Of a stretch of 64,000 nucleotides of DNA, positions 1 through 64,000 are shown piece by piece. The stretch's first letter is position 1. Each line of letters begins with the position of its first letter. A model generated the notes under the pieces. It saw only the letters and a list, made by a program, of their open reading frames with translations, was not told the origin of the DNA and did not search any database. Position numbers and translations under genes: made by a program. The DNA is from Termitomyces sp. T153 (lineage: Eukaryota; Basidiomycota; Agaricomycetes; Agaricales; Lyophyllaceae): contig JACKQL020000029.1 of NCBI GenBank assembly GCA_018296165.2, positions 62,001 to 126,000 on the forward strand. Reading direction: 5' to 3'.

Positions 1-122
1 TAGAATATTGAGGACCTAACCAAACAAAGTGAGGTTGGGTCTGAGATGAAACAAGAGCTACAGGCCCATGCCAAAGACACAGATTTAGCTCATCTATAAT
101 ATATGGGACAACTCCTGGAAAA
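1..122 (+). mobile_element. Helitron 3' end joined to a Helitron 5' start
   Basis: Bases 1-92 match the 3' tail seen at the ends of the Helitrons at 36.5 and 38.6 kb: one unit of the minisatellite containing GAGGTTGGGTCTG, then a hairpin (GAGCTA at 55-60 pairs with TAGCTC at 86-91). Immediately after, 93-122 begins TCTATAATATATGGGACAAC, which resembles a Helitron 5' terminus and is the same start as at 36607. Homology stops at about 122, where Gypsy integrase sequence begins. The junction therefore marks tandem Helitron ends abutting an older retroelement. Confidence 0.6.
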
Positions 123-411
123 GTGGCTGTGATGCTGTCATGGTAGTGTGCACTAGAATCAGGTGCACCATGCTTGTCATCTGACATATAACTACCCAAA
201 GGTAGTTATACCCTTTTGATTCAGGAAACAGGCTTATAAAGTCCATCCCTATTGAATCCCAGGGCTTGACTGGCATGGGCAGGGAATGTAACTTCCCTGA
301 AGGGAGATGATTGCTCCCTTTTGCCCACTGACACAGTTGACATGTGGTACAAAATGTGCAAGCATCTGTGACCACTGTCAGCCACCAATACCAACAAGAA
401 ATGTATTCCAT
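123..411 (-). pseudogene. Gypsy integrase fragment (relic A)
   Basis: The minus-strand reading frame contains the second half of the HHCC zinc-binding module (CxxC within CTTCQLCQWAK), then MPVKPWDSIGMDFISLFPES, the start of the integrase catalytic core with its first acidic residue (IGMDF). It stops matching after the HTTMTAS segment, where the second Asp and the Glu of the DDE triad would follow. The rest of the catalytic core is missing because Helitron sequence abuts it. It cannot encode an active integrase. Confidence 0.8.
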
Positions 412-1085
412 TGTTCTCTAGGCACCAATGTGTTCCACTACACTGTGTGCTTGCACAAGCACACTTGTTACCAATGATCAATTGCAAGGTATACAAAGTA
501 CCTCATGGCCCAAGAGATTGGTAGTCCAAATGAGCTTGTCCTGTAAATGGAAGGAATTGTAGTCCTTCAGTCAAGTCAGAATCTCAGCAAAGAGCTTGTC
601 TTTGCTATACATTGACCAGATTCAATGAAGGAATTCTCTGTCTGTCCTGTTTTAAGGTTGCAGAAACTGGGCCATCCCAAGGATGGCCTCTCCAAGAGGC
701 ATATTGACCTTATCACCCTCAGCCTCAGACCCACATTGAGCCTGGGCTGAATCTCCTTTGCTGTCATTACTGGCAGCAAGCAACTGTGCATTATCACAAA
801 TTTTGTGACAATCCCACACTCACCTGAGTCTATGGCTAAGTCCATTATAGAGAGTGCATATCTGATCCAGCTGTGCTTGCATCTCCTGCAAGCACATTGG
901 GGGCAGGTCATCCCCCTCTGGATCAATATACATATATCTGCATGTACATAGTTGTAGATGTGGTGTATGTCTCAAGGAGAGTTGCTCTCAAAATAGTGGA
1001 ATAAGCAGTCTGCTACTTTATTGAGCTCTCCTTTCATATAAGTGATGTCAAAATTGAACCTCAACATATAATCCATCCATTGTCA

Positions 1086-2340
1086 TTAACATGGTGACAG
1101 ATTCTGTTGAGTTTTGAAAAACTCAAGAGCCTTATGATTTGTTATCATATGCATCTTGTATCCCAGAAGCTTATCCTCCCAATTGAGGAGGGCTTCTAGA
1201 ATAGCCAAGGTTTCTAGCTCATGCATGGCATAATTTTGCTGTGCATTGGTGAACTTCTTAGACATAAATCCAGCTGGCCAACATTTCTGCCAGCATGGAC
1301 CTTGTCTGTACATAGCTCCAACACCTGTCTTTGAGGTGTCACAGATTAGCCAGATAGCATTCTTGTGCCAAGAATCAATTGGGCATATCACTGGAGTTTC
1401 AGCACAGATCCTTTTGATCATGTCAAAACACTGTTGGTGAATAGCTTGCCAATGAAATGGCAATCTATTCTACATCATGGCCATTAATGGCCCTGTATAT
1501 GCAGAGACATTGGGCAAGAAATTCCTGATGTATTTCACCAAACCTATAAACCACTGGATGTCATTGTAGGTTCTAGGAGTGTGCTACTCCTGGATCCTAT
1601 TCAACTTATCCAAATCAGGGTGTATACCCTGTGAATCAATCACATGGCTGAGGCACTCAGCATATAGCTTGCATTTCTTTCATTTGAGGTAGAGCTTATT
1701 TTTGCATAGTCTTTCAAAGACTACTCTGAAGTGCAGCTCATGTTCCTCAATGGAATCTGAAAAGATAAAGATATCATCTAAGTACACATGCATCCACTTG
1801 CCAATGATGTCCTTAAAGATGAACATCATCAACCATTAGAACATAGCTGGCATGTTACAGTTGCTAATCTGCATGATATTACTGCAATATGTTCCAGTAA
1901 TGGTCATAAACATGGTCTTTGGTACATCCAATATATATATCCTCACTTGCTCATATGTATCTATAAGGTCAATTTTCAACCTCACTGGTGTGCAAGCTAC
2001 ATCTTCCCTAATGACCTCTTAGTCTGGTAAGAGTGTTGCATCCTTAATGGTATTGTCATTGCATTGGCACACATCTAATGCCATTCACAGGGACCCATCC
2101 TTTTTAGGGATGCACAATAGTGGTGTGGCCTGGTTGGCCACACATAGTTTCCACCACTTAGCATGCACATAGCAGTCAGTTTTTTCCTGCAATTGCTGCT
2201 GAAGTAACTTAGGACACCTCAGCATGAAGTATGAGTACCATTTGGTCTCATCAATGAGATTTATCTTATGATTTACTTCTTACCAAGAAGGGAGTTTCTC
2301 CCTCATTCTATTAACAATGTCTTGGAACTCATTGTACTAC
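1086..2340 (-). pseudogene. Gypsy reverse transcriptase/RNase H fragment (relic A)
   Basis: At 1086-1463 the minus strand encodes an RNase H-like piece: WLICDTSKTGVGAMYRQG with the first catalytic Asp, then FTNAQQNYAMHELETLAILE with the Glu. The later aspartate region reads TNHKALEF, where functional copies have TDHKAL, so an Asp has become Asn. Upstream, minus-strand bases 1773-1784 encode YLDD, the reverse transcriptase active-site motif. Between 1464 and 2340 the RT reading is split among frames. Decay, not splicing, explains the breaks. Confidence 0.75.
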
Positions 2341-2948
2341 TGCTGTTAAAGGCAAGAAATATTGCCTTCTGTTAGCTTGGAAGGCCATGCCTTCCTCTCA
2401 TCTACTCTCAGCAAAGAGCAATACTCTTCCTTAGCCAATTTTGCTGGTGGCACAGACTTTGCATACTTGTCATGCAAGGCCATCAAACAAATTTCTGATT
2501 TGTCTAGTATGTTTAACCAGGCAGAACAATAGGTTGTCCTACCTCTCACTTCTTTCCACAAGTATTCAAACTCACTAGGCTCAGATATTTCATCCTCTGT
2601 AGCCATTCTGTTTATTTCATCAGCAGGGGTCAGTCTTCTTACCCCTTCCTGCTGTGTCAGGTCAGCTATGACCTAATTCCACTCCTGCAGCATCTGTGGG
2701 TTGTACACCCATTCAAGGGTAGGCTTTGGGATTGGTCTATCCCAAATCTTCTGTCCCCTTGCTGTTAAAGAGTCAACTCAATCCTTCTAGCATACTCTCC
2801 CCCCTTTCTAAAGAGCACTTTTTTGGTACTCTTTCTTTAAGATCAGTAGTGATGGGTAGTCCTTGGGTAAGTTTTCAGTTACCCAAATATCATCCTCATC
2901 TGCTATCTTCCCTATGGTGGGCTGCTTGAATCTACCAGGGAGTCAGGG

Positions 2949-3290
2949 CTATTTGTCATGCCACTTTTCTGCAGTGTGAAAGCATTGTGCATGGCCATTG
3001 GCATCCTCTAGCTCCAACTTGTGAGCTGGAGTTGCCTTTCCATTGATGACCACCTGGTCATTTGCAAAATCAAGGAAGACCTTATGGGTCCTCATGAATG
3101 GCGTCCCTACAATCATGTTGTAGTGGTCAAAATTTGCAATGTCCACATAGACATTGCAAATCTTGCCCGGAACCTTCATAGTAACCCTGGCACCATAGTT
3201 TACTATGGAACAACTTCCAATTGTTCTCAGCTGTAGGGTGATGGGAGTGGCCAATAGTGCCACTTGTATTCCAGCCATATAAGCAAACAA
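2949..3290 (-). pseudogene. Retroviral-type aspartic protease fragment (relic A)
   Basis: The minus-strand frame reads through a protease-like core ending in YNMIVGTPFMRTHKVFLDF. This matches the second half of Gypsy proteases (ILGxPfL region). The catalytic DSG/DTG motif should lie just upstream but is not in the same frame. A separate minus-strand frame at 3127-3387 overlaps it. The piece lies between the zinc knuckle (3700-3790) and the RT motifs, as expected for gag-pol order. Confidence 0.6.
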
Positions 3291-3689
3291 GAGTGTGATT
3301 CTGGAAGTAGTACTCCCTAACTCTCACAGCATTCATGCTTGGTGGCCATTCACCTCCATCCAAGTGACAAGACATTCTTTGTCTCATGCTGGCAGCACTG
3401 GGCAGTTCATGGTGTCTTTAAATACTACAAGCCACACTTTTTGCATGAAAACCTTGTTGCTAGGTTCTCTTTCCTTATGCTTGCCAGTAGAGACCTCTGT
3501 GAGGGCAAACAGCCCCTCACTGTTACTACCACAAGTATAGTACTCATTGTCATATGTTTCCAAGTCAATGTACTCTTCCCCATGCTCCTAAGTCTTGTTG
3601 GACTCAAATGCATCATTGATGTTGGCCTCAGCAGGCTCTTTGTCCTGCTCATCATTGGCCTCTCCCACATCTGATGGAGCAGCCATATG

Positions 3690-5824
3690 AGCTGCTCACA
3701 CAAATACTTGGGGAGCTGGCTTAGCCAGCTCCCTGCATTTGCACACAAAATGCCCAGCCTTTCCACACTTATAATAGTTAGCAGACTGCCCAGCATCCTT
3801 GCCTAGTTGGCCTGATGCTATGGCCACTACATTTTTTCCTGCAGTGAAATGTTTCCTTGCTGCCTGCACTGCAGCCACAGGTTGGGAAAGCCCCTGGCCC
3901 ATACTGCCTCTCAGCTGCATAGTCTTGAGGCCATGTGTATAGCAGGCCTCTTAGCTGACCTAGATGGCTGTGACCAACTATGTTTTCCAGTTATCTCTGC
4001 CTACTTGGCCATTGCAGTTCCAATTGCTGGAGACTGCACTGCTGCTAGCAACAGCTGCCATCCTGACCAACTTTTCTTGCTGCGCTCTAAGTAGTGCACA
4101 GCAGTTTTAATGCTATTCTTATAGACTTTAGCCTCCAAGACAAACTCCTTCACTATGTTCACTTTGGGAGCCAGTCTGCCACTGTGTATTAATGCTATGA
4201 GCATGTCAGAGGGTATTCTGTCCAAAAACCACTCACAAATAGTGAATTCATCAAAAAACATGGCCATGTTTTGAGCATGGTTGAGCAAGGCATCATAAAA
4301 GCCTTGCACCCCCTCTTTGACTGCATATACTGTGTTGCAGAAAGTGTTGCATGCATCCTGCATTGTCAAAGGCTGTACAAATCAATTGTACAGTCCAAGG
4401 ATCATGTCCTCAAACCTCCAGTGGGACTGGACCCTATTGACATGTATTACATGTTGTAGGTACCACTTCAGCATGCCCACAGCTAGAAAGTCCATCAAAA
4501 TCAGAACTTTCTCATGATTGTGCCCATCTCCACCATACTGAGCTATGGCATAGAACATGCAAATGCTCATTAGCCAATCTTTAAGTTTGCTAAACTTAGC
4601 AGACTCTGCATAGAGAGTGATTGTTTTCAATGGATCACTCTGCCTTGGCTTGAGTCTTTCTGGTATCGCTAGTCATCCTGAAAGCAACTGCTCCATCAAC
4701 ATCCCCATCCAGGATCTTCTCTGCTCACAATTCTTTCTCCAGACCAGGTCAAAGGAGCATTCACTCCTTGACCCATGTGTCTCTAGGACTCTGTGGGACT
4801 CTGTCCAATCCCAGTGTTTTTGTCTCTTAGAGGGGAGCAAGACTCTTGCTCCTCCTTCTTAATTGGCCTGGTTTATTCCTGGTAGAACATACTCCTCTGG
4901 CCATGCATCACAGGCAGTATTCCTCTCAAACACCACCCCTTGATTGTCCATGTAGAACTGTCTGAAGTCCTCCATGTCCCCATTGTGAAATCACTGTAGA
5001 GTAATTCAATCTTCCCAAGTCAGCACCCTCCATGTAGACCCACTAGGTCTATGCTGCACCACAGGTTGTTCTACCATAATCACTAACACCATGTCAGTAA
5101 ACACCAAGTCTGGTGCTACAATCATGCCCAATGTGGCCTGTCATTGATGGTCCACTGCAGCCTGCCTGGCCACATAATCACATGGCATTTCACCAGGCTG
5201 TTGCAGTGCTTGCAACAGAGTCAATGCTTTGTTGACTGGGGATAATTGGGGCACATAAGCCCCACCAAGATACATCAATGGCATCACAGATGATGCCTGC
5301 AATCCTCATAGCTTTTTTCACTGGAGGTGATCTGTTACCTCCTGTGCTAAGAAGAGCATGTAAATATCCATGTACTTCACTGGATCTGTTGGGATCACAT
5401 CATCTCTCAACAACCTCTGAAATGCAATATGTTTAGCTACTCTAGCAGCTAAACATTGCTGGGTTGAGGTCCTGGGAACCTCAACATGGTTTTGCCAGAA
5501 CACCATCACCCTTCTATGAAGAATGTTGTCTGAATGAGCCTCACCATCTGTATCAGAGGTGTCTCTGACATCCTCTAGTATTGTCTCAATGAATGCTGCT
5601 AAGGCTGTGGATTGTATACCCAGCATGGGACTAGTTTGCAATTGTACAAGGCCACAGGCCCTGTAAGAGAAGTCTTTATCACTCCTCATTGGTGTACTCA
5701 CCATTGAAGAGTCAAGCTGACCTCCCATGGCACTTGGGAAGGATTGAAGTCCCTCCACCCTCAGTGCTGTGGGTGCATATACAGGAGTTTTCCCCTTTTC
5801 TGCCATGGTGCCTCCTGGCTTCAC
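3690..5824 (-). pseudogene. Gypsy gag with CCHC zinc knuckle (relic A)
   Basis: Gag reads on the minus strand from about 5824 to 3690. The N-terminal part (5318-5824) is an unassigned 168-aa open frame. The capsid-like part (4001-4630) contains the stretch MKTITLYAESAKFSKLKDWL and helical capsid-like sequence. A CCHC knuckle near 3740-3790 reads CYKCGKAGHFVCKC with all ligands intact. At least two frame changes separate these pieces. The capsid region resembles gag relic B at 9-9.2 kb. Confidence 0.7.
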
Positions 5825-6317
5825 TGTTGGTTGGGTAGAGGGCCCTTAAAAGCCCTCCACTGTGACACCCTCCTGACCACCTGCAAGTAGTCATACTAGA
5901 GTAACCGCTGGCAGCCCTCCTGGCATCACAGCACTCTTCCTGCCCCCATCATGGTGTGACATGGCAAATTCTGACATCCCCTGTGGAGCACTCTTCAATG
6001 CTCCATCAAACTCTGTCTTGGACCTAGGCCTGAGCACCTGACCTTCCATGGTCACTACAGTGCCCATTGTGGAAGGTGCACATCAAAATTTTTATGTGCT
6101 GATTGTAACTAGTGGCAGTGAGCTTCTTTTATGGAAGTTTGGGTTCTTGCTTTGCAAATGAGTTAATGCTCATTTAACTTAGAAAAATGTAACATTTCCA
6201 TTGTGGGTCATGCAGCTTACTGTTCACACTCCATAAGTCAAAACCAGTCATTAGTTCTGTCTATGAAGTATGAAGAAAGGTGCTACCTTATGTAAGTAAA
6301 AGTACAGTAGTTTTAGG

Positions 6318-6339
6318 GATAGCATCATGTGATGCTATC
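6318..6339. repeat. Perfect 22-bp palindrome
   Basis: GATAGCATCA, two bases (TG), then TGATGCTATC: a 10-bp perfect stem. It lies just upstream of the helicase-like fragment and in an AT-rich stretch. It could be a transposon terminal hairpin. No partner copy was found in the window. Confidence 0.5.
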
Positions 6340-6429
6340 TGTATAGTTAAATAATTAATATAAGTAATGCAAAGTAAAGATAGTAATAGCTGCTCTGTTA
6401 CATTCTGTAAGATATGCAAAAGATATTGA

Positions 6430-6930
6430 AAATTGGAAAGACTTGCTTGCAACTGAATTAAAAAAATGTGGTGAAGCTCTTCAGTGACATCATTGCAGAC
6501 CTGTTTGTCATAAATATGGTAATGAAAACAAATGTCAGTTTCAGTTTCCCCATGAACTTGTATCAGAATCAAGATTTGATCCTGAAACTGATTCTATTTA
6601 CTTCTTGTGCCAGATCCTACTATTAACTACTTCAACCCTGTTATTCTTGTATTTTGCTGACATAATCATGATCTTAAATGTATATTATCTGGAAAAGCTG
6701 CAAAATCTGCTATATTTTATATTACAGATTATATTACAAAACTGGATCTCAAAACATACCATATGTTTTCTCTATTATTTTGAGCTGTCCTTATATGAAA
6801 GATTCAATTGATACTAATTGTTCTATAGCTAAAGCCAAACTTCTTGTTTATGAATGCCTTTTTCAATTAACTAAGCAGCAATGTTTGAAGCCTGTTCAAA
6901 CTATGTGGAAGTGCTGTATCTGCAATATCT
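6430..6930 (+). pseudogene. Fragment of a Helitron-like Rep-helicase (second lineage)
   Basis: Joining short plus-strand stretches gives CQFQFPHELVSES, then NYFNP, then HNHDLKCILSGKAAKSA, then FYITDYITKLD. This is the pattern of the replication-initiator part of Helitron-like proteins, where YITDYITK would hold the paired tyrosines. A TGA at 6658-6660 falls where relatives have CGA (CRHNHD), and further stops and frame changes follow. The lineage differs from the Helitron at 29-36 kb, which has KYIHKYIYKG at this place. It is a truncated relic without helicase motifs. Confidence 0.55.
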
Positions 6931-7094
6931 CAGATGATGAAGACTTTCCTACAATGCAACCAAAGCAATCTAAGATGGCCAAACATCATGAAAGTACAGC
7001 TAGCAAAGGTGTAAATCCAATGTCTGATGATGGCAAAGCTCATGCATGGACTGTAAAAGATGATCGTTGTTTGCATAACTTGATTATCATATGA

Positions 7095-7225
7095 TATTTG
7101 AACTTATTATGAATGTGTAATACATGTTCAAGTACATATAGCACAATTTCATGTTATAACTTGTATTGTATTATTCTGCTTAATTAATGAGTTGGAGACT
7201 GGCACTTGTTGCCACTAGGATTTCT
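7095..7225. repeat. Dispersed repeat R1, copy 1
   Basis: The stretch from TACATGTTCAAGTACATA to CCACTAGGAT matches 42919-43035. The second copy keeps several C/G bases that are T/A here (GTCGGGGACTAGCGC versus GTTGGAGACTGGCAC). It follows directly on the helicase-like fragment, so it may be the tail of that element. Confidence 0.6.
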
Positions 7226-7544
7226 TATGTCCAGGTCAAATGGCCTTTTGCCCTGCCAACTCTGATTTAGATCATGTGATATGTGATATATAATTCAGCT
7301 TCTTATACAATTCTAGATAGTTTGAAATATAATCCCCAGCATTCAATTGCTTGAAATACACATTACCCTTGCTCTGTCAATCTCTGTGAAAAACTTTGAT
7401 CACATATTGTGGTGTCTTTCTTGTTCTTTACAACACTGCCCTTACAACACTCTATCTTCACTATGGTGCAAATATTAATCCTTTTGTTTTTCTTCTTCTA
7501 ATGTTAATTATCCAGTATATTTGGCATCATTCCCATTTTATTGC

Positions 7545-7680
7545 AAGCCCAGGCTTGGGCTCAAGCCAAGCTAGGCTGGCCCTTGATGAGGGCTCAGGGC
7601 TTGGCTCAAAGCTTTGGAAAGCCCTGGTGCTTGTGAGCCTGGCCCAAGCCCAGGCTTTTGAGCTGAGCTGAGCCTTACAA
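7545..7680. repeat. AGCC/GGCT-rich self-complementary repeat, copy 1
   Basis: A run of alternating AGGCT, GGGCTC, AGCCC and GAGCC motifs that can pair with one another, standing out in AT-rich sequence. A related, more CG-rich copy lies at 27845-27975. It probably belongs to a short transposon terminus or MITE. No coding potential is claimed. Confidence 0.5.
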
Positions 7681-7960
7681 TCACTGGGCATTGGCAAATA
7701 GGGGACCCACTGATGACATGACTTGAGGATGACTAGGATAGAAATAAAGTATCACAATCAGAAATAAAGGTGATAAGTAATGGTAGGACAGAAAATGTTG
7801 CCAAGTTAATCGAGACAATAATGAATGGATAAGAATAGAATGAGGAGAGGGTAGGAGGGTAAAGAGAAACATGTATAGACTGATACATTACAAGAAGATG
7901 AGAGTAAGAAGTAAGAAAGTTAGAAGCATGTGACTGCAATGCTATGGCTAGAAATGCATT
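7681..7960. other. No recognised feature
   Basis: Purine-rich on the plus strand and low in CG. Two minus-strand frames are open (60-70 aa) but have no recognisable motif and look like compositional artefacts. Confidence 0.4.
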
Positions 7961-10470
7961 TCACATCCTCAGGCTGCCTGCAATCATATGAGTAGTGGCC
8001 TTTGCCACCACACCAGAAGCATGTCAATTCTCTGCTATCTTTCTCCTTATCTTTACTATCATGGTTGCAACCATGATCAATACCACAAGTCCATTCTTAG
8101 TATGGCCTACTCACTTCTGGGCTTTTGTCCTCTGAACACACCTCCATCCAATTGGAGCTGCTTTGTATGATCATGCATCATGCACTTGTGCACTACAAAT
8201 TGTGTACTACAAATCTAGGGTTAGTATTCCATGCCATATCATCCTGACTGGCCAGGAAGGTCCCCACTTTATGTGGTATAACTTGGACCTTGGTATGATG
8301 ACCTTTTGAGCTATACTGCTTAAAATGCTGAGCTGCCTTCAGTAAATGTTTGAACTGTGTTGCATGGCCAGGAACTCCTCTATGGTGTCTATTTCTAGAG
8401 ATAGTCCATTGTCACAGTGATAAGACCATATTCTCACTAAGCACCAATTTCTGTTATTTCCTATATTGTTGGCAACTTTCAGATTTTTTAGTTTCTACAT
8501 GATGCTAACAACCAGTTCCCCATTGCTTACCAACATTGTTGTGACTCTAAAGCCTCTTCTTTCACTCTAGCACCTCCTTAGTGACAATTCTTTGGGCATT
8601 ATTGAGTTAGCATTCTCATTGTTTTGTTTCATTAGCACCACCTCTGAGTACTCTTTTGCCAAGGTCTACATTTAGCACTAGCATCTACAGCTAGTCCTTG
8701 TTTGCTCTCCTCTCTTTTTCTCACACTTTTCACTATTGCCTAATGCTCCCTCTGACCCTCCAACCTTTCACTAGTGACCTTAATGCTTGCAGCCTCTTGT
8801 TATCACCTAGCAACTTTGGCTAGTGTCTAATGCTCTTTTTACATTTCTCTCCTCTACCTCTCCACACCTCTACTAAACCAGGTTCTCTGGGACCTAACTC
8901 AGCTTGGACTCTCATTTACTATAGTCCATATGTACACTACTTGCAAAACTGCTAGCTGTTGTGTTCTCTGCATGGCAGCTAGGTAGCAATAAACATTATC
9001 AATAGATTGATTGTTCATACATCAGGGTATATTGCCATATTCTGAGTATGGTCAATGAATGTATTGTAAAATCCTTGCACACCAAGTTTTTTGGCATATG
9101 CAGCAGCATACAATGCCTCCTAGGCATCCTGCATTGTCAATGGGCTTACAAACTGATTGTACAATTTGATAATAACATCTTCAAATGTCCACTACTGTTG
9201 TGCACAATTATAGTGTAGTGCATGATGCTAAAACCAGTGTTTTTCTGGACCATCAAGGAACTCAGGAAGGACAAAGATCCTTTCCTGATCCATCTGCTCT
9301 CCTCCATAAAAACACACTGCTAAATAGTAGCAGACATTCATGGTCTAGTCTTCCAAGTCACTGAATCTGGAGCCTTGCTTGTATGTCTGAATATACTGAG
9401 GATCTGCTTTTCTTAGCTTCACTCCTTCTGGCAATCATAAGGCAATGCCAATGACATCATTGATGATACTCATTAGCCAGCAGTGCAAGTTATCCATATA
9501 GGCTTTTGTTGCTTCCTGCACTCCCAGCATCTGACTCTACACTTGGGCAGAGTCCACCACAGAAAAGGCCTGTACTTGTCATCCTGGAGTTGCAAATTCT
9601 GTTTGTCATGGCAGGTAAGATAGATCTTACCCATGTCTACCAGGGTCATCTCAACCCCCATGTCCACAACCTTTCCCAGGACCTCCAGCACAACCACCAT
9701 TACTCTGATGGTTGTCTCCATGATGGCTGCTGCTTCCTCCTGGATCTCTGTTTAGTTGTGCAGTTTGCTTTACAAGCTGCCATCAATGTTGTTGACTGGT
9801 AACACCTCTTCAAACACCATGCCTTGGTCATCAATGAAGGAATATCCTTGCAATCTTAAATCCAGATTCCACATGTGCTGGTATGCCATGCAGTTCTGAA
9901 AATTGTTAGCAAAGGGTACTCTAGCTGGTACTGCTGATGTCAAGGATTCATCCTTGATCCTGACTTGAGGAAGTCAGATCTCCTCAACATTCTCAATTGA
10001 TGGATTTACCACCACAGGCATTTTGATTACAGTCTCCACAACTGAAAGTGGTGCAGTTGAGTGCCCCACAAATTGTTGCTGACATTGTCCAGCTGCTTGC
10101 CAAGCAATAAATTGTTCATCCATCTCTCCTTGCTGTTGAGGAACAGAGATATTGCTCATAGCCTCTTGCAAGTGAGGCAACCCTGCACATATTGCAGAAT
10201 GGTTGGCATCAAGTTGGTTCCATCAGGCATTGACATATCAGATTGTGCTTGCCTTAACTTGTGGTCACAATAACTTCTTGCCTCAAGGTCCAGAATCTCA
10301 ACATAAAATGCAATATATACATTGGCCCCATTCACAGGGACCAATCCACCTTGTAACTGCACAAGCTGATTATGCTTTTCAAAATATAATGTCAGTCTTC
10401 CTTTGGTACTATCCTTTGTGATTTCTGCATGCTTTATCTGGATGGTTTTGATTTGTATATTCATTGTATA
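7960..10470 (-). pseudogene. Gypsy gag relic B
   Basis: Near 7970-8020 the minus strand encodes a CCHC knuckle (CFWCGGKGHYSYDC). At 9090-9180 it matches the capsid region of relic A (around 4330-4400: the shared stretch contains CATCCTGCATTGTCAA). The N-terminal part at 10156-10464 is a 102-aa open frame beginning MNIQIKTIQIKHAEITKDST. Stops and frame changes occur throughout. The middle (8200-8960) has a pyrimidine-rich unit also seen at 22280-22440. No pol was recognised next to it. Confidence 0.55.
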
Positions 10471-11368
10471 GATACCTCTTCTTCATCTAATGTCTCCTCT
10501 GCCACCATAGATTGCATTGATCTCCACACTGGCCAGTTTTTCCATCCCCACTCTGTGATGGTCTATGCTGCATCAAGGAGTTGATTTCATTGACAGTTTC
10601 CATGACTCATTACTTGGGTTTTTCTCCAAGTAATACCAGTTGTTTCAGGTGCTCCTGCACTGAAAGGTGATGGATCACCAAGCCATGTCTTGCTCATATC
10701 CACCATCATGACTCATTTTCTCTTATTCAGCCCTGGTGGCTGAATGGTTGGTGGGGAATTCCCAAGTTGTTGCAACTCTACTTTCTGCACACACTTTAGT
10801 GGTGCTGGCACTAACTTAGGAGCAGTCTTGGGCATTTTCCCAGACATCTCTCAACTGCTGGAGGTTGTACTCTTCTCAGTCCCACCTCCCTCTGCTACCC
10901 ATCAGGTATTGTCACAGAGGCCAGTACAGTCATGTGGTCCCATGCCAACATAGCTAATGCAGTTATTGGATAAAAGTTTTGAAGAAGTTGATGTTAAGGC
11001 TGATTAGCTTTGAATGGCAAACACTCAGGTTTCTTGGGGTTCTGTACAAGTACCACACTGAATACTTCAAGAAAAAATGTAACTAGGTTATGACTTAATC
11101 TTATGTTCACACAGGACAGAAGTATCCCAAGTCATTAGGATTACTGTATGTGGTGCAAAAACAAAAAGATTGTCCTTATGTATTATGGAGCATATGTCAA
11201 ATATTGTAATTATATCAATATTGAATAAGTAGTTTGGTATAAGTCCAATTGCAGGTATTTTACAGGATTCCAGTGTCTTAGGAGCTTGCTAAAGCTGTGA
11301 TGGGAAGACATTATCCTGTGCATGAAACTATTGTTCAAGAATACACTATTGATTCCTTGAGGAGTCAG
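10471..11368. other. Non-coding repeat-rich stretch, nothing recognised
   Basis: Low CG, many stops in all frames, no motif or terminal repeat that I could identify. It probably belongs to relic B upstream of gag. Confidence 0.4.
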
Positions 11369-12495
11369 TGTCACAACCTGTTCCCTGGACCCCCGTACAT
11401 TGCCCAACAAACCCCTGTCCCCCCAGAACCTCCCCCAATGCTTCATCAAACTTCCCCAGCACTCTGTGCCAACTCCGGCTAACTCCAACGCATTCTTGGC
11501 TAACTCTGACAGCCCCCTGGCCAACTCCAATGTCTTCCCCACAGCTGCTGGCACTTCCCCTGGATCTCCTGAGCCCCTGGGACCACTCCCCCACTGTGCC
11601 TGACCCCGTTACATGTCATTGACTCAACACCCTGGCCCCTCCAACTTATCCTGGAGCATCATGACAACTTTGGAACAGACCGCAACAACAATTGATCCCA
11701 TCAACATATCAATGTGGCCTGCCCTCTGGTTGTAACCAACACCCATCAACCCTGTCAAGCTCTGCCAAGCCCCACCACCACAGCCAACATTCCTGGAGCT
11801 CTTCAGTAGTCAGTATATAAGGTGTAGAGTAGCTCTTCATACTCTAGTCTTGAGATTACCTACCTACCTACCTGCCTTACCTGATGTGTTTCTGATTGTT
11901 TCTTCTTGTGTTTTGTGTTCCGTGTCTCGTTTCCTTATTCTCAGTCTCCCAGTCTTATCTCATCTCCATTCCGTTATCATTTTGTTATTGTTCCATGTCT
12001 CTGCCTGAATCTATTCTTGTTCTCATCTCATCTCCATCTCATCTCGTTTGATTCTGTCTATTGTGTTCAAGACCTCTCAACCATAATGCCCTCATGAATT
12101 CCACAATTACAATTACAAACCTCCAACACTCTTTCACCAACTCCGGACCTTGCTACATGCTTGGCTCCAAACCCTATCAATCCCAGTTGATCCCCCATCA
12201 GAACTCCAGCTCCACTCCCATCATTCGTGTAGCCTCCACCTCCTCCGCACCCACAATACTCACATATGGACTTATGCCTGAACCCTGCCAAGCCCGTCCC
12301 CCTTCCCTGCAACTCATCCTCTACTCCTCCAGACCTCCCCAGACTTGCTCAGATCAATTCCCACTAACTATCCTCACAAGTCCCTAGAGTGTTTGGAACA
12401 CCTCCAAGTGCCCAGTTGTCAGTGCAGGGAATCATGTCTGCCTAGTAAGGACTTGCCTAGTGTAGCTGAGCCCTCATGGTCAGCAAAACCTGACA
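11369..12495 (+). mobile_element. Solo LTR, family A, copy a
   Basis: Begins TGTCACAACCTGTTCCC and ends AACCTGACA, giving the inverted termini TGTCA/TGACA. The flanks GTCAG (11364-11368) and GTCAG (12496-12500) form a perfect 5-bp target duplication. An internal promoter-like GTATATAAG lies near 11813-11821. Four other copies with the same ends lie within 12.5 kb. Length is 1,127 bp and no gag or pol is attached, so it is most simply a solo LTR. Confidence 0.8.
11806..11825 (+). promoter_or_regulatory. LTR TATA box
   Basis: CAGTATATAAGG is preserved at the matching place in copies a, b and e (near 14050 and 23095) and is weaker in copy d. Downstream the copies share a CTCTAGTCTTGATATTACC-type stretch. 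The position fits the U3/R border of an LTR. This is inferred from conservation only. Confidence 0.45.
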
Positions 12496-12518
12496 GTCAG
12501 AATCTGTATAACCCCAAG

Positions 12519-14651
12519 TGTCATGACCTGCTCCCTGGACCCCCAACATTGTTCCCAGCCCACTCATTCCCCTAGAGTCTCCCCCAATTCCCCACCAAAC
12601 TCCCCCAGCCCTTGTGCATTCCCCATGTCCACACTGAGTAACTCTGACGCTTCTCCAGCAAACTCCAATGGCCTCCTGACCTACTCCAACACCTTCTCCG
12701 CAGCCACCGACACTTTCCCTGAGCCCCTGGAACCCTCCCCCATTGTTCCTGGCCCAATCCTACACCTCCAACCCACTGCCCTAGTTTACCTGGCCTGCTC
12801 TGGAGCATCACAATGACCCCAGAGCAGCCTGCATTGATGTGCTCCTATGCTGCCTAGTGCCATGCAGGAAACCTAAAAAGAGGACCCAACACTAGTCACT
12901 AGATAGGGTAGCTGGCAGTAGGAAGTTAATAGTAAAGGGTGAGTTAGTAACCATCCCAGAGAACAAGAGTGAGTGCTGTGTTATAAGGTGAAGTTAAAAG
13001 GAGGTGCTATCGCTAGCTTAAGTCGCTAGTGACAGAAAGGGGAATGGGTAAAGGCAGAGAACATTGCTAAGACAAGAGCAAACTCTAAATGGTGGTAGGG
13101 GAGTGAGGGAGTGTAATAGAAAGGGGGAAACAGTAATAGGGAGACAGAATCAGGGAGATGAATGTAAACTAGTTGCTAGCCACAGTCGCTAGCATTGCTA
13201 AGTCAAGATAACACAAAGGGCACCTGTAGTTGGCACCACACTAGGTCAAAGTCAAAGTTGATAAGACTTGTTACTAAGTTGAAGTCAATGGCAAGTAAAG
13301 GAATAGAGTGAAGATAGAGGCAAAGTGAAATCTCAAGCTGGTAAGCTTAGAGATAGATGGATTTGGTTCAAGGGGGATCTATTTGATTTGATGATGAAGT
13401 GTCTATGTACAGGCAGTATTTATATGGTTCCAAAGTATAGTATGGGAAAGTAAGCAAATAGTTGCCACTAGCAACGGTGTCTGTCAATGTGTTTATGGTC
13501 CATACAAGGCATCAGTCTGTAACTAAGTGAAAAACTATAAGCAAAGTCTCTGAAGTGTAGATGCTGTTCAAGTATGTTGGTCAAGTCAACAAGGGGAATG
13601 ATAGCAAAAGGTATGTGTCTGGCAATATGTCCATATATGGTAAGAAAAAGCCATTTTGTTGCCAGAGTTGCTAGGATTGCTAAAGTCACTAAAAAAGGTC
13701 TCAGCCTTACAATTCTAGACCCAAGGTCCAGGCTCCACATGATATTCCTTGTGATTGATAAGTCTCATGGTTGCTAAAGTCCCATGCTAAGGCTACATTG
13801 GTCCAGACCTTGGGCTAGGCCCCACGTGCTAAATGTCATGACTTGTGCCAAATTTAAAATAGTCAGCTGCCACTAAGTCCAAAATGCCAAAAATGGTGCT
13901 CAGTGACAACTGGGTCTTATCAGCATTCCCAGCTGATCCCATCAGAATATCACCATGGCCCACCCCTTAATCGTATCTGACATCTGTTGACTCCATGCAG
14001 CTCCATCAAAACCTGCCGCCATCCCCACTGCCCTCCAGAGCTACCCAGTAGTCAGTATATAAGTTGTAGAATAACTCCTCATACTCTAGTTTTGATATTA
14101 CCTACATTAACTGGTTACTTGTGTCTCATGTTTCTTCCTGTCTCTGTTTCTATCCTTAGTCCTTTTCTCTGGCTCATTTCACCTTGTCTCCATCTCAACT
14201 CAACTGTCTCTATTCCCTTTGTTCCTCTAAAATCTCTCCATCTCCAATGTCAGTACAAACTCCATGCCCATGCTATGAACCCTGAACATTCCTAATGACA
14301 ACTCTGGACCTCGCTCTTCACTTGGCTCCAGAACCCATCAAGTCCTGATTGACTCCCCATCCAACTCCGGCTCTGCCCCCATCAGATGCAAAGCCTCCAC
14401 ATACCCCGCAGTCTATTTGTGCACCTACAAACTTGTACCTGACACCTGCCTGAACTGACGTCTAATATACTTGGTCTTAGACTTCCCCAGACCACTCTGG
14501 ACTTGCTCAGATCACTCCCCCTAGCTTCCCCTTGCAAGTCCCCACACTCTGTGTGAACCCTGGGGTGTTAGGTTATAAGTGCAGGACATCGCATCTGCCT
14601 AGTAAGGACTCACCCAGTGTAGCTGAGCCCTATAGTCAGCAGAACCTGACA
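12519..14651 (+). mobile_element. Solo LTR, family A, copy b, with a nested LTR
   Basis: Begins TGTCATGACCTGCTCCC and ends AACCTGACA. CCAAG at 12514-12518 and 14652-14656 is a perfect 5-bp target duplication. Removing the nested LTR (12835-13922) leaves about 1.04 kb, matching copy a. It starts only 23 bp after the end of copy a, yet has its own duplication, so these are two separate insertions. Confidence 0.8.
12835..13922 (+). mobile_element. Solo LTR, family B, CpG-depleted copy
   Basis: Termini are TGATG and ending ATCA. GCAT (12831-12834) and GCAT (13923-13926) flank it, or GCATT if the first T is shared. It matches 41511-42560 over the whole length. Many sites that are CG in that copy are TG or CA here, for example GCCGCC/GCTGCC and GTGCCG/GTGCCA. 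It interrupts family A copy b, so it inserted later. Confidence 0.8.
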
Positions 14652-15050
14652 CCAAGTTTAGGAGGTAGGCTTTCAAGTACTTTTTACTCTTTTGTGGCAA
14701 TTGTAAGGATGGGCCATTGCAATGCATAGCATGTCCAAGATCTTTGATCACACTAGCCCATCAATTTTATCTTTTTTACAATTTCATATATATAGCAAGT
14801 GTCATGTCTCTCAATCAACACTCTAATAGGTCAATGGCAGATAGGAAATGTACTATGACACATTGTAGCACAAAAATACTGATGATGTTACTGAATCAGT
14901 CATTCAGACAAGGCATTGTTTATATGAGACATATATGGCAAACAAATGACAATATAATGTTAATAACTATGTCAATGTCACCTTCTTTAAGGTTTATTTA
15001 GATCCAGACATACAATACTGCTGTAGGCATATTGTACAGGAGTATTGTAT
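14652..15050. other. No recognised feature
   Basis: AT-rich, low CG. A 94-aa plus-strand frame (14717-15001) has no motif. It lies between two family A LTR insertions. Confidence 0.4.
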
Positions 15051-16141
15051 TGTCAGATTCTGCTGACCATGGGGACTCAGCTTAACAGGGCAAATCCTAC
15101 TAGGCAGATATGATGTCCTGCACTTATAACCTAGCATTCTGGGGAGGTCCAGATGTCATATACTTGTGAGAGCAAGCTAAGGGGAGCAGTCCAAGCAGGT
15201 CTGGGGTGGTCTGGGGAATTCCAGATGTCATATACTTGTGAGAGCAAGCTAAGGGGAGCAGTCCAAGCAAGTCTGGGGTGGTCTGGAGAAGTCTAAGACA
15301 AGGTATAAGGAGGGTTAGGCTTGGGGGTGCATCAGGCACAAGTCTGGGAGCAGATACTGGGAGTGCAGAGCAATCAAGGGTCACACAAGCAATGGGAGAA
15401 GGACTGGAGTTTGATGGGCAATCAGATGGCATTGATGGGTTCTGGGGCCAAGCATGGAACAAGGTCTGGAGTTGGATAAGAATGTACAAGTCATAAAGAT
15501 AGGAACAGAGATATGCACAGAGATTGGAACAGAGTTAGAGTTGAAAGAGAATTATGCAATGTGAAAAGAACTGAGGCAGATGAGATGATATGGAGTTGAG
15601 GTGAGATGGAGACAAGAGAAAAATGGAATTGAGACAAGATAAGACTAGAACAAAATGGAATTGAGAGATATGAGACTAGAGGCAATGAGATGAAAGACAG
15701 AAACAGAGATAAAACCAGAAATGAAATGTAACAGACACAGATGTAAGTAGGTAATATCAAGACTACTGTAGCAGATATTACTCTATGACTCAATACTAAC
15801 TACTGAACCTTCTCTGGGGGCTGCAGATCTGATGGCAGGGATTATTGAGGCTGCATAGGTCTGGCAGGTGTTGGTTCTAATTGGGTGAGCCATGGTAACA
15901 TATAGGTGTGGGTCCATGATGTGTGCTGGAGTTCAGGGAAAGTGTCAGTGATACCTAGGGGTTTTGTGGGAAACAGGAGAGTGGTGGGGCCCACAGGGGA
16001 GGCATTAGAGTTAGCCAAGGAGCATCAGGGTTTGCTGGGGTGGGCAATAGTTGTGGTGGGTAGAGGGGGCATTGGAGGGTGCTGTGGGGATGTGGGGGTT
16101 GCTTGGGGAGAGGTCCAGAGGTCCAGAGATGGGTTGTGACA
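15051..16141 (-). mobile_element. Solo LTR, family A, copy c (reverse orientation)
   Basis: On the plus strand it begins TGTCAGATTCTGCTGACC and ends GGGTTGTGACA, the reverse complement of the family A ends. TGTAT at 15046-15050 and at 16142-16146 is a perfect 5-bp target duplication. A 72-bp internal segment is tandemly duplicated (15149-15220 and 15221-15292). Length is 1,091 bp. Confidence 0.8.
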
Positions 16142-16808
16142 TGTATGTCTCTGAAGAAAAATTAACCTTATAGAGATTTTTATTGCCATAGCATAAATCA
16201 AGACTTGAAAAAGTCTAACAGAATAACAAAAAATAGGCATGCAGGGAAATTCGAAAAAAGAAAAAGCTTAAGACTTGGATGGAGGGGTCAAAATAGTCAC
16301 AACTTTGCTAGTAAGAGAAGGCCCTAAAATATCCAATCATGTGGCTTCATTTTTTTGGTACCAGCAATGGTGTCCTTTAGAAGTAAGGAATGACTTGAAT
16401 GAGAGACATATTTTATGGCATGTCACAAAGTGTGATATTGAGCTGATTATATTCATACTGTCATTGCTAAGAAGTTACAGAGGTCACAATAGAAAATTAG
16501 CAGCTCAAATTCTTCTATCCACTATGGTGGCTCAAAAAACTGTCCCAATGTTTTATACTTGTTGAAAGATAGCATTGGCATGAAGAATTGGAAGTGTCTA
16601 AAATTCTGGTTAAATCATGTAAAATACTATGGCATCATAGCTACAGATTGCACCCAGGCCTATGTAATTTGAATCAAAACTGAGAGAGTAATGGCCATTT
16701 TGAAATCTTCACTCATTGGGACAGTTCTTTGAGCCTCTTTAATTTTGGGATTTAGTAATTTGTATGTTCTCCATTTGCTTTGATAACTGCTTGAATTTCT
16801 AGGCATGC
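16142..16808. other. No recognised feature
   Basis: Low-CG sequence between LTR copies c and d. Short frames on both strands (for example 16275-16565 plus, 96 aa) show no motif I recognise. It may be the remains of a DNA transposon, but nothing supports a family assignment. Confidence 0.35.
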
Positions 16809-17699
16809 TTTCATGACCCATTCCCAGACCTCTGGACCTCTCCCCAAGCAACCCCAACTTCCCCAGAGTACCCACCAATGCCCCCTTGACCTGCCCCAAC
16901 CTTCATTCACCTTCAGCACCCACCCCAGCAAACTCCAATGCTTTCTTGGCCAACTCTGATGCCTCCCCTGCAGGCCCCATCACTCTTCCAGCCCCCAATG
17001 AACTTCTGGATACCTCTGATGCTCCTTCTGAACCCTGGCATACATCATGAACCCACACCAATGTGTCACCATGACCTGCCAGCTCAGAACTCACACCTTT
17101 CAAACCTGCACAGCCCCAATGAGCCCTGTTATCAGACCCACAATCCCTGGAGGAGGTCTAGTAGTTAGTATTTAAGTTGTAGAGTAATATCAGCTATGGT
17201 TATCTTGATATTACTTATATTTGTGCCATGTTTCCATCTTGTCTCTAGTTTCTGTCTTGCTGTTCCAGTCTTGCCTTGTATTGTTCTCAATTTCATTTTA
17301 TTCTTGTTTCTATCTTGTCTCAACTCTATCTCATCTTGTTTATCTCAGTTTCCTCTCATGTGTGTCCTATGCTTGCCCTGGAACCCATAAACTCTGCCTA
17401 ATTGCCTATCAAACCCTAGTCCCACTCCCATTACTTGTGTGACCACAAGTTGCTCCACATTCCAAGCATCTGCTTCTGGACTTATACTTACCACCCTCCA
17501 TGCTCATCCCTTACTTTCACCTAGTCTTAGACTTCCCCAGACTTCTCCAGACTTGCTTGGACCACTTCTCCAGTTTATCCTTGCAAGTATTTAATGTCCA
17601 GAGCTCCCCGGAATACAGGTTATAAGTGCAGGACATCATGTCTGCCTAGTAAGGATTTGCCCAGTTAAGCTGAGCCTCCATAGTGAGTGGAACCTGACA
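16809..17699 (+). mobile_element. LTR, family A, copy d (degenerate)
   Basis: The 5' end is eroded (TTTCATGACCC for TGTCATGACC) and the 3' end reads GGAACCTGACA. Internal blocks match copies a, b and e, including AAGTGCAGGACATCATG and TGCCTAGTAAGGATTTG. No target duplication is visible. At about 890 bp it is shorter than the others. Gag-like sequence follows at 17.7 kb, so this copy may be the 5' LTR of a truncated element. Confidence 0.6.
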
Positions 17700-18300
17700 T
17701 AATATCATGACTTTACCTTACCCCACCTCCAATGTCTGCATATAATCCCACATACACTCCTACTAGTTACCTAACCAATGTCTATGTTAGGCTAGTACCT
17801 CAAACTTATTATGCCCCCATTCTATCCAGCCCCACCTGCAGATTGCTATGCTCCCTGGATCAGAGCCAAGCCTTTGATGCCCCTTCTATCAGTCAGAAAA
17901 TACCCCCAGAGTAGCAATGCCCTGTGTTGTACTCTGCTGAAGGGACTTACCTCCACATACACTCTGGAGGACTGCCTGGGATGCCAATGGCTGCATGGGC
18001 ACCCCTGGCTCCAACCAACTCAGCCTACCTTCCCCTGGTACATTACTATGCCTACCCTGTCTCTGCTATGGCCCTGGTCCCCCCAGAGCAGTTTAACAAC
18101 TCCTTCTCCTCTTGGCTCTGACTCTCCACTCAAGTTCTACCTTCTCCAAGACAGCAACAGGTTGAAGTCTACATCCAGCAGTGCAACAAAGTCCTCCATT
18201 CCCTCTGCATCTCTCCTGTGGAGTTTGCAAGGTGCACTTGCACCGCCAAATCAGAAATTGACAATTTCAATCAAACGCCCTCAGAATCCAACTTGATATC
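17700..18300 (+). pseudogene. Possible gag remnant after LTR copy d
   Basis: Just after the LTR end a plus-strand frame opens at 17732 (MSAYNPTYTPTSYLTN, Pro/Tyr rich). It continues with changes of frame through 17924-18121 (AAWAPLAPTNSAYLPL and further). Position and composition suit the start of a retroelement gag, but no capsid or zinc-knuckle motif was found. CG dinucleotides reappear near 18240, which may mark the element's broken edge. Confidence 0.3.
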
Positions 18301-18628
18301 CAGACCAGTCCCGAACCCGTTCTCATTGGGAGCTTCAACCCTTATGGCCAACACTGCTGGCTACAACTCGGTGACTTTCTAACAGCCTGTTTACATTTCT
18401 TTAGGATCGTTAGTGATTTTATTGGTAGTCAATTTTTTCGTCTACAGTTTTCGCTGCCGACTTGCAGTTTTCAGCAGATTGTAAATAGTTCTATTACTTT
18501 ACTTAGACTTTTCTACATTTCCAGCCTGTCTCTGGTCAGAGACACGCGTATCACTGTATGCATAGTTAATTACTTGTCAAACGATCTCATCGGGATGATA
18601 GTCGTACCTCCTATTCATGGACGGTGGT
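18301..18628. other. Downstream flank of the SDR gene
   Basis: AT-rich non-coding sequence with normal CG content. It contains TCTACAGTTTTCG followed by CTTGCAGTTTTC, a motif pair also seen near 21200-21230 and partly near 39660. No gene is seen. Confidence 0.35.
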
Positions 18629-19732
18629 CTAGATAACAGAGGGGTTGACTGCCACGTAGCCACCGTCAATTACTATTTCCTGGCCATTCGCATAACCTCC
18701 AGCACGCGACGCGAGGTAGACAGCGGTTCCAGCCATTTCTTGACCACTGCGCGATTCTTTTCAGCACCAAAACAACCTACAAAGGAGACAGCCGACTTAC
18801 GTTCCTGCCCGTTTCGCTGGAATACCGCAAACGCCTTTTCCTATTTTATCGACATCTTTGGGCTTAACCTCGTCAAATGTCATCTCTGACGCGTAAACAC
18901 CTGGCGCAATGGCGTTCACGCGTACGTTGACGCTCTTGAGCGCAAACTCGGTGGCGAGCATCTTTGTCAAGTGCGATCCGGCGGCCTTGGCGCTGTTGTA
19001 GCAGAACTGGGCACAATACACGGTGAGTCGGAAAACTAGTTGCCCGTGCAAGACGCACATGGTCCTGAGCGAGCTTGATGAGGCCGCTCATGCTGGTAAT
19101 GTTGATGACGACAGAGGAGTAACCAGATACATCGTTGGATCCCTTATCAAGAAGCCCCAAAAAAGCATTAGTGACAAAGAAGATGGCGAAGCTGTTGATC
19201 TTATAAAGATCGGCCCATCCCTCAAAGGACTCGTTCTCGAACAATGCCATTCCAAGTGTTTCCGCGTTCTTGTGCTGGGGCGCAGAAAGGTCATTGAAGA
19301 ATTTGGATGTGGGCCCGACTTGCCCAGCACTAAGTTAGATAGCATTAGTATCACGAAATCTTGGGTGGTCAATATGAAGACGAACTTATTGACGAGGATA
19401 TGAAGCTTTCCCTCCGTCTCCTCAATAAATTTCTTGCTCGCGATAATGCTCATTTTGTCTGTGACGTCCATCTGCAGCCTACGGGCTCGTCAATCCATCT
19501 GATAGCATATTGACCTCCTGAAATCATACGGGACAATCTCACCGCCAGACTTTTGCGTATTCCATGAGTCCGCAACCCTCTTGAGAATTTCCAAACGGCG
19601 TCCCGTAATGTATACTTTCGCGCCAGCAGCAGCGAGTCCCTGACTAATCAAGAGTCCGATACCCGTCCCGCCTCCAGTGACGACGGCGACGCGTCCAGTC
19701 AGATCGTTAATAGCTTGCGGGGCAAAAGACAT
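18629..19732 (-). CDS. Short-chain dehydrogenase/reductase (SDR), 296 aa
   Basis: Five exons on the minus strand: 19732-19530, 19478-19386, 19329-19059, 19006-18801, 18746-18629, with introns of 51-56 nt and GT..AG borders. The protein has the classical SDR signature: TGGGTGIG (residues 19-26) for NAD(P) binding, NNAG (98-101), a catalytic Ser near 178, and YNSAK with Tyr192 and Lys196. It ends with the family's VIDGG region. The family catalyses NAD(P)(H)-dependent redox of alcohols, ketones or sugars; the substrate cannot be told. The length is usual for classical SDRs and no signal peptide is seen, so it is probably cytosolic. The start has an SDR-like lead (DLTGRVAVVTG at 10-20). Exon joins are inferred from phase and family fit. 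Confidence 0.9.
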
Positions 19733-19890
19733 TGCGATAAGGGTAGATCAGAATTATTAAATGGGCAACACTGGACAACCATGGTAGAGGCACATGCATA
19801 TGTATAATCACAAGACCCTATTTGAGCCGACCTCGGGCCGCGGATGCGGAGATCGCGTTCTGGAAAGTTTTGCTCGTATTTATGTTGTAA
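19733..19890. promoter_or_regulatory. Upstream region of the SDR gene
   Basis: 158 bp between the SDR start codon and the left end of the 4.7 kb inverted-repeat element, with normal CG content. The promoter must lie here or inside the transposon. No clear TATA box was recognised. Confidence 0.4.
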
Positions 19891-20294
19891 GGGCCTGTTC
19901 GGGAATACAATATGATATTTCAACCGTCAAGGGCGCCCTCTGCGGCCGCAATGCCCGCTACTCTTTGCATATTAATTATTAATCTAAAGTAGTAAGGTAG
20001 AATAAATGATGATTGATCTTCTCGAATGGTAATACAATGTCTTGGACCTGAACAGTTACGACCGGGAAGCCAATGATCCAACCAAGACCAAGTGTGTTCC
20101 ATCTGAGCACGCAGTAACCACTGCCTGCCTACACACACGCGAGTGGTGTCTGTTGCATTCAAATGAGCGACTGACCCATCCTCTCGGGATACACCAGACT
20201 GGATAGCAACCTTCAATATAATGAGAATGACAAAGACAAGCAACTGCGAAGTATACCACACCATTGGATAACGTTTACAGATATAATACAGCAA

Positions 20295-22637
20295 TGCAGG
20301 GAAGCAAGATTGGAGGCCAAATGGCAGGATGAGAAGAGATCAAACTCAACACCCGGGTCGGCAAATCATCAATTAAATTGAGAGATAAATCATAACCAGA
20401 TAGAGTTGAAGGAAAACAAACTCGAACCCAATCAGCAATAGCTGTGTACACTCCAGTGATGCGAAATGTAAGTTTGATGCTGTCAATGATTAGATCAACT
20501 GATCAAAATTTCTATTCATAGTTATTTTGGAGGCTTTTAGTTACATGCCAACTCAATTAGAACTTCAATAGAAAAGTGATTTAATATTTTAATGATTTTA
20601 TTCCAAGCTTGAGATGGTCTTGCGCTAAAAAACGGGATCAACAGTATAATTACTATTCCCAAAGCAACTAATGCACTCGTAGGCCTAAGAATTCCACTCC
20701 CTGGGGAACTCCGAGCTGTGGTATGTAGTCTGCCTGCTTTTCTCCCTATTATCCCACCCTTTTTATACTCCATTGTCCATGCACAGACCAGTGTGTCCCA
20801 TGTGGTATTGTGCTGCGATAATTGGTGTCATTCCATTTATCCATGATTTTCATAGTTTTGCTCTTTCCTTTTCTACCCCTTCTTTTCCTATGGTTGGTGG
20901 TCATTTTCAGGACTTGATAGCATAGCGTAGGGATTTTAAATAGATGTGTTGCAGTAGGTGTTTTAATCATTGGAATCGTTGGCAGTTTATTGCAGTGTTC
21001 TGTCAGCCTTGATGGCTGATCTCGGGTTATGATCCGAGGTTGCCATCTTGGCCTGAGCCCTGCCACAGACTTGGCCCTTTGTCAGCTTTTTGATCTCCTT
21101 TGATCATTGTAACTCTGACATAGCTACTTTGGTTCAGCCATCTCTTTTGAAGTTACTTGGGGGGGCAGTACTTGATTTACAAGGTATGTCTTTCTCATCT
21201 ACAGTTTTCGACATTCAGCTTACAGTTTTTGGCCATTTGAATAGAAAGCATTTTTGTTAAACTCTCTTTAGTACTTTTTGCCAGTCCTCAATTTTGAGGC
21301 CAGCATATCACCAGATATAGCAAATTTGTCACCCATGTGCAAAAGAGAATCAATAATATCAAATCACAAGGGCTGACAGCACAAAAACAATCTAAATAGA
21401 TCAGTGAATCAACTCAGATAAAACACAAAGTGACATACGAGTTGAGAGTATATATTGTACTCAGGAGGATAGAAAAATCAACAGCATCTTTGCTGATGAT
21501 ATGAATGGTATGGGTATGATTTTCATCTTTCAAGGGACAAGAATGCCACATTGCTTTGAATACTGAGGAAAGTCTTGTAAAAACAGAAGCATGGATACAA
21601 AAGGTCAAATTCCCTATCAACAATACTAAGTTGCTATCAGAGAAAGAAACAGATTTGATTGTGGAGTGTATAGGATGGGTGCTGGGGAGGATGTAATGTG
21701 AAAGTAAAGGGAAAAGAGACATAGCATCAAAAGGATGAAGCAGTTTGAAATCTTTAATATTTGAACTGTTTAATGTTGAATCAAAATATGGATGTGGAAG
21801 GAAGAATGAAACATCCATCTTGAATAACATGGAACATTCACCTTTGAGGTACAAATGAAAGTAGAACACAGACCTGAGTGAGGGAAAGTAAGGACAGGGA
21901 AAATAAACAATTAAAAAAATAGATAGATTAACAAATAAAATTCCACAGAAATGGACAGACTGCCCAGATCAATGGTCCAGGCTACTTATCTGAATCAACT
22001 TTGAACTTTATTTTTGATTGGACCACTTTTGATTGGACCACAAGAACCCACTACTAAAGTAGCAGGAATTTTGATGCTGTATTGTCAACCATATTGTCAG
22101 TGCTCAGACTTATTTGTCCCTTGGCACCCCACATCCAAACAGTGTGACTTCCTAAACCAGTGCCTTCACTGTGGCCAGCTACCACCACACACTTATCACA
22201 GTCCAATCATGATTGACTGATGGATGATCCAGACACCTTCAGTGATATATGAAATGACCATTCATGTGTACCATCAAGGATGGGCTGAGTACCAATTTCT
22301 GTCTTTCCCTATGTTTTGGTGACTTCTAGAATTTCTTCTTCATGATGTAATGGTGATAAGACCCTATTCTTGCTGAGTACAGATTTCCATCTTTTTCTAT
22401 GTTTTGGCAACTTCTAGATTTTCTGGTTTCTAAAACTTTTGTCTCATATGGCCAAATTCATCTCTGCTCTGGCAATGTCATTTGAATATACAATGTCAAG
22501 ATGGCTCACAACAGTACTGGACTCAACAAAATGCTACTGAGAAGTGATTAAGAGGTATGTAGATTAAGTATATTTGTATACCAAGCATTATACAAATCAA
22601 TATATATACATATTTGTGTGAAATTGCAACACAACAT
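20295..22637. other. Interior of the TIR element, no gene recognised
   Basis: CG content falls from normal near the left end to nearly nil by 21 kb. Open frames at 20537-20773, 20749-21066 and 21414-21869 (minus) have biased composition and no motif. At 22250-22440 a pyrimidine-rich unit (CTATGTTTTGG.GACTTCTAG) is repeated and also resembles 8420-8500. Confidence 0.4.
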
Positions 22638-23784
22638 TATCACAACCTGTTCCCAGACCCTGGACCTCTCCCTCACAGCCCTATGGCATCCCAGAAGTAC
22701 CCACCAACACTCCCTCAAACTCCCCCAACCTTTGTTCACCCACAGTGCCCACTCCAGGTAACTCCAATGCTTCTTCAGCAAACTCTGATGGCCCCCTGGC
22801 TAACTCCAACACATTCCCCCACAGGCCTTGACACTTCCCCTTCCTCTCCTGAGCCCCTGGAACCCTCCCTCCACTGTTCCTGATGCTGGCATATGTCACT
22901 AGACTGTCACCCTGACTTACTTAACCAGCTCCAGAGCATCACAACAACCCTGGGGTGGCCCACATTCCCATCTGATTTCATCAGTATATCACTGCAGCCT
23001 GCCCCCTGATCACAACTGACACCCATTGACCCTACATGGCCCCAACAAGCCCTGCTGCCAGACCCACCACCCCAGAGCTGTCCCAGTAGTCAGTATATAA
23101 GTCATAGAGTAGTATCCTTTACTTTAGTCTTGATATTACCTATGTGCTGCTGATTGTTTCCTTGTGTTTCATGTTTCTCATTACATTTTCCCTTCTTTCA
23201 GTCTCCCAGTCTTATCTCAGTCTTCCAGTCTTGTCTTGTCTCTATCTCTGTTATTGTCTCATTATCATTTTGTATCTCCACTTCAATCTATCTTCATTCT
23301 CATCTCAATCTCACCTCAACTCCATCTCATCTCATTCAACTCTATTTCCTTTATTGTGCCCAAGTCCTTTCAGCTCTAATGCAGTTATGAACTCCATGCT
23401 TATGATTATGAATCTCAAACATTCATAAACCAACTCCAGACCTCACTATTTGTGCAGCCCTGAAACCCATCAACATCCATTGATCCCCCATCAGACTCTG
23501 GCCCTGCTCCCATCACTCACATAGCCTCCATTTGCCCCACATCATCAATACTCACCCCTGGACTTGTTCCTGGAACTTCCCCAAGCCCAACCCTTCCTTG
23601 TACCTTGTCTTAGACTTCTCCAGACCACTTTGGACTTGCTCAGACTGCTTCCTCTGGCTCACCCTCGCAAGTATCTGAAGTCTGGATCTCTCCAAAGCAC
23701 TAGGTTATCAATGCAAGACATTGCATCTGCCTAGTAAGGACTTGCCCAGTTAAGCTGAGCCCCTGTGGTCAGCAGAACCTGACA
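22638..23784 (+). mobile_element. Solo LTR, family A, copy e
   Basis: Starts TATCACAACCTGTTCCC (TGTCA eroded to TATCA) and ends GCAGAACCTGACA. It contains the family TATA-like GTCAGTATATAAG near 23091 and the GATATTACCT segment. No matching target duplication was seen. It lies inside the TIR element at 19891-24633, so it inserted into that element. Confidence 0.7.
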
Positions 23785-24773
23785 GATGTGATGTGATGTA
23801 CTGAGCAGATTTCGATACAATCAATGTCAAATCACTCATTGTCATGCTCTGACACTCTGTCTTTTGTATCTTCCACTTGACAACTTGAGATGCTTTGAAA
23901 TTATGGAAATAGGTTCTCATACATGTCTTAATGATTCATGGAAATTTTAGTACTGTGTCTCTCACTGATAATTGAATCTGAAACCATTTGAATCAACTTT
24001 CCTCCATCTTTCAACCCTGTTGGTCATATCATGATCCAGGGAGAGGCAAATCCCTTCATGTTCTTGGTAACCTATGTTGTACTAGTGTAAAGCTAATTTA
24101 TTCCTCAAAGGATCAGTGGCTCCATGTCCACAATCTCTTAGTATTCCAGATTTTGAAACACCCAACCATTTTGAAACCCCTAACATAAATGAGATTACTC
24201 CAAGCCTTTCCTGATAAGGCAAATGTATGGTAATCTTGCTTCCAATGGAGGGGACTATCATACAGAGTAGCACCAATCCCAATCAATTGAACAACATAGG
24301 CTGATACAAGAAGCAAACACTCAACTTTTGGGTCACCCTCGACCAGATTGTTCTGACACAACAACACATCCACCACACTCTAACTTAGTGTGGTGGTGTC
24401 TTATTGCATTGAATCCTGAATTCTGATGGATGAAAAGTATTGTCAATGTTTTTCTATCTACAATCTAATCAAAATTTTGAAACACCCAACTGATGATAGT
24501 ACACGACATGATGGCACGGCAACATCAATCAGTCACTGATGGTCACATTTCTGACAGGATAATACGCTCGGAAATATGGCATCAAAATATCATATTGTCA
24601 CTCATATTGTGTTCCCGATTCCCGAACAGGCTCTAAATATTTTAGAAAAGATGTTCGATAGTATGTTGCACACATGACATATATATAATTATAGGGGGGT
24701 AACGTATAACTGACTGGGGTATTCAGTAACACATGAATGGACACCGAATGTGCAATGAAATGTTGAGCATCGA

Positions 24774-26228
24774 TCAGCATACTGGTGGACGAACATAAAT
24801 ATGGTGGTTGATATACCTACTATGGCCTATGGTGGGCTCACAAATAGTGTGAACCTTATCAATTTGGGAGGGAACAGGTTGAAGGAAATCGCGTATCCAA
24901 CGTGCCTTCCGATTGCGAGAGGATAAATTCAACACCTGATCTGACATCTGTGGTCGTCGGATAACAATTCGACGCAGATGTGGCAACGCAGATACGATGG
25001 GAGACACCATACGTGGGTCGTACCACCGATATTCGATGCGGAGTAAGCGAATAGAAGGCGAGATAGCGTATATGTAGAAGAATGATCTGAGGCCGGGAAA
25101 CGTAGGGCGCCGATGATCGACATCGATTAATGATAATGATGTCAAGGATGGTGTGAGGATGAGGCTCATGAGGTGCATCAACTCAAAGGGAATGTCTGAG
25201 CCTTCAACTCGCAGATGAAGACGCTGAAGAGATGGAAGAAGAACACGTCGAGCGACGGGACTCGATCGGGTATGAGAGACTACTCTGCGCCTGGGAGGAA
25301 AGAGTATTCTCAATTCGACAAGACGACAAGAAATTTCAAGCATAACGACAACGTCATAAACCGCTTGATGCCCAAGACTAAAGCCATGGTGGGTGTAGTC
25401 CAAAAATACGAGGTTTCCGAAGAGGGATGGCAGCCAAGTGAGCCTGATACCGTCAAGTGTGACATTGCGAAGGTTGGGAGCGTAGCCAGAAAACAGACAA
25501 AACTCCTTCGTATCGTCATTCACCGGGTATATCAGCGTCAAATTCTGCAGGGTTGGAGCTCGTGATCTCCTGCTTCGCGAGCATAATCCTGATAAGGCAG
25601 CATTCCACAAATAAGGCGAATAATCTTTGAAGACAACCTCAAAGGACCTCCAGCGTCGCAGGAGAGGCATCACCGGGTGTAAGTACCACTGAATTGCCAT
25701 GGCATCAATATATTGGCGCTCTGATGCCGACCATCGCGTCGGTCGCCAGGGAAAAAGCTGTATATCCAACGTGCAAGCCCCGGCCCTGGATATTCTCTCC
25801 TTCCACATGTCAATATTCGAGCTCAGTGCGATTCGGCGCCATAATCTTGGAGTGCGTAAAGCGATCTGCCTCCAACTGTGGCATACGTGGGAAATCCGGA
25901 CAGGAAACATGACGTCATCCTCCGAACCCAACACGAAGACGTGAGCAAGTAACTCGATAGGGAGATGATGAATGAAATGCACATGCTCAAATGTCAGAAT
26001 TGGAGCTCTACGTAGTCTGCGAGGCTGGCTAATATCGTATTTGGAGACTATCGATGGTTCGGCAAACGCCAGACAAGACTGCGTCTTGTCAGGGAAGCTA
26101 AGGATGGCTCAGAAGATAAAGGGGCAAAGATCACACGCATGCACTCACATCTTGGATTTTACCGTGGTTGCGAGCTCGCGCGTAAGACTCAGCGCTCGAA
26201 GCTGTGCTTTCCTAAGCGCAGAAGGCAT
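24774..26228 (-). CDS. F-box protein, 440 aa
   Basis: Two exons on the minus strand: 26228-26149 and 26016-24774, joined in phase across a 132-nt intron. The N-terminus (MPSALRKAQLRALSLTREL) leads into an F-box: HFIHHLPIELLAHVFVLG, then HVCHSWRQIALRTPRLWRRI, about residues 38-85. Such proteins recruit substrates to SCF ubiquitin ligases through Skp1. The rest has irregular leucine-rich segments (LQNLTLIYPV, LRNVTLDGIRL, LQRLHLRVEG) typical of the large agaricomycete F-box families. The chosen ATG is the first in frame in the upstream exon; an earlier exon with about 15 more residues is possible. Substrate unknown. Confidence 0.8.
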
Positions 26229-27840
26229 GTCAGAAAGGATCGTTTTCCATTCCAGTTGCTGCTTTATATCACACTGACATCAATAAGTCTTAGATAGTGA
26301 TTTTCGCGTAGAATGGAATAAAGAGCCGAAATCAGAGACTTGGAATCGGTCGGACAAAGGATGATCGATGAAGCCACATTCCGAACTGGGCCCTTATAGA
26401 GCCGTGCACCCCCATCTAGCCGTCAAGGTCTTGAACAGGCCGTCATTATGGGCAATTCAGTCCAGTTTGACCAAGAAGGTAGGCATAGCCGAGACAAAGG
26501 AAACACTCAGGAGTAGAAGGGGTGAAGCCGAGGGTATCGACTCGAGTCTTGCAATGTATCAAGAGAGAACCATGAGTTGACAAAATTCACAAGGAAAAGT
26601 AAAATGTGGCTGTGCTTCTTTGTGAAGTTACCGCCACAACCCAACCACAACCCATCGATGGTTGACCAAGTTCAAGTAAGTTCAAGTGGACCAGTGCTGC
26701 GACACTTGACACTGCTTGTTCGACGCGTCTTCTTCTCAACAACTCTGATACAACAATAAAGGGAATGTCTGGCGTAGAAGCCATGATCAGCTCTCCATTT
26801 GGCCATGTCTCGCTGGCCAATGCAAATGACTCTCCTCAGCGTTTGAAACTTTTCTGAACCAGAACGGTTCGAAAAGCGCGTAAGTAATGATATTGATCAA
26901 GTTAATTTCACTGTGTACTTGTCCAGGAGTCTGCTCGACCTTCTAGGAAATACTATGGTTGATCTAGTCCGTCGCATGAAGCGACAACCCATGTGTTCGA
27001 CTGCTCCGAATAACATATCTGACGAGAAAGTATAAACCGCGCTTTGTAGTGTTGTAAGTATGCTTCGGTGGTTCAAACTCGCCGGCAGGCGTGTTTCCTT
27101 TCTTGAAACCGAGGGATAATGTTGATTCAGTGCCACAAGATTGAATGCCGCTCGTTTGAAGCGCATCATTGCGAAGGGATGAGCCATTTCCCTTCCGCTC
27201 GAACGAGTTTTAGACCTTGATTCAATGCACTTTTCCACAGAACTTGTCCACATGATTGGTCCGAGAAGCATGGTTTTCAATGCCTAATCTGGGGACTTAT
27301 TCAGTCGGCGGAATCATGAAGATACATGTTCAAGAGAGCCCAAATAGGGCGATTAAACCATAAGTGACCGTGGTGTAAGACTATTACTTACCGCTGTGGT
27401 ATATAAGGCCAATGCCGTAACTGTCGACTGGGCCGCTCAAAAGTTCCTGAGTAACTTATAAGGAGAGGAACTTCTGGGGTCAAACCAAACTCAGCACTGC
27501 CAGTGTAGTTTTTATGTGTATAGGCTGCTCAATTCTGTTGGAAACCTACCAGGTAGCAGCAATACGACAGGTGTAACCAACACCTAGATAAACATGTAGT
27601 AAGTACGGAATCCTCAGAACGTGTAAACAGAACTATATTTGCATGTACCTAGATAGACACGTAGTAAGTACGGAATCTAGATATAGGTATCAGTAGAAGT
27701 AGGTATAAGTTCGTTCATGGTGACGTACCCTCAAAACGTGTATACAGAACTGAGGGTACGTTGTCTGGTGATAAGTATATATATCTATATGTACAAAGCA
27801 GTACGATGGCCCAGGTGTGGCCTTGTGTAGTGCGAGCGTG
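26229..27840. other. Intergenic, with weak ORFs only
   Basis: Normal CG content, so it is host-like rather than decayed repeat. The best open frame is minus 26897-27280 (127 aa, Arg/Ser rich, no motif). Another at 26587-26820 minus is 77 aa. Neither shows homology I can recognise. A duplicated segment (AGTAAGTACGGAATC near 27600 and 27666) lies near the right side. Confidence 0.4.
27723..27761. repeat. Inverted repeat, 11-bp arms
   Basis: ACGTACCCTCA (27723-27733) pairs perfectly with TGAGGGTACGT (27751-27761) across a 17-base loop containing AACGTGTATACAGAAC. The loop sequence also occurs in diverged form near 27618 (AACGTGTAAACAGAAC). It may be a small terminal hairpin. Confidence 0.5.
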
Positions 27841-27844
27841 TGGT

Positions 27845-27975
27845 GATTTGCAAAGCCAGGCTCATGAGCCCTGAGGCCGGTGAGGCCGAGCCTGATTTGA
27901 GCCGGGCCGGGCCGGGCCCTGTAAGGGGCTTTGCTGGCTCAGGGCTCGGCTCCCACCAGGTCCTGCAAAAGCCCT
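27845..27975. repeat. AGCC/GGCC-rich self-complementary repeat, copy 2
   Basis: Contains GAGCCGGGCCGGGCCGGGCC and GCTCAGGGCTCGGCTC, which can pair internally. It is similar in layout to 7545-7680 but keeps CG sites. A (TGAA)n microsatellite follows at 28002-28020. Confidence 0.5.
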
Positions 27976-28310
27976 TGAGCTTTTCTGAGAGATAGAGATA
28001 TTGAATGAATGAATGAATGAACTCTGTCTATGTCACTGACAAGCCACAATACAAGGCTCAGAGGTGGGGGTAAAGACAAGGCTCTACTCCAAAAATCATA
28101 AGTACTGTTGGGTGTTGTGGTGTATTGTATCTGTAGCATGTGGTAATAGAACTCTCCTTGCATAGTCTTGTGTGGCTGTTAAATGGCATGATCATGTTGC
28201 AAAATGCTCAGGTGGAACATGAGGTATGGGGTGAAATTATGCTTTGAAGCATAGAATTGTCAATTTCACTTGGAAGAGTTAGAATGTTGAAGACCTAACT
28301 AAATGAAGTG
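27976..28310. other. Left flank of the Helitron array
   Basis: Low-CG sequence with a short (TGAA)n microsatellite (28002-28020). Homology to the 3' part of Helitron H2 begins near 28270 (TTGGAAGAGTTAGAATGTTG matches 38110 with G/A changes). No gene is seen. Confidence 0.4.
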
Positions 28311-28950
28311 AGGTTTGGTCTGGATTTGATTATTGAGTTTAGAATATCAAAGATGTAACAGAGGGGATTATTAAGACATGATCACCACTTCTCAGGTTAC
28401 TTCCTGAAAGAATGAAGTCAAAAGCTTTATTTGATGGAAGAAGATATAGTTTCAATGATAGTAAAGACTTATGTCTGCTGATATAAACAATAATAGGACT
28501 ATAAGCACATTAATTAAGTGGAAAAGCTCTAGTGAGGTTTGATCTGGATTTGATTATTGAGTTTAGAATATCAAAGATGTAACAGAGGGGATTATTAAGA
28601 CATGATCACCACTTCTCATGTTACTTCCTGAAAGAATGAAGTCAAAAGCTTTTTTTGATGGAAGAAGATATAGTTGAAATAATAGTGAAGACTTATGTCT
28701 GCTGACATAAACAATAATAGGACTATAAGCACATTAATTAAGTGGAAAAGCTCCAGTGAGGTTTGGTCTGGATTTGATTATTGAGTTTAGAATATCAAAG
28801 ATGTAACAGAGGGGATTGTTAGGATGTGATCACCACTTCTCATTCTACTTCCTGAAAGAATGAAGTTGAAAGTTTTATTTGACTGAAGATAATACAGTGG
28901 AAATAATAGTACAATGACAGGACTATAATCACATTAATTGAAATACAAAG
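28311..28950 (+). repeat. 224-bp tandem repeat, about 2.9 copies
   Basis: Copies start at 28311, 28535 and 28759 with AGGTTTGGTCTGGATTTGAT (second copy with A for one G). Spacing is exactly 224 bp twice, and the third copy is shortened. Each contains GATGTAACAGAGGGGATT. They belong to the tail of the first Helitron in the array. Confidence 0.85.
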
Positions 28951-29340
28951 GTGAGGTTGGATCTGGATCTCAGCATTGAGTTAACAAAATACAAAGACCT
29001 AACTGAACATAGCGAGGTTGGGTCTGGATCTCAGCATTGAGTTGACAAAATACAAAGACCTAACTGAACATAGCGAGGTTGGGGGGTGGATCTCAGCATT
29101 GAGTTGACAAAATACAAAGACCTGTCTGAACATAGTGAGGTTGGCTCTGGATCTCAGCATTGAGTCAACAAAATACAAAGACCTAACCAAATGTAGTGAG
29201 GTTGGGTCTGGGACTTAGCATTGAATTTGAAATAAAAGGACCTAACTGAATGAAGTGAGGTTGAGTCTGGGACTAAGCATTGAGGAGAATATTGAGGACC
29301 TAACCAAACAAAGTGAGGTTGAGTCTGGGATGAAGCAAGA
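28951..29340 (+). repeat. 58-62-bp minisatellite, about 7 units (left Helitron tail)
   Basis: The GAGGTTGG-type core recurs at 28953, 29014, 29075, 29137, 29198, 29257 and 29315. Units share ATACAAAGACCTAAC and TCTGGATCTCAGCATTGAG. The same family of units ends Helitron H1 at 36160-36567. Confidence 0.85.
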
Positions 29341-29376
29341 GCTACAGGCCTGTGCTGAAGGCATGGACCATAGCTT
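29340..29376 (+). repeat. Terminal hairpin of the upstream Helitron (H0)
   Basis: GAGCTACAGG..., then CTGAAGGCATGG..., then TAGCTT. It corresponds to the perfect GAGCTA/TAGCTC stem at 36568-36605, with one arm weakened by a C-to-T change. The gene-bearing Helitron begins immediately after. Confidence 0.6.
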
Positions 29377-29511
29377 TTATAATATATGCAACGACGGACA
29401 TGGGAATGTGGCTGTGCCTATATATGCGACGATGGACATGGGAATGTGGCTGTGCCTATATATGCGACGACTTTTTGGGATTCTGCTGAAGTAAGCCTGA
29501 CTAATGCTGAC

Positions 29512-29529
29512 CAATTCTTACATAAGAAT
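29512..29529 (+). repeat. 5' subterminal hairpin of Helitron H1
   Basis: AATTCTTA, CA, TAAGAATT: a perfect 8-bp stem. The identical hairpin is at 36704-36721 in H2, the same distance from the 5' end, so it is a conserved part of the leader. Confidence 0.6.
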
Positions 29530-29949
29530 TGCCTTTTAAAGGTGAACATGATACAAGTTGGCTGTTTTTGGCCATTTGAACATGTTTTCTTGAAGAAAAA
29601 TTACAGTAGACAGCTTTAATACATATATGCAATCTTTTGACTATGTGTGAAACATGCCAGATAGTCTGCAGGTGTCAAAAAGGCCAAACGCGATTTAGTG
29701 GACACTGTTTTTCATGCCTCACGCGTTTTTTGACACAATATGACCAAACAATGGGCATTTCTGAGGTTGTGGAAAGGAGGCCACACGACAAAGTATGTTT
29801 CATCACATCTATTGATTGATTGATGTTGACTAACAAGCTTATTAGTAACTCCTTAACCACATTGAGCCATTGATACATTAAATATCTCATCATGCAAGTC
29901 AATTTTAATGGTTTTTGACTGTTAAATTGCTTAACAATGGATATTTCAG

Positions 29950-32900
29950 GCAACCACCCACTACTCCTGAAAGCCAAAGGCAACAAGCTAGGAATCAAAG
30001 GAGACTTGAACAGTTACAAATGATAGATCCTGACAATCATCGAGCAAATAGAAACAATAGATCTTTGGAACAGATCAATACTGTGGTTGTCCCACCACTT
30101 CAATTGGGGCCTGGGGGTATGGGAACTGGGGGTAACAATCAATCTATGGGATCTAGGGGTATGGGAACTGGGGGTAACAATTAATCTATGGGATCTGGGG
30201 ATATAGGATCTGGGGGATTGAGGCTTAATCACCAATCTATAGCCACCACTTCTGGCTCTTCTGGAAGACCTATTAGGCAGTTAGCACCTGCTGATGATCC
30301 ATTCTCTATGGTCATTCCTGAAACTGTTTTACCTGAAGGATGGAATGCCCCTTTACAGAATCCCTTACCTAGATTGGTGCCTCCTCTGCCTGCTCCTATA
30401 CAGAAAAGAGTCAATAGACTCAATCAGCCTATTGCAACTATGGGTATTCCTGAAACTCATCTGCCTGAAGGTTGAAATGCCCCTTTACAGAATGCCTTGC
30501 CTAGGATGGTGCCACTTTTGCCTGTATATGAAAGAGTCAATAGGCTGGGACCAGTCAATCAGCCTGCTATTGCTCAAGCTACTGTGGATATTCCTGAAAC
30601 CCATCTGCCTGAAGGATGGAATGCACCTTTACAGAATCCCTTACCTAGATTGGTGCCCCATCTGCCTGCTCCTATACATGGAAGAGTTATAAAAGCTCCT
30701 GTACCAGAACCTATGACCATAATGATGCCACCTCCCCCTCACACACTAGCTCTATTTCAAGAGCAACAAAGGCAGAAACAGAGGCAACAGGAGCAAGCAC
30801 TAGCAGCCTTGCAAGAGCAACAAAGGCTGAGACATATTGCTCTGGCTGAAGAGCAAAAGAGGCAACAAGAGGAGGCACTAGCAGTACTGCAAGAGCAACA
30901 AAGGCTCAGACAAATTGCTATAGCTGAAGAGCAGGAGAGGCAACAACAAGCATTGGCTATTCTGAGCCAGGAGAGAGAAAGAGAGGAAGAAGAGCAATTT
31001 ATGCCAGAGGTTAGTTTAAGACAGATTTAAATGCTACTTTGACTAATAAGGTTGAACAGCATATAGATTTGAATCCTGAACATAGGCCTTTAAATGCAGC
31101 TATGGCTCAAAGGATTTTTCAAGGCTGGGAACAGCAACATGAAGCTGATCTGGAAGAGGATTTCAATGATTTAGGTCCTCAGAATGATATACCTTCTAAG
31201 GATGACTTGGAATATGTTGATCCTGTTCAACAGAGACCTGCAGAACAATTGGATCCTCCCCTTGATGTGCCATTAGGTCCTCAGGATGACATCCCTTCTG
31301 ATGATGACTTGGAATATGTTGATCCTGTTCAACAGAGACCTGCAGAGCAATTGGATCCTCCCCTTGATGTGCTATTAGGTCCTCAGGATGACATCCCTTC
31401 TGATGATGACTTGGAATATGTTGATCCTGTTCAACAGAGACCTGCAGAAGACTTGGACCCTGCTCCACCCAACCATCCAGCAGGACTACAAAATCCTGCT
31501 GAACAGCCTCCCCTTGAGCTTCCTATGCCAGCACAGCTTGACCCTATTCAGCCTATTCCAAGAGGAAGGCAACCTTACTTGATTGAATATCCTCCACACT
31601 ATCTTGGTCCTATGACTGTCATATGTCCACACTGCCAAGCTCTACATTTTGATGCTGAAAAGCTCACCAAGTCTACTATTTATAATCCAAAATTTGGCAT
31701 GTGCTGCTTACAAGGCCAAGTGAATTTGCCCAGGCTTCAAGATGCTCCAGCAGATTTACTGAACCTGCTTCATGGGCATCATCCTCTCTCTGACACTTTT
31801 AAAACATCAATCCGTCAATACAATGCAGCCTTTGCATTCACATCTCTGGGAGTCAAAATTGATCATGCCATCACCAATGCTCCTGGACCATACAGCTTTA
31901 GGATCAATGGAGAACTACATCATCTGACAGGTGCCTTGCTTCCTATTGAAGGAAATCTGCCTGTATATGCACAGCTCTACTTTCATGATCACAATCAGCA
32001 ATTGGCTTTTCGTCAACAGAACAATCCCAGGCTTGATCCTCAGATAATGGCCTCTTTGCAGGATATGCTTGCTAGAGTCAATCCCTTCATTGGCTTATAC
32101 AAGCAGGCTAGGCAGATTATGGGAGAAGTTCCAGAAGGCCAACCACAAAGGCTTTCTGTCAAGCTTACAGCTGATTTTGGAGATCCTCAATGCTATAATG
32201 ACCCTAATGAACAGGAGGGAGTTGCAGCTGTAATTCCAGGAGATGGCTCAAAAGAGCAATCAAATGATTGTGATATAGTCTTGCACTTGCATGGAGGTCA
32301 ATTGAAGCAGATCAGTCACTTGCACCCATATTACACTCCATTGCATTATACCATCATCTTTCCCACTGGACAGCCTGGATTTCACACCAACATTCGCTCT
32401 CATTTTGGACCACAGAATCAACAAAGATCAGCAAAGGTCACCCAAACAGCATATTATGCATACAGGCTACAGCAAAGGACTTTGGAATTCAATGCACCAT
32501 TACTCTGGAGTGGGAGGCTATTTCAACAATATGTTGTAGATGCATGGGCTTCCACTGAACAAAACAAGTTGAATTGGATTCGACACAATCAGAAAAAGAT
32601 CAGGGCTGAAGTCTATCAGGGAGTAGTGGATGCTGCTGCTGGAGATGAACAAGTCACCCCACAAAGCTGACGTGTTATCCTCCCATCCTCCCATACTGGA
32701 AGTGATCGACAGATGCAGCAATTATTCCAGGACTCTATGGCTATCTGCAGGAATTTTGGAAAACCTGACCTCTTCTTGACTATGACTGCCAATCCAAAGT
32801 GGTCAGAAATTGAAGAAGCTCTCTTGAAGGAACCTGCAGTCAATGGGAAAAGGCAAACAGCTGCTGATTGACCTGATATTGTTGCCAGAGTTTTTGAACT

Positions 32901-35869
32901 CAAGAAAAATGCTGTAGTAAAGGAGATCAAGGAAGGTCTCTTTGGCAACTGTGTGGCTTATGTTCATACCATTGAATTCCAAAAGAGAGGACTTCCACAT
33001 ATGCACATCTTGATCTTTTTCCATTGCCATCACAGGATCAAGGATGCACCTGATGTGGATTCCATTGTTTCTGCTCAGATTCCAGATCCAGTCACTCAGC
33101 CTCAGTTGTATCAGGTATTGGCTTTGTTTGAATCCTGAATTCAGTTACTTATCTTTATGGTCAGGTTGTTACTGCCAACATGGTCCATGGTCCATGTGGA
33201 GCTGCCAAACCCAATGCTAAGTGCATGGTAGATGGCAAATGTTCCAAGAAATACCCAAAGGAATTCCAAGAAGCTACTCAGTATGGAGATAATGGCTATC
33301 CTCAATATGCCAGACCTGACAATGGACGCTTCTTTGAAAAGAATGGTCATCATTATGACAATCAAGATGTTGTTCCATACAATGCTTATCTCTTAGCCAA
33401 GTACAAATGTCACATCAATGTGGAGGTCTGTGCTTCAGTGGAAGCCATCAAGTACATTCACAAGTACATCTACAAAGGCCATGATAGGACAACTTTGGAG
33501 ATTGCTGGAGAGCAGATGGACCAAAGGGATGAAATCAAGGAACACTTGGATGCCAGATACATCTCTGCACCTGAGGCTTGCTGGCACATCTTTGAATTCA
33601 ACATGCATGGAGAGCATCCTCCTGTATATCAATTACCTGTGCATTTAGAGGGCCAACATGAAGTCTACTTTCAGGATAATGAGCCTTTGGAGATGGTAGC
33701 TGCCAGGCCTAATGCAAACAAGACTGCACTCACTGCTTGGTTTGAGGCCAATGCTAGATTCCCTAATAACAACACCACTTATCAGAACTTTCCAATCAAG
33801 TTTGTCTATGAAGCTTCCAAAAGGACCTGGAAGGAGAGGCAGAGAGGAACAGCTATTGGGAGGATGTACTTTGCTTCACCTCAACAGGGAGAAAGGTTCT
33901 ACCTTAGGATGCTCCTGACAGTTGTGACCAATGCAACATCATGGGCTGATCTCAGGACAGTCAATGGCCACACTTATCCTACTTACAAGGAGGCATGCAA
34001 GGCCCTTGGTCTTCTAGAAGATGATGCAGAATGGAGGCAATGTCTTGCTGAAGCTGCTCCAATCCAATCAGGATCAGCTCTCAGACAGCTCTTTTGCACT
34101 ATCCTATTCCACTGTGCTCCTACCACTCCAGAGGCTCTATGGGACAAATTCAAGCACTCCATTTGTGATGATCTTCAACACAGATTGGAGAATATCAGGC
34201 AGTACAGGGACAGAGTCTTTACTGATGAAGATGTCTATGACTATGGCCTTTATCTAATCAATGACAATCTGAAGAATTTTGGCAAGACTCTTCAAGACTT
34301 TCCAAACATGCCAGAACCCCAACAAGTTTGGAATGTGATTCCAGGCAAGTTGGACATTGTATAAAGAGTTGACATTGATACTGATGAAATGATTTCAGGA
34401 AATAGGCTTTTGCAAGAAGAAACAGATTATGATGTTGAGGAGTTGAAGAGGAGGGTGGATGAAAACAAGGCCAGATTTAATGGTGAACAACTGGGGGCCT
34501 TCAATGAAGTTATGGACTCTGTGGACAACAACTTGGGCAAGATGATATTCATTCACAGTGCAGGTGGATGTAGCAAAACATTTGTCTGCAACACTTTGGC
34601 TTCTGCTGTTCAGTCCAATGGAGATGTGGCATTATGTGTAGCATCATCTGGGATTGCTGCCTTATTGCTGGAGGGTGGTAGAACTGCACATTCAAGGTTC
34701 AAAATCCCCATTCCTGCTCTGGATACATCCATTGCCAATATCAAAAGAGGAACTCAGTTATCTCAACTCTTACTCCAGACCAAGGTTGTTATTTGGAATG
34801 AAGTCCCAATGCAACACAAAAATGCCATTGACTCTGTGGATCGAGGGTTCAGAGACATCCTGGAGAAGGATGTTCCTTTTGGTGGAGTGACTGTGCTTTT
34901 GGAGGAGATTTTAGGCAAACTCTCCCAGTTATCCAACAAGGACTCAGGCAGCAGATGATTGCTGCTTCACTCAAAAGGGGAAGACTTTGGGATCAGATTC
35001 AAGTCCACTACTTGGTTCAAAACATGAGATTGGATCAGACTCCTGATAACATTGCTCGTGCAGCTTGGTTATTGGATGTTGGTGCTGGAAAAAACCTTGG
35101 GCCTGGAGAAACAGTACAACTTCCAGAAACCATGATCTGTGATGACAATTCTGTCACTGGATTGATCTCTTCCACTTATCCTCATATTGATCACCATCAA
35201 GATGATCAGTATTATCTGGACCATACCATCCTTTCTGGCAAGAACTCTGATGTAGAGGATATCAACTCTGAAGTTCTGCAGAAATGTCCAGGAGAAGAGA
35301 AAATCTTGCAGAATGCAGACTCTATTATATCTGATGATGGGAATCCTAATGGCCTTGGATTGTATCCAATGGAATACCTCAACTCTCTCAGAGCCAGCAG
35401 TTTGCCTTTGGCTAAATTGGCTTTGAAGATTGGTGTTCCTGTCATGCTGCTCAGGAATCTTGATACAACCAAAGGACTTTGCAATGGGACAAGAATGATT
35501 GTCACTCACATCAGCACCAGAGTTCTCAGATGTAGGATCATCAGTGGAGATGCCAAGTTTGCAGGATCAATTGTTTTGATTCCAAGAATCAACATGGATG
35601 TGTCTGAAGAAGATTTGCCAATTCCATACAGGAGACAATTCCCAGTTCAATTGGCCTTTGCCATGACTATCAACAAGTCTCAGGGTCAATCAGTCAAGCA
35701 TGTTGGATTGGACCTTTGATCAGGAGTTTTTTCGCATGGCCAACTTTATGTTGCACTCTCTTGGTGCACATCAGGAGATCGTATCAAAGTCATCTTGGAC
35801 CCAGAACACACATCAAGAAAGACTGCAAATATTGTCTATCAGGAAATCCTGAATGGTTTACAAATGTAA
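29950..35869 (+). pseudogene. Helitron Rep-helicase (RepHel) pseudogene
   Basis: In order: a Gln/Pro-rich N-terminus with repeated IPETHLPEGWNAPL units and a Gln-rich coiled coil (30740-31009); a 41-nt intron (31010-31050); a CxxC element (CPHCQALHF, near 31626); the Rep domain with the HUH motif HMHIL (near 33001); a 50-nt intron (33115-33164); the Tyr motif KYIHKYIYKG; then a Pif1-like helicase with Walker A, GGDFRQ, NGTRM and TINKSQGQS. The family nicks, joins and unwinds DNA for rolling-circle transposition. In-frame stops lie at 30182, 30473, 32668, 32869, 34362 and 35717, and a frameshift lies near 34891-34900. Walker A reads GGCSKT and Walker B reads IWNE, both altered. It cannot be active. 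The start codon and first exon were not found. Confidence 0.9.
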
Positions 35870-36159
35870 AAAAGTGTGAGTTTTGTTGGACTCAAGCAAG
35901 AAATTGCTAACTTCTATGAACTTCAGCACCTAATGTCTATAGCTGGACCATGTAGTATAGATATTCTTAATGGTTTACAAATGTAAGTGTGACAGTTTAA
36001 ATAATTGGTTGGTTAGTACTAACTTTTATAATTTTCAGCATCTCTAATATATACCAGTGGACATTGTAGTATTTTGTTAATAATGTAATATAGATACATG
36101 ATTGGTTTATAGATGAAATCTCAGTGTATTGAATTGTAAGAGAAAAGCAACACTTGGTT
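35870..36159. other. 3' non-coding part of Helitron H1
   Basis: AT-rich sequence between the pseudogene stop (35867-35869) and the minisatellite. GAATGGTTTACAAATGTAA occurs twice (near 35850 and 35968). No ORF is seen. Confidence 0.5.
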
Positions 36160-36567
36160 AACAAAATACAAAGACCTAACTGAATGAAGTGAGGTTGGGT
36201 CTGGGATGAAGCACTGAGTTAGAAATACAAGGACCTAACCGAACAAAGTGAGGTTGGGTCTGGAATGAAGCATTGAGTTAGAAATACAAAGACCTAACCA
36301 AACGAAGTGAGGTTGGGTCTGGGATGAAGCATTGAGTTAGAAATACAAGGACCTAACCAAACGAAGTGAGGTTGGGTCTGGGATGAAGCACTGAGTTAGA
36401 AATACAAAGACCTAACCGAACAAAGTGAGGTTGGGTCTGGGATAAAGCATTGAGTTAGAAATACAAAGACCTAACCGAACAAAGTGAGGTTGGGTCTGGG
36501 ATGAAGCATTGAGTAGAATATCGAGGACCTAACCGAACGAAGTGAGGTTGGGTCTGGGATGAAGCAA
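36160..36567 (+). repeat. 59-bp minisatellite, about 6.5 units
   Basis: The core AGTGAGGTTGGGTCTGGGAT recurs at 59-bp spacing (GAGGTT at 36191, 36250, 36309 and onward). Units also share ATTGAGTTAGAAATACAA. It forms the 3' subterminal region of H1. Confidence 0.9.
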
Positions 36568-36605
36568 GAGCTACAGGCCCATGCCGAAGGCACGGGGCAT
36601 AGCTC
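36568..36605 (+). repeat. Terminal hairpin at the H1/H2 junction
   Basis: GAGCTA (36568-36573) pairs with TAGCTC (36600-36605). Inside, TGCC-GAA-GGCA forms a second stem, and GCCC can face GGGC. The sequence immediately following is TCTATAATATATGGG, the next element's 5' end. Confidence 0.75.
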
Positions 36606-36606
36606 G

Positions 36607-38595
36607 TCTATAATATATGGGACAACTCCTGGGAAAGTGGCTGTGCCTATATATGCAATGACTTTTTTGGATTCTGCTGAGGTAAGCCTGACTAATGCTG
36701 ACCAATTCTTACATAAGAATTGCCTTCTAGGGTAGTTGGCTCTTTATTCACACTTTGAATAAGGAAAAAAATGGCATAGCAGACAGCTTTGGTTGATAAC
36801 ATGAATTTATTGTTTCCCTGAGCCATCAAGATTGATATTTCAGGCAATTTTCAGCCTTTTTCAGGCATTACTTATGTGAAATGTACTGTCTTTTAATGTA
36901 CCTCTTCAAGCAACACTTCTGGCTGTTCTTTGAGGATAAAGCATGTTCCATGCATGTATTTCTTATCAATAAAAGTTCAGAACAATGAATTTTTGTGATC
37001 AAAATGGCCAAAGAAATGGCATAATATGTTTCTTTGACTCTTAAAAGTTTCTACTTATTCTTTGAAAAGGAGAATAGTTGCCCTGTGTATATTCCTAGGC
37101 AACTATGGTTCCTGAGGGACTTTGAAAGTTTTATGACATACAGTATGTTTTGACTATAAATCTGACTTGAATTTGATAGCTGATATCCCCTAACTTGGAA
37201 TGTGTATTCTGTCATGTTAGGTGGTACCAACATTGAATTGTAAATTCAAAGTCTTAACCAAACAAAGTGAGGCTATACTTGGACTGTGCTGATAGCTGTA
37301 TGCTAGCTCCTGATTTCAAGGTATATGGTATAGACTTGAAAGTATGAATTTGTATAGTTTTACAATAATCAGTTCCTATATCTTAGAATCAACTTACTCC
37401 TGATCATCTCCAACTTTGCCTGCTCTCAATAGATATTTGACTACATTATAACAGCCTCTGAAAAAGGATGGTGGATTTAATTTATTATGCTACTATTGGT
37501 GAAGAGAGCATTGAAAATTACTTTTAGATGGAAAAAGCTTCAGAAGGCAGTATTAATATAGAATGTGTAAAGTTGATGGTCCTCTGTTAAGGGACTGGAA
37601 CAGGAGGTTTTTTCCTCACTACTATGAAATATATGTATGTTTTGATAGATTGGCTTGCTGATAGCTGTAGGCTAGGTCCTGTTTCTGAGGATCCACAGGG
37701 TTTATGATTTGAAGGTGTATGGTTTGTGATTAGATGATTGTATGTCAGATATATTGAGTTGAAGAAAACAGATGAGTGATGTGTAATAAATCTTGATTAG
37801 ATAGAGTATTGAAAAGGGATTATTAAAGCATTGTCACCACTTTAATAAGAATCAAGTCAAAGGTTTGATTGCTAAGTGTTAGTACCACTTAGTGATACCA
37901 TAAATGAGATTGTAGATATCTCATTACCCAGGCTACTTTCTCTAATTTCTTTCTCTTTAGTGTAGGTTAGTGTCCAAAAATTGTCCAACATGATCTTCAA
38001 AGTGTATGAGTAATAAGGGAACAGAAGGTGGTGGAGACTTTGATTCATTGATGATTCTAAATTTTCAAGTATATTAAAGATGATCTATGATCTATTGAAT
38101 GATAATCAGTTGGAAGAGTTGGAATATTGAAAACCTAACCAAGTGAAGTGAGGTTTGGGCTGGATTTCAGCATTATGTTAAAAATAATGGAATACTTATG
38201 AAGGAAGATTCATTTGACTGAGTGAAATATAATTAAAATCATAGTAAAGAGTGACATTTACTGACATTGACAATGACAGGAATATCAACACATTGATTTG
38301 AAAAAGAAAGACCAAAGTCAGCATAGTGAAAGAGATGAGTGGAAAAGCTCCATTAATATGACAATGTTGATTACTTTATTGAGGAACTCTTATCAATAAC
38401 ATGAAAGACAAACTGAGGTTGAGTTTGGATCTCAGCATTGAGTTGGCAAAATACAACACCTAACTGAACATAGTGAGGTTGGGTCTGAGACTAAGCATTG
38501 AGTAGAATATTGAGGACCTAACCAAATGAAGTGAGGTTGGGTCTGGGATGAAGCAAGAGCTACAGGCTCATGCCAAAGGCATGGACTGTAGCTTG
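36607..38595 (+). mobile_element. Helitron H2 (non-autonomous)
   Basis: It starts TCTATAATATATGGG at 36607 and ends with the GAGCTA...TAGCTT hairpin (38557-38594). The first 240 bp follow H1's leader, including the AATTCTTA hairpin (36704-36721), CAGACAGCTTT and GATATTTCAGGCAA. No helicase sequence follows. The last 500 bp share the minisatellite-like core and the GGGGATTATTAA unit with the H0 tail. Length is 1,989 bp. Confidence 0.6.
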
Positions 38596-38698
38596 TTTTT
38601 GTTTGATTGGGCCAAGATTTGGGTGCCTTGGCACTTACATAATATCATTACATAAACATGCTGTCTATTACTGTTGCCTATCTTATTACAAAAATGTA
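38596..38698. other. Flank between Helitron H2 and the pogo element
   Basis: About 100 bp of AT-rich sequence with no recognised feature. It ends in TA, the target of the next element. Confidence 0.5.
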
Positions 38699-38987
38699 TA
38701 CAGTTGAACCTCCTAAAACCCATGGCCCCTCCATAGAAGCCAAAAAGTATGAATTATTAAGGGGTATGGGCTAGGTAAGGGGTTGTTGTAGGGGCACTTT
38801 TGAGGCTTAAAATAGTCAATATTTGGATTAATAGTTATAGTAGCCATCTAAACATCTTTGGGAGTGAAAAATTCAGCAAGGGTGGTAGGTCAAAGAGACT
38901 GAAATTCCTCAAGGTGTGTTTGGCATCTGAAATTTGCAAGAATCTCTTCCAACTTCCATGCATATAGCTGGTCAACATCAGATATAT

Positions 38988-39729
38988 TGTCAGGTTCTGC
39001 TGACTATGGGGGCTCAGCTACACTGGGCTCTTTCTACAGTGCACAGACCACCCCCTACATGTGACTTTTGGTTCCATACTTTCCAGCCCCTTATTCATAA
39101 CTGTTATTCTAATTCCCCCTTTTGGTATGCCTGAATCAGTGCCACAGGCTAGTTCCTTGTGCCATCATTCCTCCTTTGCATTCTTAGCTTCCATTTGCCC
39201 CATTTATCTCTTTCTCCTTTGTATTTCTTCCATTCATCTTTTTCCTCCCATTCATTCCATTTATCTTCCTTGATTCATTTCATATTCTTCCCCATTCAGG
39301 TTCTTTCCCATTTGGGTTCTTCCATTCATCTTCCTTTCTCTTCCCTTCATTCCATTCATTTCATATTCTTCCATTCATCTTCCTTTCCCTTCTCTTCATT
39401 CCATTCTTTCTCATTCATTCCCCCTTTACCTCCTTTCAGTCAACATTCCAATCTGGTTATTCTTAGATTAGATTTAGATCTTGCCAGAATTGATGCCACT
39501 CAGATGCTTTTTGCTAGTCCCATGCTTCCCCTCCCATTACAGTGATTGGACTATTATTGAGTGTATAGTCTAGTCTAGTCCTTGTCCTATCCTGTTCTGT
39601 ATTTCCTCTAGTGTATTTTAAAAGGATAATGTTGCTGGAACTTGTTTTACTAGGAGGCTTACAGTTTTCAGCCTTAGTAAATGGTTGTTTTGACTTCTGG
39701 TGTTTTATTATGTTCTCAATGGTGTGACA
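38988..39729. mobile_element. Possible family A-related LTR remnant
   Basis: Starts TGTCAGGTTCTGCTGACT followed by GGGGGCTCAGCTACACTGGG, close to reversed family A ends, and a TGTGACA end occurs at 39723-39729. The interior differs (long pyrimidine tract, repeated CATTCATTCC-type words at 39240-39420), and no target duplication was found. Confidence 0.3.
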
Positions 39730-39856
39730 ACATTGTAGCATCAGTTACTGTGCTACAGGACTCCAAGGTTCTCAAGGTGAGATAAAGCTCATTCAACCTT
39801 AGCATCAGCTGTATCAATTGACTTGAGGGACTGAGCAGTGTTGAGAAGAGATGAGA

Positions 39857-41189
39857 TCAGGACTGATGGAGTGACAGCAGGCTCCAAGTCAGTAGAAGAT
39901 GGATTAAGAAGTGCATTGTGCAGGATACCAGACTTTTTCCAACATTTCCTAATAGTTGTTGTGTCCACCTCCTTCTACATAGATCAGCCATATGCAAGGC
40001 CTTGAGAATGTTAAGATCATAAATTTCAGGAGGGGGGATGTCACTGTCATAGCGATGAATCACACGATTGACAAAGCAGGCACAATAATGAGCTTTAAAA
40101 CAGCAAATAATACTGCCATTAGCTGGCTGAACATGAGCTGTGAGATTTGGGACAAAGTTTTCTTCACAAATGTTTGTAAGGCCCTCAGGAGTAATGTGAC
40201 CACTGAAATTATCTTGCAACAGAAGGATATAGCACCCCTCATGCTGCAATTTGGCATCCCAATCATGGATCCATTCTTGATAAGCACTGTTGTCATCCAG
40301 GCTTTTGCATTACTCCTCCAGTAAAAGCCAAGTTGAGCTCTAGTCTTTTGTTGGAAGGCTCGTGGACATTCAGCCTTTCCAATAATTAGTGGTGGCAGTT
40401 TCTCAGTCCCAGAAGCATTCATTGTGAATGCAAAAGTCAACTGTTTCTTGTCACCTTTTACACCAGACATCCATTTTGTCATGAGGTCATGGTCAGGTGG
40501 CATTCTGTGTTGAATATGTAAGTACATTTCATCCAATTTCAAAACTGCACTTATGCCCAAAAGAGTCCAGTCTTGTCCATATTGAAAATGTCTTTGAGTT
40601 GGTACTGATGTCTGGCAATCAGCTCTTGAACATGTTTACACTTGCAATCAACATCTTGAGGATCTGCAGAACCTGCCTCTCCATGATGCTTAAAGCTTCT
40701 TAAGCCACATTGCTTCTTAAAGCAATCCAACCATCCTTTGCTACAGGTAATCCTCTCATCAGTTGGCACACCCACAAGATCTGCAAAGCATTCCCATTTC
40801 TTCCTGAGAATTTCACTGTGAAGTTCAATTTCATCCGACATGGCCTTGTTAACCCATAATTCAAGCATCTCGTTAACTTCTGGGTGCTCTGTAAGCTTTT
40901 CTCACTTTGCATTACCAGTCTGTCCTCTTGCCAATGCCTCAGCATATTGAGCCCAATACTTCTCCTCATTTTTGAGCCAGTCTGATATCAATGGTTGCTT
41001 CAAGCAAAGATTAGGATATATTTTATTCCAATGTGCCACCATTTTGCTTTGACTGGATCTGTTTGCATGGTGCCAATCAAGAATCTCGACCCTCTGCCTC
41101 AGAGTTGCATTCTCCTTCTTCGTGAAGACAGGTTCTTTCTTATTCTTCTCTTCATGTGGTTTTGTATTGCAATTTTCAGGCTCTGGCAT
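39857..41189 (-). pseudogene. pogo-type transposase pseudogene
   Basis: On the minus strand the N-terminal part (41189-40902) and a CENP-B-like helix-turn-helix part (40868-40551) are in one frame but split by a TGA where relatives have Arg. Then come NMDKTGLFW (first DDE Asp), MPPDHDLMTKWMSG, PLIIGKAECPRAF and AWMTTVL. After a frameshift near 40240 come ILLLQDNFSGH (second Asp) and LTAHVQPANGSII, where functional relatives have an Asp in the QPxDAGII position, here Asn. The break between LFWA and MPPD may be a decayed intron. The transposase is dead. Confidence 0.85.
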
Positions 41190-41510
41190 TTTTAATGAAA
41201 AAGTTAATTCTCAAATTGACAGTACACTTACCATGCTTCTTCTTCATGCCAATAGCTGCTTTCAAACCTCCTCCAAGCTCTGTCAGTCACTCTACCATAC
41301 ACCTCTGATGTGATTTCAATCGGGCCAGCCCATGTTCATAGTCCAAAGCCTTATCAAGGAGTTCTATGATGACTGTTTCTTCTTCAACCAGGTTAGCATC
41401 GTTGTCCAACCATGTTTCATCAGCATCCGAAATCTTTTCTTTCCTTGAAAGTTGTAAAAGAAGGTCTTGCTTACGAGTTGCTATTGCTGATTTGAGATGG
41501 AAAATACCTG

Positions 41511-42560
41511 TGATGTGCTCCTATGCCGCCTAGTGCCGTGCAGGAAACCTAACACTTGTCACTAGATAGGATAGCTGGCAGTAGGAAGTTAATAATTGAG
41601 GGCGAGTCAGTAACCGTCCCAGAGAACTAGAGCGAAAGTGGTGGCAAGGAGGTGAAGTCGAAAAGAATCGCTACTGCTAACGATAGTCGCAGCGAAACTG
41701 AAACGGTGGCGGGGCGAATAAAGGAGAGAGACGGCGGTAAGAGTAAAACTAAGATTGACGGACGAACGTAAACTTATCGCTAGCTGCAATTGCTAGCGTC
41801 ACTAAATTGAAATAACGCTAATAGGCACCCGTAATCGGTACCACACTAAGTCGAGGTCGAGGTTGAAGAGGTTTGTCGCGAACCCAAAGTCGAAGACGAG
41901 ATGAGGGAAAGGGATGAGGCAAATGGAATCTTTAAGCTGGTAGCTTATAGATGGAGGAGTAATACGATGGTGATGCGATGGTAAAAATTCGATGGTCGGG
42001 TGTCTATGTACAGGCAGTATTTATACGTTTTCGAAGTATAGTAAGGGAAGGTAAGCAATTAAGCGCCACTAGCGGCGGCGTCTGCCACTGTGTTTAGGTT
42101 GCGTGCCAGGCGTCAGTCCGTAACTAAGTAAAAGGTCATAGGGGAGGCCTTGGCGACGACTAATTGCTAATAAGAACCAAAAAGAGAATGAGTCCGATGT
42201 CAATACCTGAAGTAAGAACACCGTTCAGTGATGTTGGTAAGCTCGACAAGGGGAATGATAGTAAAAAGGTACGCGTCTGGTAATATGTCCATATATAGTA
42301 AAGGAACGCCGTTTTGTCGCCAGGATCGCTAAGGTCGCTAATAATCGTCGCCAAGAGGGTCTAGGCCTTGATGGTCTAGGCCCAAGTTCCAGGCTTCGCG
42401 TGATGTTCCCCGTGATCAATAAGTCTCGTGGTCACTAGAGTCTTGTGCTTCGGTCCAATCCTAGGGCTAAGTCCCGTGCGCTGAGTGTTGTGACTTGTGT
42501 CAAATTCGAAGTAGTCAGCTGCCGCCGAAGAAGGTGCTCAGCGATAACTGGGGCTCATCA
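41511..42560 (+). mobile_element. Solo LTR, family B, CpG-retaining copy
   Basis: Termini are TGATGTGCTCC and GGGCTCATCA. CCTG at 41507-41510 and 42561-42564 flanks it (CCTGT if the first T is shared). It matches 12835-13922 throughout but keeps many CG dinucleotides. It lies inside the CG-poor pogo element, so it arrived later. No coding sequence is present. Confidence 0.8.
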
Positions 42561-42918
42561 CCTGTCTTGAGGATTTCGAGAGGGCTTTTGGGCATTGTAA
42601 TGCCAGCAGAATACTGTAGTGATTTGAAAAATGCACCTTCAATGGGTTTTCATTTTAATTTTGGTTATATTCTTGGTCATCCATGTAATCATGAACTTAT
42701 GAATGACATTCAAAATGACATAGGATTAGATTACCAATCAAAAATCTATCTATTTTAGGCAAAGTATGGGTTATGACCCCCCACAAGACCCATGAGTTAT
42801 AGAGTATGGGAGGGTCACCAAATTTCCCTGCGAACCAAGTTGGTGGATGACCCAAACCCATGGACTTTGAGGGGTTATGGGTTCCGAAGGCCCATGGGTT
42901 TTAGGAGGTTCAACTGTA

Positions 42919-43051
42919 GTATTTGTGTACATGTTCAAGTACATACAGCACAGCTAAATATGCTTAATGTTATCACTTGTACTGTATTATTCTGCTTAAT
43001 GAGTCGGGGACTAGCGCTCCTCACCCACTAGGATAGAAAAGATAGATGACA
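42919..43051. repeat. Dispersed repeat R1, copy 2
   Basis: Matches 7095-7225 (TACATGTTCAAGTACATA to CCCACTAGGAT). The pogo element inserted at its left edge and the Gypsy element at its right edge. Confidence 0.6.
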
Positions 43052-43056
43052 GCTTA

Positions 43057-43281
43057 TGTAACGGTAGTCCACCAGATATGGCAGAGTATGGTCACAAGGT
43101 CTTAGTCTCGCGGTGTGGAACTGGTGTAAGTCCTACAATTGCAAAACTATCTACCACATTGATTCCGATGCCCTTTTATACTACAGAAGATGTCGGAATA
43201 GATGCAGTAAAATTTACTGAATAGAGAGGTTAATAATAGATAGTAAGTCAGAGATAGTGACGTAGTCACGATACCGCTACA
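43057..43281 (-). repeat. 3' LTR of the Gypsy element
   Basis: It differs from the 5' LTR at four places. Each is TG or CA where the other has CG (TATGG/TACGG, CTACAA/CTACGA, CATTGAT/CATCGAT, CTACAGA/CTACGGA). Confidence 0.95.
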
Positions 43282-43292
43282 TTTGCCCTCCA
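43282..43292 (-). promoter_or_regulatory. Polypurine tract
   Basis: On the minus strand GGAGGGCAAA directly precedes the 3' LTR, the expected position of the plus-strand primer for reverse transcription. One C interrupts the purine run. Confidence 0.6.
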
Positions 43293-43385
43293 AGTCGGAT
43301 GGAAATACAGCTTTTAATATATTAATGTGGAATTAGTAGGAGTGAGTTGAGTGAAGAGTGAACGTCGATATTGGACTGGCTGGAG

Positions 43386-43664
43386 CTAGTCAGATTTGTT
43401 GGCGGGAGCTCGCGGGGACTTGAGTAGATCTTCGAATTCCTTATCCAGGGCCTCGTCGTCCGGGATAGGGACGTCGGCGGGGTCTATGGCCATGTCATCA
43501 TCATCCTTCTCCGCTGCCTTCCCTTTGCCCTTAGGATCCTTTTCTTTGATTATTATACCGTTGGCGGTGACCGCGGTGGTGGCCCGAGATTCGGATCATC
43601 TCGTGGGCTCAGAAGGTTGGTTGACAGGTGTCTGGGTGGAAGGGCCCGCATTCACGCGCTTGTC
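43386..43664 (-). pseudogene. C-terminal tail of pol beyond an in-frame TGA
   Basis: After the TGA at 43665-43667 the same frame continues (DKRVNAGPSTQTPVNQPSEP), meets a second TGA at 43596-43598, then continues through an acidic/lysine-rich tail (DPKGKGKAAEKDDDDMAID) to TAG at 43386-43388. Both TGAs would be CGA if a C-to-T change at CpG is reversed. This suggests the original protein ended here. Alternatively it is 3' leader and the stop at 43665 is natural. Confidence 0.55.
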
Positions 43665-46175
43665 TCAGTGAGTGGGGGATGAGGCGGCGGCTGAGGTACT
43701 AGCAACTGGTGTGGTGGAGTAGTTGTCTCGCAGCTCCGAGTAGGACCTCTTTGGCAGAGAAGTCAAATGGGAGGTAATAGTGTATGAGAAGTTCCGACGA
43801 GCATGAAATTGTTTGGTTCGTTGTACCTGCTGGCTGGAAGGAGCACGCCAGGCTTGGATAGCATCCTCAACAGTTTGTTTATCGACTTCGCCCTGTTTAG
43901 AAATGAACCCAAGGGTTACGAGGAGGTCGAGACAAGGGTCCACATAGGAGCTTGGAAGGTAGCCGTTAGGGAAAGGCTTATTCACCCTGGACCAGCTGTG
44001 ATCCTGTTCGTCATATTGAGAGAGACGGTAAGGGCACTCAGTTTCGGGGTTGGCCAAGTTGAGCACTTCTGAAAAGACAGTGTAGCCGATAGGCATAGGA
44101 AGTCGAGGGTTGCCGCGGGTCTGGCGAACCTCCAGGTCAAATTCCAGGTAGAGCTGTATCTGAGAGGGATGAAGGCTGATCCTACCGCCTGGGTTCTCAG
44201 GGTCATGGAGGATGACCATGCAGGTGATGGGATCAATAGTGAGGAATGGATGGTGACGAGGTCGGTTAGGCCCATTGCTGGAGGACCCGCGGTTGCCATA
44301 GGGGTTAGGGTGACCCATTAGCAGGGTGTAAGTGGTGATTGGGTAGTCGATGGCCAAAAGACGTAAGATTATAGCAGAGGCAGGTGGCCCGAGAATGGGA
44401 GGGGGCTCTTGAATCCCCTGGTCCATGTCGGCTCCTTTAAGTGTCTGAAAATTTATCTGTCCTAAAAATACTTGCGGGTCATCGAGAGGAGGTTTGCCGG
44501 TTCCTGCCTTGATCAACTCCTCAATTTTTTCAAGCCCCAGTAATTCCAGGTAGGGGACTAATAAGTCTAACTCCTTGACCTGTTCGTAGGTCATCCATGA
44601 TTTGTCCCCAGCCTTCCATAGGACTTCAAACATAGCATTGGTTTTGGTCCCATGGTGCGCCACAATACGCTCGGCAGCCCATTCATTTAACTCAGGCTCA
44701 ACAATCTGCTTGTCCAGGCGGCCTGGGAATAGTCGGTCATCATTTGGTTTATGGATTCGCAGTAGGGCTGCATGGAATACATCATGTATTCCTCTCTGTT
44801 TCATGTTACGAGATATTGCTACTTGGAAGGAATTGTTGCCAAAGTCCTCAGTGATCTGGTACGGTCCTTCATATCTCGGGATTAGCTTGCGTGGGAATCC
44901 CTTAGGATAGTTGAAGTTTTTTGTTGATATGTAAACCATATCTCCCATTATAAATGGTGCTGGTTGATGGCAACAATTGGCATTTCGACTTTGTTTTACA
45001 CGTGCTGCCAGGATACAATCATGTGCTGCAATCAAAGCAAGCTTGAGGCGCTGTGCAAACACTCTTACTCCTGGGAACTCATCTGTACGTGCATTATTCC
45101 ATATCATCGGTCTTGGTAGCCTTCCTGAATTCAAGAAGAACAGAGAATACCCTGTGCTGTCAGATCTTGCTGAGTTAATGGCAAACTCAATAGCTGGAAG
45201 TTTTGCCACCCAATCTTTATGCTTGTCGCCTATGCATTGTCTAATCATCTGCACCATGGTTCTGTTAGCGCGTTCAGTAGACCCATCAGATTGAGGGTGA
45301 TATGCCGATGACATCCTTAACTGGGTTCCTATCAGTTCATGTAGGTGTGTCCAGAAGGTACTAGTGAAATAAGAGTCATGGTCGCTAACGATTGCCCTTG
45401 GAAGTCCATGATATTTATATACTTCATCAAATATGAGTTCAGCGACTTGTCGAGCAGTATAGTTTGTTCTACTAGGCACTAAGTGTACCATGGCTGTGAG
45501 TAAGTCAATGATTACAGTAATCGAATCATACGATCCATTTCTATCCTTAGATTCAGGTAGCGGCCCCACGAAGTCTATTCCCATTACTTCCCATGGCTGT
45601 GAAGGTACAGTCAGGGGTTGTAATAATCCGTAAGGTTTCTGATTAGATGGTTTATTTTGACGGCACGTGGAACAAGTATCACAGTATTTTTGAACATCAT
45701 GTGTCATTGTTTTCCACCAGACCTGATCATGCAAGTAAAGCAATGTCTTCCTGTGTCCCAAGTGGGCTAGTAAAGAATGAGCTTCCGCAATTATTATTTC
45801 CCGAATGTTACGTCCTCGTACAATGATTGCTGGTATGCACAACAGTTTTCTTCCTTCTGACTTCAAGTATACCATCTTGTCCTGAGTTACTTCATAGTTT
45901 TTGAATGCTTTTGGGTTTTCGATGATCTTTGCAAATAGCTTGTCTTCCTTGTATCGGCCCTTCAGTGATGCTGCTAGATCAATCGGATCCATTCCAGCAT
46001 TGAGCAGCTCTTCTAAGGTTAGTGGGGTGAGGCTAGCATATTCTTTCAGCAACTGCTGTGATTTCAATGCTAATGTTCTGTCGTATGACTGCTCCAATGG
46101 GTCTGTGTACCTTTCATTTAAGTTTAGCTCTGCTGGCCTGCCTGTATTAGGTAACGGCTTCTTTTGAGCTGGCAC
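43665..46175 (-). CDS. Gypsy pol, integrase and C-terminal extension (836 codons)
   Basis: Same frame as the preceding pol ORF, separated from it only by the TGA at 46176-46178, so it probably has no start codon of its own. It has an HHCC zinc module (HLGHRKTLLYLHD...CDTCSTC, about residues 136-172) and the integrase catalytic core with Asp near 199 (GIDFVGPL), Asp near 263 (VSDHDSYFTS) and Glu near 300 (DGSTERANRTM). A GPY-like LIPRYEGPYQI follows, then a chromodomain-like AAERIVAHHG...FEVLWKAGDKSWMTYEQV. About 300 further residues of unknown function follow (HPFLTIDPITCMVILHDPEN and onward). Integrase inserts the cDNA copy, and chromodomains bias insertion toward marked chromatin. Confidence 0.9.
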   Translation of the reverse strand: MPAQKKPLPNTGRPAELNLNERYTDPLEQSYDRTLALKSQQLLKEYASLTPLTLEELLNAGMDPIDLAASLKGRYKEDKLFAKIIENPKAFKNYEVTQDKMVYLKSEGRKLLCIPAIIVRGRNIREIIIAEAHSLLAHLGHRKTLLYLHDQVWWKTMTHDVQKYCDTCSTCRQNKPSNQKPYGLLQPLTVPSQPWEVMGIDFVGPLPESKDRNGSYDSITVIIDLLTAMVHLVPSRTNYTARQVAELIFDEVYKYHGLPRAIVSDHDSYFTSTFWTHLHELIGTQLRMSSAYHPQSDGSTERANRTMVQMIRQCIGDKHKDWVAKLPAIEFAINSARSDSTGYSLFFLNSGRLPRPMIWNNARTDEFPGVRVFAQRLKLALIAAHDCILAARVKQSRNANCCHQPAPFIMGDMVYISTKNFNYPKGFPRKLIPRYEGPYQITEDFGNNSFQVAISRNMKQRGIHDVFHAALLRIHKPNDDRLFPGRLDKQIVEPELNEWAAERIVAHHGTKTNAMFEVLWKAGDKSWMTYEQVKELDLLVPYLELLGLEKIEELIKAGTGKPPLDDPQVFLGQINFQTLKGADMDQGIQEPPPILGPPASAIILRLLAIDYPITTYTLLMGHPNPYGNRGSSSNGPNRPRHHPFLTIDPITCMVILHDPENPGGRISLHPSQIQLYLEFDLEVRQTRGNPRLPMPIGYTVFSEVLNLANPETECPYRLSQYDEQDHSWSRVNKPFPNGYLPSSYVDPCLDLLVTLGFISKQGEVDKQTVEDAIQAWRAPSSQQVQRTKQFHARRNFSYTITSHLTSLPKRSYSELRDNYSTTPVASTSAAASSPTH

Positions 46176-49100
46176 TCAAATAGTGAGTCTTCCCTTATTG
46201 CTGTCATCCAAGCTTGTTGAGGGTTCAGTGTGGATAGCTGGGCTACCTTCCCCCCCCTCATTTTGCTCCCTTGGGCCTCTTAGGACAAAATGTGGTGTCA
46301 TTCTAGCTGCAAACTCTTTTGAGGTTTCTGCCCTTCCAGACTCAGCAGGCTCTGTTACCTTCTGGCGATAAGCCCTCTTTTTCTTAGCCCCTGCTTCGCC
46401 CACTGCTTCTCCTTGAGTCTTTTCAGCCACAGACACGCTCTCGCCCTCCATCCCAACAAGTACAGGCATTGATACCAACTGCTTGTTTATCCCATCATTA
46501 TCTATCACATCAAAGTACGTATATTCGCTCCTGGCTCTAACTGTCCCTGGATGCTCATTAGAGTACAGGCGAGATAATGCATCAGAAAGTATATTTTCTG
46601 CTCCTGGGACGTAAATCACCACAAAGTCAAACTCCGAAATCTTTTCGACCCATCGAGCCTGCCTCCCAGACAAGTTTTTCTGCTCTGCCAGGTGAATCAA
46701 ACCTTTGTGGTCAGTGAACCACCTAAACTGCACTCCCTGTAGGATATCCCGGTGTCGCAGCATTGTCTCAACCCCTGCCAGCATCTCAATCTCGTGTACT
46801 GGATAGTTCTGCTGTGCGGAGTTCAACTTAGCCGAGAAGAATGCTGCAACATCTGCTGTTTTCCAGTCCTCTCCCTGGCTGACAACGCCAGCAATCCTGG
46901 TCACACATCCATCTGTCACCATGTTAATTGGGGGTGACTGCAGCCCATAATTAAGTGGTTTTCTGTGGTGCTCCCTGCATTTAGTAGCTAGATGTTTTAC
47001 GTCTTCAAATGCCCGCTGATGTGAGTATTCCCAGCGAAATGGAACAGTATCTCCTGTCAGTCCATGCAGCACTCCCATGGGCACCCTTACTTGGTCAATA
47101 TCATCCGCTAGGTAACCCGCGGCGCCCAGAAACCCCCTCAGTAAGTCTCGGTTTGTGGGTACTTTCCATCTAACTAATGCATCGACCTTATCAGGGTCCA
47201 TTCTAATTCCCTCATCGTCCACAACACGACCCAGTATCTTCATCTCCCTACACAAAAATTGTAATTTCCGCTCACTGAGGTACAGTCGCTCCCTTTTTAG
47301 GACATCTAGAACTAATTTGACGTGCTTGACATGGTCTTCCAACGTTTCTGAGTACACCACAATATCATCAAGATATACGTCCATAAACTGCCCCAGGTAT
47401 GCAGCAAATAAGTAATTCATCAAAGCCTGGTATGTTGCAGGTGCGTTGCAATCACCTTGTTGGACTACACGACTCACAATATTCCCATCTGGTGTGGTCA
47501 TTGCAGTACGTATAACATGCTCTGGATTGACCCTGATCTGTTCATAAGCATCCTGTCCATCGATTATAGATCGATATTTAGCACGCGCTGCTCGTCTCAG
47601 GATTCCCTCCATGTCTGGCAGGGGGGATGACTTTTTGTAGGTGTTGGCATTTCGTGCCCTCAAATCACTGACATTTCGCAGGCGTGGTTGCCCATTATCC
47701 TGTCCTGGCTTCTTCAAGAACATCATTGGGGAAGCATTTCCCACCGCAGTAACTTCCCAGCGTCCCGACTTTATGTAGGCCGCCCTTTTTTCATTCCACT
47801 GCGGTTTCAATGCCTCTGGGCACCGAGATGGTCGCCAGGGGTATATCTTCTTCTCATCTATTAACGGGATATCATGGTTGATTGCCCTTAATGGCGGTAA
47901 CGGTGTGTCGCCTGCTGACCTACACAAGGGGGCTGCATACTCACGAAGTTCCTTTCTGATTAATTCAAGATTATCCTGATACAGCCCCAGGGCCCGGGAC
48001 GACAGCCGAGCCACCTCTGTACCCTCAACCATTGATACCGCCATTGTACTGCCGATTATTACGCGTGATGGGTTTAGACCAAAGATCACCTTGTGCTGAT
48101 ATATCCAGGGGGTACCCAGTATGACATCGTACCCCTGTAAGTTCATTACATCGAAATACCTTTCCTCCGACACTTGTTGATAAATGAACAGAGCCGTAGC
48201 CCCATAGTTAATCTTAGACCTCGACCCCTGCACTGCCAGTTGCACGGGCACAGGTTCTGATAATTCAATTTTCTTTAGTTTCAGTTGTTCCACGGTGGTG
48301 GTTGAAACAAAATCTCCTAGTGAACCTGAGTCTACCAGCGCGCGCACTGGGTGCCCATTCAGTTTGATAACTATTACCAATGGTTTTGGGATGGCTCGAC
48401 TCACATTCCTTTTTCTAGCGTTATTCCTCTGGATTGCGGGGTAAGTTCCCCGTTCCACTTGCTGGCCATTCAATTCCAACATCGACCAAGTCTCAACCCT
48501 GTGGTTCCTTCTGTCTTTCTGGGAAAGCCTCTCCCTGTAACTGGTTTGTCGTAGCAATTTTTGTAACAATTTCTGGGGTGTCTCAATCACCTCTTCCTTT
48601 TCAGACATTGGCGTCCTCATAATCTTCACTGTGAGCCTGGGAAACCTCCCCGTGCTCCTTTTCAGATCCTTCCCTTCAGAAGCCACGTATATCCTGGCCA
48701 CCCTTAACAAATACCATCTACATATGTCAAACAATGGATTATGCAGATGGTACTCTGCGATATCCGTAACAAAATGAAGCAGTCGATCCAGTATAGCCCA
48801 CCTTCCTGTATCCAGCCTCGTCAGCTCAAACCTCTTCCTGTGGTTTAGGGATAATGTCCACTCATCCTCGAGATACGGTGCTCCCAGCGCAAGGACCCTT
48901 TCGGCATTCCAGGCCCAGGTATCCTTGGATAAGGTCGTTTCATAACAAGACAGTCGTGGTATCAAGATTCCGCTTCGGGCGCTACATTTGGCTGCGTACC
49001 AGCTCCCTGCCGAGAACCCACGCTGGCCCACTACTTCAGCTGGTAATATGAAGTCCTGGTCCCATATCTGGTCCCAGAGACTCAATTTACCTCCCTCGAT

Positions 49101-50072
49101 CTCATCAGCTATGAAACGGCGACCCTTTAACTGTAAGGCATTGGATGGATCACCGCGGTAAAGTTGGAGAGACTCTAGCAGGTATTCTAGCTTACGGGCT
49201 GGAGCGCTCCCCAGTCGGTGGGGTCTGCCCAATTTGGCTTCCGCTTCCCAGAGTAGCTCAACCTTTTTTCCTGGGCTCTTTACTTTAAATCCGTAGGTGT
49301 CCCGCCCGTAGTCCTGTTCGGCTGACAATCCTATCATATTACAGTGATCGTCCTCTGTGTGCGAGCACCTAGTCTCCTCGCAAGCAGCCCTCCCTCCCAT
49401 GTCGGGGTGTATTCGTCGGGTTGTCTGGCCACTGTCTTTGTCGCCAGTCTCATCCGGTCCCGTACCAGTGATTTCGTGACCTGCAGGTTCGTCTGCATAT
49501 CCAGGGGCAATCATGCCCACGTAGACTCCGGCCGTAGTCTCCCCAAGGGCTTCCTCTCGTAGCCTCTCCGTTCCCTGCAGGTCAACCTTTACACTGTAGG
49601 ATTTCAACCCCGGGGGCTTACCCGGGTTGGGCGATGATGCTGACTTCCCCTGGAGGCAGTTGCGGGACATGTGGCCTGTGTTGCCACATTTAAAACACTT
49701 ATCTTGCGCGCGGTATTCCGCTTCTTCTTCTTTAGACAGTCGTTTCCTCTCCCCCATTTTCCTGAATCTAGGTACCTCTGACTTAGGCTTCCTATGGTCA
49801 GAGGGGCGTGATGTCCCTCCTTTACCAGAGTAAGCTGGTAGCGTGTTGGTCTTCTTTCCATATTCTGTTGGAGACCTGCTACGCCGATTCCCGCTCGAGT
49901 ATTCTGACTGCCTCTTGGCATACTGAGATTTGTTTTGTCTTTCAGATCGTCCCCGTCGGTGGCCATGGTGGGACGCAGGCCCGTCTCCAAATTCTAGATC
50001 GATGGACTCCGCCATCTCAATGAACTCGGCCTTGGCCACCACCTTCTTCCATTTGGATGTTTCGGGGTTCAT
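46176..50072 (-). CDS. Gypsy pol: NC zinc knuckle, protease, RT, RNase H (1,298 aa)
   Basis: Starts at an ATG overlapping the gag stop (ATGA). Residues 126-139 are a CCHC knuckle (CFKCGNTGHMSRNC). About 300 residues follow that I do not recognise (LWEAEAKLGRPHRLGSAPAR, then LQLKGRRFIADEIEGGKLSL). The protease has ALVDSGSLGDFVS near 580 and YDVILGTPWIYQH. Reverse transcriptase has YLDDIVVYSE near 899. RNase H has MVTDGCVTR, HEIEMLAG, FTDHKGL near 1119 and LSDALSRL. All main catalytic residues appear intact. The ORF ends at TGA (46176-46178) and the frame continues into integrase. These enzymes process the polyprotein and copy the RNA genome into DNA. Confidence 0.92.
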   Translation of the reverse strand: MNPETSKWKKVVAKAEFIEMAESIDLEFGDGPASHHGHRRGRSERQNKSQYAKRQSEYSSGNRRSRSPTEYGKKTNTLPAYSGKGGTSRPSDHRKPKSEVPRFRKMGERKRLSKEEEAEYRAQDKCFKCGNTGHMSRNCLQGKSASSPNPGKPPGLKSYSVKVDLQGTERLREEALGETTAGVYVGMIAPGYADEPAGHEITGTGPDETGDKDSGQTTRRIHPDMGGRAACEETRCSHTEDDHCNMIGLSAEQDYGRDTYGFKVKSPGKKVELLWEAEAKLGRPHRLGSAPARKLEYLLESLQLYRGDPSNALQLKGRRFIADEIEGGKLSLWDQIWDQDFILPAEVVGQRGFSAGSWYAAKCSARSGILIPRLSCYETTLSKDTWAWNAERVLALGAPYLEDEWTLSLNHRKRFELTRLDTGRWAILDRLLHFVTDIAEYHLHNPLFDICRWYLLRVARIYVASEGKDLKRSTGRFPRLTVKIMRTPMSEKEEVIETPQKLLQKLLRQTSYRERLSQKDRRNHRVETWSMLELNGQQVERGTYPAIQRNNARKRNVSRAIPKPLVIVIKLNGHPVRALVDSGSLGDFVSTTTVEQLKLKKIELSEPVPVQLAVQGSRSKINYGATALFIYQQVSEERYFDVMNLQGYDVILGTPWIYQHKVIFGLNPSRVIIGSTMAVSMVEGTEVARLSSRALGLYQDNLELIRKELREYAAPLCRSAGDTPLPPLRAINHDIPLIDEKKIYPWRPSRCPEALKPQWNEKRAAYIKSGRWEVTAVGNASPMMFLKKPGQDNGQPRLRNVSDLRARNANTYKKSSPLPDMEGILRRAARAKYRSIIDGQDAYEQIRVNPEHVIRTAMTTPDGNIVSRVVQQGDCNAPATYQALMNYLFAAYLGQFMDVYLDDIVVYSETLEDHVKHVKLVLDVLKRERLYLSERKLQFLCREMKILGRVVDDEGIRMDPDKVDALVRWKVPTNRDLLRGFLGAAGYLADDIDQVRVPMGVLHGLTGDTVPFRWEYSHQRAFEDVKHLATKCREHHRKPLNYGLQSPPINMVTDGCVTRIAGVVSQGEDWKTADVAAFFSAKLNSAQQNYPVHEIEMLAGVETMLRHRDILQGVQFRWFTDHKGLIHLAEQKNLSGRQARWVEKISEFDFVVIYVPGAENILSDALSRLYSNEHPGTVRARSEYTYFDVIDNDGINKQLVSMPVLVGMEGESVSVAEKTQGEAVGEAGAKKKRAYRQKVTEPAESGRAETSKEFAARMTPHFVLRGPREQNEGGEGSPAIHTEPSTSLDDSNKGRLTI

Positions 50073-51871
50073 TCCTGAGCGGACAGCTCTCTCTGGATGG
50101 AAGTCCGAAACCCGTTGAACAACTTCACTACTTTTTCCTTTCGATTTGTGGACCCCACGATAGTGAACAGTTCCTGAAGTTCTCCGACATAGTCACGCAC
50201 TGTTAACTTTCCTTGTCGTAAGTGCTGTAACTTGTTTCGCTGTTTGTTGCGATAGTTAATCGGAAAACAATCGTTAAACAGCTCTTTGAAGAACCTTTCC
50301 AATGACCATTCTTCTGGGGCGCGTGACACCTCTTGAGAGTAAAAGGTCACAGCACGAGAAGTAAGGAACTCCGAAACCACAAGTACCTGACGCTCCTTCT
50401 GTACTAATCCGTATTTTACATAGGAAGTGCAATGAGTCATGAACTGGAGAAACGCCTGTAGATCTGGGGCGCCCCCGTATTTCGCTGGAGGCGTTGGCTT
50501 TATCAAGGATTTAGGGACCTTCTTGTCCCTTTTCATTTTAGGCTTACTCTTTCTCGATGCTTTTTCTTTCCTTTTCTTTCGGGGTTTGTCACTATCAGAC
50601 GATTCACTGGGCGACGAGTCGTCCTCACTATTTTCGGATGATGGGTCAGTTCCTTCACTCTCATCTCTGCTATATCCGCTTGATGATTCCGACGAGCTAT
50701 CAGAGGTATCCGAATCTGAGGGTTCAGATTCGTCTCTTGCCCTCATTCGGTCGAAGGCGCGCCCTAGGGCGCTATCTCTGGTTACCTGGCTGTATGGTTT
50801 GAGTTTTTGGGAAGATGGTTTGCTTGTCTCCCCCCTATTCGCTCCTCTAGCTCGGTGGGTTACCCTGTTAATCATCTCTTGTAGTTCGTCTGAGAGGGGT
50901 TCGGAACCCACTCGCTTATTTCGTTTCTTATTCTTCTCGCTCTTCCTTAGAGCGAGCTGCAGCTCTCGGATGTCTTTTTCTAACATTTTCTTTTGTCTGA
51001 TCCGTTCCCGGAGCTCTTCTCGAGTCATGCCATCCCAATCCCTCTCCGCTGGCTCCTCATTTTCATAGGCTTGCGCCAGGCTCTCTTCAGTATCCGGGAC
51101 CGGCGGAGCTGGATTGTTTTGTTGGTTCGCACAATCCTCGAGTAATTGTTCCTGTATGTCTGGCTCTAATTCATCCTCTGACAGATTGGCCTCCCCCCAG
51201 TTGCGGGGATCCGGGCCTTTCCCCTTGTTTCGCGACGTTCCAAGGGCATCATTTTCCATTATGATCGAACCAAACTGAACATTTCTGATTCGCGTCTCCA
51301 CCAGATCACGCTGTTCCTCAGTCATGTTAATCCTGGCCTGCTCTATGGTCGTTGACTGTTCCTGTGACAGTCCCATATAACTAACCTCGTTCTGGTTGGT
51401 GCTTTCGTTCCTCGCCCGTCGACGAGATTCCTCAGTAATTACTTTTTCATTTTCCAGGTGATTTTCATTGTCTACCCGCGGGGTTGCATATACGTTTGTA
51501 GTGGAATCTTCCTCATTCTCGCTACTGTTTTGGTTAATGTCTACTTCCATTCCCTGTGCCTCCGGCAATCTGTCAGGCTCCTTATCTGAGTCTACATCTG
51601 TAAGAGGGGACTCTGCCGAAGCAGAGTCACTCTCGTCCGCCGGAGCTGAGAACGAAGCTTTTGCCGCCGGAGCGGTCGTTTTTTCTGATGTCTCCGAACT
51701 CTGAGTCAAACCACGACGGGGCCCCGCCGAGTTTGGTGAGTCGAGCATATGAGGTGGGGCAGCACGCAGGTTGTTGCCCCCCGAGTCTTCCGTCTTCAGA
51801 ACCCTTCCCGCGCTAGGCATGGGATTGGGTCGGATACGGAGGTTATATCTAGAAGAATTGTAAGCTGACAT
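50069..51871 (-). CDS. Gypsy gag, capsid-type protein (600 aa)
   Basis: The N-terminal two thirds is disordered: acidic and Ser-rich with long Asp/Ser/Glu runs (about 370-440) and a basic patch (KPRKKRKEKASRKSKPKMKR). From about residue 470 a capsid-like helical region begins: KYGGAPDLQAFLQFMTHC, then VSEFLTSRAVTFYSQEV, and KLTVRDYVGELQELF. It lacks the zinc knuckle, which lies instead in the next ORF. The stop TGA overlaps the downstream ATG by one base pair set (ATGA). It forms the virus-like particle shell. Confidence 0.9.
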   Translation of the reverse strand: MSAYNSSRYNLRIRPNPMPSAGRVLKTEDSGGNNLRAAPPHMLDSPNSAGPRRGLTQSSETSEKTTAPAAKASFSAPADESDSASAESPLTDVDSDKEPDRLPEAQGMEVDINQNSSENEEDSTTNVYATPRVDNENHLENEKVITEESRRRARNESTNQNEVSYMGLSQEQSTTIEQARINMTEEQRDLVETRIRNVQFGSIIMENDALGTSRNKGKGPDPRNWGEANLSEDELEPDIQEQLLEDCANQQNNPAPPVPDTEESLAQAYENEEPAERDWDGMTREELRERIRQKKMLEKDIRELQLALRKSEKNKKRNKRVGSEPLSDELQEMINRVTHRARGANRGETSKPSSQKLKPYSQVTRDSALGRAFDRMRARDESEPSDSDTSDSSSESSSGYSRDESEGTDPSSENSEDDSSPSESSDSDKPRKKRKEKASRKSKPKMKRDKKVPKSLIKPTPPAKYGGAPDLQAFLQFMTHCTSYVKYGLVQKERQVLVVSEFLTSRAVTFYSQEVSRAPEEWSLERFFKELFNDCFPINYRNKQRNKLQHLRQGKLTVRDYVGELQELFTIVGSTNRKEKVVKLFNGFRTSIQRELSAQE

Positions 51872-51986
51872 AGTACAGTTTTCGACTCACTTTGGGACGT
51901 TCGCGGTTGATCAGACCGAGTAGAATCCACTATACGGGAGTCGTAGAAGTTACTATAAAAGATAGGACTTGTAGAAGTTCAAAATA
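51872..51986 (-). other. Leader between 5' LTR and gag
   Basis: 115 bp containing the expected primer-binding region just inside the 5' LTR (minus strand TATTTTGAACTTCTACAAG). I could not match it to a particular tRNA 3' end. Confidence 0.4.
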
Positions 51987-52211
51987 TGTAACGGTAGTCC
52001 ACCAGATATGGCAGAGTACGGTCACAAGGTCTTAGTCTCGCGGTGTGGAACTGGTGTAAGTCCTACGATTGCAAAACTATCTACCACATCGATTCCGATG
52101 CCCTTTTATACTACGGAAGATGTCGGAATAGATGCAGTAAAATTTACTGAATAGAGAGGTTAATAATAGATAGTAAGTCAGAGATAGTGACGTAGTCACG
52201 ATACCGCTACA
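51987..52211 (-). repeat. 5' LTR of the Gypsy element
   Basis: 225 bp, TG...CA on either strand. A TATAAAAGGG box on the minus strand at 52110-52101 is the likely promoter of the element. All four sites that differ from the 3' LTR are CG here. Confidence 0.95.
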
Positions 52212-52216
52212 GCTTA

Positions 52217-53211
52217 CTAAGCAAGTAGGTCGTCAGACGTTAAAAAAAATTCAACCCAATATATCTTTTTTTATTTTTGAAGAACCCTTGATTGGGGGCA
52301 ACAACTTCGAAAGGGGCAAGTTCTAGGTAATGCACTGCAGTTGTCGAGGTTAACAGTTCTATAGCACTCGTAATCAATATTTAGCCCAGATAGTGCTTCA
52401 CTAACAACTTTTGAGCCATATCTCAGACTCCCGACTGCACATTGGGTATGTCCAGTACAGGCAAAATATGATCCCCCATATTGCTGAAGCATCAAACAAA
52501 GTAACACAATAGCTCAAGAGAAGTGGCTCACCAGAGACAGTTAGTTGACCAGATCTTTTTACTTGATCCACAAACTCAGCCTCCCAATGAAGTGATACTC
52601 ATAATTTCATATTCAATCTCGACCTCTGAGCTGTGGGGCAGTCCATGCCGATGTTAAGATGACAGCGCAGGACGGAGGCAGGAACGTACTTTGTCGATGG
52701 AGATATACGCACGATGCAGCTACCCATTCAACTCGAAGGTAGCTTTTGTGCCTCCAGCTTCGCTTTTCTTCTCCCTCCCATCATCAAACCGACATAGTCT
52801 GCTCCTCCCAAAAGTCCCTCACCCGAGGAGCCAGTGTTGTTTTTTGCAGTCTTCCCTCTCAAGTTAGCTTTCTTTTTTGCTACTTGTACTTGTGCTTGAG
52901 GTGTGCAGGCAGATAGAGCAGGCGCTATAGATCCGCCGGAAGACTTTGTTTTTTTCTACAGAAAATTCAGCAGTCGAGTCTTGCACTCAAAATTGGCCTT
53001 ACTACACGTTTATGGAGTTTGGCACTCTTTCCCATAGCGTCCACTGTGAGCGCTTGCTTTGGATTGCGGTCAAGGGACAATAGTTACGTAATATATTCCA
53101 CGTGGTCGTTGTTACACCTGTTCTGAGTTCCTCTTAATCACCCTTTCTGGACACCAATTACTCTGGAGCTCGTCTTTTTTTGCAACGACCCCGGCAGAAC
53201 ATTGGTCGTCA
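52217..53211. other. Intergenic, upstream of the TPR/Mlp1 gene
   Basis: 995 bp between the Gypsy target site and the nucleoporin start, with normal CG content. The proximal part has pyrimidine-rich stretches (TTTTTTTGC, CTTTCTTTTTTGC) typical of basidiomycete promoters. A small cysteine-rich minus-strand frame is listed separately. Confidence 0.5.
52271..52507 (-). CDS. Small cysteine-rich ORF, 78 aa (uncertain)
   Basis: A minus-strand frame with eight Cys: one near the N-terminus, then FACTGHTQCAVGS, then single Cys after 24, 8 and 6 residues, and a CC pair near the end. The spacing recalls class I hydrophobins, but the two required CC doublets are not at the right places. No full signal peptide is visible (LLCLMLQQ only). 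It could be a spurious frame or an eroded hydrophobin fragment. No function is assigned. Confidence 0.2.
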   Translation of the reverse strand: MLLCLMLQQYGGSYFACTGHTQCAVGSLRYGSKVVSEALSGLNIDYECYRTVNLDNCSALPRTCPFRSCCPQSRVLQK

Positions 53212-56200
53212 ATGCCTCAAACTCGCAGGCAGGCCCACGAGGCCGAAAATGCCGATGGAGCGCGCTCTCATCTTGACGAACTTTCTCTTAGTCTTCCGGA
53301 GGATATAGACTCGGAAGCTCTTTCAGAACTCCTTCCGGACACCAACATCACTTCACCCACTTCAGACACGATCATTTCCATTTATCGACTTCTTCTTGCG
53401 CAAGCCTTGGAGGGTCGTTCAATCGCGCTGGAGCTCGATGAGGCACGAGCAGAAATCGACAAGAAAGAAGTCGAGTTGGATCAAGCCTTACAAGACAAGG
53501 AGACTGCGTCTAGAGATCTTGAAGAGACTTTGGAGAGTGTCCAAAATGAATTGAACCAAGTCAAGCAGGAACGGGAACAACTAGGTAGCGTAAAGTGCCT
53601 TTGAGGTTCTTTGTAGCGTGCTGACTCTTCTCCAAAGCCGTATCCCAGACTAGTCTCCAAGTGCAGATCCACAATCTTTTGAGCTCCCAAAATGCCTCTC
53701 TTTCTGAGGTTGACAATCTGAAGCGTCGCATAGAAGATACAGAAAGGGAGAAGCGTGACCTTGTCGGCGTCATTGGCAGACTCAAGCAGGATGGGACTCA
53801 ACAAGATGGTAGCTGCCACTATATTTCTTTTTTTATTTCAATTATTCATTATGGTTCTTAGAGGAAATACAGACTCTCCGCGTGAACCTCAAAGAAGCTC
53901 GTCAAGAACATTTGACGCTCGAGTCGCAAGTCCGGGAACTACGCTCAGGAGAAACTGCTACCAATGTTCAAATCCCTTTGTCTTCTTCGTTCGCCTAAGC
54001 TAACGTCCTATTGCAGTACAAGATTGAATCTCTTTCTCAACAACTTCAATTGGCGCAAGCGGAAGCCGAAAGGACTAACAATGAACTCACCGTTAAATCC
54101 GAAGACTTTTCCAAATACCGGCGCGAGAAACACGCTGAGCTGGCTAATGTGCAAGCATCACTCGATGCGCTCACTGAAACTCATGCTGCTGCCCAATCTT
54201 CCCTGAAATCACTACAGTCGAGTCATACAGCACAAAACCATCAACTGACGCAAGCTCTGTCCCGAGTACAGAGTTTACAGGGCCAATTAGCGGACCAGGA
54301 AGCAACATATTCCAGTGAAGCGAATAGCTTGAGGAGGTTAGTGACTATGTTGGAGGACAGGGAGAAGCAGAATAAGGAGATGCTCGAAGGGTTGGAGAGG
54401 GAGTGGGATGAACACAGGGACAAGTCCGCTCGGAAAGAGACAGTTTTGAGGGAGGAAATAGAGCGTGAAAGGAAAGCACGTGAGGTTGCGGAGAAGAAGG
54501 CAGAGCAATTGGAGGGCGTACTTGACAGGATGGAACGCGGCGAATTACCGATCCCTATGCGTGGAACACCTGGCACGCCCTTCAGAACACCCAGTTCTTC
54601 GAACCTCGTCGACGGTAACATTATAAGTCTTAGCCCTACCGTTGCAATGGCAAGCAAGACACAAAGAAAGGGGAAGGGCTTCACGGAAGTATATGCGGAC
54701 TATGTGCGTTTGCAGGAAGAGTACGCAGCAAAGTGTGCCGAATATGATTACATGGATCGCACACTGTCATCTGTCCTTGGCCAGATCGAGGAAAGAGTAC
54801 GTTCAAGCAGTCTTTCATCACTGACTTTTCCTTATACTCTTTCATAGGCCCCTATCCTTTCACAGCAACGAGCTGAATATGAGCGGCTGAAGTCGGAAGC
54901 GGCGCAACTAGCTTCGCAATTAGCTCAAGCTATCAACGATCGTGACGTGCAGACAAATCTTGCTTCCGACAACACACAGAAGCTCCAGAAATCGATTCGC
55001 GAAAACGAACTTCTTCAAAAGCAGCTTGACGATCTTGGCCGGCAGGTGCAAGGCTTACTGCGTGAAGTGAGTCGAAGGGACGACCCCACCATACCTTCCG
55101 ACGAAGATCTCGACACCATGGGTATCACACCTGCTGAGGACACTGAGGCTGTCATCTCCAACCATCTCGTGCTGTTCAGGTCTGTTGGAGGTTTACAGGA
55201 GCAGAACCAGAAACTGTTGAAGATTGTTCGGGAGATGGGTCGTAAGATGGAAGCTGAAGAACGAGATTACCGGGAAGCCATGGAGCAGGAGCAGGCAGAG
55301 GCGATCAAGGAGGCACATGCAGCCATCCAGGATATGGCGACACAACTAGATATGCAAAAGAAAAGCAGCGACAACCTCATCAAAGCCTATGTCAAGGAGC
55401 GTGATGCTCTCCGGGATATGCTCGCCAGAGAGAAGGCTGGTAGTACTGCTGCCGTTAATGGCGCTTTAGAGCAGCAGAATATTACCACAGGATCTGAAGA
55501 CGTTGTGCAAGAGTTAGCGGATACTCAAAGTCAATTTGAGGCCTATCGTTTGGAAATGGGCATCGACACCAGCAATCTCCAGAAAGCACTTGTCGCGTCC
55601 CAGAAAGAGGCCAGCGGTCTTGCGGTTTCATTGGCTAAGGCTAATGCACAACTGGAATACCTTGCAGGTACTTTGCGAGTTACTCTCCATTATTTGATCG
55701 CTCACTTTCATCAAAGAGCGTCATCGTACGGATCAGGATCAACTCTCCAGACATGACCGGGATCTTGCTGCACTCAGCAAACGCTATCAAGATGCGTATG
55801 ATCGTTTCACCCGCGCCGAAATCGAATCCAATCGGGCCACAGAGGAGCTCCAGGTGGCTACTGGTCGCGTCGAACAGTTGCGCAATGATTGCGCAAACCT
55901 CAAGGCGGAGAAGAAGATTTGGGAGGTAATTCCCCATTATCAACGTCCTTAAGCGCGTCTCTTACCTTTCCGTAGAGTATACAAATTCGTCTTGTTGAGG
56001 AGAACAAGACATTAGCGTTGGAACGTTCAAAACTCTCTGACTTGATGTCTAACGTTCAGAGGATGCATAATGATCTTGAACGTTCGGGTGAGAATGATCG
56101 TCGCAGGCTTGAAAATCAATTGCAAGGGTTAGAAAGCCAAACGTTCGTATAACCTCCCTCTGCTCGGTTTCAGTTCATTTGATTTTGCTCAGTTCGGACT

Positions 56201-59200
56201 TGCGTGTCCAACTATCTCAGGAACGAGACAATCTTCGCCACCTGACTTTACAGAAGGAGATTGAGCTCAAAGAACTTCAGATGCGCATCGACAAAAATGT
56301 ATGTCTCTTAATATAAGGTTTATCTATGCAACTCTCATCTGATCCTCTCCAGCTGCAAGAACACTCCAAAACTCGAGAGGGTCTTGTCAGTGCCGAGACT
56401 AGCAAAAGACATCTCGAGGAACGTGTGGAAGAACTCACGAGACAACTCCAAGGAAACGAGGAGAAAATTGCTGTTTACGAGCGCCGTTCAAGCGGCGTGA
56501 ACGGAGTCGGTCAATCCTTGAATCCTGACCTTACTCACGAACAACAATTGGAGGCAGAGGTAGCAGAGTTACGGTATGTATTTGTCCGTCAGAGTTTCAG
56601 GCTCCTTTCAATACTGTTTAGGTCATCTCTTCGGGTGACTGAGGTCGATCTCGCGACTGCACGTACCCATGTGCAACAATTCCAAGAGATTAGTCGGGCC
56701 AACGAGGAAGCTCTTGCCAATCTGAACAGTACATATGATGAATATAAGATGACCATGGAACGGCAGATTGCGCGCCATGAGGTTGGCGAACCCTTCGAGT
56801 GCAAGGTCCATTTGCTAATGCTGTTTCCAGTCTGAGTGCCAAGCTCTGAAGGAGAAGTTGGAAACTGCAGAAGGTCAACTAAGAGAGTCGACAGTCAAGT
56901 ACAACGACCTTCATAAGTCTTTCGAGGCTGAACGAGTCGCGTGGGCCAATGATAAGAAGACTCTTGAGGACACCATTGTCGATATGAGTACTTCGGAGAA
57001 GAATTCAGAAAGTGATCGCACCTCGCGTGAGAATGAAGTACGGCAACAAGAAGAACGTGCAAGGGTGCGTTAGGTTACTAGATCCTCTATCTCACATTGC
57101 CTCAACATGAATTTACAGGCTGCTGAAGATCGATACTCCAACGAAGTTATCGCTCATGCCGACTCAATGAAAACTATCGAGGTTTTGAAACGTGACTTGG
57201 TTGCAGCCCAAGCTACAGCTCGAGACAATCTCACGGCCGCAGAAACTGCCAAGGTTAATTTGGCCACCTCTGAAAGTAGCTGGAAACATCAGAAGGAGGC
57301 TCTAGAGAAGGAGATCGCAGATCTTACTGCACGGTATAGTCATTCTCTTGCGTCAATTTTACCCCGAATGAACCATCTCTCTTAGTACTCAAGACCTCAA
57401 CTCTCAGAATGCCCTTCTCCATAATCATCTCGAATCTGTCAGCAATCAAGCTAATAGAATAAAATTGGCAGCCGAATCCTCTTCCTCAAGCAATGGGGAA
57501 TGCGACGGTTCTGGCGATGTAGACACCAAACTCTCCGAGCTTCGCTCTGTCGTTTCGTACTTGCGCAAAGAAAAGGAAATTGTCGACCTCCAATTGGAAC
57601 TCAGCAAGCAAGAAAATTCAAGACTCAAGGCTCAAGTTGATCACTTGTCACAGAGCTTGGAAGAAGTCCGAACGACCCTCTCAGAGGTCAGGATCATGCG
57701 CACTTCCTTTCGAATGTAATTTCACCCCACAGATTGCAGGAACGCGAGAAAACTGTAGCATCCGTTGCATCAGCCGCACAGCACACTGAACTCCTAGAAC
57801 GAATTAACCAACTCAATCTCCTGAGAGAAAGTAATGCGACACTCCGAGCAGATTCTGAACGACATGCTAAACGAGCTCGGGAGCTCGACAACAAGCTTAG
57901 GCAGCTCTCACAGGACCTTGATCCTGCTAAAGAACAGGCCCGTCTTGCTCAGGCAGAGTTGCAAGCTTGTAAGGCTCAGATCGCTCGTCTGGAAGAAGAA
58001 GGCCGGAAATGGCAAGAGCGCAATGCGCAGCTTCTGAGCAAGGTTTGTCGTTGTTTCAGGTTCTCTACAAGGCGCCTGATTGACACGTCAAAGTACGATC
58101 GTATTGATCCCGCTGAAGTTGCTGCGCTTCGTGACGAAATCGAACAACTCAAGTCTCAGAAGGTAGAGCTCGAGAGGCTGAAGATCGAAGCTGATCAAGC
58201 GAGTTCAGGTCACTCAGATTCTCTCAAAGCTGCTGAGGAGCGAGTATGTACCTTATCTCTGTACATCCCGTTTCTTGTTGCTTACGTTCTTGTTGCAGAT
58301 CAAGACACTAGAGGAGAATGTTCGTAGATCGGAGGAGACTGCTCAGAAAGTCAGGGATCATGTTAAGAGGAATCTAACCATCTTCAACAATAAGCTGGCC
58401 AATGCCGATGCCCAGAAGAAGGCACTGGAGGAGGAGAGGAGCAAGCTTCAGGAGAAGGTGAAAGAACTAGAGAAGACTATCTCCGACCATCAACAAGCCT
58501 CAAACGATGTGGTTGCGACTTCAATTGGATCGTCTGAGGGAATCGTATCTCAGGCTGCAACTATCGTACGTATTGCCTTCATCTTCTCGACCTCTTTTGA
58601 CTTATGAATGGACCAGGCGGCTCTGCAAGAGGAGCGGGATAAGCTACTTACGGAGAAGTCAATCTGGGAGAAGCAACCCGCCTCTACGCCTGCCAACTCT
58701 TCAGCGACGGATGAGGCAAAATCTGCCTGGGAGGCTGAAAAAGCTTCTCTTATCCAGGCTCGCGACGAAGCTCTTATAAAATTGAAGGTCTATTGCTTTT
58801 ACTATCCCTGGATCATACACTGATTCTCAATCATAGACCGCAACTGAGGAAGCTGCGAAAGTAGCTGAAGAGGCAAAGAACTTCAAACGTCAAAGTGTAC
58901 GTTGGTGATTTAATTTCTCACGCTTATACTGATTGCTCTGTAGGAGAAGTTCCAGGTTAGAATCAGCGATATGATGAAGGCCAAGGCCGCCGAGGAAGAA
59001 CGGCAAGCTGGTCTGCCTAAAGCTGAGACTTCTGGACCTTTGTCGGAGGAAGCCGTCAAGCGGCATGCGGAGGAGTTACGAGCTCTAGAAATGAAACTTA
59101 GAGCATCCCATCAGAAGGAGCTTGCAGCGGCTCGTGAAGCAGCAGCAACTGAAGCACTCTTGAAGGCCAAATCCTCAGAGGACAACAAAACTGAAATCAC

Positions 59201-59891
59201 TTCCGCAGTGTCAGCAGCGATCGCCGAGCATGAAAAGACTTGGACTGCAAAACAAGCTGGGGAAATTGAAGCCGCTATAGAGAGGGGAAGGATGGAACAA
59301 GTCGCGAAAGGGAAACTGAAAGACGCTCAGCTTGTAAGGGCACAAAAGAAAGTTAAGGATCTCGAAGCGCAGATCCTCGAGTGGAGAACTGCCGGATTAG
59401 TCCCTGAGGCCGTACCAGCGACACCTACAACAACTACCGCGCCTTCGAATTCTGCCCTCGCCGCATCAACATCGACTGTCCCCGCTACTCCCACTATTAT
59501 TGCCCCTACTTCCACAGGCTCGTCCGCTTCTGCTGCTACGGCCGCAAAAACAACCGCTACGCCTCTTCCACGAAAGCCATCGCTAGGACCACCACCTACT
59601 GGACCAGCTGCACGTGGAGGTGCCATGGTTCGAGGAACGAGGGTTCCACCACGAGGTGGAATGGGACGTGGTGCTGCTCAAAGACCAGCAGCACCTGCTG
59701 CAGCGGCTGCTGCCGCTGCCGCTTCTGCTGGGGGTGTGTCCATTATAGGTGCCGCCACCAAGCGTCCACGGGAGCCAGAGACTCCCGCTTCCGATGATTC
59801 TCTCGCAAAACGACTGAAGCCTGCTGAGGGAACGGCTATTTCAAAACCTCCTGTGACCATTCGTCGGCCTGCCCCAGGACCTCCGTCATAA
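53212..59891 (+). CDS. TPR/Mlp1-type nuclear-basket nucleoporin, 1,919 aa
   Basis: Nineteen exons; starts 53212, 53638, 53862, 54017, 54848, 55717, 55976, 56193, 56353, 56622, 56831, 57119, 57386, 57740, 58094, 58299, 58617, 58837, 58944. All introns are GT..AG, mostly 48-55 nt, and phases agree throughout. The first ~1,720 residues are nearly continuous coiled coil. Family hallmarks are the stretch VVSYLRKEKEIVDLQLELSK (near 1240) and KYDRIDPAEVAALRDEIEQL (near 1389), both in the conserved TPR/MLP1/MLP2 region. The C-terminus is Ala/Pro/Thr/Gly-rich and disordered, with basic nuclear-localisation-like KRPREPETP and AKRLKP. Yeast Mlp1 is of similar length. The protein lines the nuclear side of the pore and serves in mRNA quality control and export docking. 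One intron (58043-58093) is 51 nt and open in frame. Confidence 0.93.
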
Positions 59892-60324
59892 ACTCATTGC
59901 TGACTTGTATTCTATAACTTGCACTTTGTATCTTATACCTTACTATTGCCAGGCTAAATTTTGTGAGATTCGGATAAGGACCGTACTATTGTACCAGAAC
60001 TCGTCACAATTATCTCGACTATGGTCAGTTAACCATGCACTGTCATATGGGCAATTCCTACTTTTGGAGTAAAAAGTGACTATGACCGGCACACTGGAAA
60101 AGTTGAACCGCAACTTATGACGCACTGTAGGGACTGAAATATGTATTCATTGCCTAGTCCCTGAAGAAATAGATGGAATACCAAACAAACACTCAAAAGA
60201 AGGAATTTGTGCCACGGTGAATCACTTTCTGGTGATTGATTAGATCAAACGATCAAAATTTCTGCCTTTACCCCTCATCACAGTGCTTCATCGCTCTCCA
60301 TTTTCCTACATCTCAGCGGAAACC
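59892..60324. promoter_or_regulatory. Intergenic between TPR and RanGAP genes
   Basis: 433 bp carrying the TPR 3' end and the RanGAP promoter. It contains a 26-bp segment (60238-60263) nearly identical to one at 20488-20513. A short C/T-rich run precedes the ATG. No gene is seen. Confidence 0.5.
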
Positions 60325-61560
60325 ATGGCCACTTCATCTAGAATCTTGTCAGTCAGCGGAAGGGGTCTTAAGCTCGACACTCGCGCTGATATAGAACCCT
60401 TACTGGCTGCTGTCGATCCTACTGTGGTAGAGGAAATTCACTTTGGTGGCAACACCCTTGGTGTAGAGGCATCCCAAGCTCTTGCAGAGTTCTTGAAGAA
60501 AACCACGGTTCTCAAAGTGAATGTTATAATCTGTTGTGTATACTCTTATTAACCCACTCCTTAGATCGCAGATTTCGCCGACATCTTCACGGGCCGGCTT
60601 ATCACTGAGATTCCCCCAGCACTCTCAGGAATCTGCGATGCGCTGAAAGACAAGACGTCTCTCGTGGAGCTCAATCTTAGCGACAACGCCTTTGGTGGCC
60701 GGTCTGTCGACCCAATCGTACCTTTCCTCACAGAAAACAGAAGCTTCCAAATCCTCAAGCTCAACAACAACGGTCTTGGTCCGGCAGGTGGCGTTGTGAT
60801 CGCGAATGCGCTGCTCAAGTCTGCTGAGCTCAGCAAAGCGGATGGCAAGAGGTCCAATTTACGTACTGTCATTTGCGGACGCAATCGCCTGGAGAACGGC
60901 TCGGCGCCCGTGTGGGCTGAGGCGTTTGCTGCCCATGGCACCCTCGTTGATGTGCGGATGCCTCAGAACGGCATCAGGATGGATGGAGTTGCGGCACTTG
61001 GGCGTGGGCTGGCTAAGTGCCCGGATTTGGAGCACATCGACCTGCAGGATAACGTGTTCATGGATGACGGCGAGATCGCGGGTTTGGAGACATGGACGGA
61101 AGCGATATCGTCGTGGCCCGAACTGCGAATACTCAATCTATCTGATTGTTACCTCTCGACTGATGGAGAAGTCCCGATCCTTCTATCTACCCTTGCCCTC
61201 GGCTCGAACCTGAAATTGCACACGCTGCAGCTTCAGAACAATAACCTCGAGGTAGAGACGTTTAAGCTTTTTGCTGACAATATCTCGACAACACTGCTAA
61301 GCTTGATGAGCTTGGATTTGCAGGATAACGACCTGGAGGAAGATGACGAGCATTTAGAGAAGATTGCCCTCAGCATGAAGCAGAGAGGTGGCAAATTGCT
61401 GGCGTATGAAGAAGATCTTGAGGAGGCGGAGGCACAGGAAGAGGAAGAGGCAGCAGAACCTGTAAAAGAGGAAGCCACGAAAGCCAAAGAACCTACAGAG
61501 GTAGACAAGGCCGCAGATGACCTCGCAGACTTGCTGAGCAAAGTCGAGATAAAAGCGTAG
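60325..61560 (+). CDS. RNA1: Ran GTPase-activating protein (RanGAP/Rna1), 395 aa
   Basis: Two exons, 60325-60516 and 60565-61560, with a 48-nt intron in phase 0. ACCATGG context supports the start. The protein is a leucine-rich-repeat crescent with LNLSDNAFGG, LKLNNNGLGPAGG, ICGRNRLENGSAPVWAE and IDLQDNVFMDD, all hallmark RanGAP segments. DIFTGR at 70-75 places the arginine corresponding to the catalytically important one at 75. The end is an acidic tail (EEAEAQEEEEAAEPVKEE), as in yeast Rna1. It stimulates GTP hydrolysis on Ran in the cytoplasm and thereby sets the direction of nuclear transport. The length matches the fission yeast protein (about 386 aa). Confidence 0.95.
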
Positions 61561-61694
61561 AGTATACCTTTACTACATTGAAGCATTTTTTATGACTAGA
61601 TATCATTATCCATTTTAACGGAGGATACATTTTCGGAGATACATCTTGGTGGATCGCGTAGATTATTGGGCAATATGCCGAGATATTACTATCA
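61561..61694. other. Convergent 3' region
   Basis: 134 bp between the stop codons of two converging genes. It is AT-rich, so the two 3' untranslated regions must nearly touch or overlap. Confidence 0.5.
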
Positions 61695-62951
61695 TCATCT
61701 AACTTTGTATATCAACCATTTACCATGGTCATTGGCTCCCACTTTTTGTCGCGTGTGTCCGAGAGCACTGTGTTGTTCCAACCACTCCTCTGGCGAAATA
61801 TCATAGCAATAGGGAACTAGAGAGTGCAGACACAGTGATCGTCTTAACCATGCCCTCGTATCTTCATTATCACTTGATAGTTCTCGATACGCCGACCGAA
61901 TGATCTCCCAGGATGTATTTTGGACTTTTCTTCGCAGACAATGCGCAAGTGTGAGGAGGGCTTGACGTGACAAGCCCTCCCTGTCTTCACCAGATAATGA
62001 CAGTGAATCTATGGCTCGTGATAGACGATCTGAGTCACCGAATACCTTTGAGATGTTTTCTGAACTGCTCAAGGCCGAAAAACACGCGTAGTCTCGGCTC
62101 CGAAGACTTCTAGCGATGGAGGTAATCCAGATGTGGAAAGCGGAATTTCTGGGGAGGAAGTCGGAGGGTATTGTGTCAAAAAATTGTCTGAAAGTCCCTT
62201 GTGACGGGTATGTGGCGACAAGGTGATGCAGTAGCGAGATTAGCACGGTATCGAGGCGACTGTTGTGCGGCGAAGGCGTCTTGAGATACAAGGCTGGTAC
62301 TAAATGTGGTATGACGGCCGTAGTTTGTTTTGGGGATTCAAAGATTGTAGCAAGATATAACGATGTCTCGTACACTAGCAGAAGAAATTTGAAACGAATA
62401 TGGGTCTGCTTGAGGTGATTGCGTACCTTCCAAAGCGAAGGCGTCAGTACGCCGTGACGAATATATGCCTTCCCTGAGTTTCCCTGTACACGAATCAGTT
62501 ATGTATGGGTGTCACTGTCGTGAATTGATGTCTCACGAAATAAGATAAGAACATTTTCTTGCGCGTTTACACGAGCTGTCGTCTCTTTGTCTGTTTCTGT
62601 AGATCGCTGTGGATACCTTCTCAAGACATTGTCGACCTGGTGCACGATAAACCTGTCAATTCGAGACCCAGCAAATCATCAAGCACGCATCCTACCTTGC
62701 CCCGTAAAAAACCTCTATACTCTTCCTGCACCTTGAAATTTTTCAATCTGGGATCCTATGGTCTACCACAAGGGAGATGCCAGCTGACTAAAGGAAAGAA
62801 CTCACGTATCTCCATCCTTTCCCAAACCACTGCTCCTACTGATAGACGCGATATGCTCCATCTGTCTTCTCGGGACAGAGATTTGAGGACTTTCAGAAAA
62901 TCCCCTACCTCTTGCCTCATACATAGGCTTGGATGCTTGATTTCGTGACAT
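61695..62951 (-). CDS. Conserved helical protein, possibly SAC3/GANP family, 342 aa
   Basis: Five exons on the minus strand: 62951-62806, 62725-62696, 62652-62537, 62483-62427, 62374-61695; introns of 80, 43, 53 and 52 nt, all phases consistent. The ATG has an ACCATG context. After a short basic lead, the protein is helical: IEVFYGARFIVHQVDNVLRR, then VLILFRKLREGIYSSRR, ALEVYETSLYL, and a C-terminal half with RQALLTLAHCLRRKV and TRAWLRRSLCLHSLV. This resembles the SAC3/GANP/THP3 helical domain of mRNA-export and related complexes, but I could not confirm it by any short invariant motif. If right, it would be a small SAC3-like protein rather than full-length Sac3. Otherwise function unknown. 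Confidence 0.75.
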
Positions 62952-63093
62952 GGTGAAACCAAAGTGTGTACGGAAAACCGGCCCGCCTCTTTGTTTAGCA
63001 TTCATCATAACTTTACTCATGTGTATGGTAGCATTGAAAGGATGAAACTGCCATTTCTCCTTGATTGCCTCGGAAAGCTGACACGAACGCAAG
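62952..63093. promoter_or_regulatory. Divergent promoter region
   Basis: 142 bp between two start codons pointing away from each other, so both promoters must lie here or overlap the genes. No clear TATA box is seen. Confidence 0.6.
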
Positions 63094-64000
63094 ATGACCA
63101 TCTCCGAATTCGTTACAGTGGTTGTCCCGAACGACGTTCCACTCCGGGCGGGACCACCGACAAGGGAGGAACTTCTGGTCTATTACCCTGCAAAGTTTAC
63201 TTGGACGCAGCTTAAGAGTTTCGTGAACTCTGGGTACTCATAGTTTGCCTCATAATTGTTTTTTCACTTCTTGACGCTACCTTTTCAGTGACCTTGGGCT
63301 TCTGAAGCGGGACAAGAAGCTTCAGGCAAGGTACGATGAGTGGGCCATAGGTATCAAGGCAGAGTATGGTTCTATCAGTGCGTCTGACGTCTGAAACGTT
63401 CCCAGCATCATGAACTGACTGGACCATCGCGCGCGCTAATACATAGTCAATTATCTTACAAATTATAGACTACAATGGGGAAAACGCGATACTTTGTCAC
63501 TGCTAACTTCAGCCGTCGACGAGCCCGTTCTACCACTTTCGAATGGCAACATCAGGAACGTACTTCCATCACTCTCCGATGATGCGCCCAAGTATTTCAC
63601 TCGCAGTGCTCCCCGTAAATACTTGAGTATCATCCAGAATGATTGGCCCTATTCCGGTGTGCCCCCTCTCCGCTTTCAAGCCGGTTCAGTGATGAGATAG
63701 GAAAGTAGTTCCACCTGAAATAGAACATACCCTAATCTGGACTTGCCTGCCGATCTACCATGAGGATCTTGTGGCGAAAAGTATATCAGCACGTGTAGAG
63801 CAGGATGGACTCTGGGGATTCACGGGTTCTACCTCTCCACCACCCTCTCCATCTACGCTCCCTTCATGCCTGCCTGCCCTTTCTGACTGGGGTATAACAA
63901 TAGACAAACTCATTAGATCGATACCGCCGACTGAAGAAGAAGCAGAATTGCTTCGTCGTGCGGGGGAGGAGATTCAAGAGTTCATTAGAAATCGCTGGGA
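63094..64000 (+). CDS. DUF3605/GIG1-like protein, 5' part (runs off the window)
   Basis: Four exons so far: 63094-63233, 63289-63377, 63513-63656 and 63706 onward; introns of 55, 135 and 49 nt join in phase. The protein begins MTISEFVTVVVPNDVPLRAG and contains YLSIIQNDWPYSVVPPEIEH followed by TLIWTCLPI. The NDWPY...EIEHTLIW signature is typical of DUF3605 proteins, whose named member is the N-acetylglucosamine-induced protein GIG1 of Candida. The biochemical role is not established. The last residues seen (EEIQEFIRNRW) match where the family continues into its C-terminal half. The window cuts the gene at 64000. Confidence 0.8.

Follow-up and report, generated by a model that had tools for sequence, protein, structure and literature searches.

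A mushroom Helitron family with a non-canonical 3′ end and its end-to-end arrays

How do Helitrons come to lie end to end, with one element beginning at the very base that follows the last base of another? This question is raised by a stretch of Termitomyces DNA of 64,000 nucleotides (hereafter the window; C29:62001-126000 of a 72.4-Mb genome in 307 contigs), which contains a portion of an array formed by members of one Helitron family placed end to end. Two of the models weighed here for the Termitomyces arrays, read-through and insertion next to a resident element, were proposed by Du 2008 for maize and, in the available part of that paper, the choice between them is left undecided for a single pair (PMC2267711). 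In the present genome, joints are numerous, single copies and a recurrent empty site are available for comparison, and two tail subtypes are joined at different rates, which makes the joining question testable with numbers. The answer could also account for the formation of composite elements and satellite-like arrays by Helitrons.

A preliminary description, made from the letters of this DNA alone, had proposed a head-to-tail array of three Helitrons with exact ends: a tail-only H0, a gene-bearing H1 of 7.2 kb and an H2 of 2.0 kb that carries no gene. This array is real, as is confirmed by its joints, hairpins, solo ends and empty sites, and the proposed layout is borne out as well. All of its parts lie on the plus strand. 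H0 is present as a 3′ part only (28307..29375; TRF and BLAST), which comprises 224-bp repeats (28307-28911), an array of ~61/59-bp repeats (28951-29337) and a decayed terminal hairpin (29339-29375). H1, which was delimited by sequence and Pfam matches, is a Helitron of 7,229 bp with a broken RepHel gene (29378..36606), and it ends in a 59-bp subterminal repeat array of 6.8 copies (36164..36566; TRF), a terminal hairpin and a last base G (36568..36606). H2 (36607..38595) is a non-autonomous Helitron of 1,989 bp whose first base directly follows H1 and in which no open reading frame of at least 150 amino acids is listed. Its terminal hairpin (38557..38595; −14.4 kcal/mol, z −5.9) has the end CTTG, and the next base is the T of the flank. 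Other copies exhibit 76-90% identity over the matched part among the 40 of 409 candidates that were scored.

The joint between H1 and H2 (36606|36607) is exact and reads TAGCTCG|TCTATAATATATGGG, such that H1 ends with its hairpin plus CTCG. This hairpin (36568-36605) folds at −12.5 kcal/mol versus a shuffle mean of −4.96, with 0/200 shuffles as good, and a unit of the H1 array (36459-36517) likewise carries a hairpin that beats 199/200 shuffles. The H0/H1 joint near 29377 had been called eroded. Indeed, comparison with intact joints at other loci indicates that two bases have been lost (29376..29378) from what is otherwise the same joint as that of H1 and H2. The H0 terminal hairpin at this eroded joint folds no better than shuffles (70/200 as good), and the same is true of the hairpin of an H0 array unit (38/200 as good). 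Across the family, units start with TCTATA, and the 3′ end is a hairpin plus CTCG or decayed forms thereof. The same order of parts was also said to recur at position 93, where a tail does adjoin a head. Bases 1..92 (+) are a Helitron tail end, consisting of the last repeat unit and hairpin and truncated by the window edge (sequence; 91% BLAST identity to the H1 tail over 80 bp), and bases 93..131 (+) are the head, or 5′ end, of another family member (97% BLAST identity to the H2 head over 39 bp). However, the head similarity ends at 131. This end (131-132) is abrupt, and the sequence after 131 may be a later insertion.

The RepHel gene of H1 is spread over four frame pieces on the plus strand. 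The first (31039..32670) carries a Helitron_like_N domain (PF14214; Pfam E 3.6e-12), and its best match is a Termitomyces sp. J132 protein with 92% identity over 78% of the query. The second (33180..34364) was recognized by its translation, contains KYIHKYIYKGHD and has no Pfam match. The third (34389..34958) and fourth (34955..35719) carry a PIF1 helicase domain (PF05970; E 7.9e-45) and a Pif1 2B domain (Pif1_2B, PF21530; E 8.2e-21), respectively. Because Helitron_like_N, PIF1 and Pif1 2B reside in separate open frames, the gene is broken. KYIHKYIYKGHD is a candidate for the two-tyrosine (Y2) motif of Rep, which it resembles, and GLPHMHIL, which can be read in the H1 DNA, is a candidate HUH motif.

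Ends of this kind are abundant throughout the genome. A tail pattern yields 475 matches and a head pattern 166, whereas the reversed control yields 0 in each case, and therefore the end patterns do not reflect chance. Both solo and joined ends are present among 30 loci chosen by the tail pattern and 30 chosen by the head pattern. When 16 upstream bases are included, the head pattern matches at 188 places (reversed control, 0). Among the 100 heads listed, 49 directly follow a tail, although this pattern omits heads having G at −16, such that solo heads are somewhat undercounted. A second tail pattern gives 331 matches (reversed control, 1), and 41 of 100 listed tails run directly into a head; an earlier regular expression had counted 38, and the revised figure reflects a fuller head list with one doubtful case dropped. 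The next base is T after 59 of the 62 listed tails scored as non-joint by the earlier expression, four of the 62 being joints by the fuller head list.

Places picked by other means also include joints. Among places picked by the Rep gene, 17 of 40 listed were examined, with most places already covered by loci left out; 16 of the 17 have a tail, and 7 of these 16 run into a head, one of which is decayed. Of the places picked by an H2-like body (16 of 40 scored), 5 have an exact joint, 8 have a solo end, 1 has a tail that abuts an A|T within a head, and 2 are unclassed; joints are undercounted in this sample because known ones had been left out. With ~40-50% of listed ends joined, the earlier opinion that such a readable tandem stretch is uncommon does not hold in this genome. 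Furthermore, A|T sites within heads are hit far less often than the exact 5′ end, given that the 41 joined tails per 100 listed compare with only one recognized by eye at such a site (L019). In L019 and L095, tails adjoin an internal A|T of the head rather than its start, and these are rare nested insertions.

An empty site is provided by the repeat AGTTCTCTRTSAATAA, which has 465 matches at ≤1 mismatch (reversed control, 6). Of the 73 rows displayed with their letters, 72 have it uninterrupted, mostly as TTCAGACAAGTGTGGCC, and the empty site reads AATAA|TTCAGAC. Allowing ≤2 mismatches, 24 tails end at the right half of this repeat and 19 heads begin at its left half. When these ends are paired by contig and strand, 12 loci result, spanning 1,277 to 12,560 bp, with a head first and a tail last between the repeat halves, and 12 right ends and 7 left ends stay unpaired. 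This position in the repeat is a recurrent insertion site for the Helitron family, and a single copy has a host A on its left and a host T on its right. Three of the 12 bracketed loci hold a known internal joint (C140, corresponding to L107; C21, by a full-length match through the joint; and C4, corresponding to L059), and thus in three cases an array is enclosed by the two halves of a single A|T site. The repeat itself looks like a putative LTR, to judge from a polypurine run upstream in L055 and L058. No empty site was found for H2 among the 40 places scored of 1641 candidates; apart from the window itself, none of the 40 includes bases 1-385 of the flank that starts at 38596.

These data also bear on a reading in which the hairpin and TCTATAATA form an internal motif of one longer element. 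The preliminary description had looked for support to other tandem copies and to single copies with the same ends, both of which are present genome-wide, and for refutation to homology running straight through 36606/36607. Such homology does occur, in that full-length matches to the 221-bp query are found at 32 of the 40 best places, and this much agrees with the internal-motif reading. However, the ends are not internal. Homology passes through this point because tandem joints recur, and the termini are evident from heads and tails that occur solo beside unrelated sequence and from a repeat that is uninterrupted elsewhere and whose two halves flank precisely these ends at 12 loci. We therefore reject the internal-motif reading as highly improbable.

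The family is a Helitron family with a non-canonical 3′ end (CTYR, with the hairpin one base from the end). It is placed among Helitrons on the basis of RepHel, which combines Helitron_like_N with a PIF1-type helicase (PF14214, PF05970, PF21530), and of A|T insertion without target duplication, which is apparent from the empty site, from both filled halves, and from the bases that flank non-joint heads and tails (A before 44/51 and T after 59/62). As in Helitron1, the 5′ end starts with TC. Its 3′ ends, however, are mostly CTCG, CTTG and CTCA rather than CTRR, and in H1 and L059 a single base separates the stem from the terminus, rather than 10-12 nt. Membership in Helitron2/Helentron was considered and rejected, because none of five elements has asymmetric terminal inverted repeats; the longest exact inverted match between head and tail is 5-6 bp, which is no more than in shuffles. 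The target is A|T and not the TT of Helentrons.

Several known systems offer parallels. The canonical Helitron1 Helraiser/Helibat, as described in the available part of PMC5876387, shares RepHel-type domains, a 5′ TC, a 3′ hairpin and A/T insertion without duplication, and the joint of the present family resembles that of Helraiser transposon circles. Helraiser differs in having CTRR where we find CTCG, CTTG or CTCA, and a hairpin 10-12 bases from the end where we find one base. According to the same partial text, Helraiser circles contain a precise joint of the two ends, and cleavage of this joint is proposed when the circle serves as donor (PMC5876387), which suggests that a genomic tail/head joint could be a natural substrate. 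HELPO2 of Pleurotus ostreatus is likewise a mushroom Helitron with AT insertion, a hairpin and a CTTG end, but the hairpin abuts the end in our family, and the word "tandem" is absent from the main text of PMC4289320. The non-canonical Helitrons of Fusarium are also fungal, with evidence of joined-end circles and a proposal of self-insertion, and one tandem of three Helitrons is reported in Metarhizium (available part of PMC5148889). The Fusarium elements are, however, of the Helitron2 type, with the asymmetric inverted repeats that none of our five elements has. In maize, the accessible text of Du 2008 presents two unlike Helitrons that directly abut at a G/T joint, a single case compared to the large share of joined ends and the arrays of up to 3-5 units found here (PMC2267711). 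A literature search, which had most subscription journals outside its reach, returned no recognized account of this Helitron family.

The bases at the joints bear on how these arrays could have formed. Joint heads are preceded by G in 39 cases and A in 10, whereas the other 51 heads are preceded by A in 44 cases and by another base in 7 (p 2e-11). The last base of the tail is similar in joints (G28/A10) and in the rest (G42/A15 of 62). The G before joint heads makes it doubtful that elements simply inserted at an ordinary A|T behind a tail ending in G, and this is rejected as a general rule since non-joint heads so consistently follow A. By eye, at least four of the seven non-A exceptions, and others, look like tail remnants. 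This G does not argue against insertion before a resident element at a host A|TC, which is canonical and is one of the models in the available part of Du 2008 (PMC2267711).

The identity of the neighbors is also informative. Arrays of 3-5 elements are present in the genome, and two to four successive exact joints occur in each of L069-L074 and L076-L077, which were picked since matches clustered there. After 4 of 53 joints were dropped for a short upstream part, the 49 classed joints include 19 Rep/H2, 11 Rep/Rep, 10 H2/Rep, 2 H2/H2 (one array) and 7 others, although these counts are biased because resemblance to the window partly guided the choice of loci. Unlike neighbors (Rep/H2 or H2/Rep) therefore make up 29/49, and H1 and H2 themselves are different element types. 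Rolling-circle read-through or multi-round replication, wherein a RepHel complex passes the 3′ hairpin and continues to copy, such that dimers or composites are inserted in one event, would produce the exact joints without a host base and the three arrays that are each flanked by the two halves of a single A|T site. Its expectation that neighbors are copies of one element fits L075-L077, but neither the window nor the joints with unlike neighbors. Among 33 Rep 3′ segments, two being the same places fetched twice, the like neighbors of L076 (99.6%) and L077 (98.8%) are mutual nearest relatives, and those of L075, an array with a 3.06-kb period unit at 95.5% identity, are close (97.8-98.6%). These are three of the five loci with at least two Rep 3′ segments, and 4/5 of their within-locus pairs rank in the top 3% of 528 pairs. 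The like neighbors in L011 and L072 are not close relatives. Elsewhere, Rep 3′ segments ~8 kb apart in L016 and L069 (C10, about 170.6 and 162.2 kb) are identical over the aligned part, hinting at a recent local duplication.

An unlike pair common to L009 and L017 can be viewed in two ways. A shared pair is what read-through would leave, but identity is 99.7% on the upstream side of the joint (1,379 bp) and 96.4% on the downstream side (1,754 bp), and the outer ends closest to the pair are not the same. Co-movement of Rep/H2 pairs was rejected, because the similarities upstream and downstream are weakly congruent (Mantel rho 0.31, p 0.02, for 12 loci; odds ratio 1.4, p 0.03, in a pair table of 47 loci whose pairs are not independent).

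Further evidence comes from CpG decay. Counts are 0/12 in the H0 array, 7/14 in the H1 array and 0/6 in H2 (H1 versus H0 plus H2 at 0/18, p 0.001). Thus, H1 looks younger than H0 and H2, which suggests that the window array grew stepwise rather than in a single round of replication. Unequal decay in several arrays, including that of the window, is contrary to read-through. Among 21 neighbor pairs, the upstream value is greater in 8, the downstream value in 8, and the two are equal in 5, and with no direction in these ages one-directional growth is unsupported. The values of neighbors do correlate (Spearman 0.57), and therefore shared age or shared methylation also acts.

Tails also fall into subtypes, defined by the letters after AAGGCAYRG, that differ in how often they are joined. 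GGC-type tails are joined in 30/52 cases versus 9/45 for the ACC type (p 0.0002), and when both CpGs are intact the values are 14/26 versus 0/12 (p 0.001), although one of these 12 ACC-type tails is a joint by an earlier, looser rule. Within the ACC type, the difference between CpG-intact (0/12) and decayed (9/33) tails is weak (p 0.09). Plain read-through predicts like neighbors and apparently no subtype effect, and so it fits L075-L077 but not most joints; the unjoined CpG-intact ACC-type tails likewise speak against it. We consider read-through a possible but rather doubtful origin for the arrays. The preliminary description was correct in seeing Helitrons, exact ends and a tandem array, but its appeal to read-through is not supported as the main mechanism, because H1 and H2 differ in type and in CpG decay and mixed neighbors are common.

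Homologous recombination could also have shaped the arrays, if circles or other copies cross over with residents via shared heads and 59-bp arrays and thereby add or swap units behind fixed joints. Unit 3 of L069 and unit 1 of L072 are mosaics, in that the core has 4 differences in about 1,470 columns, whereas the ends diverge, at 9 of the 32 leading columns and across much of the final ~300 bp, and the two have different neighbors on both sides. The occurrence of several head types on one body subfamily and the lack of direction in age order also agree with recombination. However, it does not alone create the first joint. Moreover, the window has a decayed H0 tail to the left of H1 and a less decayed H1 tail to the right, which is the opposite of what a circle crossover in the tail array would give. 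Recombination as the principal cause therefore seems unlikely.

The account that we favor, albeit tentatively and from sequence comparisons, is that copies were joined at the ends of resident Helitrons and later reshuffled by recombination. New copies would join at the termini of copies already in place, and the simplest target would be the A|TC site, where RepHel makes the nick that initiates transposition. Alternatively, the target might be an existing tail/head joint, which is structured like a Helitron circle joint. If the donor's own new copy rejoins, like neighbors would result, and a different copy would yield unlike neighbors; homologous recombination via shared heads and 59-bp arrays might then reshuffle the cores. 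Joining at resident ends would account for both like and unlike neighbors, and recombination for the mosaics and the absent age order. Some observations run against end joining. Growth at the 5′ A|T alone predicts that the leftmost unit is youngest, yet neighbor ages have no direction. Likewise, the closely related like neighbors of L075-L077 are as rolling-circle repeats or local duplication would give, and the unlike pair shared by L009 and L017 is as joint movement would give. Perhaps resident ends, and above all circle-like tail/head joints, are even the preferred target of RepHel, such that the family is self-homing, its arrays grow by positive feedback, and the preference is set by the 3′ hairpin subtype (the GGC type joins, the ACC type hardly). 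This extension is more speculative, and we regard it as somewhat improbable.

Additional repeats lie to the right of H2. The flank enters another repeat family at 39028-39395, for which 67 matches are reported, most from query base 433 or later. An open reading frame on the minus strand (40060-40560) presumably resembles a pogo-type transposase. Farther along, three long adjacent open frames of 836, 1298 and 600 amino acids occupy 43665-51871 on the minus strand, and we take these to resemble the gag-pol of an LTR retrotransposon with integrase.
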